Shown here piece after piece: positions 1 through 64,000 of a DNA stretch of 64,000 nucleotides. How positions within the stretch are numbered: position 1 is the stretch's first letter; every line of letters begins with the position of its first letter. The stretch comes from Sphagnum magellanicum (taxonomy: Eukaryota > Streptophyta > Sphagnopsida > Sphagnales > Sphagnaceae). Both the position numbers and the translations under genes were made by a program. The stretch spans positions 124,001 to 188,000 of the forward strand of contig CM038917.1 of the NCBI GenBank assembly GCA_021904315.1, written 5' to 3'. The notes beneath the pieces are model-generated. The model did not search any database. It was given only the letters and a program-made list of their open reading frames with translations, and was not told the origin of the DNA.

Positions 1-1378
1 TCTTCCTTGTTACTACCGATTATTTATCCTAGTAGTTAGTTACTTGAAGTAATTAGGATGAAAAAGTAGGATGTGGGGTCAATGGACGGAAAATATAAAG
101 ATCAAGCAAGAGTCCTCATCAAGATATCCAAGATAAGGGGGAGATTGGATCCTCCAATCCCATTAGTCATGAGGATTGTTATCCTCTTTGATTGGAGGAT
201 GAAATATCTCTTGTGTTCCATTGGGCCCAAGGATTCTCATCCTAATTTCAATTGGATGGCCATTCAATCTCAAATTCTCATTGGCCCTTGAAGGATGAGG
301 AGGCCATTGAGTGGTGCAAAAGGATTTCAAGCTTTCATTGGACAAGGGGAACAAGCTCAAGGAAGGTCATGGAGGCTTACCAAACAAGAAGGCATTGTGT
401 GTATGCGAGGAAGGAAGAAGAAAAAGGAGAATGAAGTATGAGAAAGGTTGTTGGTTCTTATGTGTGCAAGGATCAAGCATGGAGGGAATGTGTGCAAGAA
501 TCAAGCATAGAAAGAGTGTGTGTAAGAATTAGGCATGAAAAGGACTTGTGTAGCAAGTACTTGTTGCAAAGCCTCTGGACTTTTGTTTTAATTAGTTGTT
601 CCTCACAGATCCACCATTGGATCTTTGTCAAAATTGAATCAGTTTTAGTTTGGAAGGTGTAGAAGGCCCTCCCCAAAATTCAGCTCGATCGGGCTTTCTG
701 TCAGGGAGCTACGTGGGTTGGAAGTGAGGGGGGTTGTAGTGGGGTTAATAGAATGATTTCCATGCCAAAGCCTCTGGACTTTGGGTTCAATTAGTTGTTT
801 CTCTCAAATCCACCGTTGGATTTGTGTAAAAATTGAATTAGTCTTAGTTTGGAAGGTGTACAATCTACTCCTCAAATTTTAGCACCATTGGCTTTGGCGT
901 AAGAGAGCTGCACTGGTTAGAAGTAGAGGGGGTCAATTTGCTTGTTTTTTCCCTCAATCTAGGCAAGTGGTTTCTAGTTTCAAGGCTTAACTCTTAATCA
1001 AAGAAATGAAATAAAATAAAAACTTATGAGATGTTGTAACATGTCTTCTTTATTATTAGCTTTCCAAAATTCAATGCATGTTAGATTAAGAGGTTGTTGT
1101 AGATGTCATGACAATTGAACCGGAAGGTTCCAACCATCAAGCGCGACATGGAATTGAACACCCACATACGACTCCTTCATTTCCCATCATGGTAAGTTAC
1201 GATTCTCTCACCCTATCTTTGTATCTTCAACTTGGACACAACGCGTTAGATCATTAGTGAACTCATTACTTTTTGAACCACTTATTTGTTAGACTACAAC
1301 TACATAGTAGTTCCACTTCCAACCGGTTTTTATGTGAGTGCATATCTTAATGGTGAAGGTGTGCTATTATTCCTCACA
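1..1378. repeat. Left copy of a 1.37-kb dispersed repeat, LTR-like
   Basis: This block is repeated in the same orientation at 51431-52790, about 50 kb away, with the same order of segments from 'cctagtagttagttacttga' near the left to a shared right edge ending TTC(C/T)TCACA. Similarity stops there in both copies. Its left end is cut by the window start. No long coding frame is visible; the short open frames are broken and A/G-rich. A TG..CA-type right end and lack of coding capacity suggest a retrotransposon LTR or leader, but I found neither a primer-binding site nor a target duplication, so the class is inferred. Confidence 0.6.
571..945. repeat. Tandem pair of about 199-bp units inside the dispersed repeat
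   Basis: Two adjacent imperfect units start with 'gcctctggac' at 571 and 770. Both continue with an 'aattagttgtt' tract, a 'ccac(c/g)(a/g)ttggat' tract, 'gtttggaaggtgta' and a 'gagctgcactggtt'-like end. The same duplicated unit is present in the other copy near 51970-52330, so the duplication predates the spread of the repeat. Confidence 0.6.
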
Positions 1379-2517
1379 AAATGCCTTATAATAAATCAAA
1401 AGCAAATTGTGGCCCCATCCTATTGATTTTTTTTGTACAATTGAAAAGTTCCATGAAAATGTTGTTGTGGAATCTCGTATACATGTTTCTATGAGGATTT
1501 TGTTGCTAGACTATTGAGTTTTGTTGGCCCACATTCTTGTGTTACAGGGTGCCAAATGCATAACTAAAGAAGTAATCATCAACTATTCTAGAAATGTATG
1601 GCATGGAGGGTCAAAATCGTCATGAGATTTTGGCACCACATGACAGTGATGATGTTGATGGTATGATCTAATGTTACATCTTTTTATGGCTACATCTTGT
1701 CATAGTATAGGGTGCAAGAGGTCTAAATCATTGCCATCCATGCAGTCCTTTATGTGCCTTGGGCTTAAATGTTTACTTGCACTGGGGTAAAATAAATGGA
1801 AATGAAACTTGCCCTAATAAACTTGTTGCATCTTGGATTCATATGCTTTTGACTTGTTGAATGGTGTTAATTGTAAGAGAATGCAAAGATATGGAATTTT
1901 TTCATGAACATTGGGAGCCCTTGTAGATGAGAGAAACTCAACAAAGTTTGTTTGGGTGGAGGTCCCCTTGTTCATTGCCATTTGTGGGGGGTGTTGTCAT
2001 GAGAACAAATGGTCTTAGTATGCCCCCCTCAATTGTGTTGTGTTCCAATGCCACTTGTGTAAGTGTCCTTTCTTTTCACCCTTATGTATGTGCCACCTTT
2101 GCACTCCAAGTGTTGGATTCATTTCTTTCATTGTGTCTATCATTTTCTTTGCAAGGGAAGTCTAGGTGTATGTATTTTGTGGTAGATTTTGTTGTCCTTT
2201 TTTAGTACATGTATATATTGAATGTGAAGCCATTGTCTTCATCGAGTCTCTGGTTTGGTTATAGAAATGCAACAAGTGCACAACACACATTTTTGTAAAA
2301 TTGATTGTTGGAAAAATTGAGTAGATGGATATTTACTTAGTTACACCCACCATTCATAGTTAATGAACTTGGGCAAGAGTAATGGAAGCTTGTCATTGTC
2401 CCTATGCTTGACAATGTAAAATTAGATGATATAATGTGTATACTTTTACACGCCATGATTCATGGACCTTCTCACATTGTTTTAGGCTTTTTTCACAAGC
2501 GCGCCATTCTTGTGGTT
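1379..2517. other. Spacer with no recognised gene
   Basis: AT-rich sequence with short open frames only. The longest, at 1927-2205 (+), has no recognisable motif and a T-rich composition, so I do not call it a gene. Confidence 0.5.
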
Positions 2518-2929
2518 TAAACTCCTGGGACTTTGGGTGTTCATAACTTCTCGCTTCGACCTTCGATTGGGACGAAGTCTGACGTAAACTTGTAGTTCTC
2601 CTTGAAAGCTTTCCAATGGTGTGTCGCACTCCACCTACACACACCGGGATCAGGTCAATTCTCAACTTTTAGTGGTTGGGAGTCAAACTGGCATAACTTC
2701 TGCTACAAATGTCCAAATGGCTCATGCGAGGCCATTTTGGACATCTACACTTCAAGACCTTGTCAACGGTATAAAGAACACCTCAATGCAAGGTGTTTTG
2801 ACCCCTGCAATCACGTTCTGAGTTTTCGAGAGTCCCAGAGGACTCCCAAGTCCCATTTTCAAGAGTGTGAGTGGCGACCTCACATTTCCTTCAAAGTGGG
2901 GTAGCGACACCAAAGCTAGGGTTGCGACA
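2518..2929 (-). repeat. Truncated LTR copies of the TGTCGCAACC Ty3/gypsy family
   Basis: From 'taaactcctgggactttggg' onward the sequence matches the second half of the LTR family seen at 12130-12554 and 57590-57973 in reverse orientation. A short-form LTR terminus (GGGGTAGCGACA) is reached at 2909. The next 20 bases, ending GGTTGCGACA at 2929, match the terminus of a long-form LTR, so two copies are joined here. The left part is missing. Confidence 0.7.
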
Positions 2930-3509
2930 CCACGGGCAACTCTGGACTCACTTGATTCATCACAGCCTGAATTCAGGGGAAGCCACCACCTTCCCCCATA
3001 TAGTATACTCTGCGCTTCTTCGCGGCACCCACATCCGAATGGCTTTTTGTCCTAGGACTCCCAAGGGGGAGTCCCAAAATTGTCCCGATTTAGACTCCTA
3101 GGACTTTGCACGATCATAATTATTTGTTCAGGCCTCCGATTGGAATAAGGTTCAAAGCAAACTTGTAGCTTTCCTTGAGAGCTTTCCAACGGTGTGTCAC
3201 ACTTCACCTGCACGCACCGAGGTCGGGTTGATTCCCGACTTTTAATGCTCGGAAGTAAAACTGCCAGTTTGACTCTTAGCCCTTCTTTTTGCCATAACTT
3301 GTGCTACAAATGTCCAAATGGTCCATGCAAGGCCATTTCGACATCTGCGCTTCAATTTCTTTCTAATGATATAAAGAACACCCCAATGCGAGGTGTTTTA
3401 ACCCCTATAATCGAACTCTGAAGTTTTAAAAGTCCCAGAGGATTCCCAAGTCCCAATTTTGGGAGTGTGAGTTTCATCCTCACACTTCCTTCAAAATGGG
3501 GTTGCAACA
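2930..3509 (-). repeat. Truncated LTR of the TGTCGCAACC family
   Basis: Begins inside the LTR at 'ccacgggcaac', carries the conserved 'aagccaccaccttcccccat' segment, and ends with the LTR terminus GGGGTTGCAACA at 3509. It abuts an integrase fragment directly, so it probably inserted into that gene. The distal LTR half and its target duplication are lost. Confidence 0.7.
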
Positions 3510-3680
3510 GATGTGCTCTTGAAGGAATGTCATGATGGGTCGCTTGCGAGCCATGGTGGTGCAAAACGCACCACAACATTCCTTAAGAAGTCGTATTATT
3601 GGCCCAACTTAAAAGATAATGTAGAAGAGTATGTGAAGACTTGCTTAACATGCTAACAAAATCGGACACTCAACAAGAAG
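3510..3680 (+). pseudogene. Ty3/gypsy integrase zinc-binding (HHCC) domain fragment
   Basis: Frame 1 from 3510 reads 48 codons before a TAA at 3654. It contains H8 and H15 (H-x6-H), then SYYWPNL at residues 28-34, then C45-x2-C48: the integrase HHCC zinc-binding domain of Ty3/gypsy pol. After the TAA, which sits where these proteins usually have Gln (CAA to TAA), the frame continues with QNRTLNKK. The fragment stops near 3680, where sequence of opposite polarity (gag remnant) begins. No reverse transcriptase lies upstream because an LTR abuts at 3509. It is a dead piece of a retrotransposon; the family is clear, the exact lineage is not. Confidence 0.7.
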
Positions 3681-3689
3681 TATGTAAAG

Positions 3690-4153
3690 GAATCATGGTT
3701 TTTCCCTTCCTCTTATCTCACTATCTTCCACCATGTGGCAACATAACCTTTCAAATAGGATTGGGCAAACTCCATGGCCGAATGTCGTCCAACCTTAGCG
3801 GCATGTATATAATCCTCCATTTCGACAAGCCAAACATCCACAACCTTTTGGTCGCAAGCACCATGGATGTTCCCGGGTTTGGCCAGTTGAAATCCCGCAT
3901 TCTTGGATGATCCTCCTTTGAGGGCCGCAACCAACTCATTGAAGTCGAACCTTTTCATTTTGAGGAGGACTTCCAATTGTTCATGGGTGAATTAAACCGA
4001 GCTCTGTTGCTCCTCTTCATTTTCGAGCTCATCGTGGTCCTCCCAAGTTCTTGGTTCCTCCTCCCCAATTGATTATGGTGAGACTACTCGGTCTTCGAGG
4101 GGTTCTTCGAACATGGTTTCTTGTGCTTGCTTACGGTTCTTCTAGGGTGCCAT
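3690..4153 (-). pseudogene. gag: Decayed retrotransposon gag (capsid part)
   Basis: On the minus strand an ATG at 4153, just inside the primer-binding site, opens a frame that runs to about 3690 with four in-frame stops. It has an acidic N-terminal part (EEEPRTWEDHDELENEEEQ), then VAALKGG, a KPGN(I)HGA segment and W-LVEMEDYIHAAKVGRH, ending in YVATWW, the tryptophan-rich pattern of plant retrotransposon gag capsids. The TAG and TAA stops fall where Gln or Arg codons are expected. The rest of gag and pol is missing because of the junction at about 3685. It belongs to the element whose 5' LTR is at 4203-6041. Confidence 0.65.
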
Positions 4154-4187
4154 CCGAAACTCCCAAAAAGTGAATCGAGTTTACATG

Positions 4188-4200
4188 GGCTTTGATACCA
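4188..4200 (-). other. Retrotransposon primer-binding site, initiator tRNA-Met type
   Basis: The minus strand reads TGGTATCAAAGCC, one base different from the usual plant initiator tRNA-Met primer site (TGGTATCAGAGCC). It lies two bases inside the LTR end GCGCGTCA at 4203. It fixes the polarity of the LTR family (TGTCGCAACC is the 5' end, GCGTCA the 3' end) and shows that 4203-6041 is a 5' LTR of a minus-strand element. Confidence 0.8.
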
Positions 4201-4202
4201 CA

Positions 4203-6041
4203 TGACGCGCTCCCAAGTCCCTAGTTAGACCCAAGATGGGTCTAAGTTACTCAAACATCGAAATTGTGAGGAACTCGGGGCACGTTCCTAGTTCTCAACA
4301 CTAGAAGGGGTAGAGGGGCATGCTGAAGCTCCGGAATGGGACTAAGAAGAGTGAGAAGCTTTAGTTACTTACTTGAACCTGCATCACACCAACCAACATG
4401 ACGCACTTCCAACTCCTTGAAGGACTCAAATATGAGTCCAAGTAGAAGACAACGGAAGAAAAGAGGAATCGGGGCACGCTCCCTAGCTCATAACACTTTG
4501 AGGTGTAGAAGGGCGTGTTGGAGCTTCGAGATGGGACTAGGAAGAATTGACAAGTTTCACTCACTCACACGGGCCTGCACACAACCCACACAAAATGGTT
4601 AGTGCATAGTTGGAGCACCCGTGGTGCTAGGACGAGCCACGGGCAACACGGACACACTAGACTCACCACGGCCCGGACTTGGGGGAAGCCACCACCTTCC
4701 CTCTTATGGTATACTCTGTGGCTGGCCACGGAGGCTACATCTAAATGGCTTTTCTCTCCTAAGACTCCCAAGTGGGAGTCCCGAAATCGCGCCAAATGGG
4801 ACTCCCGCAACTTTGGAACTCCATAACCTTACGAGCAGGCCTCGGATCGAGATGCGATTTTAAAAAAAGTTGTAGCTATCGTTGAGAGCTTTTCAACGGT
4901 ATGTGAGATGCCCCCTGAAACCAAGTAAATCAGGTTGATTCCCGACTTTTTTTGGTCCAAAGTCAAATTGATAATTTGACTCCTAGCCCTTCTTTTGGCC
5001 ATAACTTATGTTTCAGATGTCCAAATGAGCAATACAAGCTCATTTTAAACATCTATGTTCCAAGAGCTTTCTAATGATTTAAGTAACATCACAAGCCATT
5101 GAGTTTTGACCCCTGAAATTGCTCTTTGAAGTTTTGGAAGTCCAACGGGACTCCATCTCCCAAAGTGAGAGTTATCTTGGGAGTGTGAGGGTTCATTCCC
5201 TCATACTCCTTCACACTTTCTAACAATCCTAGGAGTATGTGATGTGACTCTCGGGCTTCTTCTTGTCTCGGGCTTCTTTTTTGCCCGCACCCTTGTGGCC
5301 TCTTTGCCTTGACTCCTGGGTTTCCTTTTGCCTTGACTCTCGGGCTTCCTCTTGGCCTGCAACCTTGTAACCCCTTTGCCTTAATCGCGAGCCCAAAGCT
5401 AAGGTTACGACACAACAAGTTGGTTAGTTCATTTTCTGGAACACCTTTAGTGCTAGGAAAAACCACAAGTAATTGAGGACTCATAAGACACAGCACGACC
5501 CGGACTCAAGGGAAGCCACCACCTTCCCCCATATAATATTCTTTGCGCCTCTCCACGGCACTTACATCCAAATGGCTTTTCGTCTCAGGATTCCCAAGGA
5601 GGAGTCTTGAAAAGTGTCCCGGTTGGACTCCTGGGACTTTGCGAAGTCATAACTCTTTGCTTAGACCTTCGATTGAGACGAAGTCTAAAGCAAACTTGTA
5701 GATTTCCTCAAGAGCTTTCCAACGGTGTATCGCATTTTACCTGCACACATTGGGTCGGGTCGATTCCTGACTTTTAGTGGTTCCGAGTCAAATTACTAGT
5801 TTAACTCCCAGCCCTTCTTTTTGCCATAAGTTGTGCTGCAGATGTCCAATTGGCCCATGCAAGCCCATTTTCGACATTTACACTTTGATAGTTTTCTAAT
5901 GATATAAAGAACACCCCAATGCAAGGTGTTTTGGCCCCTGTAATTGAACTCTAAAGTTTTAGGAGTCCCGAAGGACTCCCAAGTCCCCATTTTAGGAACG
6001 TGAATTTCATCCTCACACTCTTTCAAAGGAGGGTTGCGACA
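4203..6041 (-). repeat. 5' LTR (short form) interrupted by a second LTR
   Basis: The outer LTR is 4203-4398 plus 5413-6041, about 825 bp after removing the insert. It begins TGACGCGCTCCC and ends GGGTTGCGACA in this orientation. The flanking bases are not a matching 5-bp duplication, as expected for a 5' LTR with internal sequence still attached on one side (primer site at 4188-4200, gag at 4153). The conserved segment 'gaagccaccaccttccccca' is at about 5512. Confidence 0.8.
4399..5412 (-). mobile_element. Solo LTR (long form, 1014 bp) nested in another LTR, TSD CAACA
   Basis: Starts TGACGCACTTCC at 4399 and ends AAGGTTACGACA at 5412. CAACA occurs directly before (4394-4398) and after (5413-5417), a perfect 5-bp target duplication inside the outer LTR. 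There is no internal coding region, so it is a solo LTR left by LTR-LTR recombination. It contains an extra tandem stretch near 5250-5390 (repeats of 'ctcgggcttc' and 'tttgccttgactc') not seen at this length in the other copies. Open frames inside it are chance frames. Confidence 0.85.
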
Positions 6042-6400
6042 TTCGTCCCATGTTAATCACCCCGCCCCGGCCAAAGGCCTTGCTTTTATTTTATGCCGAT
6101 TTGGGTGTGGTGTGGGGAAAGGGGGTAGAGAGAGGGGGAGGACCTGCCATCGCCGGCACAGCCCCTGACCTTTGTTGCCATCCTTCAACTTGGACAACAT
6201 CGTGAACATCCATTTCGTTTTCAGCCACATTCACCTCATTTCTATCCACATCCACATCCATCAATTCATCTTCGTCCCATGGCAATCCCCCCCCCACCCC
6301 GCCAAAGGCCCTGTTTTTATTATTTTATGCCGATTTGGGTATGGTGTAGGGGGAGGGGGCAGAGCGAGGGGGAGGATTTTTTTTTCCATTTTTTAGAAAA
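6042..6400. repeat. Direct repeat of about 85 bp, 230 bp apart, G/C-homopolymer rich
   Basis: The segment 6061-6143 ('ccaaaggcc..ttttattttatgccgatttgggt..ggtgt..gggggagg') recurs at 6295-6374. The phrase 'ttcgtcccatg' precedes both (6042 and about 6268). Between them a minus-strand frame gives a short acidic peptide (6100-6290, D/E/V rich) that I do not recognise. It may be a duplicated fragment of a gene or of an unidentified element. Confidence 0.45.
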
Positions 6401-8520
6401 ACTTGAAACAAATTTTTTCTGAAATATGAACATGAAGTGTTGATAATGTCCAATTAATTTCACTAAAATTATATTATTTCCAGAAGTTTTCAAACTTAAA
6501 AAAAGGATAATTAGTTTGCAGCAAACAATTTAAGCTCCTCAATTATATATACATTTTTGCAATGAATATGCCAAATTAATTATTGGCGCAATTGTGTCAT
6601 GGATGAAATTGAACCCGTAAAATGCAATTTGGTCCCATGAATGAAGATTTGACGTGCAAGATATTGATTTACAATACAAAACATCGGTTGCGAAAATGAA
6701 ACTAATATTTAATTATTCGTAACAGATCGTGAAAATTTTGATATTTACTTGAAGAATATTTACTTAAATTGATATTAAATTAATTTACTTCAAGAATTAC
6801 TTAAATTTTTGCAGAGGAGGGTTCAACAAAATGAGCCGATGTTTGAGTCCTTACAAAACTTCTCAGTTGCACAACTCTGAATGAAGTAAATCATAAGTAT
6901 TACTCGAGCTACTCCAATATGGGTCCTCACCCCAATGGTTCAAACTAGGTTACACTCCTCTAGGGAATAGGGTTCGAATCCCTGCAACCCTGGACCTTCC
7001 GCTCTTGTTTGAGCTCCCGCCCGCTCATTAACCTGTTCCCCTTTGCCGCGCCCCCCTTCTCCATCTCCTACTTGCTGTGAAGTTAGTGCACCCTTTTTTT
7101 CGTCAAGCCTCGCTCGATTTTGTGCTCTTTTTATTCGACTTTCGGTCAGTCCAATTGTTTTTATTTTTCACAAGTCTCTTTTTCCCATCGTTTGAAATTG
7201 TTGGACCATGAGTCTCCTCCATAAGCAAATGTAAACGTGGAAAGCCCACGGGCCATTTTGTTCGACCCCTCAAATGTTTGGGAAATACATGTGAACCACC
7301 CCAAGATTATTTTTTGTTCGTTTATTTTTTATGAATACATTTAATAGGGTATGAATATTTAATGTTGTCTAAGGATGTATTTTGTTTCAGGATCATAATC
7401 ATTTGCATTTTTTTAAAGCAGCAATATTGTAGGACTCATGGCCTCTGAGGGTGTTCAATGCTTCATTAAAGGGGAAAAAATTTCGTGCCTTATAAAATTT
7501 CCCTTTTCTTTTTTATGGGTTTGAATGACCCAACACCCACCAGTGCACAATCCACAAAGCTTGTTTTAGGGATTTTCAGATGGGATGAAACCCAATTCAA
7601 CCTTGGGATGGGGTTCTAGGTTCATATGTTTCATTTTTTTTCACACGCCTTGACAACCTTCGATAGTCGATTTTTTTTTCCTCTCCTTCCCACTATCTCT
7701 TACTTTTCCGTACCTTCCTCTTTCTCTCGTCCTTTTCCTGTTCATAATTTTATTTTTTCTTTTCTTTTAGACCTTTTTCATTCATTCATTCATTCATTGG
7801 TTTTCCTTCATGTGTTTTTTTTTTTTTTTAATTTTCTATTGTGTGGACCTCTGTTTTATTTTCAACATTTGTTTTTTGTAATTTTTGAAACTCTTATTTT
7901 TCTTTCTTTTTATTGTGGGGGTTTTTTTTTTGTTTTCTTTGGATTTTTTCAATATATGACCCAATTGATCTATAATGAACGATGTTAAAGGTGAGTAGCT
8001 AGGATTCATATTTGAATGATTGTGAGTATGTTTAGATAAAAGTTTATCATGTTATGTTTGTATGGACCATAATGTAAGAAAGATCATGAAATTGAGTCCA
8101 TTGGAATGGAATTTCATGTTTTTACTTTGTCCATAATTAAAAGACAAATCGAACCATCAATTTGTGTTTCACACGAAGGATTCGATTTAAATATTGACTC
8201 ATTCATATTTTTTACATTTATTATGACCCTTGTATTTTCACAAATAAGGTTTTTAATTAAACAATTATGCAGGTCGACAAGATACGAACATAAAAGCACG
8301 TTGTGAATTTTTTTGTTGGAGAATTGTCCATCGACCAATTTTGATATTGACTCATAGGTTGTGACAAGTCAAAATAATATAAAAATAACAAAAAGTTTTA
8401 TGAACCTAGTTGGCCCATTTCAAATTTAGAAGCTTTGGAACGTTATTCGATGATTAATTGTTTACAAACCGTTTAGCACAAACCCCCCCCCCCCCAAATC
8501 GATTGTATTATGACGATCAT
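6401..8520. other. AT-rich spacer with simple repeats, no gene seen
   Basis: Contains a T-rich low-complexity tract (7626-7960) including five CATT units near 7780-7800, and a run of 13 C at 8483-8495. Nothing with coding signatures. A tRNA-like segment near 6915-6990 is listed separately. Confidence 0.5.
6915..6990 (+). repeat. Possible tRNA-derived SINE head
   Basis: GGTTCGAATCC at 6971-6981 is a perfect RNA polymerase III B-box (T-loop) sequence, followed by CC and preceded by a region that could supply a weak A-box near 6925. A cloverleaf does not fold well by eye, so a tRNA gene is unlikely. A tRNA-derived SINE fragment or chance match are the alternatives. Confidence 0.3.
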
Positions 8521-9467
8521 TATCGCAACCGTAGCTTTGGGCTCGCGACCAAGGCAAAAGGGTTGTAAGGTTACGGGCCAAGAAAAAGCTTGGGAGTCAA
8601 GGCAAGAAGAAGCCCATGAGTCACATCACATGCTCCCGAAAGTGTAAGAAGTGTGAGGGAGTATGAGGGAGTGAACCCTCACACTCTCAAGGCAACTCCC
8701 ACTTTGGGAGATGGAGTCCCGGTGGACTTCCAAAACTTCAGAGAGCAATTTTAGGGTTCAAAACTCAATGGATTATGGCATTCTTTATATCATTGCAAAG
8801 CTCTTGGAACATAGATGTCTAAAATGGGCTTGCATTTCTCATTTTGACATCTAAAACACAAGTTATGGCCAAAAGAAGGGCCGGGAGTCAAATTGTCAAT
8901 TTGACTCTAGACCAGAAAAAGTCGGGAATCAACCCAATTTACTTGGTTGCAATGGGCTTGCAACATACTATTGAAAAGCTCTCGACGAGAGCTACAACTT
9001 TGCTTCAGATCGCATTGCGATCCGATGTCGACTTGCAAAGTTATGGGGCTCCAAAGTCGCGGGAGTCCTAACCAGCGCGATTTCGAGACTCCCATTCGAG
9101 AGTCCCGGGAGAGAAAAGTCATTTAGATGTAGCCTCCGTGGCCAAGCACAAAATATACTATAAGGGGGAAGGTGGTGGCTTCCCCCAAGTCCGGGCTTTG
9201 GTGAGTCTATTGTGTCCATGTTGCCCGTGGCTTGTCCTAGCACCAAAGGTGCTCCAACTATGCACTAACCACTTTGTGTGGGTTGTGTGTAGGCCCGTGT
9301 GAGTGAGTGAAGCTTGTCAACTCTTCCTAGTCCCATCCCGGAGCTTCAACACGCCCCTCTACCCCTCAAAGTGTTGTGAGCTTGGGAGTGTGCCCCGACT
9401 CCTCCCTCTTCCACTATCTTCTACTTGGACTCACATTTGAGTCCTTTAAGGAGTTGGGAGTGCGTCA
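8521..9467 (+). mobile_element. Solo LTR (long form, 947 bp), TSD ATCAT
   Basis: Starts TATCGCAACC (family consensus TGTCGCAACC, one change) and ends GGGAGTGCGTCA. ATCAT occurs immediately before (8516-8520) and after (9468-9472). It contains the family's internal landmarks: 'gggctcgcgaccaaggc' near the start, dense GGGAGTC/GACTCCC motifs, and 'ggtggcttcccccaagtccg' near 9172. No primer site or coding region follows, so it is a solo LTR. Confidence 0.85.
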
Positions 9468-11612
9468 ATCATAATACAATGAAACGGGGGAAGACTATTA
9501 TCTTCCAAATGTTTCACAATGGGAGGAAGGCGTGCATGAAAAGTTGTGAGCAACTAAACATCAATGATAAGAGACTTTAAATGTCGATGGAATAATGCCT
9601 AGGGTTGGGACACAAACCACGTTCAAATACCACCAAAACTATAAGATTTTGTGTGCAATTCCAATGTCCTATTGCTTTTAATTAACATGAAGCATGTTGT
9701 GTTTATGATAAAATCATGGCCTCCTTAGGTTGATATTTCTTGAAATGAATCCAATGAGCAAAAACATTGCATACAAGATTTACTATGTGGTCAAGATCCA
9801 TATGTAATCAATGTGGATGATCGGACACAAAACCAGTTTTTCCCAATTAGGGCGCAGGTTACAAGAAAATGTGTAAGAGATTTTGTTACGTGTCATTCCG
9901 AGTAGTAGGATTTCATGTAAAAGGAAATAACTAAACACTAAGAATCCTATGAAAGTTCGACCATCAATGCAATCTTAGCATCGTCTTGCACCAATCTTGT
10001 TGTGACATGTTTTATTGGTTGCCACCATGTCATAGATTTCAACCTTGTTAAAAAAATGCATATCAAATCTATTACACTAATGGCTATAGTAAAATAGTTT
10101 ATTCCCTATAAAAAAAGTTTGATTTTGATCATATGCACAAATCGATTGCCATCACCTTGCATTGATAACCTGGGTACCTTGAGCAATTTGCATGCCAAGT
10201 GAATTTTCTTTGCGCAAAACTAAATCCATCCTATAATTTGTTGTTTAAATATGAACCACCGTTTCATTTAATGTCTGAAAATAAATTGTAAATTACATAA
10301 AAATCTTTCAAAACTTAATGATTATAAACAACACATCAACAATATCTATACGTAGAATACAAATGCGACCACACATGTGGTAGCCAAGAATGTCACTTTA
10401 CGAGAGGACTTTAAATCCTTTTTGTTCAAATCTTTCGTTTGAAATCATGAAATCATGCGTCCCTTGTTATTGAAAATACATGTAGTTGGCCTAGGAAATA
10501 ACCTGTTTTGCATTGATAATTGTTGAGTAGATATGAATGAGTCACAATGTGTAGAATTTGATAGAGTTTGTCCAAACAAATTATCATAATTTTAAATCAC
10601 ATTTATGTTTTTTAAATTTCTTGTATTACAAAACACAATTTTTGTTGTATGGTGTGCACATTACACCTCGTTTACATGTGGTAAAGGATGCTTGAAATTT
10701 TAAAACTTTGAAAAATGTTTTGAATTTCTTAAAATTTCATATTCCATACTTTTTAGTTGTGAGTGATTTTTTAATGTGAGTAATTGGCTACTACTAAACT
10801 TTTCTTCGTACCATCGTTTTTTTTATAGAAAGAATCCTTTGTTTATTCCTTTGTTGAATTAACACATTTGACTCAACTATTATTTGAGTTCAAATTTGTG
10901 TTTTGCGATAATTAAAAGTCAATATTAACTCTATTGGAAATTTAATTTGAATTCCTCAAGACTTCAATCAATTATTTAACACGATTTAGAAGTATTCACG
11001 TAACTTCGTAATGTCATGAAAAAACATACGTAAATCAAGTTCATAACTTTCATCGATATTTGGCATGGGATTTGCCTTATGGATGTGTAGTTGTGTTGGG
11101 GAGGCTTTTTTTGTGGTGGTTTTGGGAATTATTTTGAAACCACCGACGAGCTATTTTGGGAGACTATTTAAAGACTCCTTAAGGTAGATTATGGAACCTT
11201 GCAGGATACATACATTCATTGACGTAGGGGGCCAATTGGGAAATACCCAATGCATGCATGTAAGGTTACACTAGGGGGTTCCTTGGGTATTACCTCTAGA
11301 ATTATGCAAGGGTTCCCCAAGGGATTATTTCGGATATTGCATAGGAGGGTTATCCATGAAGTTACATAGGGGGGTGATTTAAGCATTATATATGGAATAC
11401 ATGGCATGACTATTGATCGACCATAGGGAACACTCACGTGGGTTGTATGTAATTTATTTTTTAACTGTGCGTTAACTCGAAGGGCGTCCTAGTGGGTGCT
11501 AGTAAACCCCCACCCCCCCCCTCCCATGCAAGTTTTTAGTGTTTATAAATAAATTTACCTAAAGTAAGTTTTTAGGTGTGTACATGGATTTATTTAATAG
11601 ACTTTAAATAAT
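9468..11612. other. AT-rich spacer, no gene seen
   Basis: Low coding potential on both strands. A C-rich run lies at 11507-11525. Nothing else recognisable. Confidence 0.5.
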
Positions 11613-13281
11613 TATCGTAACCCTAGCCTTAAGTTCGCGACCAAAGTAAGGGCTTGCAAAGTTGCGGGCCAAGAAGGAAGCCTGGGAGTGAAGGAAAGTG
11701 TGAGGGAATGAACCCTCACACTCCCAAACGAGCTTCCACTTTGGGAGTTGGTGACGCGCTCCCAAGTCCCTAGTTAGCCCCAAGTTGGGGCTAAGTCACT
11801 CAAATTGTGGAAATGCTCCCAGCTTCGAGCACTTAAAGGGGTGAGAGGGGCGTGCTGAAAGCTCCAGGATTAGATTAGGAAGAGGGACAAGCTACTTAGT
11901 TATTCGGTCCTATATCCAAAACCAACCAACAAGTTGGTTAGTATTCATTCGGGACACTCTTGGTGTTGGGACAAGCCACGGGCAATCTTGGACTCACTTG
12001 ACTCACCACGGCCCGGACTTGGGGGAAGCCACCACCTTCCCCCATATAGTATTCTCTGCGTTTCACCGCCACACTTACATCCGAATGACACTTTTTCCCG
12101 GGACTCCCAAACTGCAGTCCCGAAATTGTCCCAGTTTAGACTCCCGGGACTTTGGGCGTTCATAACTTCTCGCCCCAAACTCCGATTGGGATGAGGTTTG
12201 AAGCAAACTTGTAGCTCTCCTTGAGAGCTTTCCAACGGTGTGTTGTATTCCCCCTACACATACCAGGATCGGGTCGATTCCGGACTTTTAATGGTCGGGA
12301 GTCAAATTGCCAATTTGACTCCCGGCCCTTCTTTTGACCATAACTTGTGCTACAGATGTCCAAATCGTTCATGCGAGGCCATTTTGGACATCTACACTTC
12401 AAGAACTTTCCAACGATATAAAGAACATTTCGATGCTAGGTGTTTTGACCCCTACAATTATGTTCTGAGTTTTTGGGAGTTTTAGAGGACTCCCAAGTCC
12501 CATTTTCAGGAATGAGTGGCGACCTCACATTTCCCTCAAAGTGGGGTTGCAACAGTTGGAGTCCTGGTGGACTCCCGAATGTTCAGAGAGCAATTGCAAG
12601 GGTCAAAACCCAATGGCTTGAGGATTTCTTTATATCATTGGAAAGCTATTGAAACATAGATGTCTAAAATGAGCTTGCATCATCCATTTGAACATTTAAA
12701 ACACAAATTATGGCCAAAAGAAGGGTTGGGAGTCAAATTGGCAGTTTAACTCCCGCCCACTAAAAGTCGGGAATTATCCCAATTTCCTTGCGTGTAGGTG
12801 GTGTGCAACAAGGGCTACAATTTTGTTTTAGACCTTGTCTCAATCGGAGGTCTGCACACAAAGTTAGGGGGCCCCAAAGTCGTGAGAGTCTTAATTTTGG
12901 CAATTTCGGGACTCTCACTTGGGAGTCCCAGCACAAAATACCATTTGGATGTGGGCCTCGTGGAAAGGCACATAGTATACTATAAGGGGGGAAGGTGGTG
13001 GCTTCCCCCAAGTTCGGGCCATGGTGAGTCTAAGTTGCCCGTGGCTTGTCCTAGCACCAAAAGTGTTCAAACTATGCACTAACCACCTTGTGTTGGTTTT
13101 GTGTAGGTCCATGTGAGTAGTTGATGCTTATCACTCTTCCTAGTTCCATCTCGGAGCTCCAGCACGCCCCTCTACCCCTCAAAATGCTGTGAGTTAAAGA
13201 ATGTGCCCTGATTCCTTGCTTTTCCACCGTCTTCAGTTTGGACTCACATTTGAATCCATTAAGGAGCTTGGGAACGCGTCA
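11613..13281 (+). repeat. Solo LTR (long form) split by a reverse-oriented LTR
   Basis: The outer copy is 11613-11751 plus 12555-13281. It starts TATCGTAACC and ends GGAACGCGTCA. The junction is clean: the LTR text 'actttgggagttgg' stops at 11751 and resumes after the insert at 12555. The flanks ATAAT (left) and AAGGG (right) do not match, so this copy may derive from recombination between different insertions. Confidence 0.8.
11752..12554 (-). mobile_element. Solo LTR (short form, 803 bp) nested in an LTR, TSD GTTGG
   Basis: Starts TGACGCGCTCCC and ends GGGGTTGCAACA. GTTGG occurs on both sides (11747-11751 and 12555-12559). It lies in opposite orientation inside an LTR of the same family, which shows repeated rounds of activity and may favour hairpin formation. 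Confidence 0.85.
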
Positions 13282-14339
13282 AAGGGGTTGTGTGCATGGA
13301 AGAACGACTCATGTCCAAATGCATCGCTGTGCTATGCTAGGTGCCTACACTGACTAATGTGAAGCACTGTTGGAACTATCTACTATCGAGTCTACCATCA
13401 ATCGGATGTTCAATCATGGTTCTTCGGTTGATCAACTGCTGTCCCAACCAACTGATCGATGCCCACACTTTGTATTCAACATAACCCTAGTTCCAGTAAG
13501 AGTGAAGAGGTGTTCCTTAACAGGAACCACAATGCATTCTACTTAGTAATGAAATTTATGGTATGGAGTTTCATCTTTTGGAAAGGGGAATAAAGTGATT
13601 TTTCAACAACTTTTTTTTTTCACTTTCTTTGACATGGCAGGTGTAACATGCAATAGCAATTTGTGGCTGGGACCCATGGCTCCTACCCTACATTGTTGAC
13701 TGTGGGGAACGATTTGTAGTGCCATCCACAAAAAATAATGGATGCATTGTCATAGAAAATATAGGGATATCATGTGAGCCAAGCCCGATTGTCATGATGC
13801 ATGGCCAATGACAATCTGTGTTGATGACAGGATGGAGTTAATGGTTGTAATTAGTACTATTATTGGATGTCTGTGGGCAAAATGCATTTTTTAAGTGCAG
13901 AATGATTTCTAGATGGGTTTAGGGTTTAGGCCCATCTATTGGTAGGGCATACTGATATGCATCTATTTAGATGTTTTGTTGATTTATTAAGTTGGCTGGT
14001 GATGCAATACAAAGTTTCCCCCACAGATCCTGTTTAAAGTCCAATAGATGGGCTTCTGATTAGATTATGGAAAGCTAATCCAAATGGTTCACCAAAGTTA
14101 CTTATTAAAATTCCAAGCCCTATTCTATACCACCTAATTTGGGGCAATGATGCATCAAGGTCAATGGAAAGAGAAAAGTTTATAAGTTTTGGATTATCCA
14201 AATACGTGGATTTTTGGAAGGTGGGCATTGCACAAAGTTCCACATATGAAATGAAGATGAAGCCGTATGTGGAGTACTAGGAAGATGTTTTGTTGCATTT
14301 TTCAAGATTGTTACCACCTCAAAGTATAATTCTTTTGGA
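13282..14339. other. Spacer, no gene seen
   Basis: Moderately AT-rich, no open frame with a recognisable product. Confidence 0.45.
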
Positions 14340-14870
14340 GGGTTTCTGGCCTTCAAACAATTGGAGTGTAATTATGTTAGGGTTTCATTGTCAACCATGA
14401 TGGACATTGTTGATCTAGAAGATCCAATTCAAGTTCCTTATTGTGGGCCCAAAAACATGAAACCTTTAACTACATACACACCATTTAGAGATTTTAATGT
14501 TGGAGATTTTGTGTTCGTGAAACCACTTGATCTTGATCTTGTTCCTCTTTAGATGGGAAGAGCAGAAGGTGATGTTATCAAGGATGAAGAAAATGAATAT
14601 TCTAAAATGGTGAGAGTTCAATGGTGGGTTCATGTGAAGAAAAGATGAAATTTGGATGAATGACATCTATATGAAGATTATTGGAATGGGAAATGGAAAT
14701 GTAATTTAGTAGATCTAGAACAATGGCTTGACATTTTAGCTATTCTTTTCTCTTTTCCTATTCGAAAGAATACAACAAACAAAAGTCAAATTAATATTCC
14801 TACTATTTATGCTCCTAGAGCTAAAATTAATTTCAATGCTGCTAATGCCTCAACCAATTTGTGAAGGATG
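14340..14870 (+). pseudogene. Coding remnant of unknown family with a VGDFVFVKP segment
   Basis: One reading frame stays coding-like for about 170 codons with only three stops: a TAG after VPL at 14550, a TGA at about 14646 and a TGA at about 14660. It includes PYCGPKNMKPLT, then FNVGDFVFVKP (residues about 48-58), then EYSKMVRVQWW and LYEDYWNGKWKCN. The VGDFV..VRVQWW arrangement resembles a small beta-barrel chromatin-binding module such as BAH or chromo-barrel, but I cannot assign it. The continuity of sense codons around isolated stops argues for a decayed gene, perhaps part of a transposon. Confidence 0.4.
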
Positions 14871-16472
14871 TTGGTGACATTGATTATATTTGAAATTTTT
14901 TGATGTCTTTTATATCATTATATGTATTGGATTAACGTTTTAAATCTTTTTTGTAATTTTTTTGTTGTATGGTTTAATAAAAATATTATTTTGCAAAAAA
15001 ATACCATGTACATGATTCTTGAAGAGTAATAATTAGTAATCTATTTTGCCCCACTTCATCCTTAATCTTTGGTGGCCATTAGGTGTTAACTTTCCTACAT
15101 GGTATGTAAAGCCCCAAAAATAATGGATTTGTTATAACATGTTCATAATAAAATTGCATGCATACACATTGTTGTTATTGGTATGCTATGCTTTCTTTGT
15201 ATTTTAGAAATTTTTATTTTTATTTTTGTTCATTGGGAGCATTTACTTGTGACTTTCTTATTTAATAATCTATTATGTATTATCCCTTGCTAGGCACCAT
15301 GACAAATATTATTTAATTATATGTGGAATTTGAAACATAATAGATTTGTTATTGTATGAACATGGATGGATCAAGTTGCCATTGTTAGAAATTTAGCATG
15401 TTGTCAATATATTAGATTCTAAACATTGAATTCATTTTTTTCACTTTAAATGGGAGTTATGTCATTTGGTTCTCATAGCTTACAATTTTCTTTGTTTCAC
15501 CTGATGGCCACTAGGTATCATATTTTTAAAAGTTTTATGGTGTATATATATTTGGAAAGTATTAGTACAATTTGTGTGATAGTATGATGTTGTAGTTTTA
15601 CCAATTTGGCTTTTCTCCTTGTTTCAAATTCAAAGGGTTAAGTTTCTTGATGTCAAATGGGAACACTAGCATTTGGCTTTCAATCACTCATGAAAATTCG
15701 TAGTCTTTTCTTAGATTTGATATGAATGTTTTTAAGATAATGTGTACATGGATTTATTTGGAATTATTGGTAACAAAATTTTTTTAATTTAGAAATAATG
15801 TAATTGAAAAAAATTATAATATGACATTCACATAAAAAATGATCATTAATTTGTTATGTCTAGTGGCCAATAAGTAGAGTTCATTCCATCCACCAAGTTG
15901 TATAAAATCCTAAATAAAAAATTTAGTCTTATAATTTTCACTTGGTTGGTACCGGGCAAGATACTCTTTTTATCATAATATATTAATTTTGAAACTAACA
16001 TAATATTATATTTGTTATAATATGAGCAAGGTGAATGGGTTCATTGACAATGTTACTGTTGTCAGATTGGCTTTGTGTCCCTCAATGTATTAAAAACAAT
16101 GATTGTAAATGTTGCACAACAAAATTGGTATGAATTTTTTTGAAACAAAATGCCTTTGTGGATGTTATTTTTGTGATTGATTGTTGTTTTTACTTGAATA
16201 TATAGTTACATTTAAAAAAATTGGTGGCCACTAAATAGAGTTTATAGCATCCATGAAGTAGGGGAAAAGTCTTAAATTAACAATTTAGTCTTCAATTAAT
16301 TAAATATGTGCTTTGGGGTCACAAATCAAATTGAATTGAAGGTACTCAAAGTGCAATACCCACATGGTGTTGACAAATCACACATTGGGTTTTCATCTTC
16401 AAATGTAATACCTACATAAGGGTCAGAAAAACCTTTTGTACTATTTGCATTCAATTGAACAAATATGATTGA
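14871..16472. other. Very AT-rich spacer, no gene seen
   Basis: No coding frame of note. Several phrases recur loosely ('gtggccactaggt', 'ttggtggccattagg' near 15070, 15505, 15870, 16220), suggesting old decayed repeats. Confidence 0.45.
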
Positions 16473-16633
16473 TGCAAGTATTTCAGTTTTGCAATAAAAA
16501 TTCATTTAAAGAGAGCTTGGCCCAATAGACAACATTTTTGGTAATGCCCATGTGCAAGTATTGCATTTTTGGAACATAAATTCATTTTAGGGGGCTTATA
16601 CCAATAGACGACATTTTTGACAATGCCCATGTG
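16473..16633. repeat. Two-copy tandem repeat of about 80 bp
   Basis: Units 16473-16551 and 16552-16633 share 'gcaagtatt', 'ataaattcattt', 'ccaatagac(a/g)acattttt' and 'aatgcccatgtg'. The divergence suggests an old duplication. Confidence 0.55.
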
Positions 16634-17349
16634 TGGGTATTTCAATTCTTATCAACTTTTTTTAAACCTAATGAAATTATTATTATTTAAAAATACTAAT
16701 TATAGAATTAATAAGAGTTTAAAATATTGAAATAATAATAATATCATTATTGCTTGGGCTCCACACTACTTCGCATTACCAATGACAATTAAATTATTTA
16801 AAAAAAGGTTACACACTCCCCAATGTTACCAAAAAAATACTACAAAAAACTCTAATTGTAAATTTAGTAAAATAATAGTTATTTTTATCTTTGATTAATG
16901 ATAATTTAATATACACTTCTTTTTAATTTTAATTATAAGCATTATTTAATTGAAAATACCATATATATATTATTACCCATCAAGAATTATTATTTATAAT
17001 AGGTAGGAGGGAGAGTGGGTAGGTAGGTAAGAATATGAATGACATGCATGTAGGGGTGGGTGTGTAGTTGGGTGGTAGGCATATAGGTGGTGGGGGGGGT
17101 TGAATCTAGTAGGTGGATGGGTGGGAAAAGGGGGTGGGGATCTAGTAGGTAGGTGATAATGAGGGGCCTTAGTTGGTAGGTAGTGCCAAAAAGGTCGGTA
17201 ACATGTGCTGTTGTGCAGTTCCGAAGTGCTGGACTTAGATAGGTGAGGTCAAAGTTAGAAAAAACAACTAGAACAAAAAAGAAAACCCAGTTAATGGTCA
17301 TCACCAAAAACAAATGAACTGTGGTCAACGCAGATCTAGGCACTAGATC
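16634..17349. repeat. AT-rich spacer with a G-rich low-complexity tract
   Basis: 17000-17180 on the + strand is dominated by GGTAGG, GGTGGG and GGGG runs, enough for possible G-quadruplex formation. The matching minus-strand frame (16990-17343) is a translation of this tract and not a gene. 16634-16995 is AT-rich with nothing recognised. Confidence 0.5.
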
Positions 17350-18690
17350 AGAAATCCCTCCCTATCCAGTGGATGGAAACGCCCAACTGGTGCGCTGGTG
17401 GGTGCTGGTTCATGCTGGCCGATGGTGAGTGACCCTGCTGCTGGAAGACCTGTTACGGATTATCTATGCATTTCTACTTGCTACCCTCATGGGGATAAAT
17501 ATAATCCTTAGATTCTGTGTTCAGTTCTAGAAACATTGATATTTATTTCAGAGAGGTACAGGTGAACCTGAATTAAGCAGGGATTGTTTTCTCACTACAT
17601 AGGAGAGGAGTATATAGTGGTCCAGCATCTTTGTTGCCATTAGGAAGCTCAATTCTCATCAAGTGTACTTGGGCATTCTATTGAGGTAACTTTGGCTGGC
17701 ATCTTAGCACAGAAAAGGTCGTCGACCTTTAAATCACATCAATGCCGATGACTGCGTACCTGAGTTTGAAAAGGAGCATAACAGTATGTTAAGCATTAAT
17801 AAGCTCAAATGGACCAATAATAGGAGCATCTGGTTTTCCCTGCTGTGCAATACTTCAGAGAGCACAACCTTGAAAGCATTGTTTTGGGACCTTGGGGGGT
17901 TCACAAGTCGTTCATAGATTTTAGATATCCCAAGATGACCATTTAGTTTTTGGGGTATGTAGTGAAATGGCAAGACAGAAACCAGATATTTACTCTCCCA
18001 CAAGTAGGACATACATAGAAAAATCTGACACCATGTGGATCTTGCTTTCTGATCTTTTTCTTGCAATTGAAAACACAAAGCAAACCTATGGGCTCATGTC
18101 AGAAAGGTACACAAAAAAAATTCTTCAACTTGTTACAGTCAACATCTAGACTCAGGCTATTCAGGTGTACAGGAGCATGATGCAACTGTTTGCTGCTATT
18201 CTCATTGTCAGCAGTTGCAGAAAAGCAGGTCCGATCATGGCAAGATGTCCTTTCCTAGCATAGGACTAGAGCTCTACCTTGTTGATTGAGAACATTCATA
18301 TGTGGCAGTTTGAAACATTGACTGCACATGTATGGGATTTTTCATCGCTGAGAACACAGTGAATTGATCACCTCAAAACATTCCAACTGTTTGCATTACT
18401 TCATCCTGGACCATTTCCCACCTGATCAGTTTTGTGTGAGAAGGTAAAACACAGGCACGGTATTGTCATGGGTGGCAATGGATTGAGAAGATCTGATGGT
18501 GTGGACAAGAATGAGCTGCTGCTGCAACTAGTTTGGTCAGCAACAATTGGACATTTTTTGGAGCTAATAGAGATATCCGCACCAGTACCCTGAGTTTGGT
18601 CATTCACAGGGTGAGATTAAAAAAAACCTGCAAAAAAGTACATTAGCATTCAACGCTGGGGCGGGGGGCCGGGGGGGAGGGAACTCAGAA
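17350..18690 (-). other. GC-richer block, possible remnants of a spliced gene on the minus strand
   Basis: This block is noticeably richer in GC than its flanks. Two minus-strand open stretches have mixed amino-acid composition: 18078-17734 and 18607-18401. The second is preceded by TTTTTTGCAG (acceptor-like, about 18628) and is followed by CAG-GTGGGA (donor-like, about 18420). I do not recognise either peptide. A G-run tract (18656-18685) with GGGGCGGGGGG is adjacent. It may be a decayed gene or host exons. Confidence 0.2.
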
Positions 18691-20668
18691 AATCATCAAT
18701 TTTGATGGTTCCTGAGTTTCACCCTGTCTTTCTTTTTTCCTGAGCGCCTCCACTGTTGCTACATAGATTTTCACTGTTCCTACCTATACAGCTACTGTAA
18801 TTCCTCTCGAACCTTGTGCATTAAATGTTGAGATTCAGCATTTCATACTGAGTTTCAGCATTTCATACAGAGATGTAATAAAAATTTCTTACTTTACGGA
18901 TACCACTAAAAGAGGCGTTAGGGGGTGAAAGGAGGCCCAAAGACAAGATGAACACAGGGTGACTTTGTGGATATCTCTAATAACTGAAAAAGCCTAAAAT
19001 TTGTTTAGTTGAAAGTTCATACCAAAGTTATGAGAAAATATTTTGGTATGAACTTTGACTTACAGACAAGTAGACTGTTGGCAACTATGAACAATACAAG
19101 ACAGAACAACCCATTGCTTCCACACTATTTGCAGATGCTTCCTACAAATATAGGAAGTTCAATGAACACTAGTTCAAGAGTACGACTGGAATGAACGAAC
19201 AGTAACTAGAGCACCATCCATTGGAACTTGGAAGCCCACTATAACTCAATTATATATAGACCCAAACTGGCTTTACATTGGATTTCACATTTGTAACCTA
19301 TGGTGTAAAGAATAGTTCCTGCAGGTAAGTAGGTAAGTATGTTGGACAATAGGCAACTACTAGATTAGTAGATGCCTGTAGATGGTTGAAAATATACGTA
19401 AAGGTTAGTGGGTTGTTAGTAGGTAAGTAATAAAAATAGAAACCACGCTAACCACCATGAGAAAGTTAGAGAAAGGTACAAATAAGAGAAAGTTAATGCC
19501 CCAATTCTGTTCTTAGCTTCAGTTCTAAGAATATCAAAGAACTATGTTGCCAATTTCGGTTTGGTTTGAATTCCAAAAGCAATCCTGATCCCTACATATT
19601 CACACATTACATATCTATGTCCATATGTAAATTTTTGGTTTAATATTTAAAATTTTCGTACTTGGATGTGTATAATATCCCTACCAAAATCTAACGTGCT
19701 CTATTACCATTTGCTTACTAACATGGTGTGAAATCAACATTTGCTTCTAATTTTCTTCTTTTTAAATATTTTTTAAAAAAAATGTTAAGTTGCCAAGTTA
19801 TGCTCTGTATCAACACCATCAACATTTTGTTAATCCAAATGTGGTTAACTACAAAGATTGAGCTTTAGTGTAATGAATTTAACATTAATTAAAGTTCAGC
19901 AATAAAGTAGCAAACACAAGGGGGAAATCTACTTGCAATAACAACCACATAACTCAAATTGAGCACAAAATAAATTAAAAAGTCATTAATGGCCAAGCTG
20001 TTTGGGCATTGGTGGAAAAACCATTTGAAATCTCCTAATAGTTTGTGTGAAGACTATAGGCTAATGGGATGCACACTCATACTGTGGATCATTTGATCTA
20101 GAATGAACCTATTGTGTTTTTCCAATGATAATGAGACAGTACAATGGTACATGGATAATGTGCAAGAACATAGCCACACCTAAGAATGCAAATTGGATGG
20201 TTTCCAATTAGGCTGGGTTAAGGTAGTTGGGTATCAATGTATTGGTACCAAGGTGTTGGCTTGTTAAGAGGAAGTTGAGACTGCTGATTAGACCCAAAAC
20301 TGCCATAGCTTTCAAATCCTTTTTCACAAACAAATTGAATCTTGAAAAGATGGAGTAGAATGGCACAATTTTTGCTGAAGACTTTCTAATTCTGTTTGCT
20401 GTAAATGGTGTTAACATGGTTGTTTGATCTTCCCCCAAGCTTCAATCCCAAGGCAACCATGGATTCTTTTGGTGAATCCGGTACTGGAGACCCCATTATA
20501 ATTGGGATAATGGCTATTGGAGCAAACATCTTGCATGGCCTACCTATGGATACAAGCACTTGCAAAGGGACGACCTTAAACACATTGGCCACAAGTTCCC
20601 ACTAGTTGGGTAAATGATTCAATACCCATACATGAAATCAATTGATGGCTCAAGTGGAACTTGCATTA
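18691..20668. other. Spacer, no gene seen
   Basis: AT-rich with one sharp hairpin (listed separately) and GTAGGTAAGTA-type short repeats at about 19325-19430. Confidence 0.45.
19012..19056. repeat. Perfect 15-bp inverted repeat hairpin
   Basis: AAAGTTCATACCAAA (19012-19026) pairs perfectly with TTTGGTATGAACTTT (19042-19056) across a 15-nt loop. It could be the centre of a decayed miniature transposon or a small-RNA foldback. Confidence 0.7.
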
Positions 20669-20961
20669 GAGCATCTCTAGCAAGGACTATACATTAAATT
20701 GGAGGAGGAATTGAATGACAACTGTGCAAAAATTTACTATGGCATCGATTGTGTTGAATATTGAACTCTACCATAGGGGCAATATCAACAAATGACTATC
20801 TTTAATTTGTTGATCACAGTGATTGGCACCAGCAGATATTGAAATGGTGTCACAATAAAGTAACATCTAAAATTCATATTTGTGGGTGGGGTTGGGGAAC
20901 ACTTATCTTTACATTGGATACTACTACCTGCCCAAATGAGGGGGCACTGCTGGAGACGCTC
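20669..20961. mobile_element. Tourist-like (PIF/Harbinger-type) MITE, 293 bp
   Basis: Left end GAGCATCTCTAGCA and the reverse complement of the right end, GAGCGTCTCCAGCA, form terminal inverted repeats of the well-known plant GAGCATCTCCA type. The left flank is TTA and the right flank TTG, a target duplication (TWA type) with one change. It has no coding capacity. A second member of this class is at 28311-28623. Confidence 0.65.
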
Positions 20962-22708
20962 TTGTACAAGAGAATATGATTTTCCATATGGTAATATGTG
21001 ATGTAATAGAACTAACTTCAAGTCGTAATATTAGTTCAAAATTGGAGTGAATAAATATCACATATTTCACATGTTGTAATAGATGAATCCACAAAATTTA
21101 CCTTGCGTATGTGTCATGAGCTATGGCAAATTTTCAGAAAACCAATGCAACTTGAATTCATGCCATATTGCCACATAACATGAGTATCAATTTTTGTTCA
21201 ATTATCTCCAATTGTAATTTTTTTAATGTACACCATGAGGGAGATATGGTAACTGTTTGGGTTTAGGACTCAATTGAATTTGGATTTGATCAAATTTAAA
21301 TTGGATTCAATGAAATTTGAATTCAATTAAAAATATTTGAGTTCAATTTAAGAATTTGAATTCAATTCAAGTTGCATGCGATGTCATTCAATATTTCCAT
21401 TCAAATAAATTTAATTTTCAAAAATCAAGTTTTTTTTTTTTATCATTTCATTGTCATTGATACCATGTAACAAACACATAGCCCTAAGTTTTGTAATATG
21501 ACTTCTCCAGTACAAAATTATACACTCTGTGAACACAAGGAATCTACCTTTTGGAATGGCCAAGCCCTCCAAACTTTCCCCTGTGCATGGATAAAGGGAA
21601 GATATTTCCTTACACACCACGCAAGGACACCACATTTTACACGAGATGTTCCCTTGGAATGGCCCATTCCCATCTTTGGCCCACCTTTGGATTCATGGTT
21701 TATCCTGACTACTCCTTGCTTTGGCAACGTCAATGTCCTTGGGCCGTACCTTGGGCCGTACCCACCGTGATCGTGATAAGCAAGAACATCACAAGCAGGT
21801 GGCAGATAGGGAAGATATTTCATTACCACCTATGCAAGGCATCCACAATCTCACAGAAAGGAGGCAGACAAAAGGGAGATATGCACGCATAATTCATGCC
21901 CCTATCTAAGGCAAAAATGGCAAAGAACACAGGTAGTAGAAAAGCAATTCTTGTACACAATGAGGTGAGGCAGCATACATCCAAAGGGCCAGGTTCTTTT
22001 CTTCTTGGGGAGGGTGGGGATGTTGGATTTTTGTTGTTCCCAGTGTGTTCCAGTGTGTTCTCACTTTGTTCTAATCAAGATCTCAATGGGTTCCCAACTT
22101 TATCCCATATCCTTTGCCCTAAGTTCTACTCATTGTGACCTAGCTCAAAAGCAGAAGATTACAACATATCTATTTTGGGATGTCCAAAGCTTGATTTTTT
22201 TGGTGATGGGCCCATCACAAAAGAAAAATATTGAACTTTGGATCCCCACTACCAATTAATAAGAGTGAATATATATACATACCTACTACCCACCCTCTTA
22301 AAAAGGGGTATTAGTTCAGGCCATGTATGGTGACAACCAGTTTTAGGAATAGAAATTGCATGGAGCCAATGAGATGGCTGTACATGCAGTCAAGAGGGGT
22401 CATCTTTTTTCCTTGGGGACAGAGGAGGGGAGGGGGGGCGGGTGTATGGATGGAATTTTGTAAGTTCTGTGTTCTCAGCATGTTCCCAATTATGTTTCTC
22501 AATTTCCCAATGTGTCCCCCAGAGCACCACACATTTATCCCACATTCTTTGCGCCAAAGTTCTCCCTTCTCCCCTTCTCCCCTATATAGGGGGCCAAAGA
22601 GAAGGCATTCTATTCTAACACAGAAACTTCTATTTGGGGAGATTCCAAAGGTCAGGTTTTTTTTAATACAAATTTTAATTAAAAAATCAAATAATTTAAT
22701 TTACAGAT
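20962..22708. other. Spacer with two short diverged direct repeats, no gene recognised
   Basis: 'gggaagatatttc(c/a)tta' plus the following 40 bases occurs at about 21597 and 21809. 'ttgggccgtacc' is doubled at 21738-21761. The stretches 21990-22200 and 22400-22640 share a G-run, 'gtgttctca', 'atcccata/cat' and 'gccctaagttct' order, so they look like diverged copies of one element. A CTATATAGGGGG motif at 22580 resembles a core promoter. No convincing coding frame. Confidence 0.35.
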
Positions 22709-22720
22709 TGCATGGTACTT

Positions 22721-23037
22721 CTGTAGCTTCCACACTAATTATACTATTTTCAGAAATGTTGAAATTTCAGAATTTTTCTTTTGAAAGAACGAAAATTTGG
22801 GAAGGAAAATATTGAATCTTCAGGAATATTTTATTTGTTGAAATGAAATTTTCAAATTTTAATTAATTATTTGATTAATGTGTCTTGAAGTTGCCAAGGT
22901 ACTACAGTAATTACTTTTGAAATTTTCATTTCAACAAATAAAATATTCTTGAAAATTCAATATTTTCCTTCACAAAAAAAAAATTGTGTCAAAAATTCAA
23001 CATTTCTGAAAATAATATAATTATTGTTGAAGCTGGC
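22721..23037. repeat. Long foldback with arms of about 120-135 bp
   Basis: The left arm 22721-22856 and right arm 22917-23037 are inverted copies, for example 'attttcagaaatgttgaa' against 'ttcaacatttctgaaaat' and 'ttatttgttgaaatgaaa' against 'tttcatttcaacaaataaa'. The loop is about 60 nt. This is a MITE-like or small-RNA-type foldback. No terminal target duplication was identified. Confidence 0.75.
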
Positions 23038-23939
23038 AAGGTAGTAGGGTAGTTGAGATCTCAACACTAAGATTTGACTGTCAATAATGAACATGATATC
23101 CCATCTTCCTGAGTTTGACTTGGCATTCGGGTCAGACCGTTAGATTGAGAACCTTATCAAATAGACAATGGATCGTGACTCATGTTGAGGATAAACATCC
23201 AGAGGAAGAGCATCAAGGCGTCAGTTCTGCAATCAGCTATTTTGAATTTCGGGTTAGGTATAATTGTCAAACAATAAAATAATAATTTACAAAAATAGAA
23301 AAATGAAAAAAAGTGAAAGAAAAAACTCGCAGCCTCCTTTCTCCTTCAAGAATAAAAAATAAATAAATAAACTTACAAAAAATAAAAAAACTTAATAAAA
23401 AGTAAATTTTATTAAAAAATCCCACACCCCACTTCCCCTTCAAGAGTAAACTAATTATGTTTGCCCCCATACATGCTTGGTAAAAGCTAAAATCATACAT
23501 GCATATTTACTATCTTAGGAAAATAATAAATTTTTGTAACATAAAAGGCAACAATAATACAAAAAAATTAATGAATTAAAAATTAACTTCATTATGATTT
23601 TTTTATTAAATCTTCATCAAAACCTTATAGAAGTTTTTTAAATAACATCAAATTAATTAAAAAGATTTATATCTCGAAAACAAAGTTTTATGTTAAAATT
23701 TTAATTTATTTAAAAATTGATGTGTTTTATTTTAATCAATTCTTGCATTATCTTTCAAATAAATTTATTAAAAAATTCATTTATTTACTTTTTAAATGAA
23801 TTGAAACTAACTATTTGTATGTTTATCAAACAAATTTCATTTAAAAAATTAATCATATGAATTGTTGTTCACATTTCATAGTGATATGAAACCTCGTGAT
23901 ACAGAAAAGCAAGTGACAACCAAAAAATAAATGATATAA
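23038..23939. other. AT-rich spacer with two outlying minisatellite units
   Basis: 23290-23460 contains two units of the same purine/pyrimidine pattern as the array that follows ('ccttcaagaataaa' and 'ccttcaagagtaaa'). The rest is AT-rich without a gene. Confidence 0.5.
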
Positions 23940-25040
23940 AAGTGAAAAAAAGAAAAAAGAAAAAACACACATACCCCTTCTCCCTTTCTAGGGTTAAGAA
24001 GCTAACAATGTTTTTTATAAAAACAAAAAAAATGAAAAAAAATCCCCCCTCCCTTCCCCCCGCCCCAATCCTCCTTCACCCCATCAAGATTTTAAAGAAA
24101 CAAATTACAAACAGTAAAAAAAAATTGAAATGAAAAATAAATAAATAAATCTGTGCCCCCCTCCCCATTCAAGGGTGAACAAAAGTAATATTAAAAAATT
24201 AAAAATTAAAAAAAAAAAACCCTCACATCCCCCTTCCCCACCCCTTCAAGAGTTTTTCTTAAAAACAAAAAAAAAATCCATGTCCCCCCTCCCCCTTCAA
24301 GAGTGCAAAAAAGTAACAAAATTCATGCCCCCTTTCCCTTTTCAAGAGAGTATGAAAAAGTACCAAAAATTGAAAAAAACCCATGCCCCCTTTCCCCCTT
24401 CAAGAGTAAAAAAAGGTAACAATTTTTTTTCAAATAATAAAAAATTAAAAAATTGAAAAAAAAAAAAAAAAAAACCCACAACCCCCTCCCTCTCAATTAG
24501 AACCTTAAGAAAATAAAATCCATGTTTGGCCGATCTTCCATTTCCATCTTTCAACAGTTTTTTTTTTCAAAACAAAAAAATCAACCATGTTCCTTCCCTT
24601 CTTAACAATATATATATTTTTTAATTGTGCCCCGTTTTGCCTTTCAAGAGGTAAAAAGCAACAAAAATGAAAAATGAAAAATAAACTCATGCCCCCTTCC
24701 CCTTGCAAAAGTAAAAAATTTACAAACAACACAAAAAGTAAAAATTTAAAAAAAATTAAAAATTAAAAACTCATGCCCCCCTCTGTCCTTTCCAAAGTTA
24801 AAAAAAAGTGACAAAACATTTATAAACAATAAAAAAAACAAGAAATGAAAAATAAATAAATAAATAAACCCATGGCCCCCTCCCCCTTCAATAATAATAA
24901 AAAGTGAGAAAAAAACTCATGCCCGCTTCCCTCGTCAAGATTATAAATAAATAAATAATTTACAAATAGTAAAAAGTAATAAATTTATTAAAAAAAACTC
25001 CCCCCCCCAACCACCCTTTCAAGAGAAAATTAAAAATCTC
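23940..25040. repeat. Degenerate minisatellite of alternating pyrimidine and purine blocks
   Basis: About 14 imperfect units of 45-95 bp. Each is a C/T block such as 'cccccttccccctt' followed by 'caagagt' and then an A-rich purine block with '(a)nagtaac(a)n'. Landmark 'ttcaagag/ttcaagggt' motifs occur near 24170, 24245, 24296, 24341, 24399, 24642 and 25017. Unit lengths vary because of A-run and C-run slippage. Open frames across it are translations of the repeat. Confidence 0.8.
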
Positions 25041-25068
25041 TCACCCATACCCGTCTTTTTCATTAACA

Positions 25069-25106
25069 TTGGACAACTCACTTTCAGAGAAAGTTCAATT
25101 GTCCAA
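25069..25106. repeat. Short imperfect hairpin
   Basis: TTGGACAA..ACTTTC pairs with GAAAGT..TTGTCCAA, giving 14 paired bases with an asymmetric internal loop. It sits between the minisatellite and the 127-bp tandem array. Confidence 0.5.
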
Positions 25107-25189
25107 CTTTTAAGGCAGTTAACTATATTATTTGACTTTATCCCATAGCTTTAGGTCTATAGATTTAAAAAATACGAAAATAAGTCTCA

Positions 25190-25690
25190 CCAACCCTATT
25201 TTGAGTAGAAAACATTGCCACTAATGGGCAGTCGATAATAACTATAATAGTACAGTATCCTAAGGCTATTAGTGGGATCTAGAGACTAAAAAAGATACAA
25301 AAAATAGTACTCATCTACCCCATCTTTGGGGTAGGAAACACTAACACTAAAGGGGCAGTCTATAATAACCATAATAGTACAATATTCTAGAGGCTATCAG
25401 GAGAGATCTAGGGACTAAAAAAAGTACAAAAACAGTACTCGCCTACCCTATATTTGGGGTAGAAAACCCTACCACTATACTATTTCTGGGTAGGAAACTC
25501 TACCACTACAGAGGGGCAGTCTATACTATATATATAAGACAAAATCTTGGAGGCTATTAGAAGTGATTGAGACTTTTGAAAGTACAAAAATAGTGCTCAC
25601 ATATCCTATTTTTGGGATAGGAAACCCTGGAACTGAGGGGGGCAGTCTATAATAAGTATCATAGTACAATATCCTGGAGGCTATTAGGGG
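25190..25690. repeat. Tandem array, period about 127 bp, four copies
   Basis: 'gggcagtc' occurs at 25226, 25353, 25514 and 25640, spacing 127, 161 and 126. Each unit has 'aataatagtacaatat'-like text, 'ggctat(t/c)ag', 'aaagtacaaaaa(t/c)agt' and a 'ctaccc..tttggggtagga' stem. The 161-bp unit carries an extra 34-bp partial duplication. The function is unknown; it could be a satellite fragment or a spacer array upstream of the following gene. Confidence 0.75.
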
Positions 25691-25759
25691 GAGAAGAGGT
25701 CGAACTACCCTAAACCCCTACAACCTGCATGCAGATTATTTTACAGGGGGTAGCTGCCT

Positions 25760-25779
25760 GGAGATGTGCCCACATCTCC
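25760..25779. promoter_or_regulatory. 20-bp palindrome next to a TATA box
   Basis: GGAGATGTG-CC-CACATCTCC is a perfect 9-bp dyad with a 2-bp centre. It lies 5 bp upstream of the TATA-like element at 25785. Its position suggests a site for a dimeric transcription factor, but the factor is unknown. Confidence 0.4.
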
Positions 25780-25784
25780 GAGCT

Positions 25785-25796
25785 CATATATATAGG
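25785..25796 (+). promoter_or_regulatory. Candidate TATA box of the secreted-protein gene
   Basis: CATATATATAGG, with transcription expected to start about 25-35 bp further on, in 'ggctcagccccacaacaatc'. This places a short 5' exon before the donor-like CAG-GTGCGT at 25870. Confidence 0.4.
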
Positions 25797-25869
25797 TCTA
25801 CTTGGCTCAGCCCCACAACAATCCTACCCATCCATCTTCCAACTACTATCTTTTCTTTCAAATTCGCAG

Positions 25870-26535
25870 GTGCGTACATCTCTCGCACACCAACGTGCCT
25901 CTTATGCATAACTTAGTACGTCCAAGTTCCAATAATATAGCTTGTCTCCGTAAAACATATACCAGTATGAGGATCGGGAGTGAAGTAATGTGAATAACAA
26001 CTCAGAATTGCAGAGACTAGTCTACTAAGTTCTTTCATTTTCTGTCAAGCTGGGTTCACACGGTGCTATTCTTTGCCAAACTGCTCACATACAATTCACA
26101 AATTCGAATCAGAAGGACTGAACTTTGTTTGATGAAGGCATTAAGTAGTGAGTGATTAGAGCTTGATTAGCAAAATGTTCTACGCGGTTCAAATTGGGTG
26201 CTAATAGGGCGCTTACATCAGCTAATATTACAGAGAAACCCAGATCTTCCTGCTGCGACAAATGATCTATTCGGCTGTGTTTATAAATAAAGTTTTGCAG
26301 GGTTTCATCATATTCGGCTGATAGAATATTGCAATAACAATGTGCCTTCCGATCCGTTTCTAAAGATAGCCCTTCCTTTCGTCCCTTATTAATAGGGCGA
26401 GTATTCGTGGGCAAAAGTGTTGCTGCAGTTTAATCACCTTGGCTCTGGAGTCACCAGCCTTGCTTGTCTTTGCTGCCACACGGTACTGTACACTATCCAT
26501 TTGAAAATTTTAATACGTTGTAGTTGCATGTACAG
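25870..26535 (+). other. Candidate 5'-UTR intron (666 bp)
   Basis: GTGCGT at 25870 follows TTCGCAG, and TGTACAG at 26529-26535 precedes the exon carrying the start codon at 26543. GT-AG ends and the position between a TATA box and the start codon support a 5'-UTR intron. The minus-strand frame at 26109-26414 inside it (101 codons) is unrecognised and treated as chance. Confidence 0.35.
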
Positions 26536-26542
26536 GCGCACC

Positions 26543-27184
26543 ATGGAGAACATGTCGAACGCCAAATTGATGCAAGGGCAGCTGCGTTATCCTCTCCTCT
26601 GCAGCTTCTGTGTGCTAGTGATGGCCACATTGCTGACAGGGGACCTGCAGTCTGCTGTTGTGGAGGCTGTAGACGTCACCTTTTTCGACAACTCTGGCGC
26701 ATGTCAGGGAGCAGGATTCACTTTTAACGGCCTCGCTGAGCGCACTTGTGCCGTAGTCACTAACGAAGGATCCGTTCAGATCAGAAATCTTGATAGTAAA
26801 AAGACGGGTTTGGGGTACAGAAATGGGGGATGCAAGACTCAGGTCTTCACCGGAAAGGGACCAAATGTTTGGTGCTTCGTTGGCGGCGGTATTACCGGCG
26901 CTTCCTGGTTCGTCAGCAGCGCCGAGTTGATCACTTCGATGACGAACTCTCGCGAGGAAACCAGCTCCGGCAACTGCTCTTCCATCATGCCTCCCCATAG
27001 CATTATCTTCACCGAAGACAGCTCCAAAGGTGCATGGGTTCTCAAAGCTAACAGTATTGCGGCCGAAGATTTGATGGCGCAGCTTCGAAGCGTTGACGAT
27101 GCCGCAAAAGTGTCTTGGCTCAAAGAGCAGGGTGCACACTTTGAACCTGCATCAGGCGCCATCGCAACAATTGTGAACATGTGA
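26543..27184 (+). CDS. Secreted cysteine-containing protein, possibly MiAMP1-like (beta/gamma-crystallin fold)
   Basis: The chosen start at 26543 gives 213 residues. The same frame is open further upstream, but this ATG has a strong context (GCGCACCATGG) and places a hydrophobic stretch (residues 16-32) near the N-terminus, with a likely signal cleavage after A42 (VVEA-VDV). The mature part, about 170 residues, has cysteines at 54, 69, 97, 111 and 145. Its first half is rich in Gly and aromatics (FFDNSGACQGAG, GYRNGGCKTQVF, WCFVGGGITGASWF), whose spacing recalls plant MiAMP1-type antimicrobial beta/gamma-crystallin proteins. The second half (residues 146-213) has no parallel that I know. The gene is CpG-rich against CpG-poor surroundings, has no frameshift, and is followed by a long 3' flank with AATAAA at 27690. 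It is probably a live gene; the fold assignment is inferred and weak. Confidence 0.75.
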   Translation: MENMSNAKLMQGQLRYPLLCSFCVLVMATLLTGDLQSAVVEAVDVTFFDNSGACQGAGFTFNGLAERTCAVVTNEGSVQIRNLDSKKTGLGYRNGGCKTQVFTGKGPNVWCFVGGGITGASWFVSSAELITSMTNSREETSSGNCSSIMPPHSIIFTEDSSKGAWVLKANSIAAEDLMAQLRSVDDAAKVSWLKEQGAHFEPASGAIATIVNM

Positions 27185-27269
27185 CCCCACTTACCTGCCA
27201 CGATCAGGGTGACGATCAGCGTACCCGCGTCACCCCCAATGAGCTGCTATGCAGTGAAGTATAGGAGTA

Positions 27270-28310
27270 CTAAGTGTGAGAATAAGAGCACCACAGTCAG
27301 CAGCCGCTAATTAAGAGTTTCCTTTCATAGTCAGAGAGTGTCGGTGGCATCGCAGAGAGGGCAGGCTGCCTCAGCTAAAGATGGGCTGTTACTGCAGGGG
27401 AGGGCTCTTCTAGGTTAGGAGTTATATGGGGTTTACCTCCCCTTTCTTTAGTTGATTTGCTTCATGTGACTGGTGGAGGGTTCGGTTCTTAATGGTCCCC
27501 TTTTCTCCTTGTGGCCCACCTTTGTAGGGCTGTTTGCTTTCCTGAACTTCGGTCCGTGTTTCCTTTTCTCTCCCTTTCTTGGGTGCTTTCTTTCTATAAA
27601 GTTTGACAGGGTTTCAATCTAGTTCCCATAATATACAGGTGTTGGGCAGTTATGTGTGTACTCTAGATAACCTTTGCACGGTTATATGAAATAAATGTGT
27701 TTGACCTAAGTATTGTGCCAGTTAATTGAAACTTATGAAACCAAACATATCTGGGATTTCCAATTTGGTTTTGCAGAAATCATGTTTTTAGCATTCAGTA
27801 ACATGTGGTTATGTTATGAAACCATTATGTATGAGAAGTGACTCATAACTAGGCAGTTATGCAAAAAAATTGTATGATTATAATCCAACCCTCTCTCTAG
27901 ATGCACAACTGCATGTTTTCTCCTTTTTTTTTTGGGTCTTATACTAAGGGGCAAACATTAAAAAAAGTAACTGATTCTTGCATAGAGTGGTTTTCAGCGA
28001 GGCGGACTATATAGACATGGTAATTGAATGACATAACTAGGTCCAATATAACTATAAAAAGAACTTTTAATATGTTCGAGTTATGGTTAAATATTATTTA
28101 GAACTTGAAGACAGATATGTTAAATTGTCAATTATCAAAAAAAATTACAACCACCAGTCGATTGTAAATTCCAGTTACTGGAGTTTGCCAACTTAGGTTA
28201 TATATTCAATTATGATAACCTAATTAAATATATACTTGACAATTATAACCTGATAAATATAGAATCCCCCAACACTGGAATATACCAATGTTAGGCGGTT
28301 TAGTGAGTTA
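27270..28310. repeat. 3' flank of the gene, duplicated at about 30510-31480
   Basis: From 'gtgtgagaataagagcacc' (about 27274), through 'ggttatatgaaataaat' (27681), 'acatgtggttatgttatgaa' (27801) and 'gaatataccaatgtt' (28277), the text recurs in the same order and orientation about 3 kb downstream. The coding exon itself is not recognisable in the second copy. Confidence 0.7.
27690..27695 (+). terminator. Candidate polyadenylation signal
   Basis: AATAAA lies 506 bp after the stop codon, in a region whose sequence is conserved in the duplicated flank (near 30660). Confidence 0.4.
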
Positions 28311-28623
28311 GAACATCTCCACCGTAAAAGTGTAAACAACCCCTGTAAACAACTCCTTTATGTTAACATAGCATAGTTGTTTAATGATCACTGTCCCCAC
28401 CCACAAACGTCATAAAAGTCCCTTTAAACACCCAAAGACCATTTATATCTTTACATGTGGACCAGTAATAGTCAATGTCCAAATCCATAGTAGAAAAAGA
28501 TTTGGAGGGGTTAAGATGACCACTGCAAAATCAACATCAATACAGGAGCGCAGCAGGATTTACGCTATCCTGCTACAAGATTTAATGAAAAGGGGTATTT
28601 GCAGGCGTGCAGTGGAGATGCTC
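28311..28623. mobile_element. Tourist-like MITE, 313 bp, TSD TTA
   Basis: Ends GAACATCTCCACCG and GAGCATCTCCACTG (the latter read from the right end) match at 12 of 14 positions. TTA occurs on both sides (28308-28310 and 28624-28626). The paralogous flank at about 31482 shows the uninterrupted 'ggttagaacc', an empty site that confirms the boundaries. Confidence 0.75.
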
Positions 28624-30499
28624 TTAGAGCCACCCTGATGCAATTCCAATTAGTAAAACCGTACTCAAATGAAGTCTAATTTATGGAATGGATTCTAGAA
28701 CTGAAACTAGAAGCAGAAAATCTTAAGAACCAGACCCCAAACCCGGTTCTCAGTTCTATTCATGTACGGAACCACAACCAAGATTTTTGGGGGAAAAAAA
28801 AGGTATTTCAAAAAAACAACAATAACTGGGGGCTAATCCAAGGTTAACCTGCAGTTAGTGTCTGATTTTGGTCCCAGTTACCAGAAACTGCATCTGATTT
28901 TCAGTACCAGAACTGCAACTAGAATTTTTGTCTTTTTTAAGAACTGGATCCTGAACCAGGTCCCCAGTTTCATTAACGTGCAAAACCAAAACCTAAGCTG
29001 TTCTAATTCATTCTTTAGAACCAAAATCAAAGGTTTTTCTAAAAGTCAAAGAACCATCCCCACACAGGAATATACCAGTGTTGTTGGGTTCTAGGGGAGC
29101 CCCTCGGTTTTGGTTCCTAAAATTATTGGAGGGATTGATCCTGGTTCGATATTTCAAAGAAGGGACCTGCTTTTAGTTTTTTTTTAAAAATTATATGGGG
29201 AGCAATTTCGATTTTGATTCCAACATAATATCAAAATGGACATGGAAAAGAGTAAAAGACTTGATCTTTTATATCACGGGAAAACAATTATATCAGGTGT
29301 GAACAGACACACCAAAAAAAAAAAGGGCTTGAAGTTTGAAGTCAAGCATCAATGATGTTTTGTTAATTTAAAAGAGAAATTTTCAAACAAAACTTGAATC
29401 GCCTAAATTTGGAAACTCTGGATTTTTTTTAACACAAAAGCTTTGAAGAAACAAAAAAAACACAAAAGAAAATCACAAAGAAGCTTAAGTTTCGTCAAAA
29501 GAATGTCAATTATTTGAGTCATTCTAAGTTACCTGGGAAATTAACTTCTTTTTAAAAAGACATTATGGGCAATTTACACTTGAATCCTTGGGCCGCCAGG
29601 AAATTGTGGCACCAGTCATTTTGGATGAGACGACAGCGAAGCCCATGAGTCATGGCCCAAAAACCTTTGTTAAGCCGGGATTGGACCAAAGGGCAAACAA
29701 TAAGAAACGTCCTCACTGTCAGGGCATCAATTTTTATGGGGGAAGCCACCAAAAGTTCCTTCCAAAAATATTCACAAAAACGTTTACTAAAGATTATAAA
29801 TGATTGGTCTGAAGTTTTCGTTGTGATGGGCTGCCACTAATTCCATCAGGCTCACCTCTTTGAGGTAGGCCTGAAAAACTTCTTTCCAATCTTACTTGAC
29901 ATTATGCACTTCAGCCATGCAGGCTTCCATGTGATATTTCAATCATCGTCATTTGCTTGAGTTGCGACCTCTGATTACATTACTGTAGACCCAAAGCACA
30001 AAGCGAAAGTGTGAGTCATTATGGATGGACCAATGTTCAATTCTAGGTTTAATTGCACCATTGTCAAACTGCCCCTCAGTGAGCAGAATGAATTTGTAAA
30101 ACATTTGTGGCGAAGGAAAAATTCCCTCTGCATGTTAAAGAGCAGGTTGGATGAACAATTACTGAATATGTTATTTTCTGTGACCTTGCTTTCTTTGTTG
30201 GTATGCATGATTTGTGCATACTTTTCATGGAATTCAAAAGAATGCTCAAATCATACTTTTTGACATCAATGGTAATTCGAGATAACTTTATGGAAGAAAA
30301 AATATTTTGAGTTGTTCCAAAAAAAACTTGAGATCGACAATTACATATTTTATTTTTGAAAATAATCACACCTATGTTTGAAATAGAAGTTTCAATTGAC
30401 TTTTGTTGTTGAATATATATTGAGTATGTGATATTGAATATGTGTTATATTGACATTTATCCAAATTATAGGGATGTCCTAAATGTTATATATTAACAT
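28624..30499. other. Spacer, no gene seen
   Basis: 28680-29110 has loose repeats of 'agaactg(g/a)a(t/a)cc' and 'aaccag', a pattern also present at 31490-31560 and 36580-37180. No recognised coding frame; the short frames at 29552-29803 and 30021-30263 have no family resemblance. Confidence 0.45.
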
Positions 30500-31640
30500 T
30501 TATGACATTACTATGGTGTGAGAATAAGACCTCCAGATTCAGCAGCTGTTGAATGTTGGATGTATTGATAATTGAGAGTTCTAGCACACTTATGTGTGAG
30601 AATACACCAGTGTTGAGCTGTTGTTTATGTATTTGAGATAACTTACGGTTAAGGTTATATGAAATAAATTTATTTGGCTTCACCTAGGGTTACAATTTCT
30701 GAAACTTATCAAACCAAACATGTCTGCAGCTAACAATAAATACTGTTGTGGGGTTTCAATTTTTGGTTTTGCAGATATAATTTTTTACCATCCAAAAACA
30801 TGTGGTTATGTTATGAAGTTCTTATCTATAAAAGAAGTGATTCATCCGCAGGTGATTATGTACAAATTGTATCAGGTTAAATCCACCTCTCTCTCAAGAA
30901 TTCAACCATGCTCAACACCATGTCTTCATTTTTCTTGGTCTTGTGACCAAAGGGCACACAAAAATAAGTAAATGATTCTTTGGGTACAAAGTTTAAATGA
31001 TATGGGAACCACAAAGACCTGATAACTGAATGATATGACTAGATCTAAAAAAATCTTATATATAAATTCACTTAGTCCGTCCGTGACTGGGCGTTCTGCT
31101 TGCGTTTTCTACGGCAGAACCGGCCCGGCCTATAACTGACCACCGGCTAGCATTTTCTATGGCAGAACCGGCCCATGCACAGACGGTAACTTACCCGGTA
31201 CTTTACCGGTTTTCACAGTCATTGCTAACACAAGTACAATTCGCCTTTTGGTACTTATTACCGTCTTCCTTAATTTACTATTTTCACGGACAGATCTCCG
31301 TCGGTCCGTCTGTCGAGGTCCTGAAACCCAGTGTCCGTTTATCGAGGTCTTGAAACCCAGGTCCTGAGAGCCAGGCACGGGCGGATTGTGTCCGACCGTC
31401 ACGGCTACCCACTAGTAAATATATAACCACCCAATGCAAAAATATACCAATGTTTGGCTATCTAGTTTGATGGGTTAGAACCATTATGGAATCTGTTCTG
31501 GAACCAAAATCAGAATCAAAACCTTTCAAGAACTGAACCCAAAATTGGGTTATTAGTTTCATTTATGTATGAAAACACGATCAATATTTTCGAATTTGCA
31601 TTATTCTCTAATGTGCTGTAGTTAGGGCAAGCTTTATTTT
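30500..31640. repeat. Second copy of the gene's 3' flank, carrying a Helitron-like insert
   Basis: Aligns with 27270-28310 and then with 28624-28760. It differs by lacking the MITE at 28311-28623 and by having an extra 362 bp at 31054-31415. The duplication is therefore older than both insertions. Confidence 0.65.
31054..31415 (+). mobile_element. Non-autonomous Helitron-like element, 362 bp
   Basis: Starts TCTTATATATAAA after an A and ends CCACTAG before a T, the TC...CTRR ends and A/T flanks expected of Helitrons. It is absent from the paralogous flank near 28045-28240. It is CpG-rich and matches 34766-35154 in inverted orientation. A clear 3' hairpin is not visible (only short CCG/CGG pairing), so the class is probable rather than certain. 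Short open frames in it are chance. Confidence 0.5.
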
Positions 31641-32094
31641 GCCTTAAAATCATGCTTGACAGCATAGCCTTAATAACAAGCCGTGGCTCTTTGCAAGAAA
31701 CTTTTTGATTTATTAGAAACTACTGAGACTAGTATGTTTTCATATTCCAAATCATTCTCAGGACTGCATCCTTGATGCTTGAAACAAGGAAGGATCATAG
31801 TATGAGAGAAAGAATATTCTTGCAACAAATCGTTTCCCAAAATGTCACAACATGTGAGCAAACTGGTGATCAGCTGCAAAGACGATCTTTAAGAGGATTT
31901 GTTGGTGTCCCAATTCCCACATTTGTAAGAGGTCATGAGTGCTTCTGTGATGTTTTGAAACCCATGCAAATTAGCTCTCCAAACTTAATTCTCATTGAAC
32001 TCTTAAATCTTGCAATTCAGTACCAACAAATATGAAATTCATGGTAAAATGAAGAATAAGAATTGAAAAGTGAAAGCTACCTATATCCCATGTT
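31641..32094. other. Spacer, no gene recognised
   Basis: No motif seen; an 87-codon + strand frame at 31772-32035 has no family resemblance. Confidence 0.4.
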
Positions 32095-32810
32095 CTATCC
32101 CAAGGTGGGACAATTCATTTGTAACATACCACACAGGGGATCCAAAAAGAAAGAATTTGCAGGGTTCAGCCCCACTAATGGACTGTGATCAGATGTCTCA
32201 TACTCAGTGGCCATCACCTTTGAAGATAGAGTTTTCATGAATGTGTCATGCCAAACCATCTGTATTTTCTCAGGGAGAAACTCTGTTTCTTGGTCCAATA
32301 CAAGGTTTAGAGACAGACTTTAAGCCTTCTTTCTTAGGAGCAGGCCCCTTCACCACAACTGGAATAGCAGCTCCTAGAACAGGCCAGTCTGACCAATGAC
32401 ATCCAGGGCTCTCTAACTCCACAACCTTTTTGTTTTTTTTTTTTTTTTGGAGGAGCCTGCAGAAGTGCAGTTCTGTGATACCCCAGCACCAGTTGCATGC
32501 TCATTATTGCCTAGGACTGAAAAAGCTTCTCCAAGTGCTGAGAAACACCTGTGTCATCTGTAGGTTGATCGAAGCTGATGAGACTCCTATGCTCACGACA
32601 GACAGGGGTCAAACTGCAGAGCCTTTCTGAATTGCCACCACCACCCTGCTTGGGCGGCTGGATTGCCATCCTTCTCCATGGGACAGAGCATATTTGGCAG
32701 TGGCTAGCGAGTTGCTCAGAGTCCCCATTCCTGACAAAACTTCCTGGATACACCTTCTACCTGGAGAACCATAATACCAAGTTTTCTCTCCAGGTTTGAT
32801 TCTCACAGTC
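32095..32810 (-). pseudogene. Unrecognised gene fragments on the minus strand
   Basis: Between about 32450 and 32270 the minus strand reads a coding-like stretch (LESPGCHWSDWPVLGAA, then VVVKGPAPKKEGLKSV), which shifts frame into VWHDTFMKTLSSKVMATEYE and continues to about 32095. A further open stretch runs 32753-32511. A run of 16 T's at 32435-32450 separates them. I do not recognise the proteins. Mixed composition with frameshifts suggests captured or decayed exons, in the same orientation as the PPR fragment next to them. Confidence 0.3.
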
Positions 32811-32989
32811 CTCTACAAGTTGATGGGGCAGAAGTTTCTGTGATAATTTACCAATGGTCCTGTTGTTTGAAAAATTTCAGGACCTGAACTCATCCCATTC
32901 ACTGTAATGAAGACCTGCAGGTGCTGGCTTCGGTTCATCAAATTTCAGTAGTCCTTCCCCAGCCAGATTAGCACATACACTGCTTGCTC

Positions 32990-33407
32990 CCTTCTCTGCC
33001 CCTGTAGATGGCCAGCATGGCCAACAAGGTTCCATGCAGGTGTAATGTTCCAATTTTGCAGAAATCATGGAGACTGTAATCATCAAAACATAGTAGCATA
33101 TGCCTTCATCCGCCAAACCTGCATGGCCATGAGCTGATACAAGACAAACAAAAGTGATTTCAATTGGCTGCACACGTTCACACATCCAATCAAACTGTTT
33201 AAGAGCTTCCTTACCTGCATGCCCAAGCATTGGCACTTCCTCCAAGTATGGAAACCACATCATGTGATGGCACCTTGTTGAATGCCCTCCAAGCATCCTC
33301 CAGGCTCCCACATCTTGCATACATTGACCAAACAAGCTAGTTCACACAAAGCCATCAGACTTGCAACCACTTTCAATGATCTGCTGATGAACACACCTGC
33401 CCTCTTC
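32990..33407 (-). pseudogene. Pentatricopeptide repeat (PPR) protein fragment
   Basis: Reading from 33407 downward gives EEGRCVHQQIIESGCKSDGF, a TGA, then in a second frame SMYARCGSLEDAWRAF and KVPSHDVVS, and in a third KEALKQFDWMCE, EITFVCLVSAHGHAGLADEG and ISAKLEHYTCM. These are consecutive PPR signatures of the plant PLS class (CHAGL.DEG, HYTCM). At least two frameshifts and one stop make it non-functional. PPR proteins of this class bind organellar RNA. The wording of the repeats resembles the large families of ferns and lycophytes. It sits directly against another gene fragment at 33408, so it may have been moved here. Confidence 0.75.
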
Positions 33408-34110
33408 AGGTGGATGGAAAAGAGGCCATCTCAAATGTATTTTTTGGAGCAGATGCCGGTTGTTTTAACAAGTCCCATGTGCCAGATATATCATTGGCTA
33501 TTGTAACAGAATCTGCATCAGCTCTTGTAGTTTCTTCAAAGCTGCTGGATATACTAACATCCAGCACAACAATTCCTTCTTCGAAAGAGGGGACTGTAGA
33601 GGGAGGTGAAGATAGGGTTACCACAAGATCATCCACCTCTTTATGTTGTTTTCTACCTCTGGCTGGAAGTTTTTGCCTGGTGATGTGTTGGCTATACAGA
33701 TTATCTATCTCCTCAGCTCCTACAACATCAAATTCAACCTCCAATTTGTTTATCTTATGCCCAGTTTTCGAACATCCACTTTGTTTTGGAAAAACGGGCT
33801 TCTCATCCCAACTGCACCTACAATGTTGTGCATTGTACCTAGCAAGTGGGTGTAATGCTTGGAAGGTTTTGAACCAGGAAACTCGCCTAATGAGTGTATG
33901 ACCTGCTACAATGTGTTGATCCTACTCCTGATCAATTTCACTTGGGTCTTCGAAGCCAAATCAGAGCTTACCTTATCATCTGCCAACATATGTTTCAACT
34001 TCTTGCTTTCTTAGGCAGACTTGAAATTAGGGTAGACGGGTAATTGCAGGCGCTTTACTGAATCTGGATCAAAGAGTGCATTGATGCAACCTTATGCCGG
34101 TGTTCCAAAA
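33408..34110 (-). pseudogene. Unrecognised coding remnant, frameshifted
   Basis: From about 34110 the minus strand reads CINALFDPDSVKRLQLPVYP, then LKHMLADDKVSSDLASKTQV and RSRINTL, with stops where Gln is plausible (TAA, TAG). Near 33790 the coding sense moves to another frame: EVEFDVVGAEEIDNLY, ARGRKQHKEVDDLVVTLSSP, ending at a TGA at 33408. The composition is that of a real protein, but I do not recognise the family. It abuts the PPR fragment without a spacer. Confidence 0.4.
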
Positions 34111-34232
34111 GCCTCAGCTTGTTAGGCCACGCCCCACCACAGTAAATGTAAACCACATCCTGTCGTCCTTATGCTAAAAACTCGGCATCAGTAGGTGTTA
34201 CCTGCCATGTTGAGATCTCCTTTATTAACATA

Positions 34233-34261
34233 CTAGTGGAAACCCGTGCCTGCAAGGCACG
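34233..34261 (-). mobile_element. Helitron 3' terminus with hairpin
   Basis: On the minus strand a 7-bp stem with a 3-nt loop (CGTGCCT-TGC-AGGCACG, 34261-34245) is followed 11 nt later by CTAG (34236-34233) and then a T, the classic Helitron 3' end. The body of this element would extend to higher coordinates. Its 5' end was not located, partly because other elements lie there. Confidence 0.6.
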
Positions 34262-34410
34262 ACACGGCACTGATGCAGTGTATATATAGCCTTTAGGTTT
34301 TGTGTAGTCTTGTGAGGCTTTTTTAAATGTGACTTGAAATTTGATAATGTTGGGTGTGATATCCATATCCTTTGGGGTTCATTGAGGTATTTTTTAATTT
34401 TTACAATAAT

Positions 34411-34438
34411 CTAGTGTGACCCGGGTGCCTTGCCACCC
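34411..34438 (-). mobile_element. Possible second Helitron-like 3' terminus
   Basis: GGGTG..CACCC stem (34438-34423) followed by GGGTCACACTAG on the minus strand, ending at 34411. The next base is A rather than the usual T, and the stem is only 5 bp, so this is weaker than the terminus at 34233. Confidence 0.3.
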
Positions 34439-34765
34439 ATGAACACGCACCACCCCGGTTTTCCCATTTTTGAGGCCATCCAATGAATGAAATTTACCTC
34501 ACTTTTACAACCATTTCATGCAACATCCATCCATAGTGGTGTGTTTGTGGGTTCATTAGACAACGGTTTTTTTTTTCTTTTTTTTTTTTTTTGGGGTGAA
34601 TTTTTCTGCCACTTTGTGACAAAAAATTAAGTATGACTCATACAAATGATTTTTGTCAAAAAAAAAGTGACAAAGTGACCACATTTTCAGGGCCAAAAAA
34701 AGAAGAACAAATCGCCATATTTTCAGAATAGGTTCCAAATATTCGACGATAAGTGAATTAAGATA

Positions 34766-35154
34766 TTAGTTGGGATCCGCCCGTGCCTGGCTCTCAGGAC
34801 CTGAGTTTCAGGACCTCGATAAACGGACACTGGGTTTCAGGACCTCGGGTTTCAGGACCTCGACAGACGGACAGTTGGGATCTAGGTTTCAGGACCTCGA
34901 CAGACGGACAGACGGAGATTAAGGAAGAGGGTAATAAGTACCAAAAGGCGAATTGTACTTGTGTTAGCAATGACTGTGAAAACCGGTAAAGTACCGGGTA
35001 AGTTACCGTCTGTGCATTGCCCGGTTCTGCCATAGAAAATGCAGAGGCCGGTTCTGCATTTTCTCTGGCAGAATTGTCGTCGGACGTTTTCTCTGGCAGA
35101 ATTGTCGTCCGACGGACGGACGCACGCACGCAACAAGTGACTTTATATATAAGA
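34766..35154 (-). mobile_element. Non-autonomous Helitron-like element, 389 bp, inverted copy
   Basis: Minus strand starts TCTTATATATAAAG after an A (35155) and ends CCCAACTAA before a T (34765), fitting TC...CTRR. Its body matches 31054-31415 in inverse orientation ('ggtaacttacccggtacttt', 'ctcaggtcctgagagccagg'). It contains about four copies of a 30-odd-bp unit 'gtttcaggacctcgacagac' and a doubled 'ctctggcagaattgtcgtc' unit, which explains its extra length. Confidence 0.5.
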
Positions 35155-36872
35155 TTTGAACAATAACAAAAACAGATGGACCCTTTGTCTCACCACTCTA
35201 CAAAAAATGGACACCTAGGAACTGCAGGAAACCATGCAACAATAATAAAAAGAAAATGTAATATCACCTGACCCTCCTTGATTTTCATATTCCTTTCTCT
35301 CTCTCTATTCTTTCTCTCTCTAGCTCTAATTTTGTTAACAACTTTGCTTTGTGAGCAGTGTCAAGCAGCAAGCCATCATGCAACATGCTACAACTGCTGC
35401 AATGGGTTCTAGCACAAAGTAGTTACCTTAATGGCAACAGATTCAAGTTTGAGCTCGTTGTAAAGTTTTGCAGTACAAGGAATTGCTCCACCCATTTCCC
35501 ATATCCCAAGTTCACACAGTAGCGAACCAACCCATCCACAGTTAGGTTTGTTTCAGCTACTCTAGATATTTGGTTCTCAACCTCATTTACGATGTTCTTT
35601 TCAGCCATTGAAGAACCTAAAATGCGTATTAACACCAAATTGTTAATTCATACAAGAAATACTGGATACGGATTTTAACATTTCATTCAACCAGTCACTA
35701 TGTCCAAGCTATGTCATTTGCTTTCAGAAATAATGAACAACAATCAAATGAATTGGCATTGGAGTGATCAACATATACATCAATGTATCAATGTACATAC
35801 ACTTCGTACTAGAATTGTTATTTTTGTAACATGTGTAGCAGAAAGAAGCAAACATAGGAAGATGATAAAACCCTAAACTCTATTGAGAAAGACTAATCAT
35901 GTGAGGCACATAAATCACTGTTTCTAAACAACATACTGTCAACATCATTCCTTTCACATAAACAAAGTCATCATTCCCAACCTGTCACCTCAAAAACTAA
36001 ATCTCCAGGATATTTATTACTGTGTAGCACTCTTCCACAGAGATACCCAATCCCCGCATGTACACACTAAAGCATTGTCTAAAGATACATGACATTATAG
36101 ACTGGAGTAAGAGAAAAAAAACCCTAAATCAAACTTGCATTCATATGACAATATGTTTTTGTACACACATCAAATCATGGGAGTGTCATTTGAAGCTTTA
36201 GAAATCATCTTGGAAGTGCAAATGAAAAGGAGTCATGAAAAAATAACAAGAAAAAAAAGCTTTCCAACATACAAAACACTTTTTTTTAGACCCTTCCTAC
36301 TTTCAAACCTCATAACTTTCTTATTTCTCAAACGATTTGAAGTGCTATAAGAATGTCATGTGAAGTTCTACAAATTGTTTTTGAATTTTAATAACAACAT
36401 AGCAACATACAAAGAATTTGTTGGGTGTTTGGGAACTGGCCTTTGTAATGTTTCACGTTTTTTTTTGCAGTTCTTGACCCCATTTACTTTGGAGGGTTGT
36501 AATTTTCTCATTTTTAATCTGTTTTTGACAATTGTTAGTCTGTCAGATGCTCCAAGAGGAGGGGTTTAAGTTTTGTTTTGACACCAGAAACAACTGAGCC
36601 CTCCCCTTGAATCTAGCCTGCCCTGAGTGCCTAAGTGTTTGGTCACAAACCAGTCTACCCTATACCAAAAATTGGAGAAATTTAAATACCATTGTTCTTT
36701 GAAGGCTTCCAAAAACAGAAACAGAAGGTTATTTGATAGCCAATTATTTTCTAAAAAGCTGGAATCAGAAATTCTTATAGTCAATTTTTTTTCCAAAAAA
36801 CCAGAACTTGAATTTATTCAATTTCTAGATTTTCAAAAGCACTGGAACCAGAGGTTGTAACAAAAATCTAAT
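35155..36872. other. Spacer, no gene recognised
   Basis: CT-rich microsatellite at 35291-35325. A minus-strand 71-codon frame (35638-35423, starting MVLIRILGSSMAEKN) is followed by AAG-GTAACT, a possible splice donor, but the peptide is not recognised. Confidence 0.4.
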
Positions 36873-36900
36873 AACCACCCAACACTCATGTTGGGTGGTT
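36873..36900. repeat. Perfect 12-bp stem hairpin
   Basis: AACCACCCAACA - CTCA - TGTTGGGTGGTT. Similar 'accacccaa..gttgggtggt' text ends other elements in the window (31427, 46548), so it may be two head-to-head transposon termini. Confidence 0.6.
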
Positions 36901-38692
36901 TTTACTCATGTTGAGAGGTTCTCACTTTTTGGAATGGAACCAATGGGTTACGGTACAGTATGTGTATTCCCTTCACCAATGGTTCTCAAAAATCAAAGAA
37001 CTAGTTATGACCATTGACAACGGGTTCTCAAACATCGTAGATTTGGTTAAATGACCCTTAATGAGGGTAAAAAAATCAAAGAATCTGGTCAAAGAACATA
37101 AAGTGCTGATTTTTTCAAGAAAACCATTAGCTCTTTGAAAAATTTCAAAAACTTGGAAGTAGAGGTTCTTCAATTTCTAAGGCCATAAAAACCTCAAATC
37201 AAGGTTCATAACAAAACTTGCGCTTTTGCTACTATGCATTTGCAACAATGATTTACTTGATGAACAAAAAATGAAATTTGTGAAAATTATGTTGCATTCA
37301 AATGAAATGATTGAATGACAGTGCATTGAATTTCAATTCTATTGAAAATAATGGGATGAAAATTTAGTGTAGGAAATACTGAAAATTTGCTCACCACTAT
37401 GGTGTTGAATTTTAGTTTTTTAAAAGACATCTTTCCCTTTCTCTTTACTTGAAAATTGACTGAACAAATTCCAAATTTAAAATTGTTCAAAAGATGACTT
37501 ATGACAAGAGACACCTTAAAGTTGTCTAGCTGAACTAATTCCAATGAATGGACACTACATATTGAAGAATTGTCTAAGACTGGTTTTAACATTTTTATCT
37601 CTCAAAAGGAAATCAGATTGAAAAAATAAAGCTAAAATTTGTTGAACACACCCCCATAAAAAAGGTCAAATACTAAATACCCATATGCTAGAGCTAGTTA
37701 TGGAGGAGATACATAAACACATCATGTTGTCCACCAATTTAGGTATATCCATTGTTTATTTGACACCTATTTTGTTTATTAAAAATTAGTTATTTATATT
37801 TCTTTGTATAATTGGTGTTGTTATCAAATAATCATTTTCTTGAGAATTGGAATCATTTTATCTACCTTGCAAATTTTAAATAGAAAAAACAAAACCCTGA
37901 AACCTTTGGGCAGATCAATTGCATTTTTCTTCTAAAAATTCATTCATGGGCAACAATGAGAAAATTTTCTCATTTCACATGTGTTGCCTTATTTTTCACC
38001 ATTTTTACACTTCTGAAATAATGTTTGCAAAAGAGTGGTGACAAGAGAAGGGAAATATGCATCTAACATTCACACATATAAAAATATATAAATGACTTAA
38101 TCATTTTCATCCATGTCAAATTTCATCCATGAACATAATTTTTGTGAAAGGGAAGTACAAGTGCAAATTGAATACTCTTCATCCATATTTATCTAATATG
38201 TGCCACACATTGATTTTTTTGGTAATTTGCAAAAAAAATTATTTAAAGGAATATTCTATCACAAATTTTCTATTAAAAAATCACCACAATTTATTGGCAT
38301 TATGAAAGGTTGCTTAAGATTTTGTGCTTTCATATTTACAATATCACCAAATTTCACTAGATAAACTTATTGATGTTGACCCCTTGAGCAAAATCACAAA
38401 ACAAAATGCTAGTGCCATATCATAAGCTTAGTTCAAGTCAATCATTTGGACTATTTTGATTTCTACATGGATCTTAATCCATAAAAATGTATGGTGTAAT
38501 TAAGGCTATTGTAGGGGACGAAAATAGCTACTGTAGTACCTTTACCATTTCAGCAACAGACTACTGAATAATTAATTGAATTTTAAATCTTAACTTCAGC
38601 ACTTGGTTTTTTAATTCTGAAGCTTTCGGCAACTAGTGATTATACACAATAATGAACACACTATTATTAACATTATGGAACAGTCTAATGTG
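36901..38692. other. AT-rich spacer, no gene seen
   Basis: No coding frame of interest on either strand. Confidence 0.45.
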
Positions 38693-38745
38693 TCTAGATT
38701 GCCTCAGTTTTAAGTTGTCCTTGAAGGTCTTGGGTTCAGACTGTA
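38693..38745 (+). repeat. Possible SINE head with A- and B-box-like sequences
   Basis: TGCCTCAGTTTTAAG (about 38700) resembles an A-box and GGTTCAGACTG (38732) a B-box, at tRNA-like spacing. This arrangement resembles plant Au-type SINEs. No poly(T)/poly(A) tail or target duplication was confirmed. Confidence 0.3.
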
Positions 38746-40231
38746 ACAATGGAAATTTTGATTTTTTAAAATTTTGACACAAATAATAAATTATTTTTCA
38801 AAATTTTGACCAAAATAATAATAATTTAATTTGTGCCAAAATGGTAAAGTTACTACAGTATTTGAATGTTAAGGAACAAAGACAACCTTCTGCATTAGCC
38901 TCCTTGCTCAGCCTCCACATCAATCACCAGCCAGCAAGCTTTGTGGCCAAGCCTGGCTACCTTGTGTGCATGTGCACGACCTTAGAGTCAGCACCTCAAG
39001 AGTCTTTTCAGTGGCCATTGATAGTTTCTTATAGAAAAAGGTCTAAAGTCTAGGCTCCAAATTAAACAATTATGCCTAATGGTGGTTTTTTGGTCAACTT
39101 TGTGATGTAGCCAAAGTGGCAATGATGCACAGGAAGATTTAGCCAAATTTGTTTACTCCCTAAATATGACAGTAAAAGTTTTTAGACATCCTTCTATATT
39201 TTTGGCTACATATTTGCACCACATATAAAAATCTGGTGATTTTTCTTAAATTTTGGTCAAATTATGGCTATTGAATAACTTAAAAAGAACTTTATTTATT
39301 ACTTTTTTATTATTTTTAGTTTGGCACTTTCAATATTTAATCTATTTATTTATGGCCAGAAAAAAAAGCATGGATTTATGGCGGTTTTCAATTGCCGTGA
39401 CTGAGAGATAAATTAGTAGAATTGCAAGATTTCTATATTTGATTTTCAGTGTGTAGCCAAAAATATAGAAAGCTCATTAATTTTTGCATCTTCATGTCTG
39501 GTTTATAGCCAGATTTGGCTAAATATTCCCATAGACAATCACCATTATTTCCACATCGTCCTATGGATGTTCACCATTTTTGACTCAAAACAAAATTTCC
39601 TAGAAAAAATTCTACTCCTAAGCCATAAAACGTCATTTTTGACTTTTCAATAGTTAGTTTTTGATTCTGGCAAAATTTCACCAGTAAAAAGGAAGGCCAA
39701 GGTGAACACTGCAAAATAATTGGTACCGTTGCAGAATGGGTAAGATTGACAATTCTGGCTGTCGGGACCACAGGGGAACCTGAATAAGCCTACCTTGCTT
39801 TTAAAGTGTGGAGGGTGAGAGTCCATGATTTTTTTAGGGCAAATTTTGCCAAATTTCAATCTGAAATTTTTGATTTCGACCTATGCAAAATATTCGACCT
39901 ATGCAAAATATTTTCCATGGTAAAAATGGCAAAAATTTAATCGCCAGATTTCTAAAACAGGTTCAAGTAGGTAGCCAAAATAAAGACATCTTTCTACTTT
40001 CATGTATCTTTTATAGCCAAACTTTTGGTTAAATCTTCTTGTGGATGATCACCTCCTTGGATACGTCAGAAAAATTAAAAAAACATTAGTGTGAGCAATA
40101 GAGCCTACCTGGAAGACGTGAAAGAAGCAATGGGTTCTTATTGCAGGCAGTGCAAAAGTACTGTCTGCATTTTTTTTTGTTTCTGTCTCCCTATTTGCCC
40201 AATCAAGATGCTGCTCAAACACATGACGAGG
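38746..40231. repeat. Spacer with a diverged direct repeat
   Basis: The segment at about 39426-39560 ('gatttcta..gtagccaaaa..agac/aagc..catgt..tttatagccaga..ggctaaat') recurs at about 39946-40065. Shorter 'agccaaa' pieces occur near 39105 and 39135. No coding frame recognised. Confidence 0.4.
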
Positions 40232-40320
40232 TGTCATGCTATGCAGGTTCTGGGCCTGTGGTAGCATCTCATGACAATTACAGGTTCAGAACCTGCATAA
40301 CACGGGCCCATAACATGACA
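40232..40320. repeat. Hairpin with a 13-bp perfect core
   Basis: TATGCAGGTTCTG (40240-40252) pairs with CAGAACCTGCATA (40287-40299), and the outer TGTCATG/ATGACA also pair, with 13 extra bases in the right arm. It is bracketed by direct copies of 'ggcagt(g/a)caaaagtac' at about 40147 and 40368. Confidence 0.6.
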
Positions 40321-41967
40321 CTCCATTATGTGTTGGGCAGCAGGGCAGATAAGAAAAAAGGGCAGGCAGTACAAAAGTACAGAAGGCACTATCCACCCCT
40401 AACGAGTCTAACCGACGCTGATTGTGGCACTCCCTGTCGCACCACATGCATTCCCTGCAACAGAGAGTGCGGCAGTGCACTGTTTTCCTGCAGGATTTCT
40501 ATCTCTAACCTATGCGCTTTCTTTAAATTAAAAATAAACTCAAATATGTGCTAGTGGATGCTCCTGTGCCTCTTTAAAGGCATAGGTTTGATCTTGGTGA
40601 AGGGAGGAAAAAGACAAGCTAAAATGAGCCCTGCGAAGACCTTCTTCTGGATAAATAGTGTCTCACCAAAAGTACTGCCTGCAGTAAGGAACCATTGCTT
40701 ATTTAAGGTCTTCCAAGACCCATGCTTTTGAATCCTCACTCCGGTATTAAGAGTTGAATTGTCACTAGGTATTAAGAGTGCATTTCCTGTTTTTTTTACA
40801 AAGTAGGGTCACTGGCATACTTTATTCAACAAGTTTTCTTTCCATACAGTTAATGTCTTCTGAGCTTTAGCTGGTATTAAGGGTGACGAGAGTTTTAAAA
40901 AAACCCCATCAAGCCCTGTCCAGTGCATGTTTTTCAACCATGCAGCACGGTTATACATGTTCTTTTATTCACCAAAAGAACTTGTCGTTGTTTATTCATA
41001 TTTTAGTTGTGCTTGAATTATCTTCTGTATGGCTGGGTTTAAAGCAGATTCGTCATTATAACCTCCCACGCCAAGAACACGTCACTAACCATTGGCATAG
41101 ATTAGGCGCTGCAAAAAGTGCAATTTCTTTTCTGTTTAACTATTACAGTCAAAATGTCAAACCTTGCGGCAGAACCGCGTGGTTCTGCCGTAGGGCTCCA
41201 CTGTCAGGCCTAGAAAGGGTGACTATTTTGCGTCTTGTGTTTGAGTTGGAAAGTAGAGGACCTTGAGATTTAATGTGGTTTTTGTGTGCACTTTTAATCA
41301 ATCATCTAGAATGTGGGAAATTTTTTGAAATGTTGAAGACATAAACTTGTTAAATTTTGGCTTACATTTTGTAGGTCAACTATTTGGGATTTGTGTTGTG
41401 TTGTCAACCAAAATGGATTTGGTTCAAATATGTATTGGAGATAATTGTTTAAATATTACTGCATGAAAAGAAAAAAATTAGGTATTATTTATATGGAAGA
41501 TGTTAAATACCCATAGTGAGTATTGTCTAGCACCTTTTATGGGCTTGACAATGCAGCCGGATAGAGAACCGTGTTTGCCACAAGGTTTTTATTTTTTTCC
41601 ACTTTTTGTCTTTTGTTGTTATACAAGTACAAAAGAAAACCCTCCTCCTCAATGCATGAAGGTATGCTAGTGGTTGGTACTGCTTCTTTGAATTAGAAGA
41701 GAGAGGTATAGGGTTTGAAATCAGCACCCCACTCCAAAACATCCATGTAGAACATTGAAATAATAGAACATGTGAAACTCAATGTTTGTGGGCTCATTAG
41801 GGGTGTTTCGCGTCTTGTTATTTTTATTGCTACAAGAAAGAAAGAAGTGTTATTACATATGTGATGTTACTTTGAAGTTTGCATGTGTGGTACATGTTTG
41901 ATGTGGGTGCATGTGTTAGACATTAAGTGTTTAATCTTCTCTTCAATATAAATCAATTCTCTTGGTG
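40321..41967. other. Spacer, no gene recognised
   Basis: A 127-codon + frame at 40883-41266 has no recognisable motif and lies across a hairpin, so I do not call it. The hairpin CGGCAGAACC-GCGT-GGTTCTGCCG at 41167-41190 (10-bp perfect stem) shares 'cggcagaacc' with the Helitron-like elements. Confidence 0.4.
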
Positions 41968-42081
41968 GTCTTGACTAGTGTTGGGCAGGTATCACAAATC
42001 CTCCCCAACATCAGCCAGGCATTAGAGTCTAAACCCTTTGTGGTATCACATTGAATGATACCCTAACTAAAAATTGGATCA

Positions 42082-42107
42082 CTGATTCTCACTTGTGTGA
42101 GAATCAG
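42082..42107. repeat. Perfect 11-bp hairpin near the hAT left end
   Basis: CTGATTCTCAC - TTGT - GTGAGAATCAG, about 105 bp inside the left terminus. Subterminal structures of this sort can bind hAT transposase, which is an inference here. Confidence 0.6.
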
Positions 42108-42899
42108 ATGGTGAAAATCGGATAATTTTTTTTTATAAAAATAGTGAGACCTTGGTAAGGTCTAACCCCTTACCCGAGTCAGGGTCTCAAGGGAATCTTA
42201 TGTGAAAAAATTAAGGCTAGGTGGAGGCATTGCATGCCAACGGCAACTTCCAAAAAACCCTAACTTTTTTAATAAAAGGGACTTTTCTCCCCCATCTCTT
42301 CCTCTTGTGTTTTTTTCACAAAGTTGTGTGGGTTGTGTTTTCAAATGTCTTTGCTCTAGTTTGGATTTTGGATGTTTGGATCATGGTTCCAAAAAAAATT
42401 CCTTTCTCTTTTCCTCAAGTTTCCTCACTTTCTTTCTTTCTAACCTTCCACCCCATTGTTTGTAAATGTTTTCCCAAAACTCTAAGGCCTTAAACCCTTT
42501 TTTTTCTTTTTAAACTCTAAACTCTTATGAATGTTTCATTTTTTCTTTTCTTTTTGTTTGTCAAAAAATTGGGAATTTTCTATTAATAGAGTTGATTGCA
42601 AATCTTGTTGTTGCTTTGGAAATACTCTTGTGAAAACTACCAATGAAACAATCCTTTGCTGATGAAAATGTTGTAAATGGAAATAATGAAACGATTGAAA
42701 TTTGTATGAATGATGGAATTATGGAAGAAAATGTAAGTGTGCAAACATAAACAAGCAGAAATCTAAAAAATGAAAAAGAAGAAGAAATGAAAATAAATTT
42801 TTAAAAGTTGCATGTTCAATGAAAAAATTAGAAACCACATGGAAAATTATCTTTGTGTTGGAGTTTTTATTGTGTCAATGATAATAGATAAGTTGACCT

Positions 42900-45800
42900 T
42901 GAAAATACACAAATCATGCATTGTATCCTTTATTATCAAAAACTTATAATAGGAATAAATCTGAGAACTCAAGCAAGGAAAGGATTGATTTCTTATTACA
43001 AGACAAATGGAATAACTTCTTTTTAAAAACATGTGGATGCAAATCACACTTTTATTGCAAAAATGTTTCAAGAAGTAAACTCTTTGTTGAAAGGAAAAGA
43101 AGAAAGACAACCAGCAAAGAAAAGAACGATTGTGTTTAGTGAGTCAATTTCTAAAATTTTTTGGTTAAAGATTCCTTCAAAAAAAATGATGTGCCACAAA
43201 AGGAATTTTTAGAGGACCTCAATTTTTTTGTCAAGAACTATTTACCAATTCAATTTGTGGAAAACATTTGGTTCAAACATTTAGTTTTACACTTTTGTCC
43301 AAAACTGAATTTCTCTTCCAGAAAGTAATTTTCGCAAGAGATATTGCCAAGGTTAATTGAGAAGACAAGTTAACAGTATGTTTTTCCTACATTGGCAAAT
43401 TTTTTTTCTACAATAATTTGCTTTGATCTTTAGATGTCCAAAGGAGCTTAAGATGTCTTTGCATTAATGATCAATTTTTTGGGTAGTGTCTAGTAGACAA
43501 AACATGTGACTACTTGTTTATTTGAAGCGACAAAAATTATTGGTCAAGCATTGGCTAAAAGTCTAACAAAATCATTGGACAAGTATGGTTTAAGGAAAAA
43601 GATCATTACTTATGTCAAAGATGAGGGGTCAAATTTCAATGCAATGACTACTACATTGAAAGCTATTGTAAATTGTGAATCTCTTAATTTAAAAGAAAGC
43701 TTTTAGGGCATTTGCTTTGGGCATGCTTTTTCAAAGGTGTGTTAATATGGCATTACAAAGGATTTGAAGTATGTTTCTATTAAATCTATTTAGACACATT
43801 TGCAAAAGTACATCATTTGCCTTACGAAATCGAAAAAAAGGAAGCATGTATGGAACAAAGCTTGTGTTGAGACTAGCATTTGCCCTAGAAATTGAACACT
43901 CTAATGAAAACTAAATAGTCCTCCTTGCTTCATTATTGTTTCAACACTTTTCAATTTTTGAAGTTTTGAAATATAGAAGATAACTAATATTTTCTCTTAT
44001 TGGTTGTTTTGCAAGTTTGTTAATAAGATCATTATGTTTCAAGAGGCCTTATAATTTCATTCTGCCATTTTGCTTTGTTACAGCAAACAAATTGTTAGAA
44101 GAATTACTTGTCAAGTGCCTCCACTTCTAAATTGACAAATTTCTCAAATTATTGTGGATTGTCTTCCTCCAATTATTTCTACTTGTGTTTTTAACTAATC
44201 TCATGGACATTAGATGCTCAGTGATGTTTTATATTTTATATTTCCATGAGTTTGAAACTTAAGGAAGAAAACCAAATTACTCTTTCATTTCAAAATTTCA
44301 TGGAAGATGATTCCATCATCTAACACTACACTAAAAAGATGGATATATAACTACATCCATGATTGGGTTTGTAATCATATATGCCACTAATGAACTACCT
44401 AACTACGTTTTATTATTTATACATTATATATATAATACATATTTGTGTATATAATATTATATAATATTATAGGTAGTTTATAATTATATTGCATATTTAT
44501 AATTTCATAATAATATTTACATTTTTGCATATTTATTTTATAAAATAATTCTTCATTTAACTTTATTCTTAATTATTTATATAATGTATATGCACGGTTT
44601 GTTTACAAATAATATGTAAAAAAATCATACCAAATCAGTAACATACAAATTCATTGTACATATGATTAATCAACATGGTCAAATTTGGTCACCATGTTAA
44701 TTTCAAATTTTGATCCTTGGACCTATGTCAAATGGTGCAAGGCCTTGGGTGAAATCAAATTACATTTAAGCTGGTTAAATAAACCTTGTTAAACTTGGCC
44801 AAATTTGAATATATTTAGTTAAATTTAGTTTAAATTTGTTAAATGAGGTTTTAAAAGGTATTTTGGTTAAATTAGGGCCAAAATTAGGCTAAATTGAGCT
44901 AATTATTCTAAGTTGGGCTAAACTTGGTGAAATCTAAAGGTTGTTAAAGTTGGTACACTTAGCTAAATTAAACTAAATTAAGTTACATATGTTAAAATAT
45001 GGTACATTAAGTTAAAATAAGATTATTTAAAATAAAATATGCTATTTGGGGTAAATTAACCCTAAGTAGGTGAAATTAAGTTAAACTTGGATTGGATTAA
45101 ATTAAATTAAATTAAACTAGGTTTAAATGAATTCATGTTAGAATATATACCTAGGCCTATCTAAAAACTACTTTTTAGGAAGAATTTAAATCCACCTAAG
45201 CTTATATTTAGAAGTTAATTGGGATTTAATATATCTATCTAGGCCTACTTAAGGTCTACCTAGATTTTTTAACATTTTTACTTAGCCTATTTACTTAGCA
45301 TAACTTGTTAAACCTACCCATCTACCTACTTAACTTAGCTACCTTTCATGATTATTAGTCATATAGTCGTAATATCATAATCATATGAAACTAAAAATCT
45401 TATAATCATGATTAAAATCACATATGACTGGGTCATATCACTCCATGATTAGGTTTGGACACTAGTCACAAGATGTCCTAGTCATGGATGCTTTGTTTTG
45501 TTGTAATGTGATGAGTTATTTTTGTTGGTTTAAAAAGGAGGTATTCAATGTGTTAGATTCTTTCCTTTCATTCTTAAAAAAATATGACAACAAGAAAGCC
45601 CATAATATGATATCTTTGATAGTAGACCCCTCGTAAAGTATCTTCATTTGTTGGAAAGGAACAAGGTAAAGGAATATGATAAAAAAGCCTTGTATCCTAT
45701 GTTGGTCAAATGCCTTGAACATTTACATCCTTTGGTAAGGTTAGATAGGAATTCTACTAACTAAGATATTTTTGAATAAGATTGTAGTTTAGATATTTTT

Positions 45801-46223
45801 GAACAAATTGCAAGCACAACTGAACCAACAAAAAAACTTATGAAAGAGTTGTTGATTTTTAAGATATCAATTAAATGTTAAGGACATCAAATGTCTTCTT
45901 TAATGGTAGTAGAAACATGAAGCAATGTTTTCTATAGTTGGATTTTTAGCCCAGTATACTTTGGGTGTTGTTGGATCTCAAATTGAAATAAAAAAGAATT
46001 TTTTCTTTGGCTGGAATACTTATTAACCTTAGGAAATGTTGTTTGCAAATTGAAATTTTTTAAGAAGTTGATATTTATCAATAAAACCTAGCCTAATGAT
46101 TCTAGAATAGGTTGTAATTTTTCATTTAACTTACTAGAATTCCTTGAAAAGGATGTAGATTTACAAAAGGAGTTAAAAGAATTTCAAGGTCAATTTGAAA
46201 GGGATGAAGTTGTTGAAGTGTAA
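42900..46223 (+). pseudogene. Decayed hAT-family transposase
   Basis: Pieces of one long protein can be followed through many frameshifts and stops. Near 43421 'SFDL.M' marks the first catalytic-Asp strand of the RNase H-like domain. 43530-43706 reads IIGQALAKSLTKSLDKYGLR and KKIITYVKDEGSNFNAMTTT, the second. 45640-46223 reads KALYPMLVKCLEHLHPLVRL, later KKLIFINK, and LLEFLEKDVDLQKELKEFQG, corresponding to the C-terminal hAT dimerisation region, ending at a TAA at 46221. A CACTA-like element (44324-45508) separates the two halves. The protein would cut and paste the surrounding element but is clearly dead. The N-terminal zinc-finger part is too decayed to confirm. Confidence 0.7.
44324..45508. 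mobile_element. CACTA-like non-autonomous element inside the hAT transposase
   Basis: Left end CACTACACTAAAAAGATGG and right end, read inward, CATTACAACAAAACAAAGC. Subterminal 'catccatgattgggtttg' on the left, with 'catccatgactaggac' and 'ctccatgattaggtttggac' variants on the right, are the repeated subterminal motifs typical of CACTA elements. Flanks are TAA and TGA (3-bp TSD with one change). The interior (44580-45160) is low-complexity 'taaatt(a/t)gg' text without coding potential. Confidence 0.6.
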
Positions 46224-46327
46224 AAATAATTCAATATAAAAATTATTGTTTAATGTTTAAAATTTTATTTAAAACAATGTTATAATTTTTTCATTAATAA
46301 AAAAAATTGAGATTTTTTTAATTTCTA

Positions 46328-46332
<5 letters not shown>

Positions 46333-46358
<26 letters not shown>
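46333..46358. repeat. (AT)n microsatellite
   Basis: About 13 AT units near the right end of the hAT element. Confidence 0.85.
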
Positions 46359-46568
46359 TCAGTTTGTGAAAACCGACTATTTTCAAAATTTTGAAAATCG
46401 ACATAATGAGAATTGTTTAATTTATTTTTAAAAATATGGATACCCTTGCTTGAAAAATATATTTTAGGGGAAAAAAGTGAAAACTAAACCATTTTATAAA
46501 TTGTTTTATGAAAACCGAATCCAACAAGTATCAGAAAAATGTGATACCCACCCAACACGGGTCTTGAC

Positions 46569-48597
46569 ATATTCCAACTCTTGACAATGATAGTGCAATG
46601 GTAGGTATCAAATGTCAACCAACAATTGGTGTGAATGAGACACAAAATGTCAAGGGACAATGGTGAGAGCATTATGATTACAAATGTTAAAATTGTTAGG
46701 ACTTAATGAAGTGGCCTTAATGTAATGTTAAGACGATGTTAGGTATAGGACCTAACACTAGGTGTGGCATGGTCTTTATTCAATTGCATTAAAAGAAGCA
46801 AGAATAAAATTGAACATCACAAGAGATTTTTTAAAAATACTAGTTAAACATATGGGACTCCTAAATATAATCATTCACCCATTACCAAGGAACCATCATG
46901 TGCAAAGAACTTTTTAAACCTTTGGAACTTTACAAAAGCGTAATATTTTTTTTTACTTTTAAACTCTCAAACGAGTTACTATATTGGGTTAACTTTAAAG
47001 TACTTCCTAGATGAAGGGCCCCAATGAATGTGATAGCCTAAAACTAGGTCAAAAATCTTGAGTATCACCTTGAACTAGCCTTTAAATCTAGGAAAACCCA
47101 AAAAGGAGTTCCTTCCCAACATGATGAACTTTTAAAATTTCAAAAATCTTATGAAATGGAGGTACCTAAATTGTGGGAAAATAGGTACCTTCCATTTCAT
47201 AAAATTCTTGAAATTCAAAAAAAAGATCAAGAAGTTTACATATGCCTTGGGAGCTATGTCAAATTACACATACAAATTTTTCAAAGGTGATTTTTCTCCT
47301 ATAAAAGTCAATTGTTTAAACTTGGGAACCAATCTAAGATCATGATTTTGTGTAGCAATAAGATAACTACATTTTAAATGGACAGTTTAAACCAAAAATA
47401 CAAAAAATCATCCCCATTTCGTATGGAAATAATTTCATTGGACTAGCAAATGAACACTTACACAAATTGAAGTGGAATTAAATTTTTTTTAGAAGGTTAA
47501 TTAAATACAAAATCTCAAAGTTTGGACACCTAACCACCTATCATGGAGAGTTAGGAGGCCCATACATACAAACATGCAACCCTACTTTAAACATGGACCT
47601 TTTTATATCAAATCACAATGATGTGTTTGATCCATCGCTTCTTAAAATGAAGATAGAGAGGTATCACCAATAGAAATAGGCCAAAATGTAAGCATTCAAT
47701 TTGTGATTATGTGCAACTAATTGTCACTTACAACTAACTAGGTAACATTTGCAACTAAAAGTCAAGTTACCAATTTTTTGCAACTGTGTTGTGACTATGT
47801 TACAATTAATGGCTTATTCATCCTTTCAAAGGGATGATTTTAAACATATTTTCATCCTAAAAGGCCATTATATGGCCCATTAATTGCAAATGTGATCAGA
47901 ATTAGGTGTAGCCCTATGAACATGCAAAGGCATATTAGATGTATTTTAGGTTTTATTAGGGGGATACTAGGATGTACATGAGTACAATAGGGTTATGTAT
48001 AATGGATGTATTGAAATCATATGTAGCTCATATTCAAAACATATCAAAATATATTAATTAAACATAATATCACATATGTATAATATGCATATATTAAATT
48101 TTTATTAAACTTATTTATATACGGAATACATTTCAGCCATATTACATGTGTTTCCAAAGTTTTTTTTATTAAGGTTAATTGACTTTGATATTAAGTTTCC
48201 ATCAAATGTTTATTGAAGGTATGTTAAGTTATAATTTAGTTACATGTTTTAATATGTTTATATTAATAAGTAATAATTACTAAAAGCTACGAGTTCATTG
48301 ATTATTTAATAGTAATGATTCATTAACAATCATTAGTCAATTCATTAATTAGTTGATAATTATTACTAAGTACTTATCATTGTTATTACTAGAGCTATTA
48401 CATATAGTGGAACAATAAATAATTAATAGGTAGGTTGATAAATGAATAGGCGACTAATTAATTAGGTAATTAAGTAGTTAGTTAGCTACTTTATTTATTT
48501 ATTTATTTATTTATTCTACTTTATGCATAAAATTACTTTCTTACTTACTTACTTATTTATTTAATTTATTTTTTCCTTATTTTTTTCTTTTTATAAT
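46569..48597. other. AT-rich spacer with foldback and simple repeats
   Basis: No gene recognised. Contains a strong foldback at 47131-47220 (separate entry), a (TTTA)n run at about 48491-48516 and ACTT/ACTTATTT repeats at 48540-48560. Confidence 0.45.
47131..47220. repeat. Foldback with a stem of about 40 bp
   Basis: TTATGAAATGGA-GGTACCTA (47149-47168) pairs with TAGGTACCTTCCATTTCATAA (47182-47202) with one bulged base. The stem continues outward at lower identity ('aatttcaaaaatc' against 'aattcttgaaatt'). The loop is 13 nt. The shape is that of a miRNA precursor or a tiny MITE. Confidence 0.7.
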
Positions 48598-48671
48598 CAT
48601 GCCTTGTAGGATTTGAACCTACAACATCAAGTTTTGGAGACTTGTGTTCTACCAAACTAAACTAAAAATGT
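48598..48671 (-). pseudogene. trnW-CCA: Plastid-derived tRNA-Trp (CCA), decayed
   Basis: The minus strand is 74 nt, the length of plastid trnW-CCA, and aligns with it without gaps. Anticodon loop CTCCAAA gives anticodon CCA. The T arm GTAGG-TTCAAAT-CCTAC is intact and the anticodon stem CAAGT/ACTTG pairs fully. The acceptor stem is damaged, with C-A and A-C mismatches at pairs 2 and 3, so it is probably not functional. Against the plastid sequence as I remember it, nearly all differences are C-to-T or G-to-A. Origin: a nuclear plastid insertion, or a plastid-derived mitochondrial copy. Confidence 0.8.
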
Positions 48672-48830
48672 TTCTTTACATCAAAGAAATATAAATAGAA
48701 TTTTGAATCAAATTGAAACTTAAAAATATTATGAGTTCAACATGAAAAAATGATTTGTAATTATATACTCCAAATTTTTGAAATTCTTTTCTTGCAATTT
48801 GAAATTATCACAAAATATAAAATTTAGAGT
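48672..48830. other. Spacer between the two tRNA remnants
   Basis: 159 bp, AT-rich. The size fits the plastid trnP-trnW intergenic spacer, which supports transfer as one fragment. Confidence 0.5.
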
Positions 48831-48903
48831 AGGGATGACAGATTTGAACCTATAACATTTTGTACCCAAAACAAACATGCTACCAAGTTGCAACTTTAAT
48901 TAT
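48831..48903 (-). pseudogene. trnP-UGG: Plastid-derived tRNA-Pro (UGG), decayed
   Basis: The minus strand ends GTCATCCCTA like plastid trnP-UGG, with GGTTCAAAT in the T loop, TTTTGGGTACAAAATGT in the anticodon region (anticodon TGG) and CTTGGTAGC in the D arm. One base is missing from the T stem and the 5' acceptor strand is unrecognisable, so it is a pseudogene. It lies upstream of trnW on the same strand, as in plastid genomes. Confidence 0.8.
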
Positions 48904-49162
48904 TTTCTTACTTTACTTGCTTACTTATTTACTTTACTTACTTTTTTACTTTAGTTAACTACTTGTTTTCTTATTTTACTTACTTAATTATTTATTTACT
49001 TGTAAATTCAAATTATCCCATATTTTTTGTCTTTGATTTCCATCTTGAACACTATATAACAAAGGTGTTTCACCTTCTAATTTCATAATCTAATGATGTG
49101 GCAATGGGGATGAGCTAAAAGGCTTAAGCCAAAAGGAAAATTCAAAAGAAATTAAAAATAAT
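48904..49162. other. Short AT-rich spacer
   Basis: ACTT-rich tracts continue; nothing else seen. Confidence 0.4.
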
Positions 49163-50087
49163 TGTCGCAACCCTAGCCTTGGGCTCGCGACCAAGGCAAA
49201 GGGCATTGCAAGGGTGCAAGCCAAAAAGAAGTCCAGGAGTCACATCACAAACTCCCGAGAGTGTTAGAAAGTGTGAGGGAGTATGAGGGAATGAACCCTC
49301 ACACTCCCAAGGCAACTCCCACTTTGGGAGATGGAGTCCCGGTGGACTTCCGAAACTTCAGAGAGCGATTGCAGGGGTCAAACCTCAATGTATTGTGGCG
49401 TTTGTTATATCATTGGAAAGCTCTTGAAGCGTAGATGTCTAAAATGGGCTTGTATTGCTCATTTGCACATCTGAAACACAAGTTATGGCCAAAAGAAGGG
49501 CCGATAGTCGAATTGTCAGTTTGACTCCCGACCACAAAAAGTCGGGAATCGACCCAATTTACTTAGTTGCAGGGGGCGTGGCACATATCGTTGGAAAGCT
49601 CTCGACGAGTGCTACAACTTTGCTTGAGACTGCATTGCGATTCGAGGTCTGCTCGCAAAGTTATGGGGCTCCAAAGTCGCAAGAGTCCCATTTGGCGCGA
49701 TTTCGGGACTCCCACTCGGGAGTCCCGGGAAAAATAACCATTTGGATGTAGCCTCCGTGGAGAGCTACAAAGTATACTATAAGGGGGAAGGTGGTGGCTT
49801 CCCCCAAGTCCGGGCCGTGGTGAGTCTTGTGTGTCCGTGTTGCCCATGGCTCGTCCTAGCACCAAGGGTGCTCCAACTATGCACTAACCACTTTGTATGG
49901 GTTATGTGCAGGCCTGTGTGAGTGAGTGAAGCTTGTCAACTCTTCCTAGTCCCATCTCGGAGCTCCAACACGCCCCTCTACCCCTCAAAGTGTTGTGAGC
50001 TAAGGAGCGTGCTCTGACTCTTCCTTCTTCCGCTATTTTCCTACTTGGGTTCACATTTGAGCCCTTTGAGGAGTTGGGAGTGCGTCA
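49163..50087 (+). mobile_element. Solo LTR (long form, 925 bp), TSD ATAAT
   Basis: Starts TGTCGCAACCCTAGCC and ends GGGAGTGCGTCA, the best-preserved ends in the window. ATAAT stands on both sides (49158-49162 and 50088-50092). No primer site or internal region follows. The 98- to 100-codon frames inside are chance translations of the LTR and recur in other copies. Confidence 0.9.
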
Positions 50088-50658
50088 ATAATAATGTACC
50101 TAACCTTTCACTTACATACCTTTTAAAATTGTTTACCTACTGTGAGCCATGGATTATAGCTTAACAATTAGTTAAGCTTTAGTTCCGTAATTTTCCTTAA
50201 TATTAATGATTTGAATGCTCATAAGCCTCTAAGTAGTGATTATTAATAGTTGAATCAGCTTTTGTGATATTTCTAGGCATATAATACTTCTTTATTTCAG
50301 TTGATGTAGCGCTTAATTAGTTAAGCACCTAGTAAACCTTTTAAAGTACATTATCCCTTTTATGTTGTAGAGAAGGGAAAGGATATGTAGAATTAGATGT
50401 GATTTATTGATATATAGGAAATACAAGCCCATAATTAACAATAGCATTTCGCCATGACAAGGTTAAATTAGTCTGTAGAAGAATCTTCAAGCACTAATGA
50501 TGTACTTATAAGATTTTTAGGATGTAGTCCTAATACATTTTTATTTAGTTTCACTTCTATCAGACTTTTAAATAGAATCAAATCAAACTTAAGTATTAAC
50601 ATTTTTGCTTGAGTAGCCTTAGGTGAATTACAACTTTATAACCGACTTAAAGGATAGA
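50088..50658. other. Spacer, 3' flank of the small gene
   Basis: AT-rich. A minus-strand AATAAA at 50545-50540 lies about 115 nt after the stop of the frame at 50659-51066 and could be its polyadenylation signal. Confidence 0.4.
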
Positions 50659-51066
50659 TCATAATTGCAAAAAATTTAGAATGCGACGAATGGTGCGAGC
50701 GAGGTACTCGGCTCGGTGCTCCATGGGAAGGCGGTTGATTGGCCCTCGTAGCCAACGATAATGGCCATCATCAAGAACCCACGTTCGACAATGGAGACGA
50801 ACATCATCATCTTCGCATTGACACTCTTTAAACCTTTCTGGCACAATTCCACAAGTAGGAACGAATTCTAAATAGATTGTTAAAGCATGTGGGTTAAGAG
50901 ACAATTGACGATCCCATGCCGAACGATCGATTTGAGTACGCACCACTCGCGGTTCTTCTTCGCGCGGCCGTTGAGAAACAATCACGTCGAACGGTGCTTC
51001 TTCAAACTCTTCCTGTTCTACTAGTGCAACTGGAGGATTCGAAGGCGTAGCGACATCATTCGTCAT
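50659..51066 (-). CDS. Hypothetical CpG-rich protein, 135 residues
   Basis: ATG at 51066, stop TGA at 50661-50659, no internal stop or frameshift. The N-terminal third is acidic and Pro-rich (EQEEFEEAPFDV, REEEP). The middle and C-terminal parts are mixed, with Cys in PTCGIVPERFKECQCEDDD and RLHCRTWVL, and a basic end (RAEYLARTIRRILNF). No signal peptide, membrane segment or known motif is seen. The frame keeps many CpG dinucleotides in a region where neighbours have almost none, which argues for an unmethylated, expressed or recently transferred gene. Upstream on the minus strand TTTTTGTTTATGCAG-GTGAGAAC reads as a splice acceptor, although CAG-GTGAGA could equally be a donor. It may be the last exon of a larger gene. 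Function unknown. Confidence 0.45.
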   Translation of the reverse strand: MTNDVATPSNPPVALVEQEEFEEAPFDVIVSQRPREEEPRVVRTQIDRSAWDRQLSLNPHALTIYLEFVPTCGIVPERFKECQCEDDDVRLHCRTWVLDDGHYRWLRGPINRLPMEHRAEYLARTIRRILNFLQL

Positions 51067-51430
51067 GACTAGTTCTCACCTGCATAAACAAAAACCAAGA
51101 AGGTAGTACAAACAATGTGATACTTGCGTTTAGAAGGGGTCAAGGCCTTTTTATTTAACAAATTAGGGTAGGCGTAAGGTGTGGGAGTGACGGCGGAACC
51201 TCATGAAAACTCGAACATCCTAGATTTAATGGATTCATCAAACCCTAATTTCGACACCGGATCTAGAAGTATGTGGGGTTTTTTGTGGTGCAAATTTTAC
51301 TTCCAATTTACTATGTACTACATAGTTAACTAGTGCATGGTAAAATAAATAAGTAGGGGATATCAAAAGAGTAAATGGAAAACGGGAATGTTAGTTCAAC
51401 CATTGAATTAGTCAAGTAAAAATTCAAGGA
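51067..51430. other. Upstream region of the small gene
   Basis: Possible intron or 5' sequence of the minus-strand gene. A CpG-containing patch at 51170-51270 stands out from the AT-rich surroundings. No other frame seen. Confidence 0.35.
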
Positions 51431-52790
51431 CGTTACTTATTACTACCGATAAATTATCCTAGTAGTTAGTTACTTGAAGTAATTAGGATGAAAAAATAGG
51501 ATGTGAAGGTCAACGGACGGAAAGGATAAGGATCAAGCTCAAGAGACCTCATCAAGATACCCAAGATAAAGGAAGGGATGAATCTTCCAATCCCATTAGT
51601 CATGAGGATTGTCATCCTATTTGATTGGAGGATGGATTTTTTCTTGTGTTGCATTGGGCCCAAGAATTCTCATCTTAAAACTCAATTGGATGGGAATTTA
51701 TTCTCAATTCTCATTGGCTTTAGAAGGATGAGGAGGCCATTGATTGGAACAAAGGATTTCAAAGCTTTCATTAGACAAGGGGAACAAGCTCAAGGAAGGT
51801 CATGGAGGCTTACCAAGGGAGAGGGTATTGTGTGTATGTGGGAAAAAAAGAAAGAGGAGGAGGTGTGAGGAAAATTTTTTAGTTCTTATGTGTGGAGAAG
51901 TGTTCATGGAAAAGGTGTGTGCAAAAATCAAACATGGAAGGAAGTTGTGTGTAACAAGTACTTGTAGCAAAACCTCTGGATTTTTGGTTCAATTAGTTGT
52001 TCCTCCCAAATCCACCATTGGATTTGTGTCAAAATGAAATCAATTTTACCTTGGAAGGTGTAGAAGGTTCTCCCCAATTTTCAACATCATCGAATTTGCT
52101 ATCAGGGAGCTACACTGGTTGGAAGTAAAGGGTGTTGTAGTGGAGTTCATGGAAGGATTTTCATGACAAGGCCTTTGGATTTTTATTTCAATTAATTGTT
52201 CCTCCCAAATTCACTGTTGGATTTGTGTCAAATTTAAATTAGTTTTAGTTTGAGAGGTGTAGAAGGTTCTCCTCAAAATTCAACATCATCGGAGTTGTTG
52301 TAAAGGAGCTACACTTGTTGGAAGTAGAGGGGGTTGAATTGTATGTTTTTTCCTTCAATCTAAGCAAAGTGATTTTTAGTTCAAAGCTTAACTCTTGATC
52401 TAAAAATAAAAATAAAAAATAAAAACTTATGAAATTTTGTAACATGGCTCCTTTTATATTAGCTTTCCAAAAATTCAATGCATGTTAGATTAGGAGGTTA
52501 TATGTAGATGTTATGACAAATGGAACGGAAGGGTTCCAACCATCAAGCGTGACATTGGATTGAACATCAACATACGGCTCCTTCATATTCCATCATGGTG
52601 AGTTACGATTATCTCACAATGTTTTTGTATCTTCAAATTGGACACAACGCATTAGATCCTTAGTGAATTTCATTACTTACCTTAAATCGTTTTACTTGTT
52701 AGAACTACAACTACATAGTAGTTTCATTTCCAACCGATTTTTTTTTGTGAGTGCATATCTTAATGATGAAGGTGTGCAAGAATTCTTCAC
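51431..52790. repeat. Right copy of the 1.37-kb dispersed repeat
   Basis: Matches 1-1378 in the same orientation, including the tandem 'cctctgga' units (about 51975 and 52170) and the end 'gtgagtgcatatcttaat..ttcttcaca'. The sequence after 52790 (a GTAGGTAGG/CCTACC-rich stretch) differs from that after 1378, which marks the right boundary. The left boundary lies near 51431 but could start earlier. Confidence 0.6.
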
Positions 52791-53793
52791 ACCTACCAAC
52801 CTACCAAATAAGTAGGTATGTAATTAACCTAGGTAGGTAGGTTGAACCAACCTACCTAGGCCTACCAAACAATTTACCTAATTCAACCTATGGTAATATG
52901 CCATGTGGCAAAATTATATTGTGCCATATGTCATGATCCAAAACCATATAAACAAATGAATTGGAAGTTTTAGATTATTTGAAAATTAAGATGGATTAAT
53001 TAACCACATGCTACCATGTGTCAAAATATTGTTCCAACATGTGGCATGGTTTTGAATGTCACCAAAATACTTGCACCTTAGTTGCAAATGCCAATACACA
53101 TGGGTTATTCCATACGATGGATGAAACTACATATATATTTGTACTTTGTCAAAAAATTGATGATATGAACACGACATCATCAAATTTATGACTAGTTTTA
53201 GGCAATTATGGGGTTTTTAGTTACAAAATGTCATTTTGAGTAAAAAATAGTCACAAACATTAGTTGCAAATTTGAGTTTATCTTCTAGTGTACTATGCAT
53301 TTGAATGCTACGAGTGCCTTGTCACAAAACTTTGCAAGTGTGGTTGTAAATGTGTCAAAATGGCAAACTTTCATTACATCATTCCATCTATCAAATGATG
53401 CACACAAATCTAGTAAAATCTCTACATTTGTCTTCTAAACCAACAACTAATAACTTGAAATGAAACTTGATTTGTATGCAAAACCATTAACCATTTTCAA
53501 AAAATGGACACTAAAAGATCCTAAATTACATGTTGGAATTTGCTGGACATTGAAGTTTCACATAACACATTGTTAGTGCAATGACATTGGATCTTCTTGT
53601 AGCACATTGTTGGTTTGGCTTGTGCGTCACTCCACATGGATAGATCCTAGAGTTCTTCTATGAACTCAATATGTGCCACCTATTTGCCTTCCTTCTTTGC
53701 TTTTCTTTTTTCAATCGTTTTCGTCATGTTGAACTTGTAAATTCCCAATGTGATCTATAGAATAGAGCTTGGTAAACAATACCCATGTTGCTA
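52791..53793. other. Spacer and decayed 3' part of a transposase
   Basis: 52795-52870 is a palindromic CCTACC/GGTAGG tract. From about 53640 to 53540 the minus strand still reads coding-like pieces, such as a peptide with ELRIYPCGVTHKPNQQ, which may be the tail of the transposase at 53794-54429. The remainder is featureless. Confidence 0.35.
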
Positions 53794-54429
53794 TCAAGGC
53801 CAATAGGCTATGAGCAACTCCTTAGTTGCCCCCTTTCGCTTGGACCTAGATGGGGCTTCAAGTAAGGTCGCAAATTGACCAATATGGTTAAAGTGTAAGA
53901 CTAGGGTTTTCGATGCTATTGCACATGAATATGTGGACTCTTCTAGTTGCAATGATGGATGTGAGAAATTTCCATTGCCACTTAGGCATGGATTATTGGC
54001 TTCAAATGGTGGGTCACAATTAGACCCTTCAATTTCAACAAAATAATGCAAGACATTATCATTAAAAATGTTAGATTCAACCAAAATTTCCTCAATATGT
54101 AAATCAACTTCTTCGAAATGAAAATTAGGTGCTTCTATATCCATAAATTATTTTGATAGTTGCATCTTGCTTAGCATAGCTTTTAGATTCAAAGGCTAAA
54201 TTCTAATTGTTTTCAAACCTTTGTAAATATTTTGTAGGTTCAATGTTTTTTTCAAAACTCAAGAAATCCAATGTGCCAAATCTTGTTTTTTGGCACCTTT
54301 CCCTTTGTTCATTAGTGTCCAAACATCCATGTATGCTTTAAATGCAATTTTGAAAGGTTTGAAGCATGCAACATTTAAAGGATGGAATGCATGGCTAGTG
54401 TGTGATGGCAAGGTGACTAAATCCAACCC
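53794..54429 (-). pseudogene. pogo/Tigger-type (DDE_1) transposase remnant, C-terminal part
   Basis: One minus-strand frame reads GLDLVTLPSHTSHAFHPL, then NVACFKPFKIAFKAY and WTLMNKGKGAKKQDLAHWIS, then after stops RI-stop-PLNLKAM and an acidic tail starting MDIEAPNFHFEEVD. LPSHTSHAFHPL followed by CFKPFK is the signature that follows the second catalytic Asp in DDE_1/pogo-type transposases, and the stop in RI*PLN sits where the conserved Trp normally is (TGG to TAG). Everything N-terminal is missing because a retrotransposon begins at 54430, in the middle of the gene. Confidence 0.65.
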
Positions 54430-55029
54430 TGTCATGCCCGTACATGGCCTCATACATGATAGCCAGTTATAGGCATGCCCATGTGCACTTTTAGGGTTAA
54501 TGTACGGTCTTAGGCGACTGTACGTTATTAGGTACTTAGGGTTGCAGTTGGTTCGCAACAGTATAAAAGGCCAAGCCCTTCCTTTCTCTTTTTAATTTTT
54601 TTATATTTCCTTTGTCAAGAGAGTTTCCTCCATAATAAGCTAGGATTTCTAGATGCTCATGGCGGCCATTGCACGGCCATTGTCTACATACATTTCATCT
54701 TCTTCTTTCTTTGTAATTCAATTCTCGAAAAACTACACTTTCTGTTACTTCATGTTGAAAGCCGCAGATTTCTTTGCCTGTGAGTTCTTGAGTTATTGTT
54801 ACTAATGCTAGTGTTAATAGTGTTGCTACTACTGGTGTTACTGTTGTCGAAGGGTGCTGGTGTTGTTGCTGCTAAAGGGAGTTAGCATTGTTTTAGGAAG
54901 GAGCTTGTGTTATGCAAGCCAACAGAGTTGAGATCCTTGACAAGTTTCAAAGCTCCCCCTCTTTTTCTCTTTCTTTCTTTCCCTTTCATGCATAGAAACT
55001 TGCCCTCCTCTGGCGAGTAAAAAAACAAA

Positions 55030-55530
55030 AATTTAGGCGGTGGCGCCCGCCATCGTTGCAGAGCAACGTAGCATTGCCTGTTGCAAAGCAATGTCACTGT
55101 AACGACACGAGCTTGCAATGTTTTCGCGACACAAGCTGTAACACCGCAACATTTCGAGTTGCAATGTTGTAGTGTCATGAGCTACAACACCGTAACATTC
55201 CGAATTGCAGCACCACAACATTCTGGATTACAACGCTGCAACGTTGCAAACTACAACGCCACACAGCGTCGCAAGCTGCAACGCCACACAGTACCGTAGT
55301 GCCGCGAACTATAGCACCACAACGCTGTAGCGCCGCTAGCTGTAGCGCCATAGCGCCATGAACTGCAGCGCCATCAATGTAGCAGGAGTAGTGCCACAGC
55401 AACAGCGCCACAATGTTGTGAGCTGCAACACCATCGCAGAACAGCAGCACCGTAGCAATAGCGCCATCATTGAGCAGCACTGCCATAGCAACAACGCCAT
55501 TGCTGCTACAGCATTGTAAGCGACAACGTT
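55030..55530. repeat. GCAACG/GTAGCGCCA minisatellite inside the LTR-like region
   Basis: Degenerate short units such as 'gcaacgccaca', 'ctgtagcgcc', 'gaactgcagcgcc' and 'ttgcaatgttgtagtg' repeat for about 500 bp. The open frames on both strands here are translations of the repeat. Confidence 0.65.
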
Positions 55531-55559
55531 GCCATCGTTATGACCTTGGTTCGTTCGAC

Positions 55560-55890
55560 TTTTGTTGAACAATTCGTTCAAGTTTCGTTCGTTGAACTTC
55601 CATCCGATGTTTGTCGGACTTTTATCCTGCGCCTTGTTGTGTTGTTATCCTACGCCCTGTGCGTTGTCATCTTACGCTTTGTTGTCCTGCGTCATGCGCC
55701 CTGCCTGCTTGCGTTTTTCCGTCCTACCATCATGCGCCTTATCATCCTACGTTTTGTTGTCCTGTGTCCTACGATTTTGTTATCATGTGTCCTACGATTT
55801 TGTCATTTTGCTTTTTCATCCAACATCTGTTTAACTTCCGTCCAACCTTCGTCCGACCTTCGTTTGACCTTCGTGTGACGTTTGTGTGTC
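55560..55890. repeat. CGTCCTACG-type minisatellite
   Basis: Units around 'ttgttgtcctgcgtc', 'tgtcctacgattttg' and 'ccttcgtccgacc' repeat imperfectly. It lies between the first minisatellite and gag. Confidence 0.6.
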
Positions 55891-55997
55891 ACGGGTCATT
55901 TTCAACAACGCATTGTATTCTTCAAACTAACGTTGTGTTAGAATTTTGTAGCTAGTGATGTGTACTATCACAAAATTTTGGGGCATGGGACAACACC

Positions 55998-58740
55998 ATG
56001 TCCTCGGATGATGAGAGCACTACCATTCAGCTAGAGCCTAAGTATCAGCTACGAAGTAACACATAATCCTTTGAGCCGATTTCTTGAAGCTCGCGATCTT
56101 GACGACGGTACCATCAAATGTCTACAGCACCATCGTCATCTAGTACAACTCCTACCAGGAATTTAGGTTCAGGTTACATTACATCAATGATACATCAAAG
56201 TCCATTTAGAGGGGTTAATTAATGGGGTGCACCTGCTTTCACACCATCACCGTATATTCCGTTGCAAGCTGTGACCTCAACACCCATACACACCATGGAG
56301 GTCAACAGTTCCTCTAGGAGAATTGAGAAGTTCGGCAGAAGGCTAGGTACTATCTCTTTGAGGGAGTTCAAGGTAACTTTTTAAACTGTGGTTTGTGAAT
56401 TGGAGTTCAAGTCTAACGCTAATTACACCGAGGCGTTTGCATTTAAACAATTGGCCTGTTATGTGCACTATGAGGCATTGGATGTCTATGAACAACATTC
56501 TGCAAGGATTTTGGGTGTGACCCAAATTCCTAATTTAGCTTACGCCATAGCCATCACCACCGCCTCTCAAGCTACATCGCAAGCTGCAATTGCACATCAT
56601 GGGATTATGCCCAATAATCCAGACCTACCTCAGTAAACCTGGTACCTACCTCAGTAAACCTTTCTCCTCAACAACTCATTGTTGCTATCGCAAACATTCC
56701 TCCCACCACGGATGTGCTAGCTTTTGCTAATCCAGTGGGGGAAATCTTTTGAATTCTTGAGCTAGAATTTCTAGTCAAAAGTTTTGAAAAAATTCTACAC
56801 CTCGCCACCTTCTTTCGGCAGAAGGATGAAACCATCAAGATGCTCTACAGGAGGCTTCTCAAATTCAAAGAGGATACCCATAGCATCACAGACCTGGAAG
56901 CTGCCCACCAGTATCTTCGTTCATTGGAAGGTATTCCAACACTCCATGCGCAAGTTTTGCAACGGGTTTTTGTAGAATTTAGAGACTTGTACACTTTGTT
57001 GAATGTGTATAACATTTCTAAAAAGCTAGAACTAACTCATGCACACTATGAAGTCAATACTATGAGGGCCTCCATCACGTTCAAGGCCTCAGCCTACGTC
57101 AACTACGCCAACTAGATCATCACATTCTTCTTCAAGGACTAAAGCGGTGCACTCGGCTACACCCATCCTACTTTCTTGCAACTACTAACGCATTCTTAAG
57201 TCCCTTGTTGAACCCACTTGAGGGTCCAACTATGTAGAGTTGCGGAAAGTTGGGACTTGGGGGCCGCTCGCGACTTCCAGCACTAAAAGGGGGTAGAGGG
57301 GCGTGCTAGAAGTCCCGGGATTAGACTAGGAAGAGGGACTAGATTATCAAGCTTGAATCTGCATCCAAAACCAACCACAAGAGGGTTAGTTCACATTTGG
57401 GAACACCCTTGGGTGTTGGGACAAGCCACGGGCACTTGGACTCACTTGACTCACCACGACCCGGACTCGGGGGAAGCCACCACCTTCCCCCATATAGTAT
57501 TCTCTGCAGCTCTCCGAGGCTACATCCGAATGGCACTTTTTCCCAGGACTCCCAAGGAGGAGTCCCGAAACTGTCTCGGGTTGGAGTCCCGGGACTTTGG
57601 GAGCTCATAACTCCCGACTGAAGAGTTCGATCAAGACGAGGTCTAAACCAAAGTTGTAGTTCTCCTCGAGAGCTTTCGAATGCCATGTCACACTCTAGAA
57701 TCGGACATAGGGAAAAGGTTGGTTCCTGACTTTTAGTGGTCGGGAGTCAAATTGTCAGTTTGACTCCCGGCCCTTCTTTTGCCCATAACTTGGGCTGTAG
57801 ATGTCCAAATGGCTCATGCAAGGCCATTTTGGACATCTACACTTCAAGACCTTTCCAATGAGACCAAGAACACTCAAATGAAAGGAGATTTGACCCCTCA
57901 AATCGAGCTTTGAGTCTTCAGGAGTCCCGGAGGGCTCCATTTTCCCATTTAGCCCCAAAGTGGGGTTGCGACAACTACTGTGGCAATCCTACCCACAAAG
58001 CTAGTGAATGTAACATTCCTTCCAAGGATCTTTTTTGTGATTATTGTGGGAAAGAGGGACATCAGGAATCTGTTTATTTTGCCAAGTTCCCGAAACGAAA
58101 GCAACTCCGATTACAACGGTAAAATCTACTAGCATCTTCTGTTGTCCCTCAACCAAAAGCCAAGCCACCTCAACCTTCCACTTAGGCTTTGCTCACCAAA
58201 GGTAATTCCAACAAGAATGCTAAGAAGAAGGAACACAATATTGACAAGAGGGAGGTGTTTCAAGCCCATGCAATTCAAGTTCAGACTCTAAAAAATGAAC
58301 TCGAATCATTAAAGGCCCAACTTGCTAATCTAAAAGGCAAATCCTCCCAACTAGCTAGTCATGCACAACCTGTACAAGGTTCAGGATCACAAGAGGGACC
58401 TCCTAGGTCGTTATATGGCTTCCCACATGATGCCATGGTTGGGGAGTACCTGGGCTTTCCACTCCACACAATTCTAGTCTCACACCAAAATTTGCTACTT
58501 TTTTTTGCCCTTCCCACATCGTGGCACAATAGGTTAGTGTAACACCCAAAGTTTCTGCCACTAGGCAGGTAATTCAGATTGATGGACTCGCATTTGGTTC
58601 AAATCCTATTACCAGGGCTAGAGGAGTTCGAGTAGTCATGCCACTATCTTTTCGTCTTCTCAACACTGAAGAATAACGCACCTTGTTAGCGAGGGGGGAG
58701 GAGACTACTACACCACAAGCTGTTAGGGCATCAAATTCCC
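55998..58740 (+). pseudogene. gag: Retrotransposon gag with two zinc knuckles, interrupted by a solo LTR
   Basis: From the ATG at 55998 (MSSDDESTTIQLEP) one protein can be followed with stops and frame changes: a Ser/Thr/Pro-rich N-terminus, FKQLACYVHYEALDVYEQHS (about 56436-56500), a capsid-like helical region (56830-57110, KMLYRR, DLEAAHQYLRSL, HAQVLQRVF), then the nucleocapsid. The first knuckle (C-x2-C-x4-H-x4-C) is split by the LTR: its first two codons are at 57177-57182 and the remainder at 57979-58010. The second (58036-58077) has Tyr (TAT) in place of the last Cys. A coiled-coil-like stretch (VQTLKNELESLKAQLANLKG) follows at 58280-58340. The protein would package element RNA; this copy cannot be translated intact. 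Confidence 0.75.
57186..57973 (-). mobile_element. Solo LTR (short form, 788 bp) in gag, TSD ACTAC
   Basis: Starts TAACGCATTC (family TGACGCACTC) and ends GGGGTTGCGACA. ACTAC occurs before (57181-57185) and after (57974-57978). The duplicated bases are codons of the first zinc knuckle, so the gag frame resumes exactly after the insert. Confidence 0.85.
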
Positions 58741-58796
58741 GTGTCCTAGGAGTACATGTACATTAGGAAAAAACACAATTTTCCACTGATCAGCTT

Positions 58797-59642
58797 ATGG
58801 AATGCCAACTTCAAATGCATGAAGTGGCACAAAAGCTTATGAGTACACCATTGTTTGGTTTTCAAGATTTGAAACTAAGCACCATGGACATAATTACAAT
58901 CCTAGAAGATACTCTGAACACTACATCATGTCCTCTACTAATCCCTGATCCACATGCTCTAGAAGTCCCATCCAACACCTTGGAGAGACATTCAATTGGC
59001 TCACATGTTGCAAACGACATTCGTAATCTAGTCACTAGTTCTAGCATGGCTAAACTAATGGGCTTTCCTACCTATGATTCTACATTCACCTATCAGAAGG
59101 GAGTTAAGAACACCTCACTTGTGGATTTGTTACTCAGCAAAGGTGTTGTGGATAGCCATTCTCTTCACAAAGTTTTTCATTCATTTTCGAAGGTGGTGCC
59201 TAGTGAGAAAACTTCCATCGCCACCGGAGTTGCCATTGTCGACAATACTGGGTTAGCAATCCAAGTGGGAGGACATACACCCAGAGTGGTACTTCTTAAC
59301 ACATGTGCTCGACTAGTGATTCTTGGAATTCAATTCGTTAAGAAGATGGGCATGCTTGACTCCAAACTACGGAAATCTATGTGGCAAATTCACACCATTA
59401 GTGGGAGCATAGAGGAGGTACTTGGGGAAAGCTGTAATTTGATTGCACTTAACTTCAATGAAAGTACAGATCAGGAGCTTTGCTTACATGTCAGATGTTT
59501 AGTCACCAATGCCACTAGTTATGATGTGTTCATTAGGTAAGAGGCCCTGTTTCCACCAGGTTTCATAATTGACAACTGGTTCGAACATGCGTACTACCAA
59601 GTGGATTGGGAGACTAATGGCCACCACTTGGGATACATACCT
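58797..59642 (+). pseudogene. Retropepsin-like protease region, catalytic triad lost
   Basis: An open frame of 247 codons (58797-59540) contains RVVLLNTCARLVILGIQF at residues 163-180. The position fits the retropepsin active-site strand hydrophobic-D-T/S-G-A, but here D is N168 and G is C170, so it is inactive. The downstream CLVTNATSYDVFI fits the C-terminal part of retrotransposon proteases. After a stop at 59538 the frame continues (EALFPPGF, WETNGHHLGYI) up to the LTR at 59643. It lies between gag and DNMT, as expected of pol. Confidence 0.65.
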
Positions 59643-60461
59643 TGACACACTCCCAAGTCCCTGGTTAAACCCACTTGAAGGTCCAACTATGTGTAGTTGC
59701 GGAAAGTTGGGACTTGAAGGGCGCTCCCGACTTCCAGCACTAAAAGGAGGTAGAGGGGCGTGCTAGAAGTCCCAAGATTAGACTAGGAAGATGGACTAGA
59801 AGATCAAGTTTGAATCTACATCCAAAACCAACCACAAGAGGGTTAGTTAGCATTCGGGAACACCCTTGGGTGTTGGGACAAGCCACAGGCACTTTTACAC
59901 ACAAGATTCACCACGGCCCGGACTCGGGGGAAGCCACCACCTTCCCCCATATAGTATTCTCTGCAGCTCTCCACAGGACTTGCATCCAAATGGCACTTTT
60001 TCTCAAGACTCACAAGTTGGAGTCTCGAAACTGTCCCGAGTTGGAGTCCCAGGACTTTGGGAGCTCATAACTCCCGACTGCAGAGTCCGATCAAGACGAG
60101 GTCCAAAGCAAAGTTGTAGCTCTCAAAGCGAGATTTCCAACGCCGTGTTGCACTCTCAAATCGGATGTCGGGATGAGGTCGATTCCCAACTTTTAGTGGT
60201 CGGGAGTCAAACTGCCAGTTTGACTCCCGGCCCTTCTTTTGCCCATAACTTGGGCTGCAGATGTCCAAATGGTTCATACGAGGCCATTTTGGACATCTAA
60301 ACTTCAAGAACTTTTCAATGACATAAGGAACGCACGAATTTGAGAAGATTTGACCCCTAAAATTGTCTTATGAGTTTTCGGGAGTCCCGGAGGACTCCAA
60401 GTCTCCACTTTTGGGAGTGGGAGTTGCATTGTCCCACTTTGCCCAAAGTGGGGTTGCGACA
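59643..60461 (-). mobile_element. Solo LTR (short form, 819 bp) in pol, TSD TACC(T/C)
   Basis: Starts TGACACACTCCC and ends GGGGTTGCGACA. The flanks are TACCT (59638-59642) and TACCC (60462-60466), a 5-bp duplication with one transition. The pol reading frame resumes after it. Confidence 0.8.
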
Positions 60462-61312
60462 TACCCCTTGATTTACATGGGAACCATAGTCCTATGGCTC
60501 ACCATTGTATGCTCAACGAAGCACACACCATTTCCTACATCCAACAAGCTAACCACGAGTGGATAGAGGGAGATGAGGAGGAGATAGCTTATGTTCAAGC
60601 TACTGAAAGCTTGAAGGTGGTTCCTATTAACATTCAACATGGACCAGAGGTTTTATAGAGGTTAAAAGTAGCCCACAAGCCCTTGGTCAAAGCTTTGTCT
60701 AGTTTTGAGAGCATGTAGAGTCATGGCGAACCGATTAAACCATTATTTCGTTAACTAATCACCTGGACACCACCTAAGGAAGGGATTACATTACTAGAGC
60801 TCTTTGGTGGTATTGGTACAGGTCTCGAAACCCTACTATAGTCAAGGATGGTGGTTTGGAAGTATTTCTACGTAAACATTAATCCTATTGCAAGGCAAGT
60901 GGCGGCATCAAGAATGAGGGAGTTCACAACAAGATTTCCATAATAGTTTGCAACCACCACATGGAAAGCTAGTTTCACATTTTTGCCCTCTGATATACAA
61001 CTAATTCAGAAGAAGCATATGGAATTACTTGGTCCCATCGACTTCATCATTTCAGGTTGGGAGTGTCCAGGATTTTCAACGGCTGGATTTGGAGAAGGCT
61101 TGAGTGACACAAGATCTGGTCTTTTCACGGACATGATACGATTGATCACCTGGGCTCAATCCATTTCTCCCGCACTTGGTTATGTAATTAAAAACACCCC
61201 TTTTCAGCTTGATCAGAGGGAGAAAGTCCAGGAACACTACACACTAGTCAAGCATTACCTTGGAGAGCCGCTCCTACTTGATGTGGCACAATGTGGTTCC
61301 TATGCGCAGGCA
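60462..61312 (+). pseudogene. Cytosine-5 DNA methyltransferase encoded by the retrotransposon
   Basis: After a linker (60462-60780, with CMLNEAHTISYIQQ) the frame reads ITLLELFGGIGTGLETLL at 60785-60838, motif I (AdoMet binding). A TAG follows at 60839. IDFIISGWECPGFSTAG (about 61040-61090) is motif IV; the catalytic Cys is intact at 61064-61066. GEGLSDTRSGLFTDMIRLI follows. GYVIKNTP (about 61178-61200) is motif VI, in which the catalytic Glu is Lys (AAA, 61190-61192). LLLDVAQCGSYA at the end corresponds to the region before motif IX and is cut at about 61312. The order and wording fit C5 methyltransferases, closest in feel to the DNMT3/DRM side. Several stops and the loss of motif VI Glu make it inactive. 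It follows protease on the same strand and so belongs to pol. DNMT capture by retrotransposons is known from charophyte algae and dinoflagellates. Confidence 0.8.
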
Positions 61313-61327
61313 TGGTTTGAGTAGGAA
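61313..61327. other. Inversion junction between two retrotransposon halves
   Basis: The + strand methyltransferase frame loses similarity after GSYA (about 61312). Only some 15 bp later the - strand integrase/PHD frame ends with its stop codon (61330-61328). The two coding strands therefore meet tail to tail. Confidence 0.6.
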
Positions 61328-61882
61328 TCAAGGTGCTGTAAGAGAACATGATGAACAATACCAATTGCTAATGGGAATTTGAGTGAGCTCCGGCTTGAGG
61401 CAGAAGAAATGGTATCCACTATTACAGTTGTCACAAAGCAGCATCTGATCAACATCGTCTGTCCTTTTACATACCTGACATGGATAATCAAGTGGAGGAA
61501 TCCAAGTCAATGTGATGATGGTAGGATCTAAATTCGGCAAGTGGCAGGGCGCACAATTTTTGGAATGATCCCGAATTGTGCGTCTGTCAGCTCCTTGCAA
61601 CTCCAACACACTTGAAGGCATGATCATCTTAATCCTCAAGATAGTGCGATCGGAAAAAGTGTTTAGAGTATCATTGGGTTGCCGTTGGAAATACACAAAA
61701 TCACCAACATCAAATTGTTTCACCTTAGGTTTGTAACTACCACCTCGTGTGTGTACATACCATAAGGTGTCTCGATGTTGTGCAATGGACAGGTTCTCCA
61801 TGGCCATGGGCATAACCTTCTTGAATAGAGTAGCCCCTTCTGCAATGACCCTAGCCCAAGTGGCTGGGGAGTCCAAGTCCAC
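61328..61882 (-). pseudogene. Integrase C-terminal region ending in a PHD finger
   Basis: A 184-codon open stretch that continues the integrase upstream. Residues 1-50 are helical (ATWARVIAEGATLFKKVMPM). KQFDVGDFVYFQRQP (55-69) is the SH3-like C-terminal barrel of Ty3/gypsy integrases. Residues 135-179 form a C4HC3 PHD finger: C135-x2-C138-x11-C150-x2-C153-x4-H158-x2-C161-x14-C176-x2-C179, with the usual MLLCDNC and WYC. All eight zinc ligands are present. PHD fingers read histone H3 tails, so the domain could target integration to particular chromatin, as chromodomains do in chromoviruses. The stop follows five residues after the last Cys. Confidence 0.8.
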
Positions 61883-62650
61883 AACCTAGTCCATTTGAGC
61901 AGCAATGGAAGAAGGTGGAATGGGATGTCTCCCAAAAAGTAAAAAGTAAGGGGAGAAATGAGATAAAGAAGCGTGTTTGGACATCGTGTAACCCATGGCG
62001 ATGTATGGGAGGGCCAGGTCCCAATCCTCTTTGTTTTTAGTGAAGCAAATCTTTCGAAGTCCCTTCTTGCACGTTTGAACCATCCTTTCTACAAGGCCAT
62101 CAGGTTGGGGATGATCTCTTAAAGTCCGACAATGGTCAATGAGAGCATGGTCAAATAGGTCTTGGAATTATCCCCTGAATTCTGATCCTTGATTAGTAAG
62201 GCACTCAACATAAGCCCCAAACTTACTTAGAACCTGTTGTAAGAAAGCCTAGCTAGTGTTGTGTGATGACCTGTCCGGTAGTGCAACAAGCTCAACCCAC
62301 TTTGAAAAATGTTCAATCATAATCATGATGTAAACATTACCCTTGGAGGTTTGTGGTAACTCTCCAACTAAATCACATGACCAATGATAGAACATGCCCT
62401 GAATAGGGAGTGGAAAAAGCATGAGCTATCAAGAGGAGAAAGAAGTTCTCACTCTATCACATTGTTCACACCTAGCAATGATGTTTCGGGCTTGAGCATA
62501 CATACCTCTCCAATGGTAATGAGGAGCGAGAAGGCTATAAGTACGCTTAACTCCAAAGTGTCCAAGTTTCGAGTGTACCTTTTGAATAAGATTAGGCCGT
62601 TCATGTGGTGGTGGAACCACTTTGTCGCCTTGTGGTAAGTGTTAGACGAG
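61883..62650 (-). pseudogene. Ty3/gypsy integrase: zinc-binding and catalytic core
   Basis: The HHCC domain is at 62620-62429: H16-x4-H21-x29-C51-x2-C54 in the open stretch that begins MVPPPHERPN. The core follows with SCDLVGELP (first Asp, about 62370), then ECLTNQGSEF (about 62190), in which the second catalytic Asp is Asn, then GLVERMVQTC (Glu, about 62080) and KEDWDLALPYIAMGY. Stops at several Gln/Glu codons and the D-to-N change show that it is dead. It is continuous with the PHD-containing C-terminus. Confidence 0.75.
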
Positions 62651-63340
62651 GTGATTGTCCCTCCATGAATAGCATTTGAACCACTTTTATATGCGATCCC
62701 GTTGACTTGATGTAACTTGGGGAGGATATTCCCCATGTTGAAGAAACCTCAAAGTGTCCAAATCCTCCCATATATCCATAATGGGATGCTCAACCAAGTT
62801 ACATTGTAGTAGTGCAAGATAACTAGATGCCTCATATACATGTACTGCTGGAATTTGATCAAAATCTTGCCTGGCTTTTGAAAAATCTCTAGAGGCAATG
62901 AAAGGTCTTTGCAACATGGTATCCACATTCTAATGTGTAATATTAGGTCAGTGAATAACCTTGAACTCATACTCTTGAAGTATAAGTGCCCAACGAGTTA
63001 ACTTACCAGTAAGCTTATCATTGGTCATCAACCACTTGATAGGTTGGTGGTCAATATACAAAGTGAAATTGGTGCCATAAAGATAGGGCCTGAAATGTAT
63101 GATGGCCCCTACAACAACAAGGCACTCCCCCTCGTATGAAAAGTAGTTATTTTCAGCCTTGTTGTTGCTTCGAGATGCATAGGCGATAACATATTCCTTG
63201 CCTTCCTCATCAAGTTGGCCAAGAATAGCTCCAATACCAAGAGCACTCTAGTTAGTGTGTAGAATGAAGACCTTGTTGAAATCAGGTCTTCTCAGAATGG
63301 GGAACTCTGAAAGCTTTTATTTGAATGTGTTGAAAGCTTC
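62651..63340 (-). pseudogene. RNase H domain and linker of the same pol
   Basis: After TWSDEA the minus strand reads KVFILHTN (first RNase H Asp changed to Asn), SALGIGAILGQLDEEGKEYV, ASRSNNKAENNYFSYEGECL (Glu present), LYIDHQPIKWLMTNDKLTG (Asp present), RWALILQEYEF. A linker region (62926-62687, PFIASRDFSKARQDFDQIPA) leads to the integrase. In-frame stops are at about 63316, 63248 and 62937. Confidence 0.7.
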
Positions 63341-63982
63341 CTAAGCCTCATCACTCCATGTCGAAACAACATCCTTCTTTAGCAATGCATAGAGAGGATG
63401 AGCAATAGTATTGAAGTTTTGGACATAAATTATGTAGTAATTACATAATCCGATGAAGCTCCTCAACGTGTGAACATCAGTAGGATTGGGCATTTCCAAA
63501 ATGGCTACTACTTTGGCCCAATGAGCCATAATACCATTTGGCAAAATTTTATGTCCAAGGTAAATTACTGAGGTGCTAGCAAACTCACACTTTTTAGGAT
63601 GGATCTTCATATTGACTTCATGGAGCCTCTTGAATAACTCCTCAAGATGAGCCAAATGCTGTAAGAGTCCCTTGCTATGCACTAGGATGTCATCTATGTA
63701 GCACTTCAGGAAATCTGCCCCTTCGAGAACCTGGTCCATGACTCGTTGAAAGAAGACAAGTGCATTCTTTAATCCAAAAGGCATCATAAGCCATTCCCAT
63801 AACTTGGTGCTTCCATGGAATGTTGTTTTCTTGCGATCCTTTGTAGTGAACACAATCTAGTTGTAACCTTGCCTCAGATCCACAATTGTGAAGATGTTTG
63901 AATATCTAATGTTATCAAATAATTATTCAGGGATGGGCATGGGGTACCAATCATGAGGTGTAACTAGGTTCAAAGGCCTATA
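63341..63982 (-). pseudogene. Ty3/gypsy reverse transcriptase, N-terminally cut
   Basis: Just inside 63982 the minus strand reads RPLNLVTPHDWYPMPIPE, a stop, then FTIVDLRQGYN followed by TAG (where Gln is usual) and KTTFHGSTKLWEWLMMPFGL. The catalytic YIDD is at 63700-63689 and FIGLCNYY at about 63450. These are RT motifs of the Ty3/gypsy lineage in order. The N-terminal part lies beyond an LTR that starts at 63983. Confidence 0.8.
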
Positions 63983-64000
63983 TGACGCACTCGCAACTCC
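63983..64000 (-). repeat. Start of another LTR of the TGTCGCAACC family, cut by the window end
   Basis: TGACGCACTCGCAACTCC matches the reverse-oriented end of the family (compare 4399). Only 18 bases are visible. It interrupts the RT frame. Confidence 0.6.

Follow-up and report, generated by a model that had tools for sequence, protein, structure and literature searches.

A Ty3/gypsy retrotransposon family with a DNMT3-type methyltransferase and a PHD finger in the moss Sphagnum magellanicum

The 64,000-nucleotide stretch of Sphagnum magellanicum DNA analysed here (the window) holds a single insertion, old and dead, from a family of Ty3/gypsy retrotransposons whose Pol polyprotein includes a cytosine-5 DNA methyltransferase (DNMT), and whose integrase is followed by a PHD finger. 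Judged from sequence, a DNMT3-type writer in Pol together with a PHD finger on the integrase would make this a self-methylating, chromatin-targeted element, a reading to which we assign a probability of roughly 55%. Cytosine methylation is a main weapon of plants against transposons; here, a successful transposon family encodes it, selection apparently retains it, and the pairing of PHD and DNMT suggests a reader–writer strategy.

The features of the window copy are collected in Table 1. Reverse transcriptase (RT), RNase H (RH), integrase (IN), and PHD finger lie on the minus strand because of an internal inversion, which extends past the window to about C11:190066, as judged from the sister-copy alignment; the nucleotide match of the window DNMT part to a sister copy stops at 61308. 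A preliminary description of this DNA had placed everything on one strand in pol order, which holds for gag, protease (PR), and DNMT on the plus strand and not for the inverted part. Beyond the window, the repeats B1, A2, and B2 of the same copy follow in plus orientation, and ACCC appears again as target duplication, which rules out two separate convergent elements; the 3′ end of the window copy was aligned by eye, with CACAATA in place of CACGACA. The two solo LTRs recognized earlier are borne out as solo-LTR-like inserts, and a further insert lies in the RT gene, where the sister-copy match is interrupted at 63982 and picks up again about 1 kb on, with 5 nt common to both edges. The gag zinc knuckles and retropepsin-like region of the preliminary description are only partly recovered in the window: the zf-CCHC match is weak (E 0.0077, under the Pfam cut-off), and the protease gives no significant Pfam match (Asp_protease_2 E = 0.18), its motif reading LLNTCA as against LLDTGA in 12/13 sister copies. 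In one scanned sister copy, the protease is significant (Pfam gag-asp_proteas E = 8.2e-8), and the gag piece 56753-57112 is present in 9/10 sister copies. Sister copies carry long open frames, unlike the stop-ridden window copy.

Table 1. Features of the inserted element, in positions of the window
Feature	Position	Strand	Remarks
Target-site duplication ACCC	54426-54429		directly before A1; read in flank
Terminal repeat A1	54430..54724	+	TGTCATGCCC...TTCAAT; 72% identity to sister-copy repeat A; element start
TATAAAA inside A1	A position 133	+	
Leader, partly low-complexity	54725..55998	+	between A1 and ATG at 55999
gag part 1, stop-decayed	55999..57185	+	55863-57186 = 86% nt to sister copy
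Solo-LTR-like insert 1, unrelated element	57186..57973	.	within gag, before zinc knuckle; ACTAC both sides
gag zinc knuckle and downstream gag stretch	57974..58542	+	Pfam stretch 58036-58065, zf-CCHC E 0.0077; ordered in 10/10 copies
Protease region	58767..59642	+	80-85% identity to sister-copy counterparts; active site decayed (NTC)
Solo-LTR-like insert 2	59643..60461	.	edges TACCT / TACCC, 4/5 matching
Link and first part of DNMT3-like C5 methyltransferase	60462..61308	+	PF00145 E 1.1e-8; truncated by inversion at 61308/61309
Inverted segment, same copy	61309..63982	-	91.3% nt to sister copy on minus strand
PHD finger	61346-61480	-	Pfam 1.7e-12
Integrase C-terminus	61520-61885	-	
IN core	61889-62167	-	without Pfam match in window; rve 7.5e-12 in sister copy
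H2C2	62432-62641	-	Pfam 3e-17
RNase H	62951-63247	-	Pfam 8.8e-31
RT	63344-63982	-	RVT_1 7.2e-21
First bases of ~1 kb insert in RT gene	63983..64000	.	rest beyond window

The plus-strand DNMT frame of the window, which contains stops, includes LFGGIGTG at 60800-60823, a catalytic Cys codon at 61064-61066, and YVIKNTP at 61181-61201, which we take to be C5-methylase motif I, motif IV, and a remnant of motif VI. The profile comparison suggested for the claimed C5 methyltransferase supports it, as the stop-free piece 60947-61321 matches the Pfam C5-methylase profile PF00145 at E = 1.1e-8; of the claimed motif VI, a remnant is present in which Glu is replaced by Lys. The same domain is matched by 467 of 542 candidate database proteins (E ≤ 1e-3). 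Among solved structures, the best match of the element DNMT is DNMT3A (E 2.5e-7), followed by DRM (1.2e-3) and HhaI (0.025); neither DNMT1 nor CMT appears in the list of 50 sequences extending to E = 10. The motifs I to X of the element enzyme run in the collinear order of DNMT3A, without the DRM rearrangement. By best match and collinear motifs, the enzyme is classed as DNMT3-type, an affinity that represents a ranking by profile score. Viral contigs scanned with P0001 gave no pattern match, and nine stretches in prokaryote contigs fit a pattern, none encoding a relative. Motif IV reads ECPG in the window, ECQG in 12/13 sister copies, and ECQR in one. Within this family (family 1), Glu stands before the catalytic Cys instead of the usual Pro (ECQ) in 13/13 copies and ENT replaces ENV in motif VI in 12/13, and catalysis may therefore be altered; the catalytic Cys and motif VIII are retained in 13/13 copies, and motif X is found in 12/13.

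At least 150 DNMT places, including that of the window, occur in the 438,994,042-bp genome (150 scored of 662 candidates). The order zinc knuckle–PR–DNMT–RT–RH–IN–PHD is seen in all ten long-frame copies fetched and in 3/3 further copies, and the Pol order PR–RT–RH–IN with a DDE integrase confirms the Ty3/gypsy identity proposed at the outset. In the database proteins P0045, P0052, and P0068, the protease end is fused to DNMT, and P0241, a single unmodified database protein of 820 aa, joins DNMT, RT, and RNase H. Searching the genome with P0241 gave 49 full-length rows, and 53 of 55 scored places match it as one stretch covering the catalytic Cys position; the exceptions are C6, with two overlapping rows, and C4, which begins one residue past this Cys. 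A chance frame, or a host methyltransferase gene beside part of a retrotransposon, would suit the plus strand of the window alone, which shows just gag-PR and DNMT, with stops, but its probability is negligible: the P0241 fusion and the ten collinear copies refute it, and the three host genes that we read as DRM-type stand apart from the element, with no match to family-1 pieces at E 0.01. As first proposed, the DNMT is a part of the element, between protease and RT. Copies without the domain had been named as evidence against this proposal, and among the best 56 of 150 RT rows, 50 have the DNMT and six are without a DNMT hit. These six are C2:88276, C3:19773777, C5:3816925, C5:2385868, C12:11856349, and C17:11244630. 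On the same strand, 47 of these 56 have a DNMT whose start is 1.4-2.7 kb from that of the RT; the further DNMT-bearing rows are the window copy (inverted) and two that match P0241.

A second family is deeply diverged from the first (RT 50% and DNMT 43% identity) and shows the same domain order in the one copy scanned with Pfam; all three of its known copies retain PCQ and ENV. The longest matches of its DNMT piece to the host DRM-type genes have 28-30% identity. Outside the mosses, protein P0260 of the liverwort Calypogeia fissa has the same linker and RT as the element. The vascular-plant lineage envisaged in the preliminary description is abandoned, as the host is a moss.

Over 13 copies, ten of them chosen for long open frames and compared in non-independent pairs, dN/dS is 0.25 for DNMT, 0.31 for RT, and 0.14 for PHD, values that indicate purifying selection on DNMT and PHD. 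This land-plant family thus seems numerous, maintained by selection, and active in recent time. It is unlikely that the DNMT no longer methylates and persists in a structural or nucleic-acid-binding role: the ECQ (13/13) and ENT (12/13) residues of family 1 would agree with such a role, as would the lack of methylation in yeast by KnitGypsy-Dnmt3, a result called inconclusive by its authors in the text of PMC5890265, but the catalytic Cys, motif VIII, and motif X are retained at the frequencies given above, the domain dN/dS is low, and family 2 keeps PCQ and ENV.

The integrase is of the DDE type (rve, E 7.5e-12, in a stop-free stretch of one sister copy), and the same stretch contains the PHD finger (Pfam, 1.3e-11). 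The window PHD finger scores 47.6 bits against a PF00628 cut-off of 24, and Pfam detects the finger in one copy of each family. It is whole in ten of 13 copies, with a ligand Cys lost in C15b and C19 and a stop in C7. KMT2D and MLL3 are its top relatives, followed by KDM5, WSTF, BAZ2B, ATXR5, CHD4, and UHRF1, among others, and the solved relatives presumably include readers of unmodified H3K4.

The element ends, TGTC...GACA, fit the TG...CA rule, and perfect 4-bp target duplications flank 8/10 copies, C7 and C10 being without a perfect one. The terminal repeats are laid out as A1...B1-A2-B2 in five of ten copies and as A1...B1 in the other five, and these split direct repeats rule out ordinary LTRs. 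The B1-GC-A2 junction is seen in 5/5 copies and also in two family-2 copies, split repeats being common to both families. A G-tract lies directly before B1 in 10/10 copies (one base off in C14); TATAAAA occurs within A in 7/10 copies, and the exact motif is absent from A in 3/10, including the copy with identical repeats. No ordinary tRNA primer site is seen adjoining A1. A1 and A2 differ at 0-4 of about 310 positions in five copies, and one copy has zero differences across 488 bp of repeats, which indicates recent insertions. The two identical terminal LTRs that flank the coding part of a Ty3/gypsy element are absent. Split direct repeats, as in DIRS/PAT elements, are present, with rve and 4-bp duplications instead of the tyrosine recombinase and lack of target duplication of that group; the Pol stretches scanned, from one copy per family, matched no recombinase family at E values as high as 0.5. 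Given its gypsy Pol and split repeats, the element is therefore gypsy by Pol and not by repeat layout.

In the self-methylating, chromatin-targeted element that we favour, a Gag-Pol particle would hold RT and DNMT together, new double-stranded cDNA would be methylated, probably at CG, before or during integration, and the PHD finger would steer the integrase to chromatin with unmodified H3K4. The inserted element would resemble host-methylated DNA, and would therefore be shielded from recognition as foreign, or its effects on neighbours would be tamed. It is improbable that the enzyme works in trans on host chromatin or other transposons, lowering or raising silencing, with self-methylation incidental; the high copy number would supply much enzyme if expressed, but element-level selection requires a cis benefit, and the position in Pol would tie the enzyme to the particle. 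Still more improbable is RNA (genomic RNA or the tRNA primer) rather than DNA as the substrate, as the sequence is DNMT3-like and not of the DNMT2 type, which methylates RNA. Such a substrate would fit the missing ordinary primer site beside A1 and the RNA methylation suggested for SymbioLINE-Dnmt in PMC5890265.

For the ends of this self-methylating element, the G-tract before B1 would be the polypurine tract, and this tract and the TATA box in A of most copies would therefore give reverse-transcribed LTRs of order B-A. The integrase would act on the palindrome GACA-GC-TGTC at the B-A junction of circles, a two-LTR circle opened there giving A-int-B-A-B and a one-LTR circle A-int-B, both of which forms are seen; such opening is proposed as the reason for DIRS-like repeats in an element with a DDE integrase. 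The A-int-B form is equally derivable by recombination between B1 and B2. Tentatively, and with considerable doubt, these steps may be joined into an old streptophyte lineage in which the PHD reader picks the landing site, the DNMT3 writer pre-methylates, circles open at the B-A palindrome, and DNMT capture is perhaps common to Klebsormidium as well. On this reading, the capture would precede the divergence of the two moss families, whose RTs are only about 50% identical, and it may therefore antedate the Klebsormidium case and extend to it; if common to both, it would be very old.

The kind of element is already known from KnitGypsy-Dnmt3, as described in the text of PMC5890265. As far as our searches reach, the bryophyte occurrence, the PHD finger, the two old families, and the end-structure model are new; titles and abstract openings gave no land-plant retrotransposon described as carrying a DNMT, in a search that subscription journals and preprints mostly fell outside. 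The role of the DNMT in the element life cycle is left as a question in the text of PMC5890265. The moss genome has recent and many older copies, and this role is therefore testable in a land plant.

The element has C5-methyltransferase motifs in common with plant DRM and host DNMT3, and DRM differs in its rearranged motif order. Plant chromoviruses, which belong to Ty3/gypsy, carry a histone-reading chromodomain at the integrase C-terminus; the moss element also has a histone-reading domain there, but it is a PHD finger, with a DNMT added and split repeats. DIRS elements use a tyrosine recombinase, and the repeats of SymbioDIRS-Dnmt3 presumably have the DIRS-type layout. This Symbiodinium element, as described in PMC5890265, likewise has a DNMT3 domain in a retrotransposon Pol, and CG methylation has been shown there for DIRS-borne DNMT3; the moss element differs in its DDE integrase (rve 7.5e-12) and 4-bp target duplications. 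KnitGypsy-Dnmt3 of the charophyte green alga Klebsormidium nitens has a non-rearranged Dnmt3 in the Gypsy Pol frame, a DIRS-like repeat arrangement, and a DNMT under purifying selection, and its capture is described as an independent acquisition (de Mendoza 2018, PMC5890265). By that description, the moss element is similar in its DNMT3 within a gypsy Pol and its DIRS-like repeats; the word PHD is absent from the main text of PMC5890265, figure excluded. In contrast to KnitGypsy-Dnmt3, the moss element has a moss host, DNMT places that number at least 150 by scoring, two families that are 43-50% identical (DNMT, RT), a C-terminal PHD finger, and the ECQ/ENT motifs of family 1.

The C5 methyltransferase (DNMT) domain in the window gives a significant Pfam match (E 1.1e-8) and is part of a Ty3/gypsy element, as the preliminary description had proposed; it lies within a single insertion, and all ten sister copies selected for long frames share one domain order that includes it. 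The two solo-LTR-like inserts described within the element are likewise present. The pol order on one strand holds for gag, protease, and the start of the DNMT, but not for RT, RNase H, integrase, and the PHD finger, which are inverted: at 61308/61309, homology to a sister copy switches to the minus strand, and the segment that follows is 91.3% identical to the sister's 3′ part, reversed. An insert of ~1 kb ends just beyond the window (stretch L043), and the inverted segment extends to about C11:190066, where B1, A2, and B2, members of the split direct repeats A1/A2 and B1/B2 at the element ends, follow in plus orientation. The sequence ACCC before A1 reappears after B2 (end placed by eye). 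Because the inverted part is followed by plus-oriented B1–A2–B2, and ACCC stands on both sides, the copy is one insertion carrying an internal inversion. Two separate elements are ruled out by the same single-copy continuation and flanking ACCC, and a neighboring host gene by the rest of the copy and the ACCC duplication beyond the window. With 23 mismatches in 291 bases between A1 and A2, the copy is an old one; stops interrupt gag, DNMT, and Pol, and motifs IV and VI are altered.

Features of the window and copies of the second family
Feature	Position	Strand
Repeat A1, then leader, gag, protease, first part of C5 methyltransferase	from 54430	+
Solo-LTR-like insert, foreign to element	57186-57973	
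Solo-LTR-like insert, foreign to element	59643-60461	
PHD, integrase, RNase H, RT	61309-63982	-
Other copies of the solo-LTR-like family	2515-3509, 4399-5311, 5412-6041, 8516-9475, 11752-13282, 49158-50095	
tRNA-Trp gene, anticodon CCA	48598-48671	-
Family-2 copies	C14 (L029-L030), C18:10531240, C8:22146222; stretches L001, L003, L004, L029-L034	

The solo-LTR-like family has many copies in these 64 kb, about 66-87% alike, two of which adjoin in opposite orientation at 11828-13188. The window also holds a 1.4 kb same-strand duplication (3-1378 and 51433-52791; 81% identity) and an open frame of 262 residues (26396-27184, plus strand) for which no Pfam family was listed at E ≤ 10.

The genome (G000; 438,994,042 bases, 31 contigs) contains many relatives of this element, here termed family 1. 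A PF00145 search returned 124 places, a lower bound with host genes counted in, and the DNMT and RT pieces of the window each scored at least 150 places (of 662 and 3286 candidates, respectively). Ten copies, selected for long open frames and taken as split stretches, all show the order zinc knuckle–protease–pre-DNMT–DNMT–RT–RNase H–H2C2–integrase with a PHD segment downstream, placing the DNMT between protease and RT as predicted; the first gag piece is present in nine, and three further copies share the domain order. Separate stretches of one copy match Pfam gag-asp_proteas (8.2e-8), DNMT (6.9e-9), RVT_1 (1.7e-29), RNase H (8.6e-39), H2C2 (9.1e-16), rve (7.5e-12), and PHD (1.3e-11). The unmodified database protein P0241 (820 residues) carries DNMT, RT, and RNase H in a single frame, with 87% identity to the plus-strand DNMT piece of the window and 91% to its minus-strand RT piece. 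Against the genome, P0241 scored 55 places of 5282 candidates in 56 rows, 49 of which span residues 1-820; of the remaining rows, two belong to C6 and the others start at 18, 41, or 74 or end at 798 or 819. Every scored place except one starting at 74 covers residue 73, where the catalytic Cys sits. Copies lacking the domain were sought among the best 56 of 150 RT rows: 47 have a same-strand DNMT match, with listed starts usually 1554 or 1704 bases apart, and the window copy and two places matching P0241 bring the DNMT-bearing copies to 50, the other six being without DNMT among the matches listed. A recent family-1 copy lies on C20 (L013-L014), a 4.7 Mb contig and the probable sex chromosome; an excerpt of PMC9946827 describes chromosome 20 as Ty3-rich and roughly a quarter as large as the other chromosomes.

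A DNMT profile built from 18 database relatives and ranked against known sequences places DNMT3A first (2.5e-7), then DNMT3C and 3B, DRM (1.2e-3), and HhaI (0.025), with neither DNMT1 nor CMT among the 50 sequences listed. Motifs I to X align with those of DNMT3A in unchanged order, whereas DRM has a different motif order. The catalytic Cys and AHRLRNWWTN are kept in 13/13 aligned family-1 copies, and motif X is found in 12. Pairwise dN/dS (Nei–Gojobori, all pairs of 13 copies, ten of them chosen for open frames, with shared history among pairs and stop-bearing codons skipped) is 0.25 for DNMT, 0.31 for RT, 0.28 for RNase H, 0.21 for integrase, 0.16 for the integrase C-terminus, 0.14 for PHD, and 0.46 for the linker; mean dS varies across domains (0.06-0.27), hinting at exchange between subfamilies. 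The solved-structure relatives of the PHD finger include readers of unmodified H3K4. Judged from sequence, the element may methylate its own cDNA and integrate under PHD guidance, at a probability of roughly 0.55. The strongest rival gives the family-1 domain a non-catalytic role: motif IV reads ECQ in 13/13 copies, Glu replacing the usual Pro before the retained Cys, and motif VI reads ENT for the usual ENV in 12/13 (ENV in C19), while family 2, a second, diverged family, has PCQ and ENV in 3/3 copies. CpG observed/expected is 0.34-0.40 in 13 copies versus 0.44 in the whole window, a depletion that fits methylated, decaying transposons whichever enzyme methylates.

Family 2 has DNMT, RT, RNase H, H2C2, and integrase matches in family-1 order in three copies. 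One copy, its frame broken by three single stops, matches Pfam CCHC (1.2e-5), protease (weakly, 0.054), DNMT (1.1e-13), PHD (1.2e-8), RT, RNase H, H2C2, and rve. Identity between the families (one copy each) is 34% for protease, 43% for DNMT, 50% for RT, 73% for RNase H, 58% for integrase, 62% for the integrase C-terminus, and 33% for PHD. Two copies have split repeats (A1 of one lies beyond the stretch examined) with identical B1–GC–A2 junctions, and the third stops after B1. The domain order, split repeats, and B1–GC–A2 common to both families argue for a single DNMT capture preceding their split.

In five of the ten family-1 copies, A1 (~311 bp) leads into the coding part, which is followed by B1 (178 bp), GC, A2, and B2; the other five stop after B1. 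The 4-bp target duplication is perfect in eight (3/4 bases in C10, 2/4 in C7). Some insertions appear recent, because in the five full-repeat copies A1/A2 differ at 0 to 4 of ~310 bases and B1/B2 at 0 to 5 of 178. A G-tract precedes B1 in all ten (one base off in C14), exact TATAAAA lies inside A in seven, the identical-repeat copy being among the three without it, and the junction GACA–GC–TGTC is palindromic. No ordinary TGG-type tRNA primer site was found right after A1 in the ten copies. Reverse transcription would yield LTRs of order B–A, and integrase would act on the B–A junction of circles, a two-LTR circle giving A–int–B–A–B and a one-LTR circle A–int–B; more plainly, the A–int–B form could arise by recombination between B1 and B2.

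The DNMT-in-gypsy kind has been known since 2018; for land plants, no report of a DNMT retrotransposon was found in the literature searched, most subscription papers being outside its reach. The host is most likely a peat moss, the vascular plant initially supposed finding no support, and database relatives occur in Sphagnum compactum (P0228) and Calypogeia fissa (P0260). According to excerpts of PMC5890265, the Symbiodinium element SymbioDIRS-Dnmt3 has been shown to confer CG methylation in yeast, whereas no methylation was seen with the Klebsormidium enzyme, a result its authors judged inconclusive. The figure 4 legend of that paper gives the Klebsormidium elements a DIRS-like repeat arrangement with Gypsy domains, and both moss families resemble KnitGypsy-Dnmt3 of Klebsormidium, as described there, in combining DIRS-like repeats with Gypsy domains.
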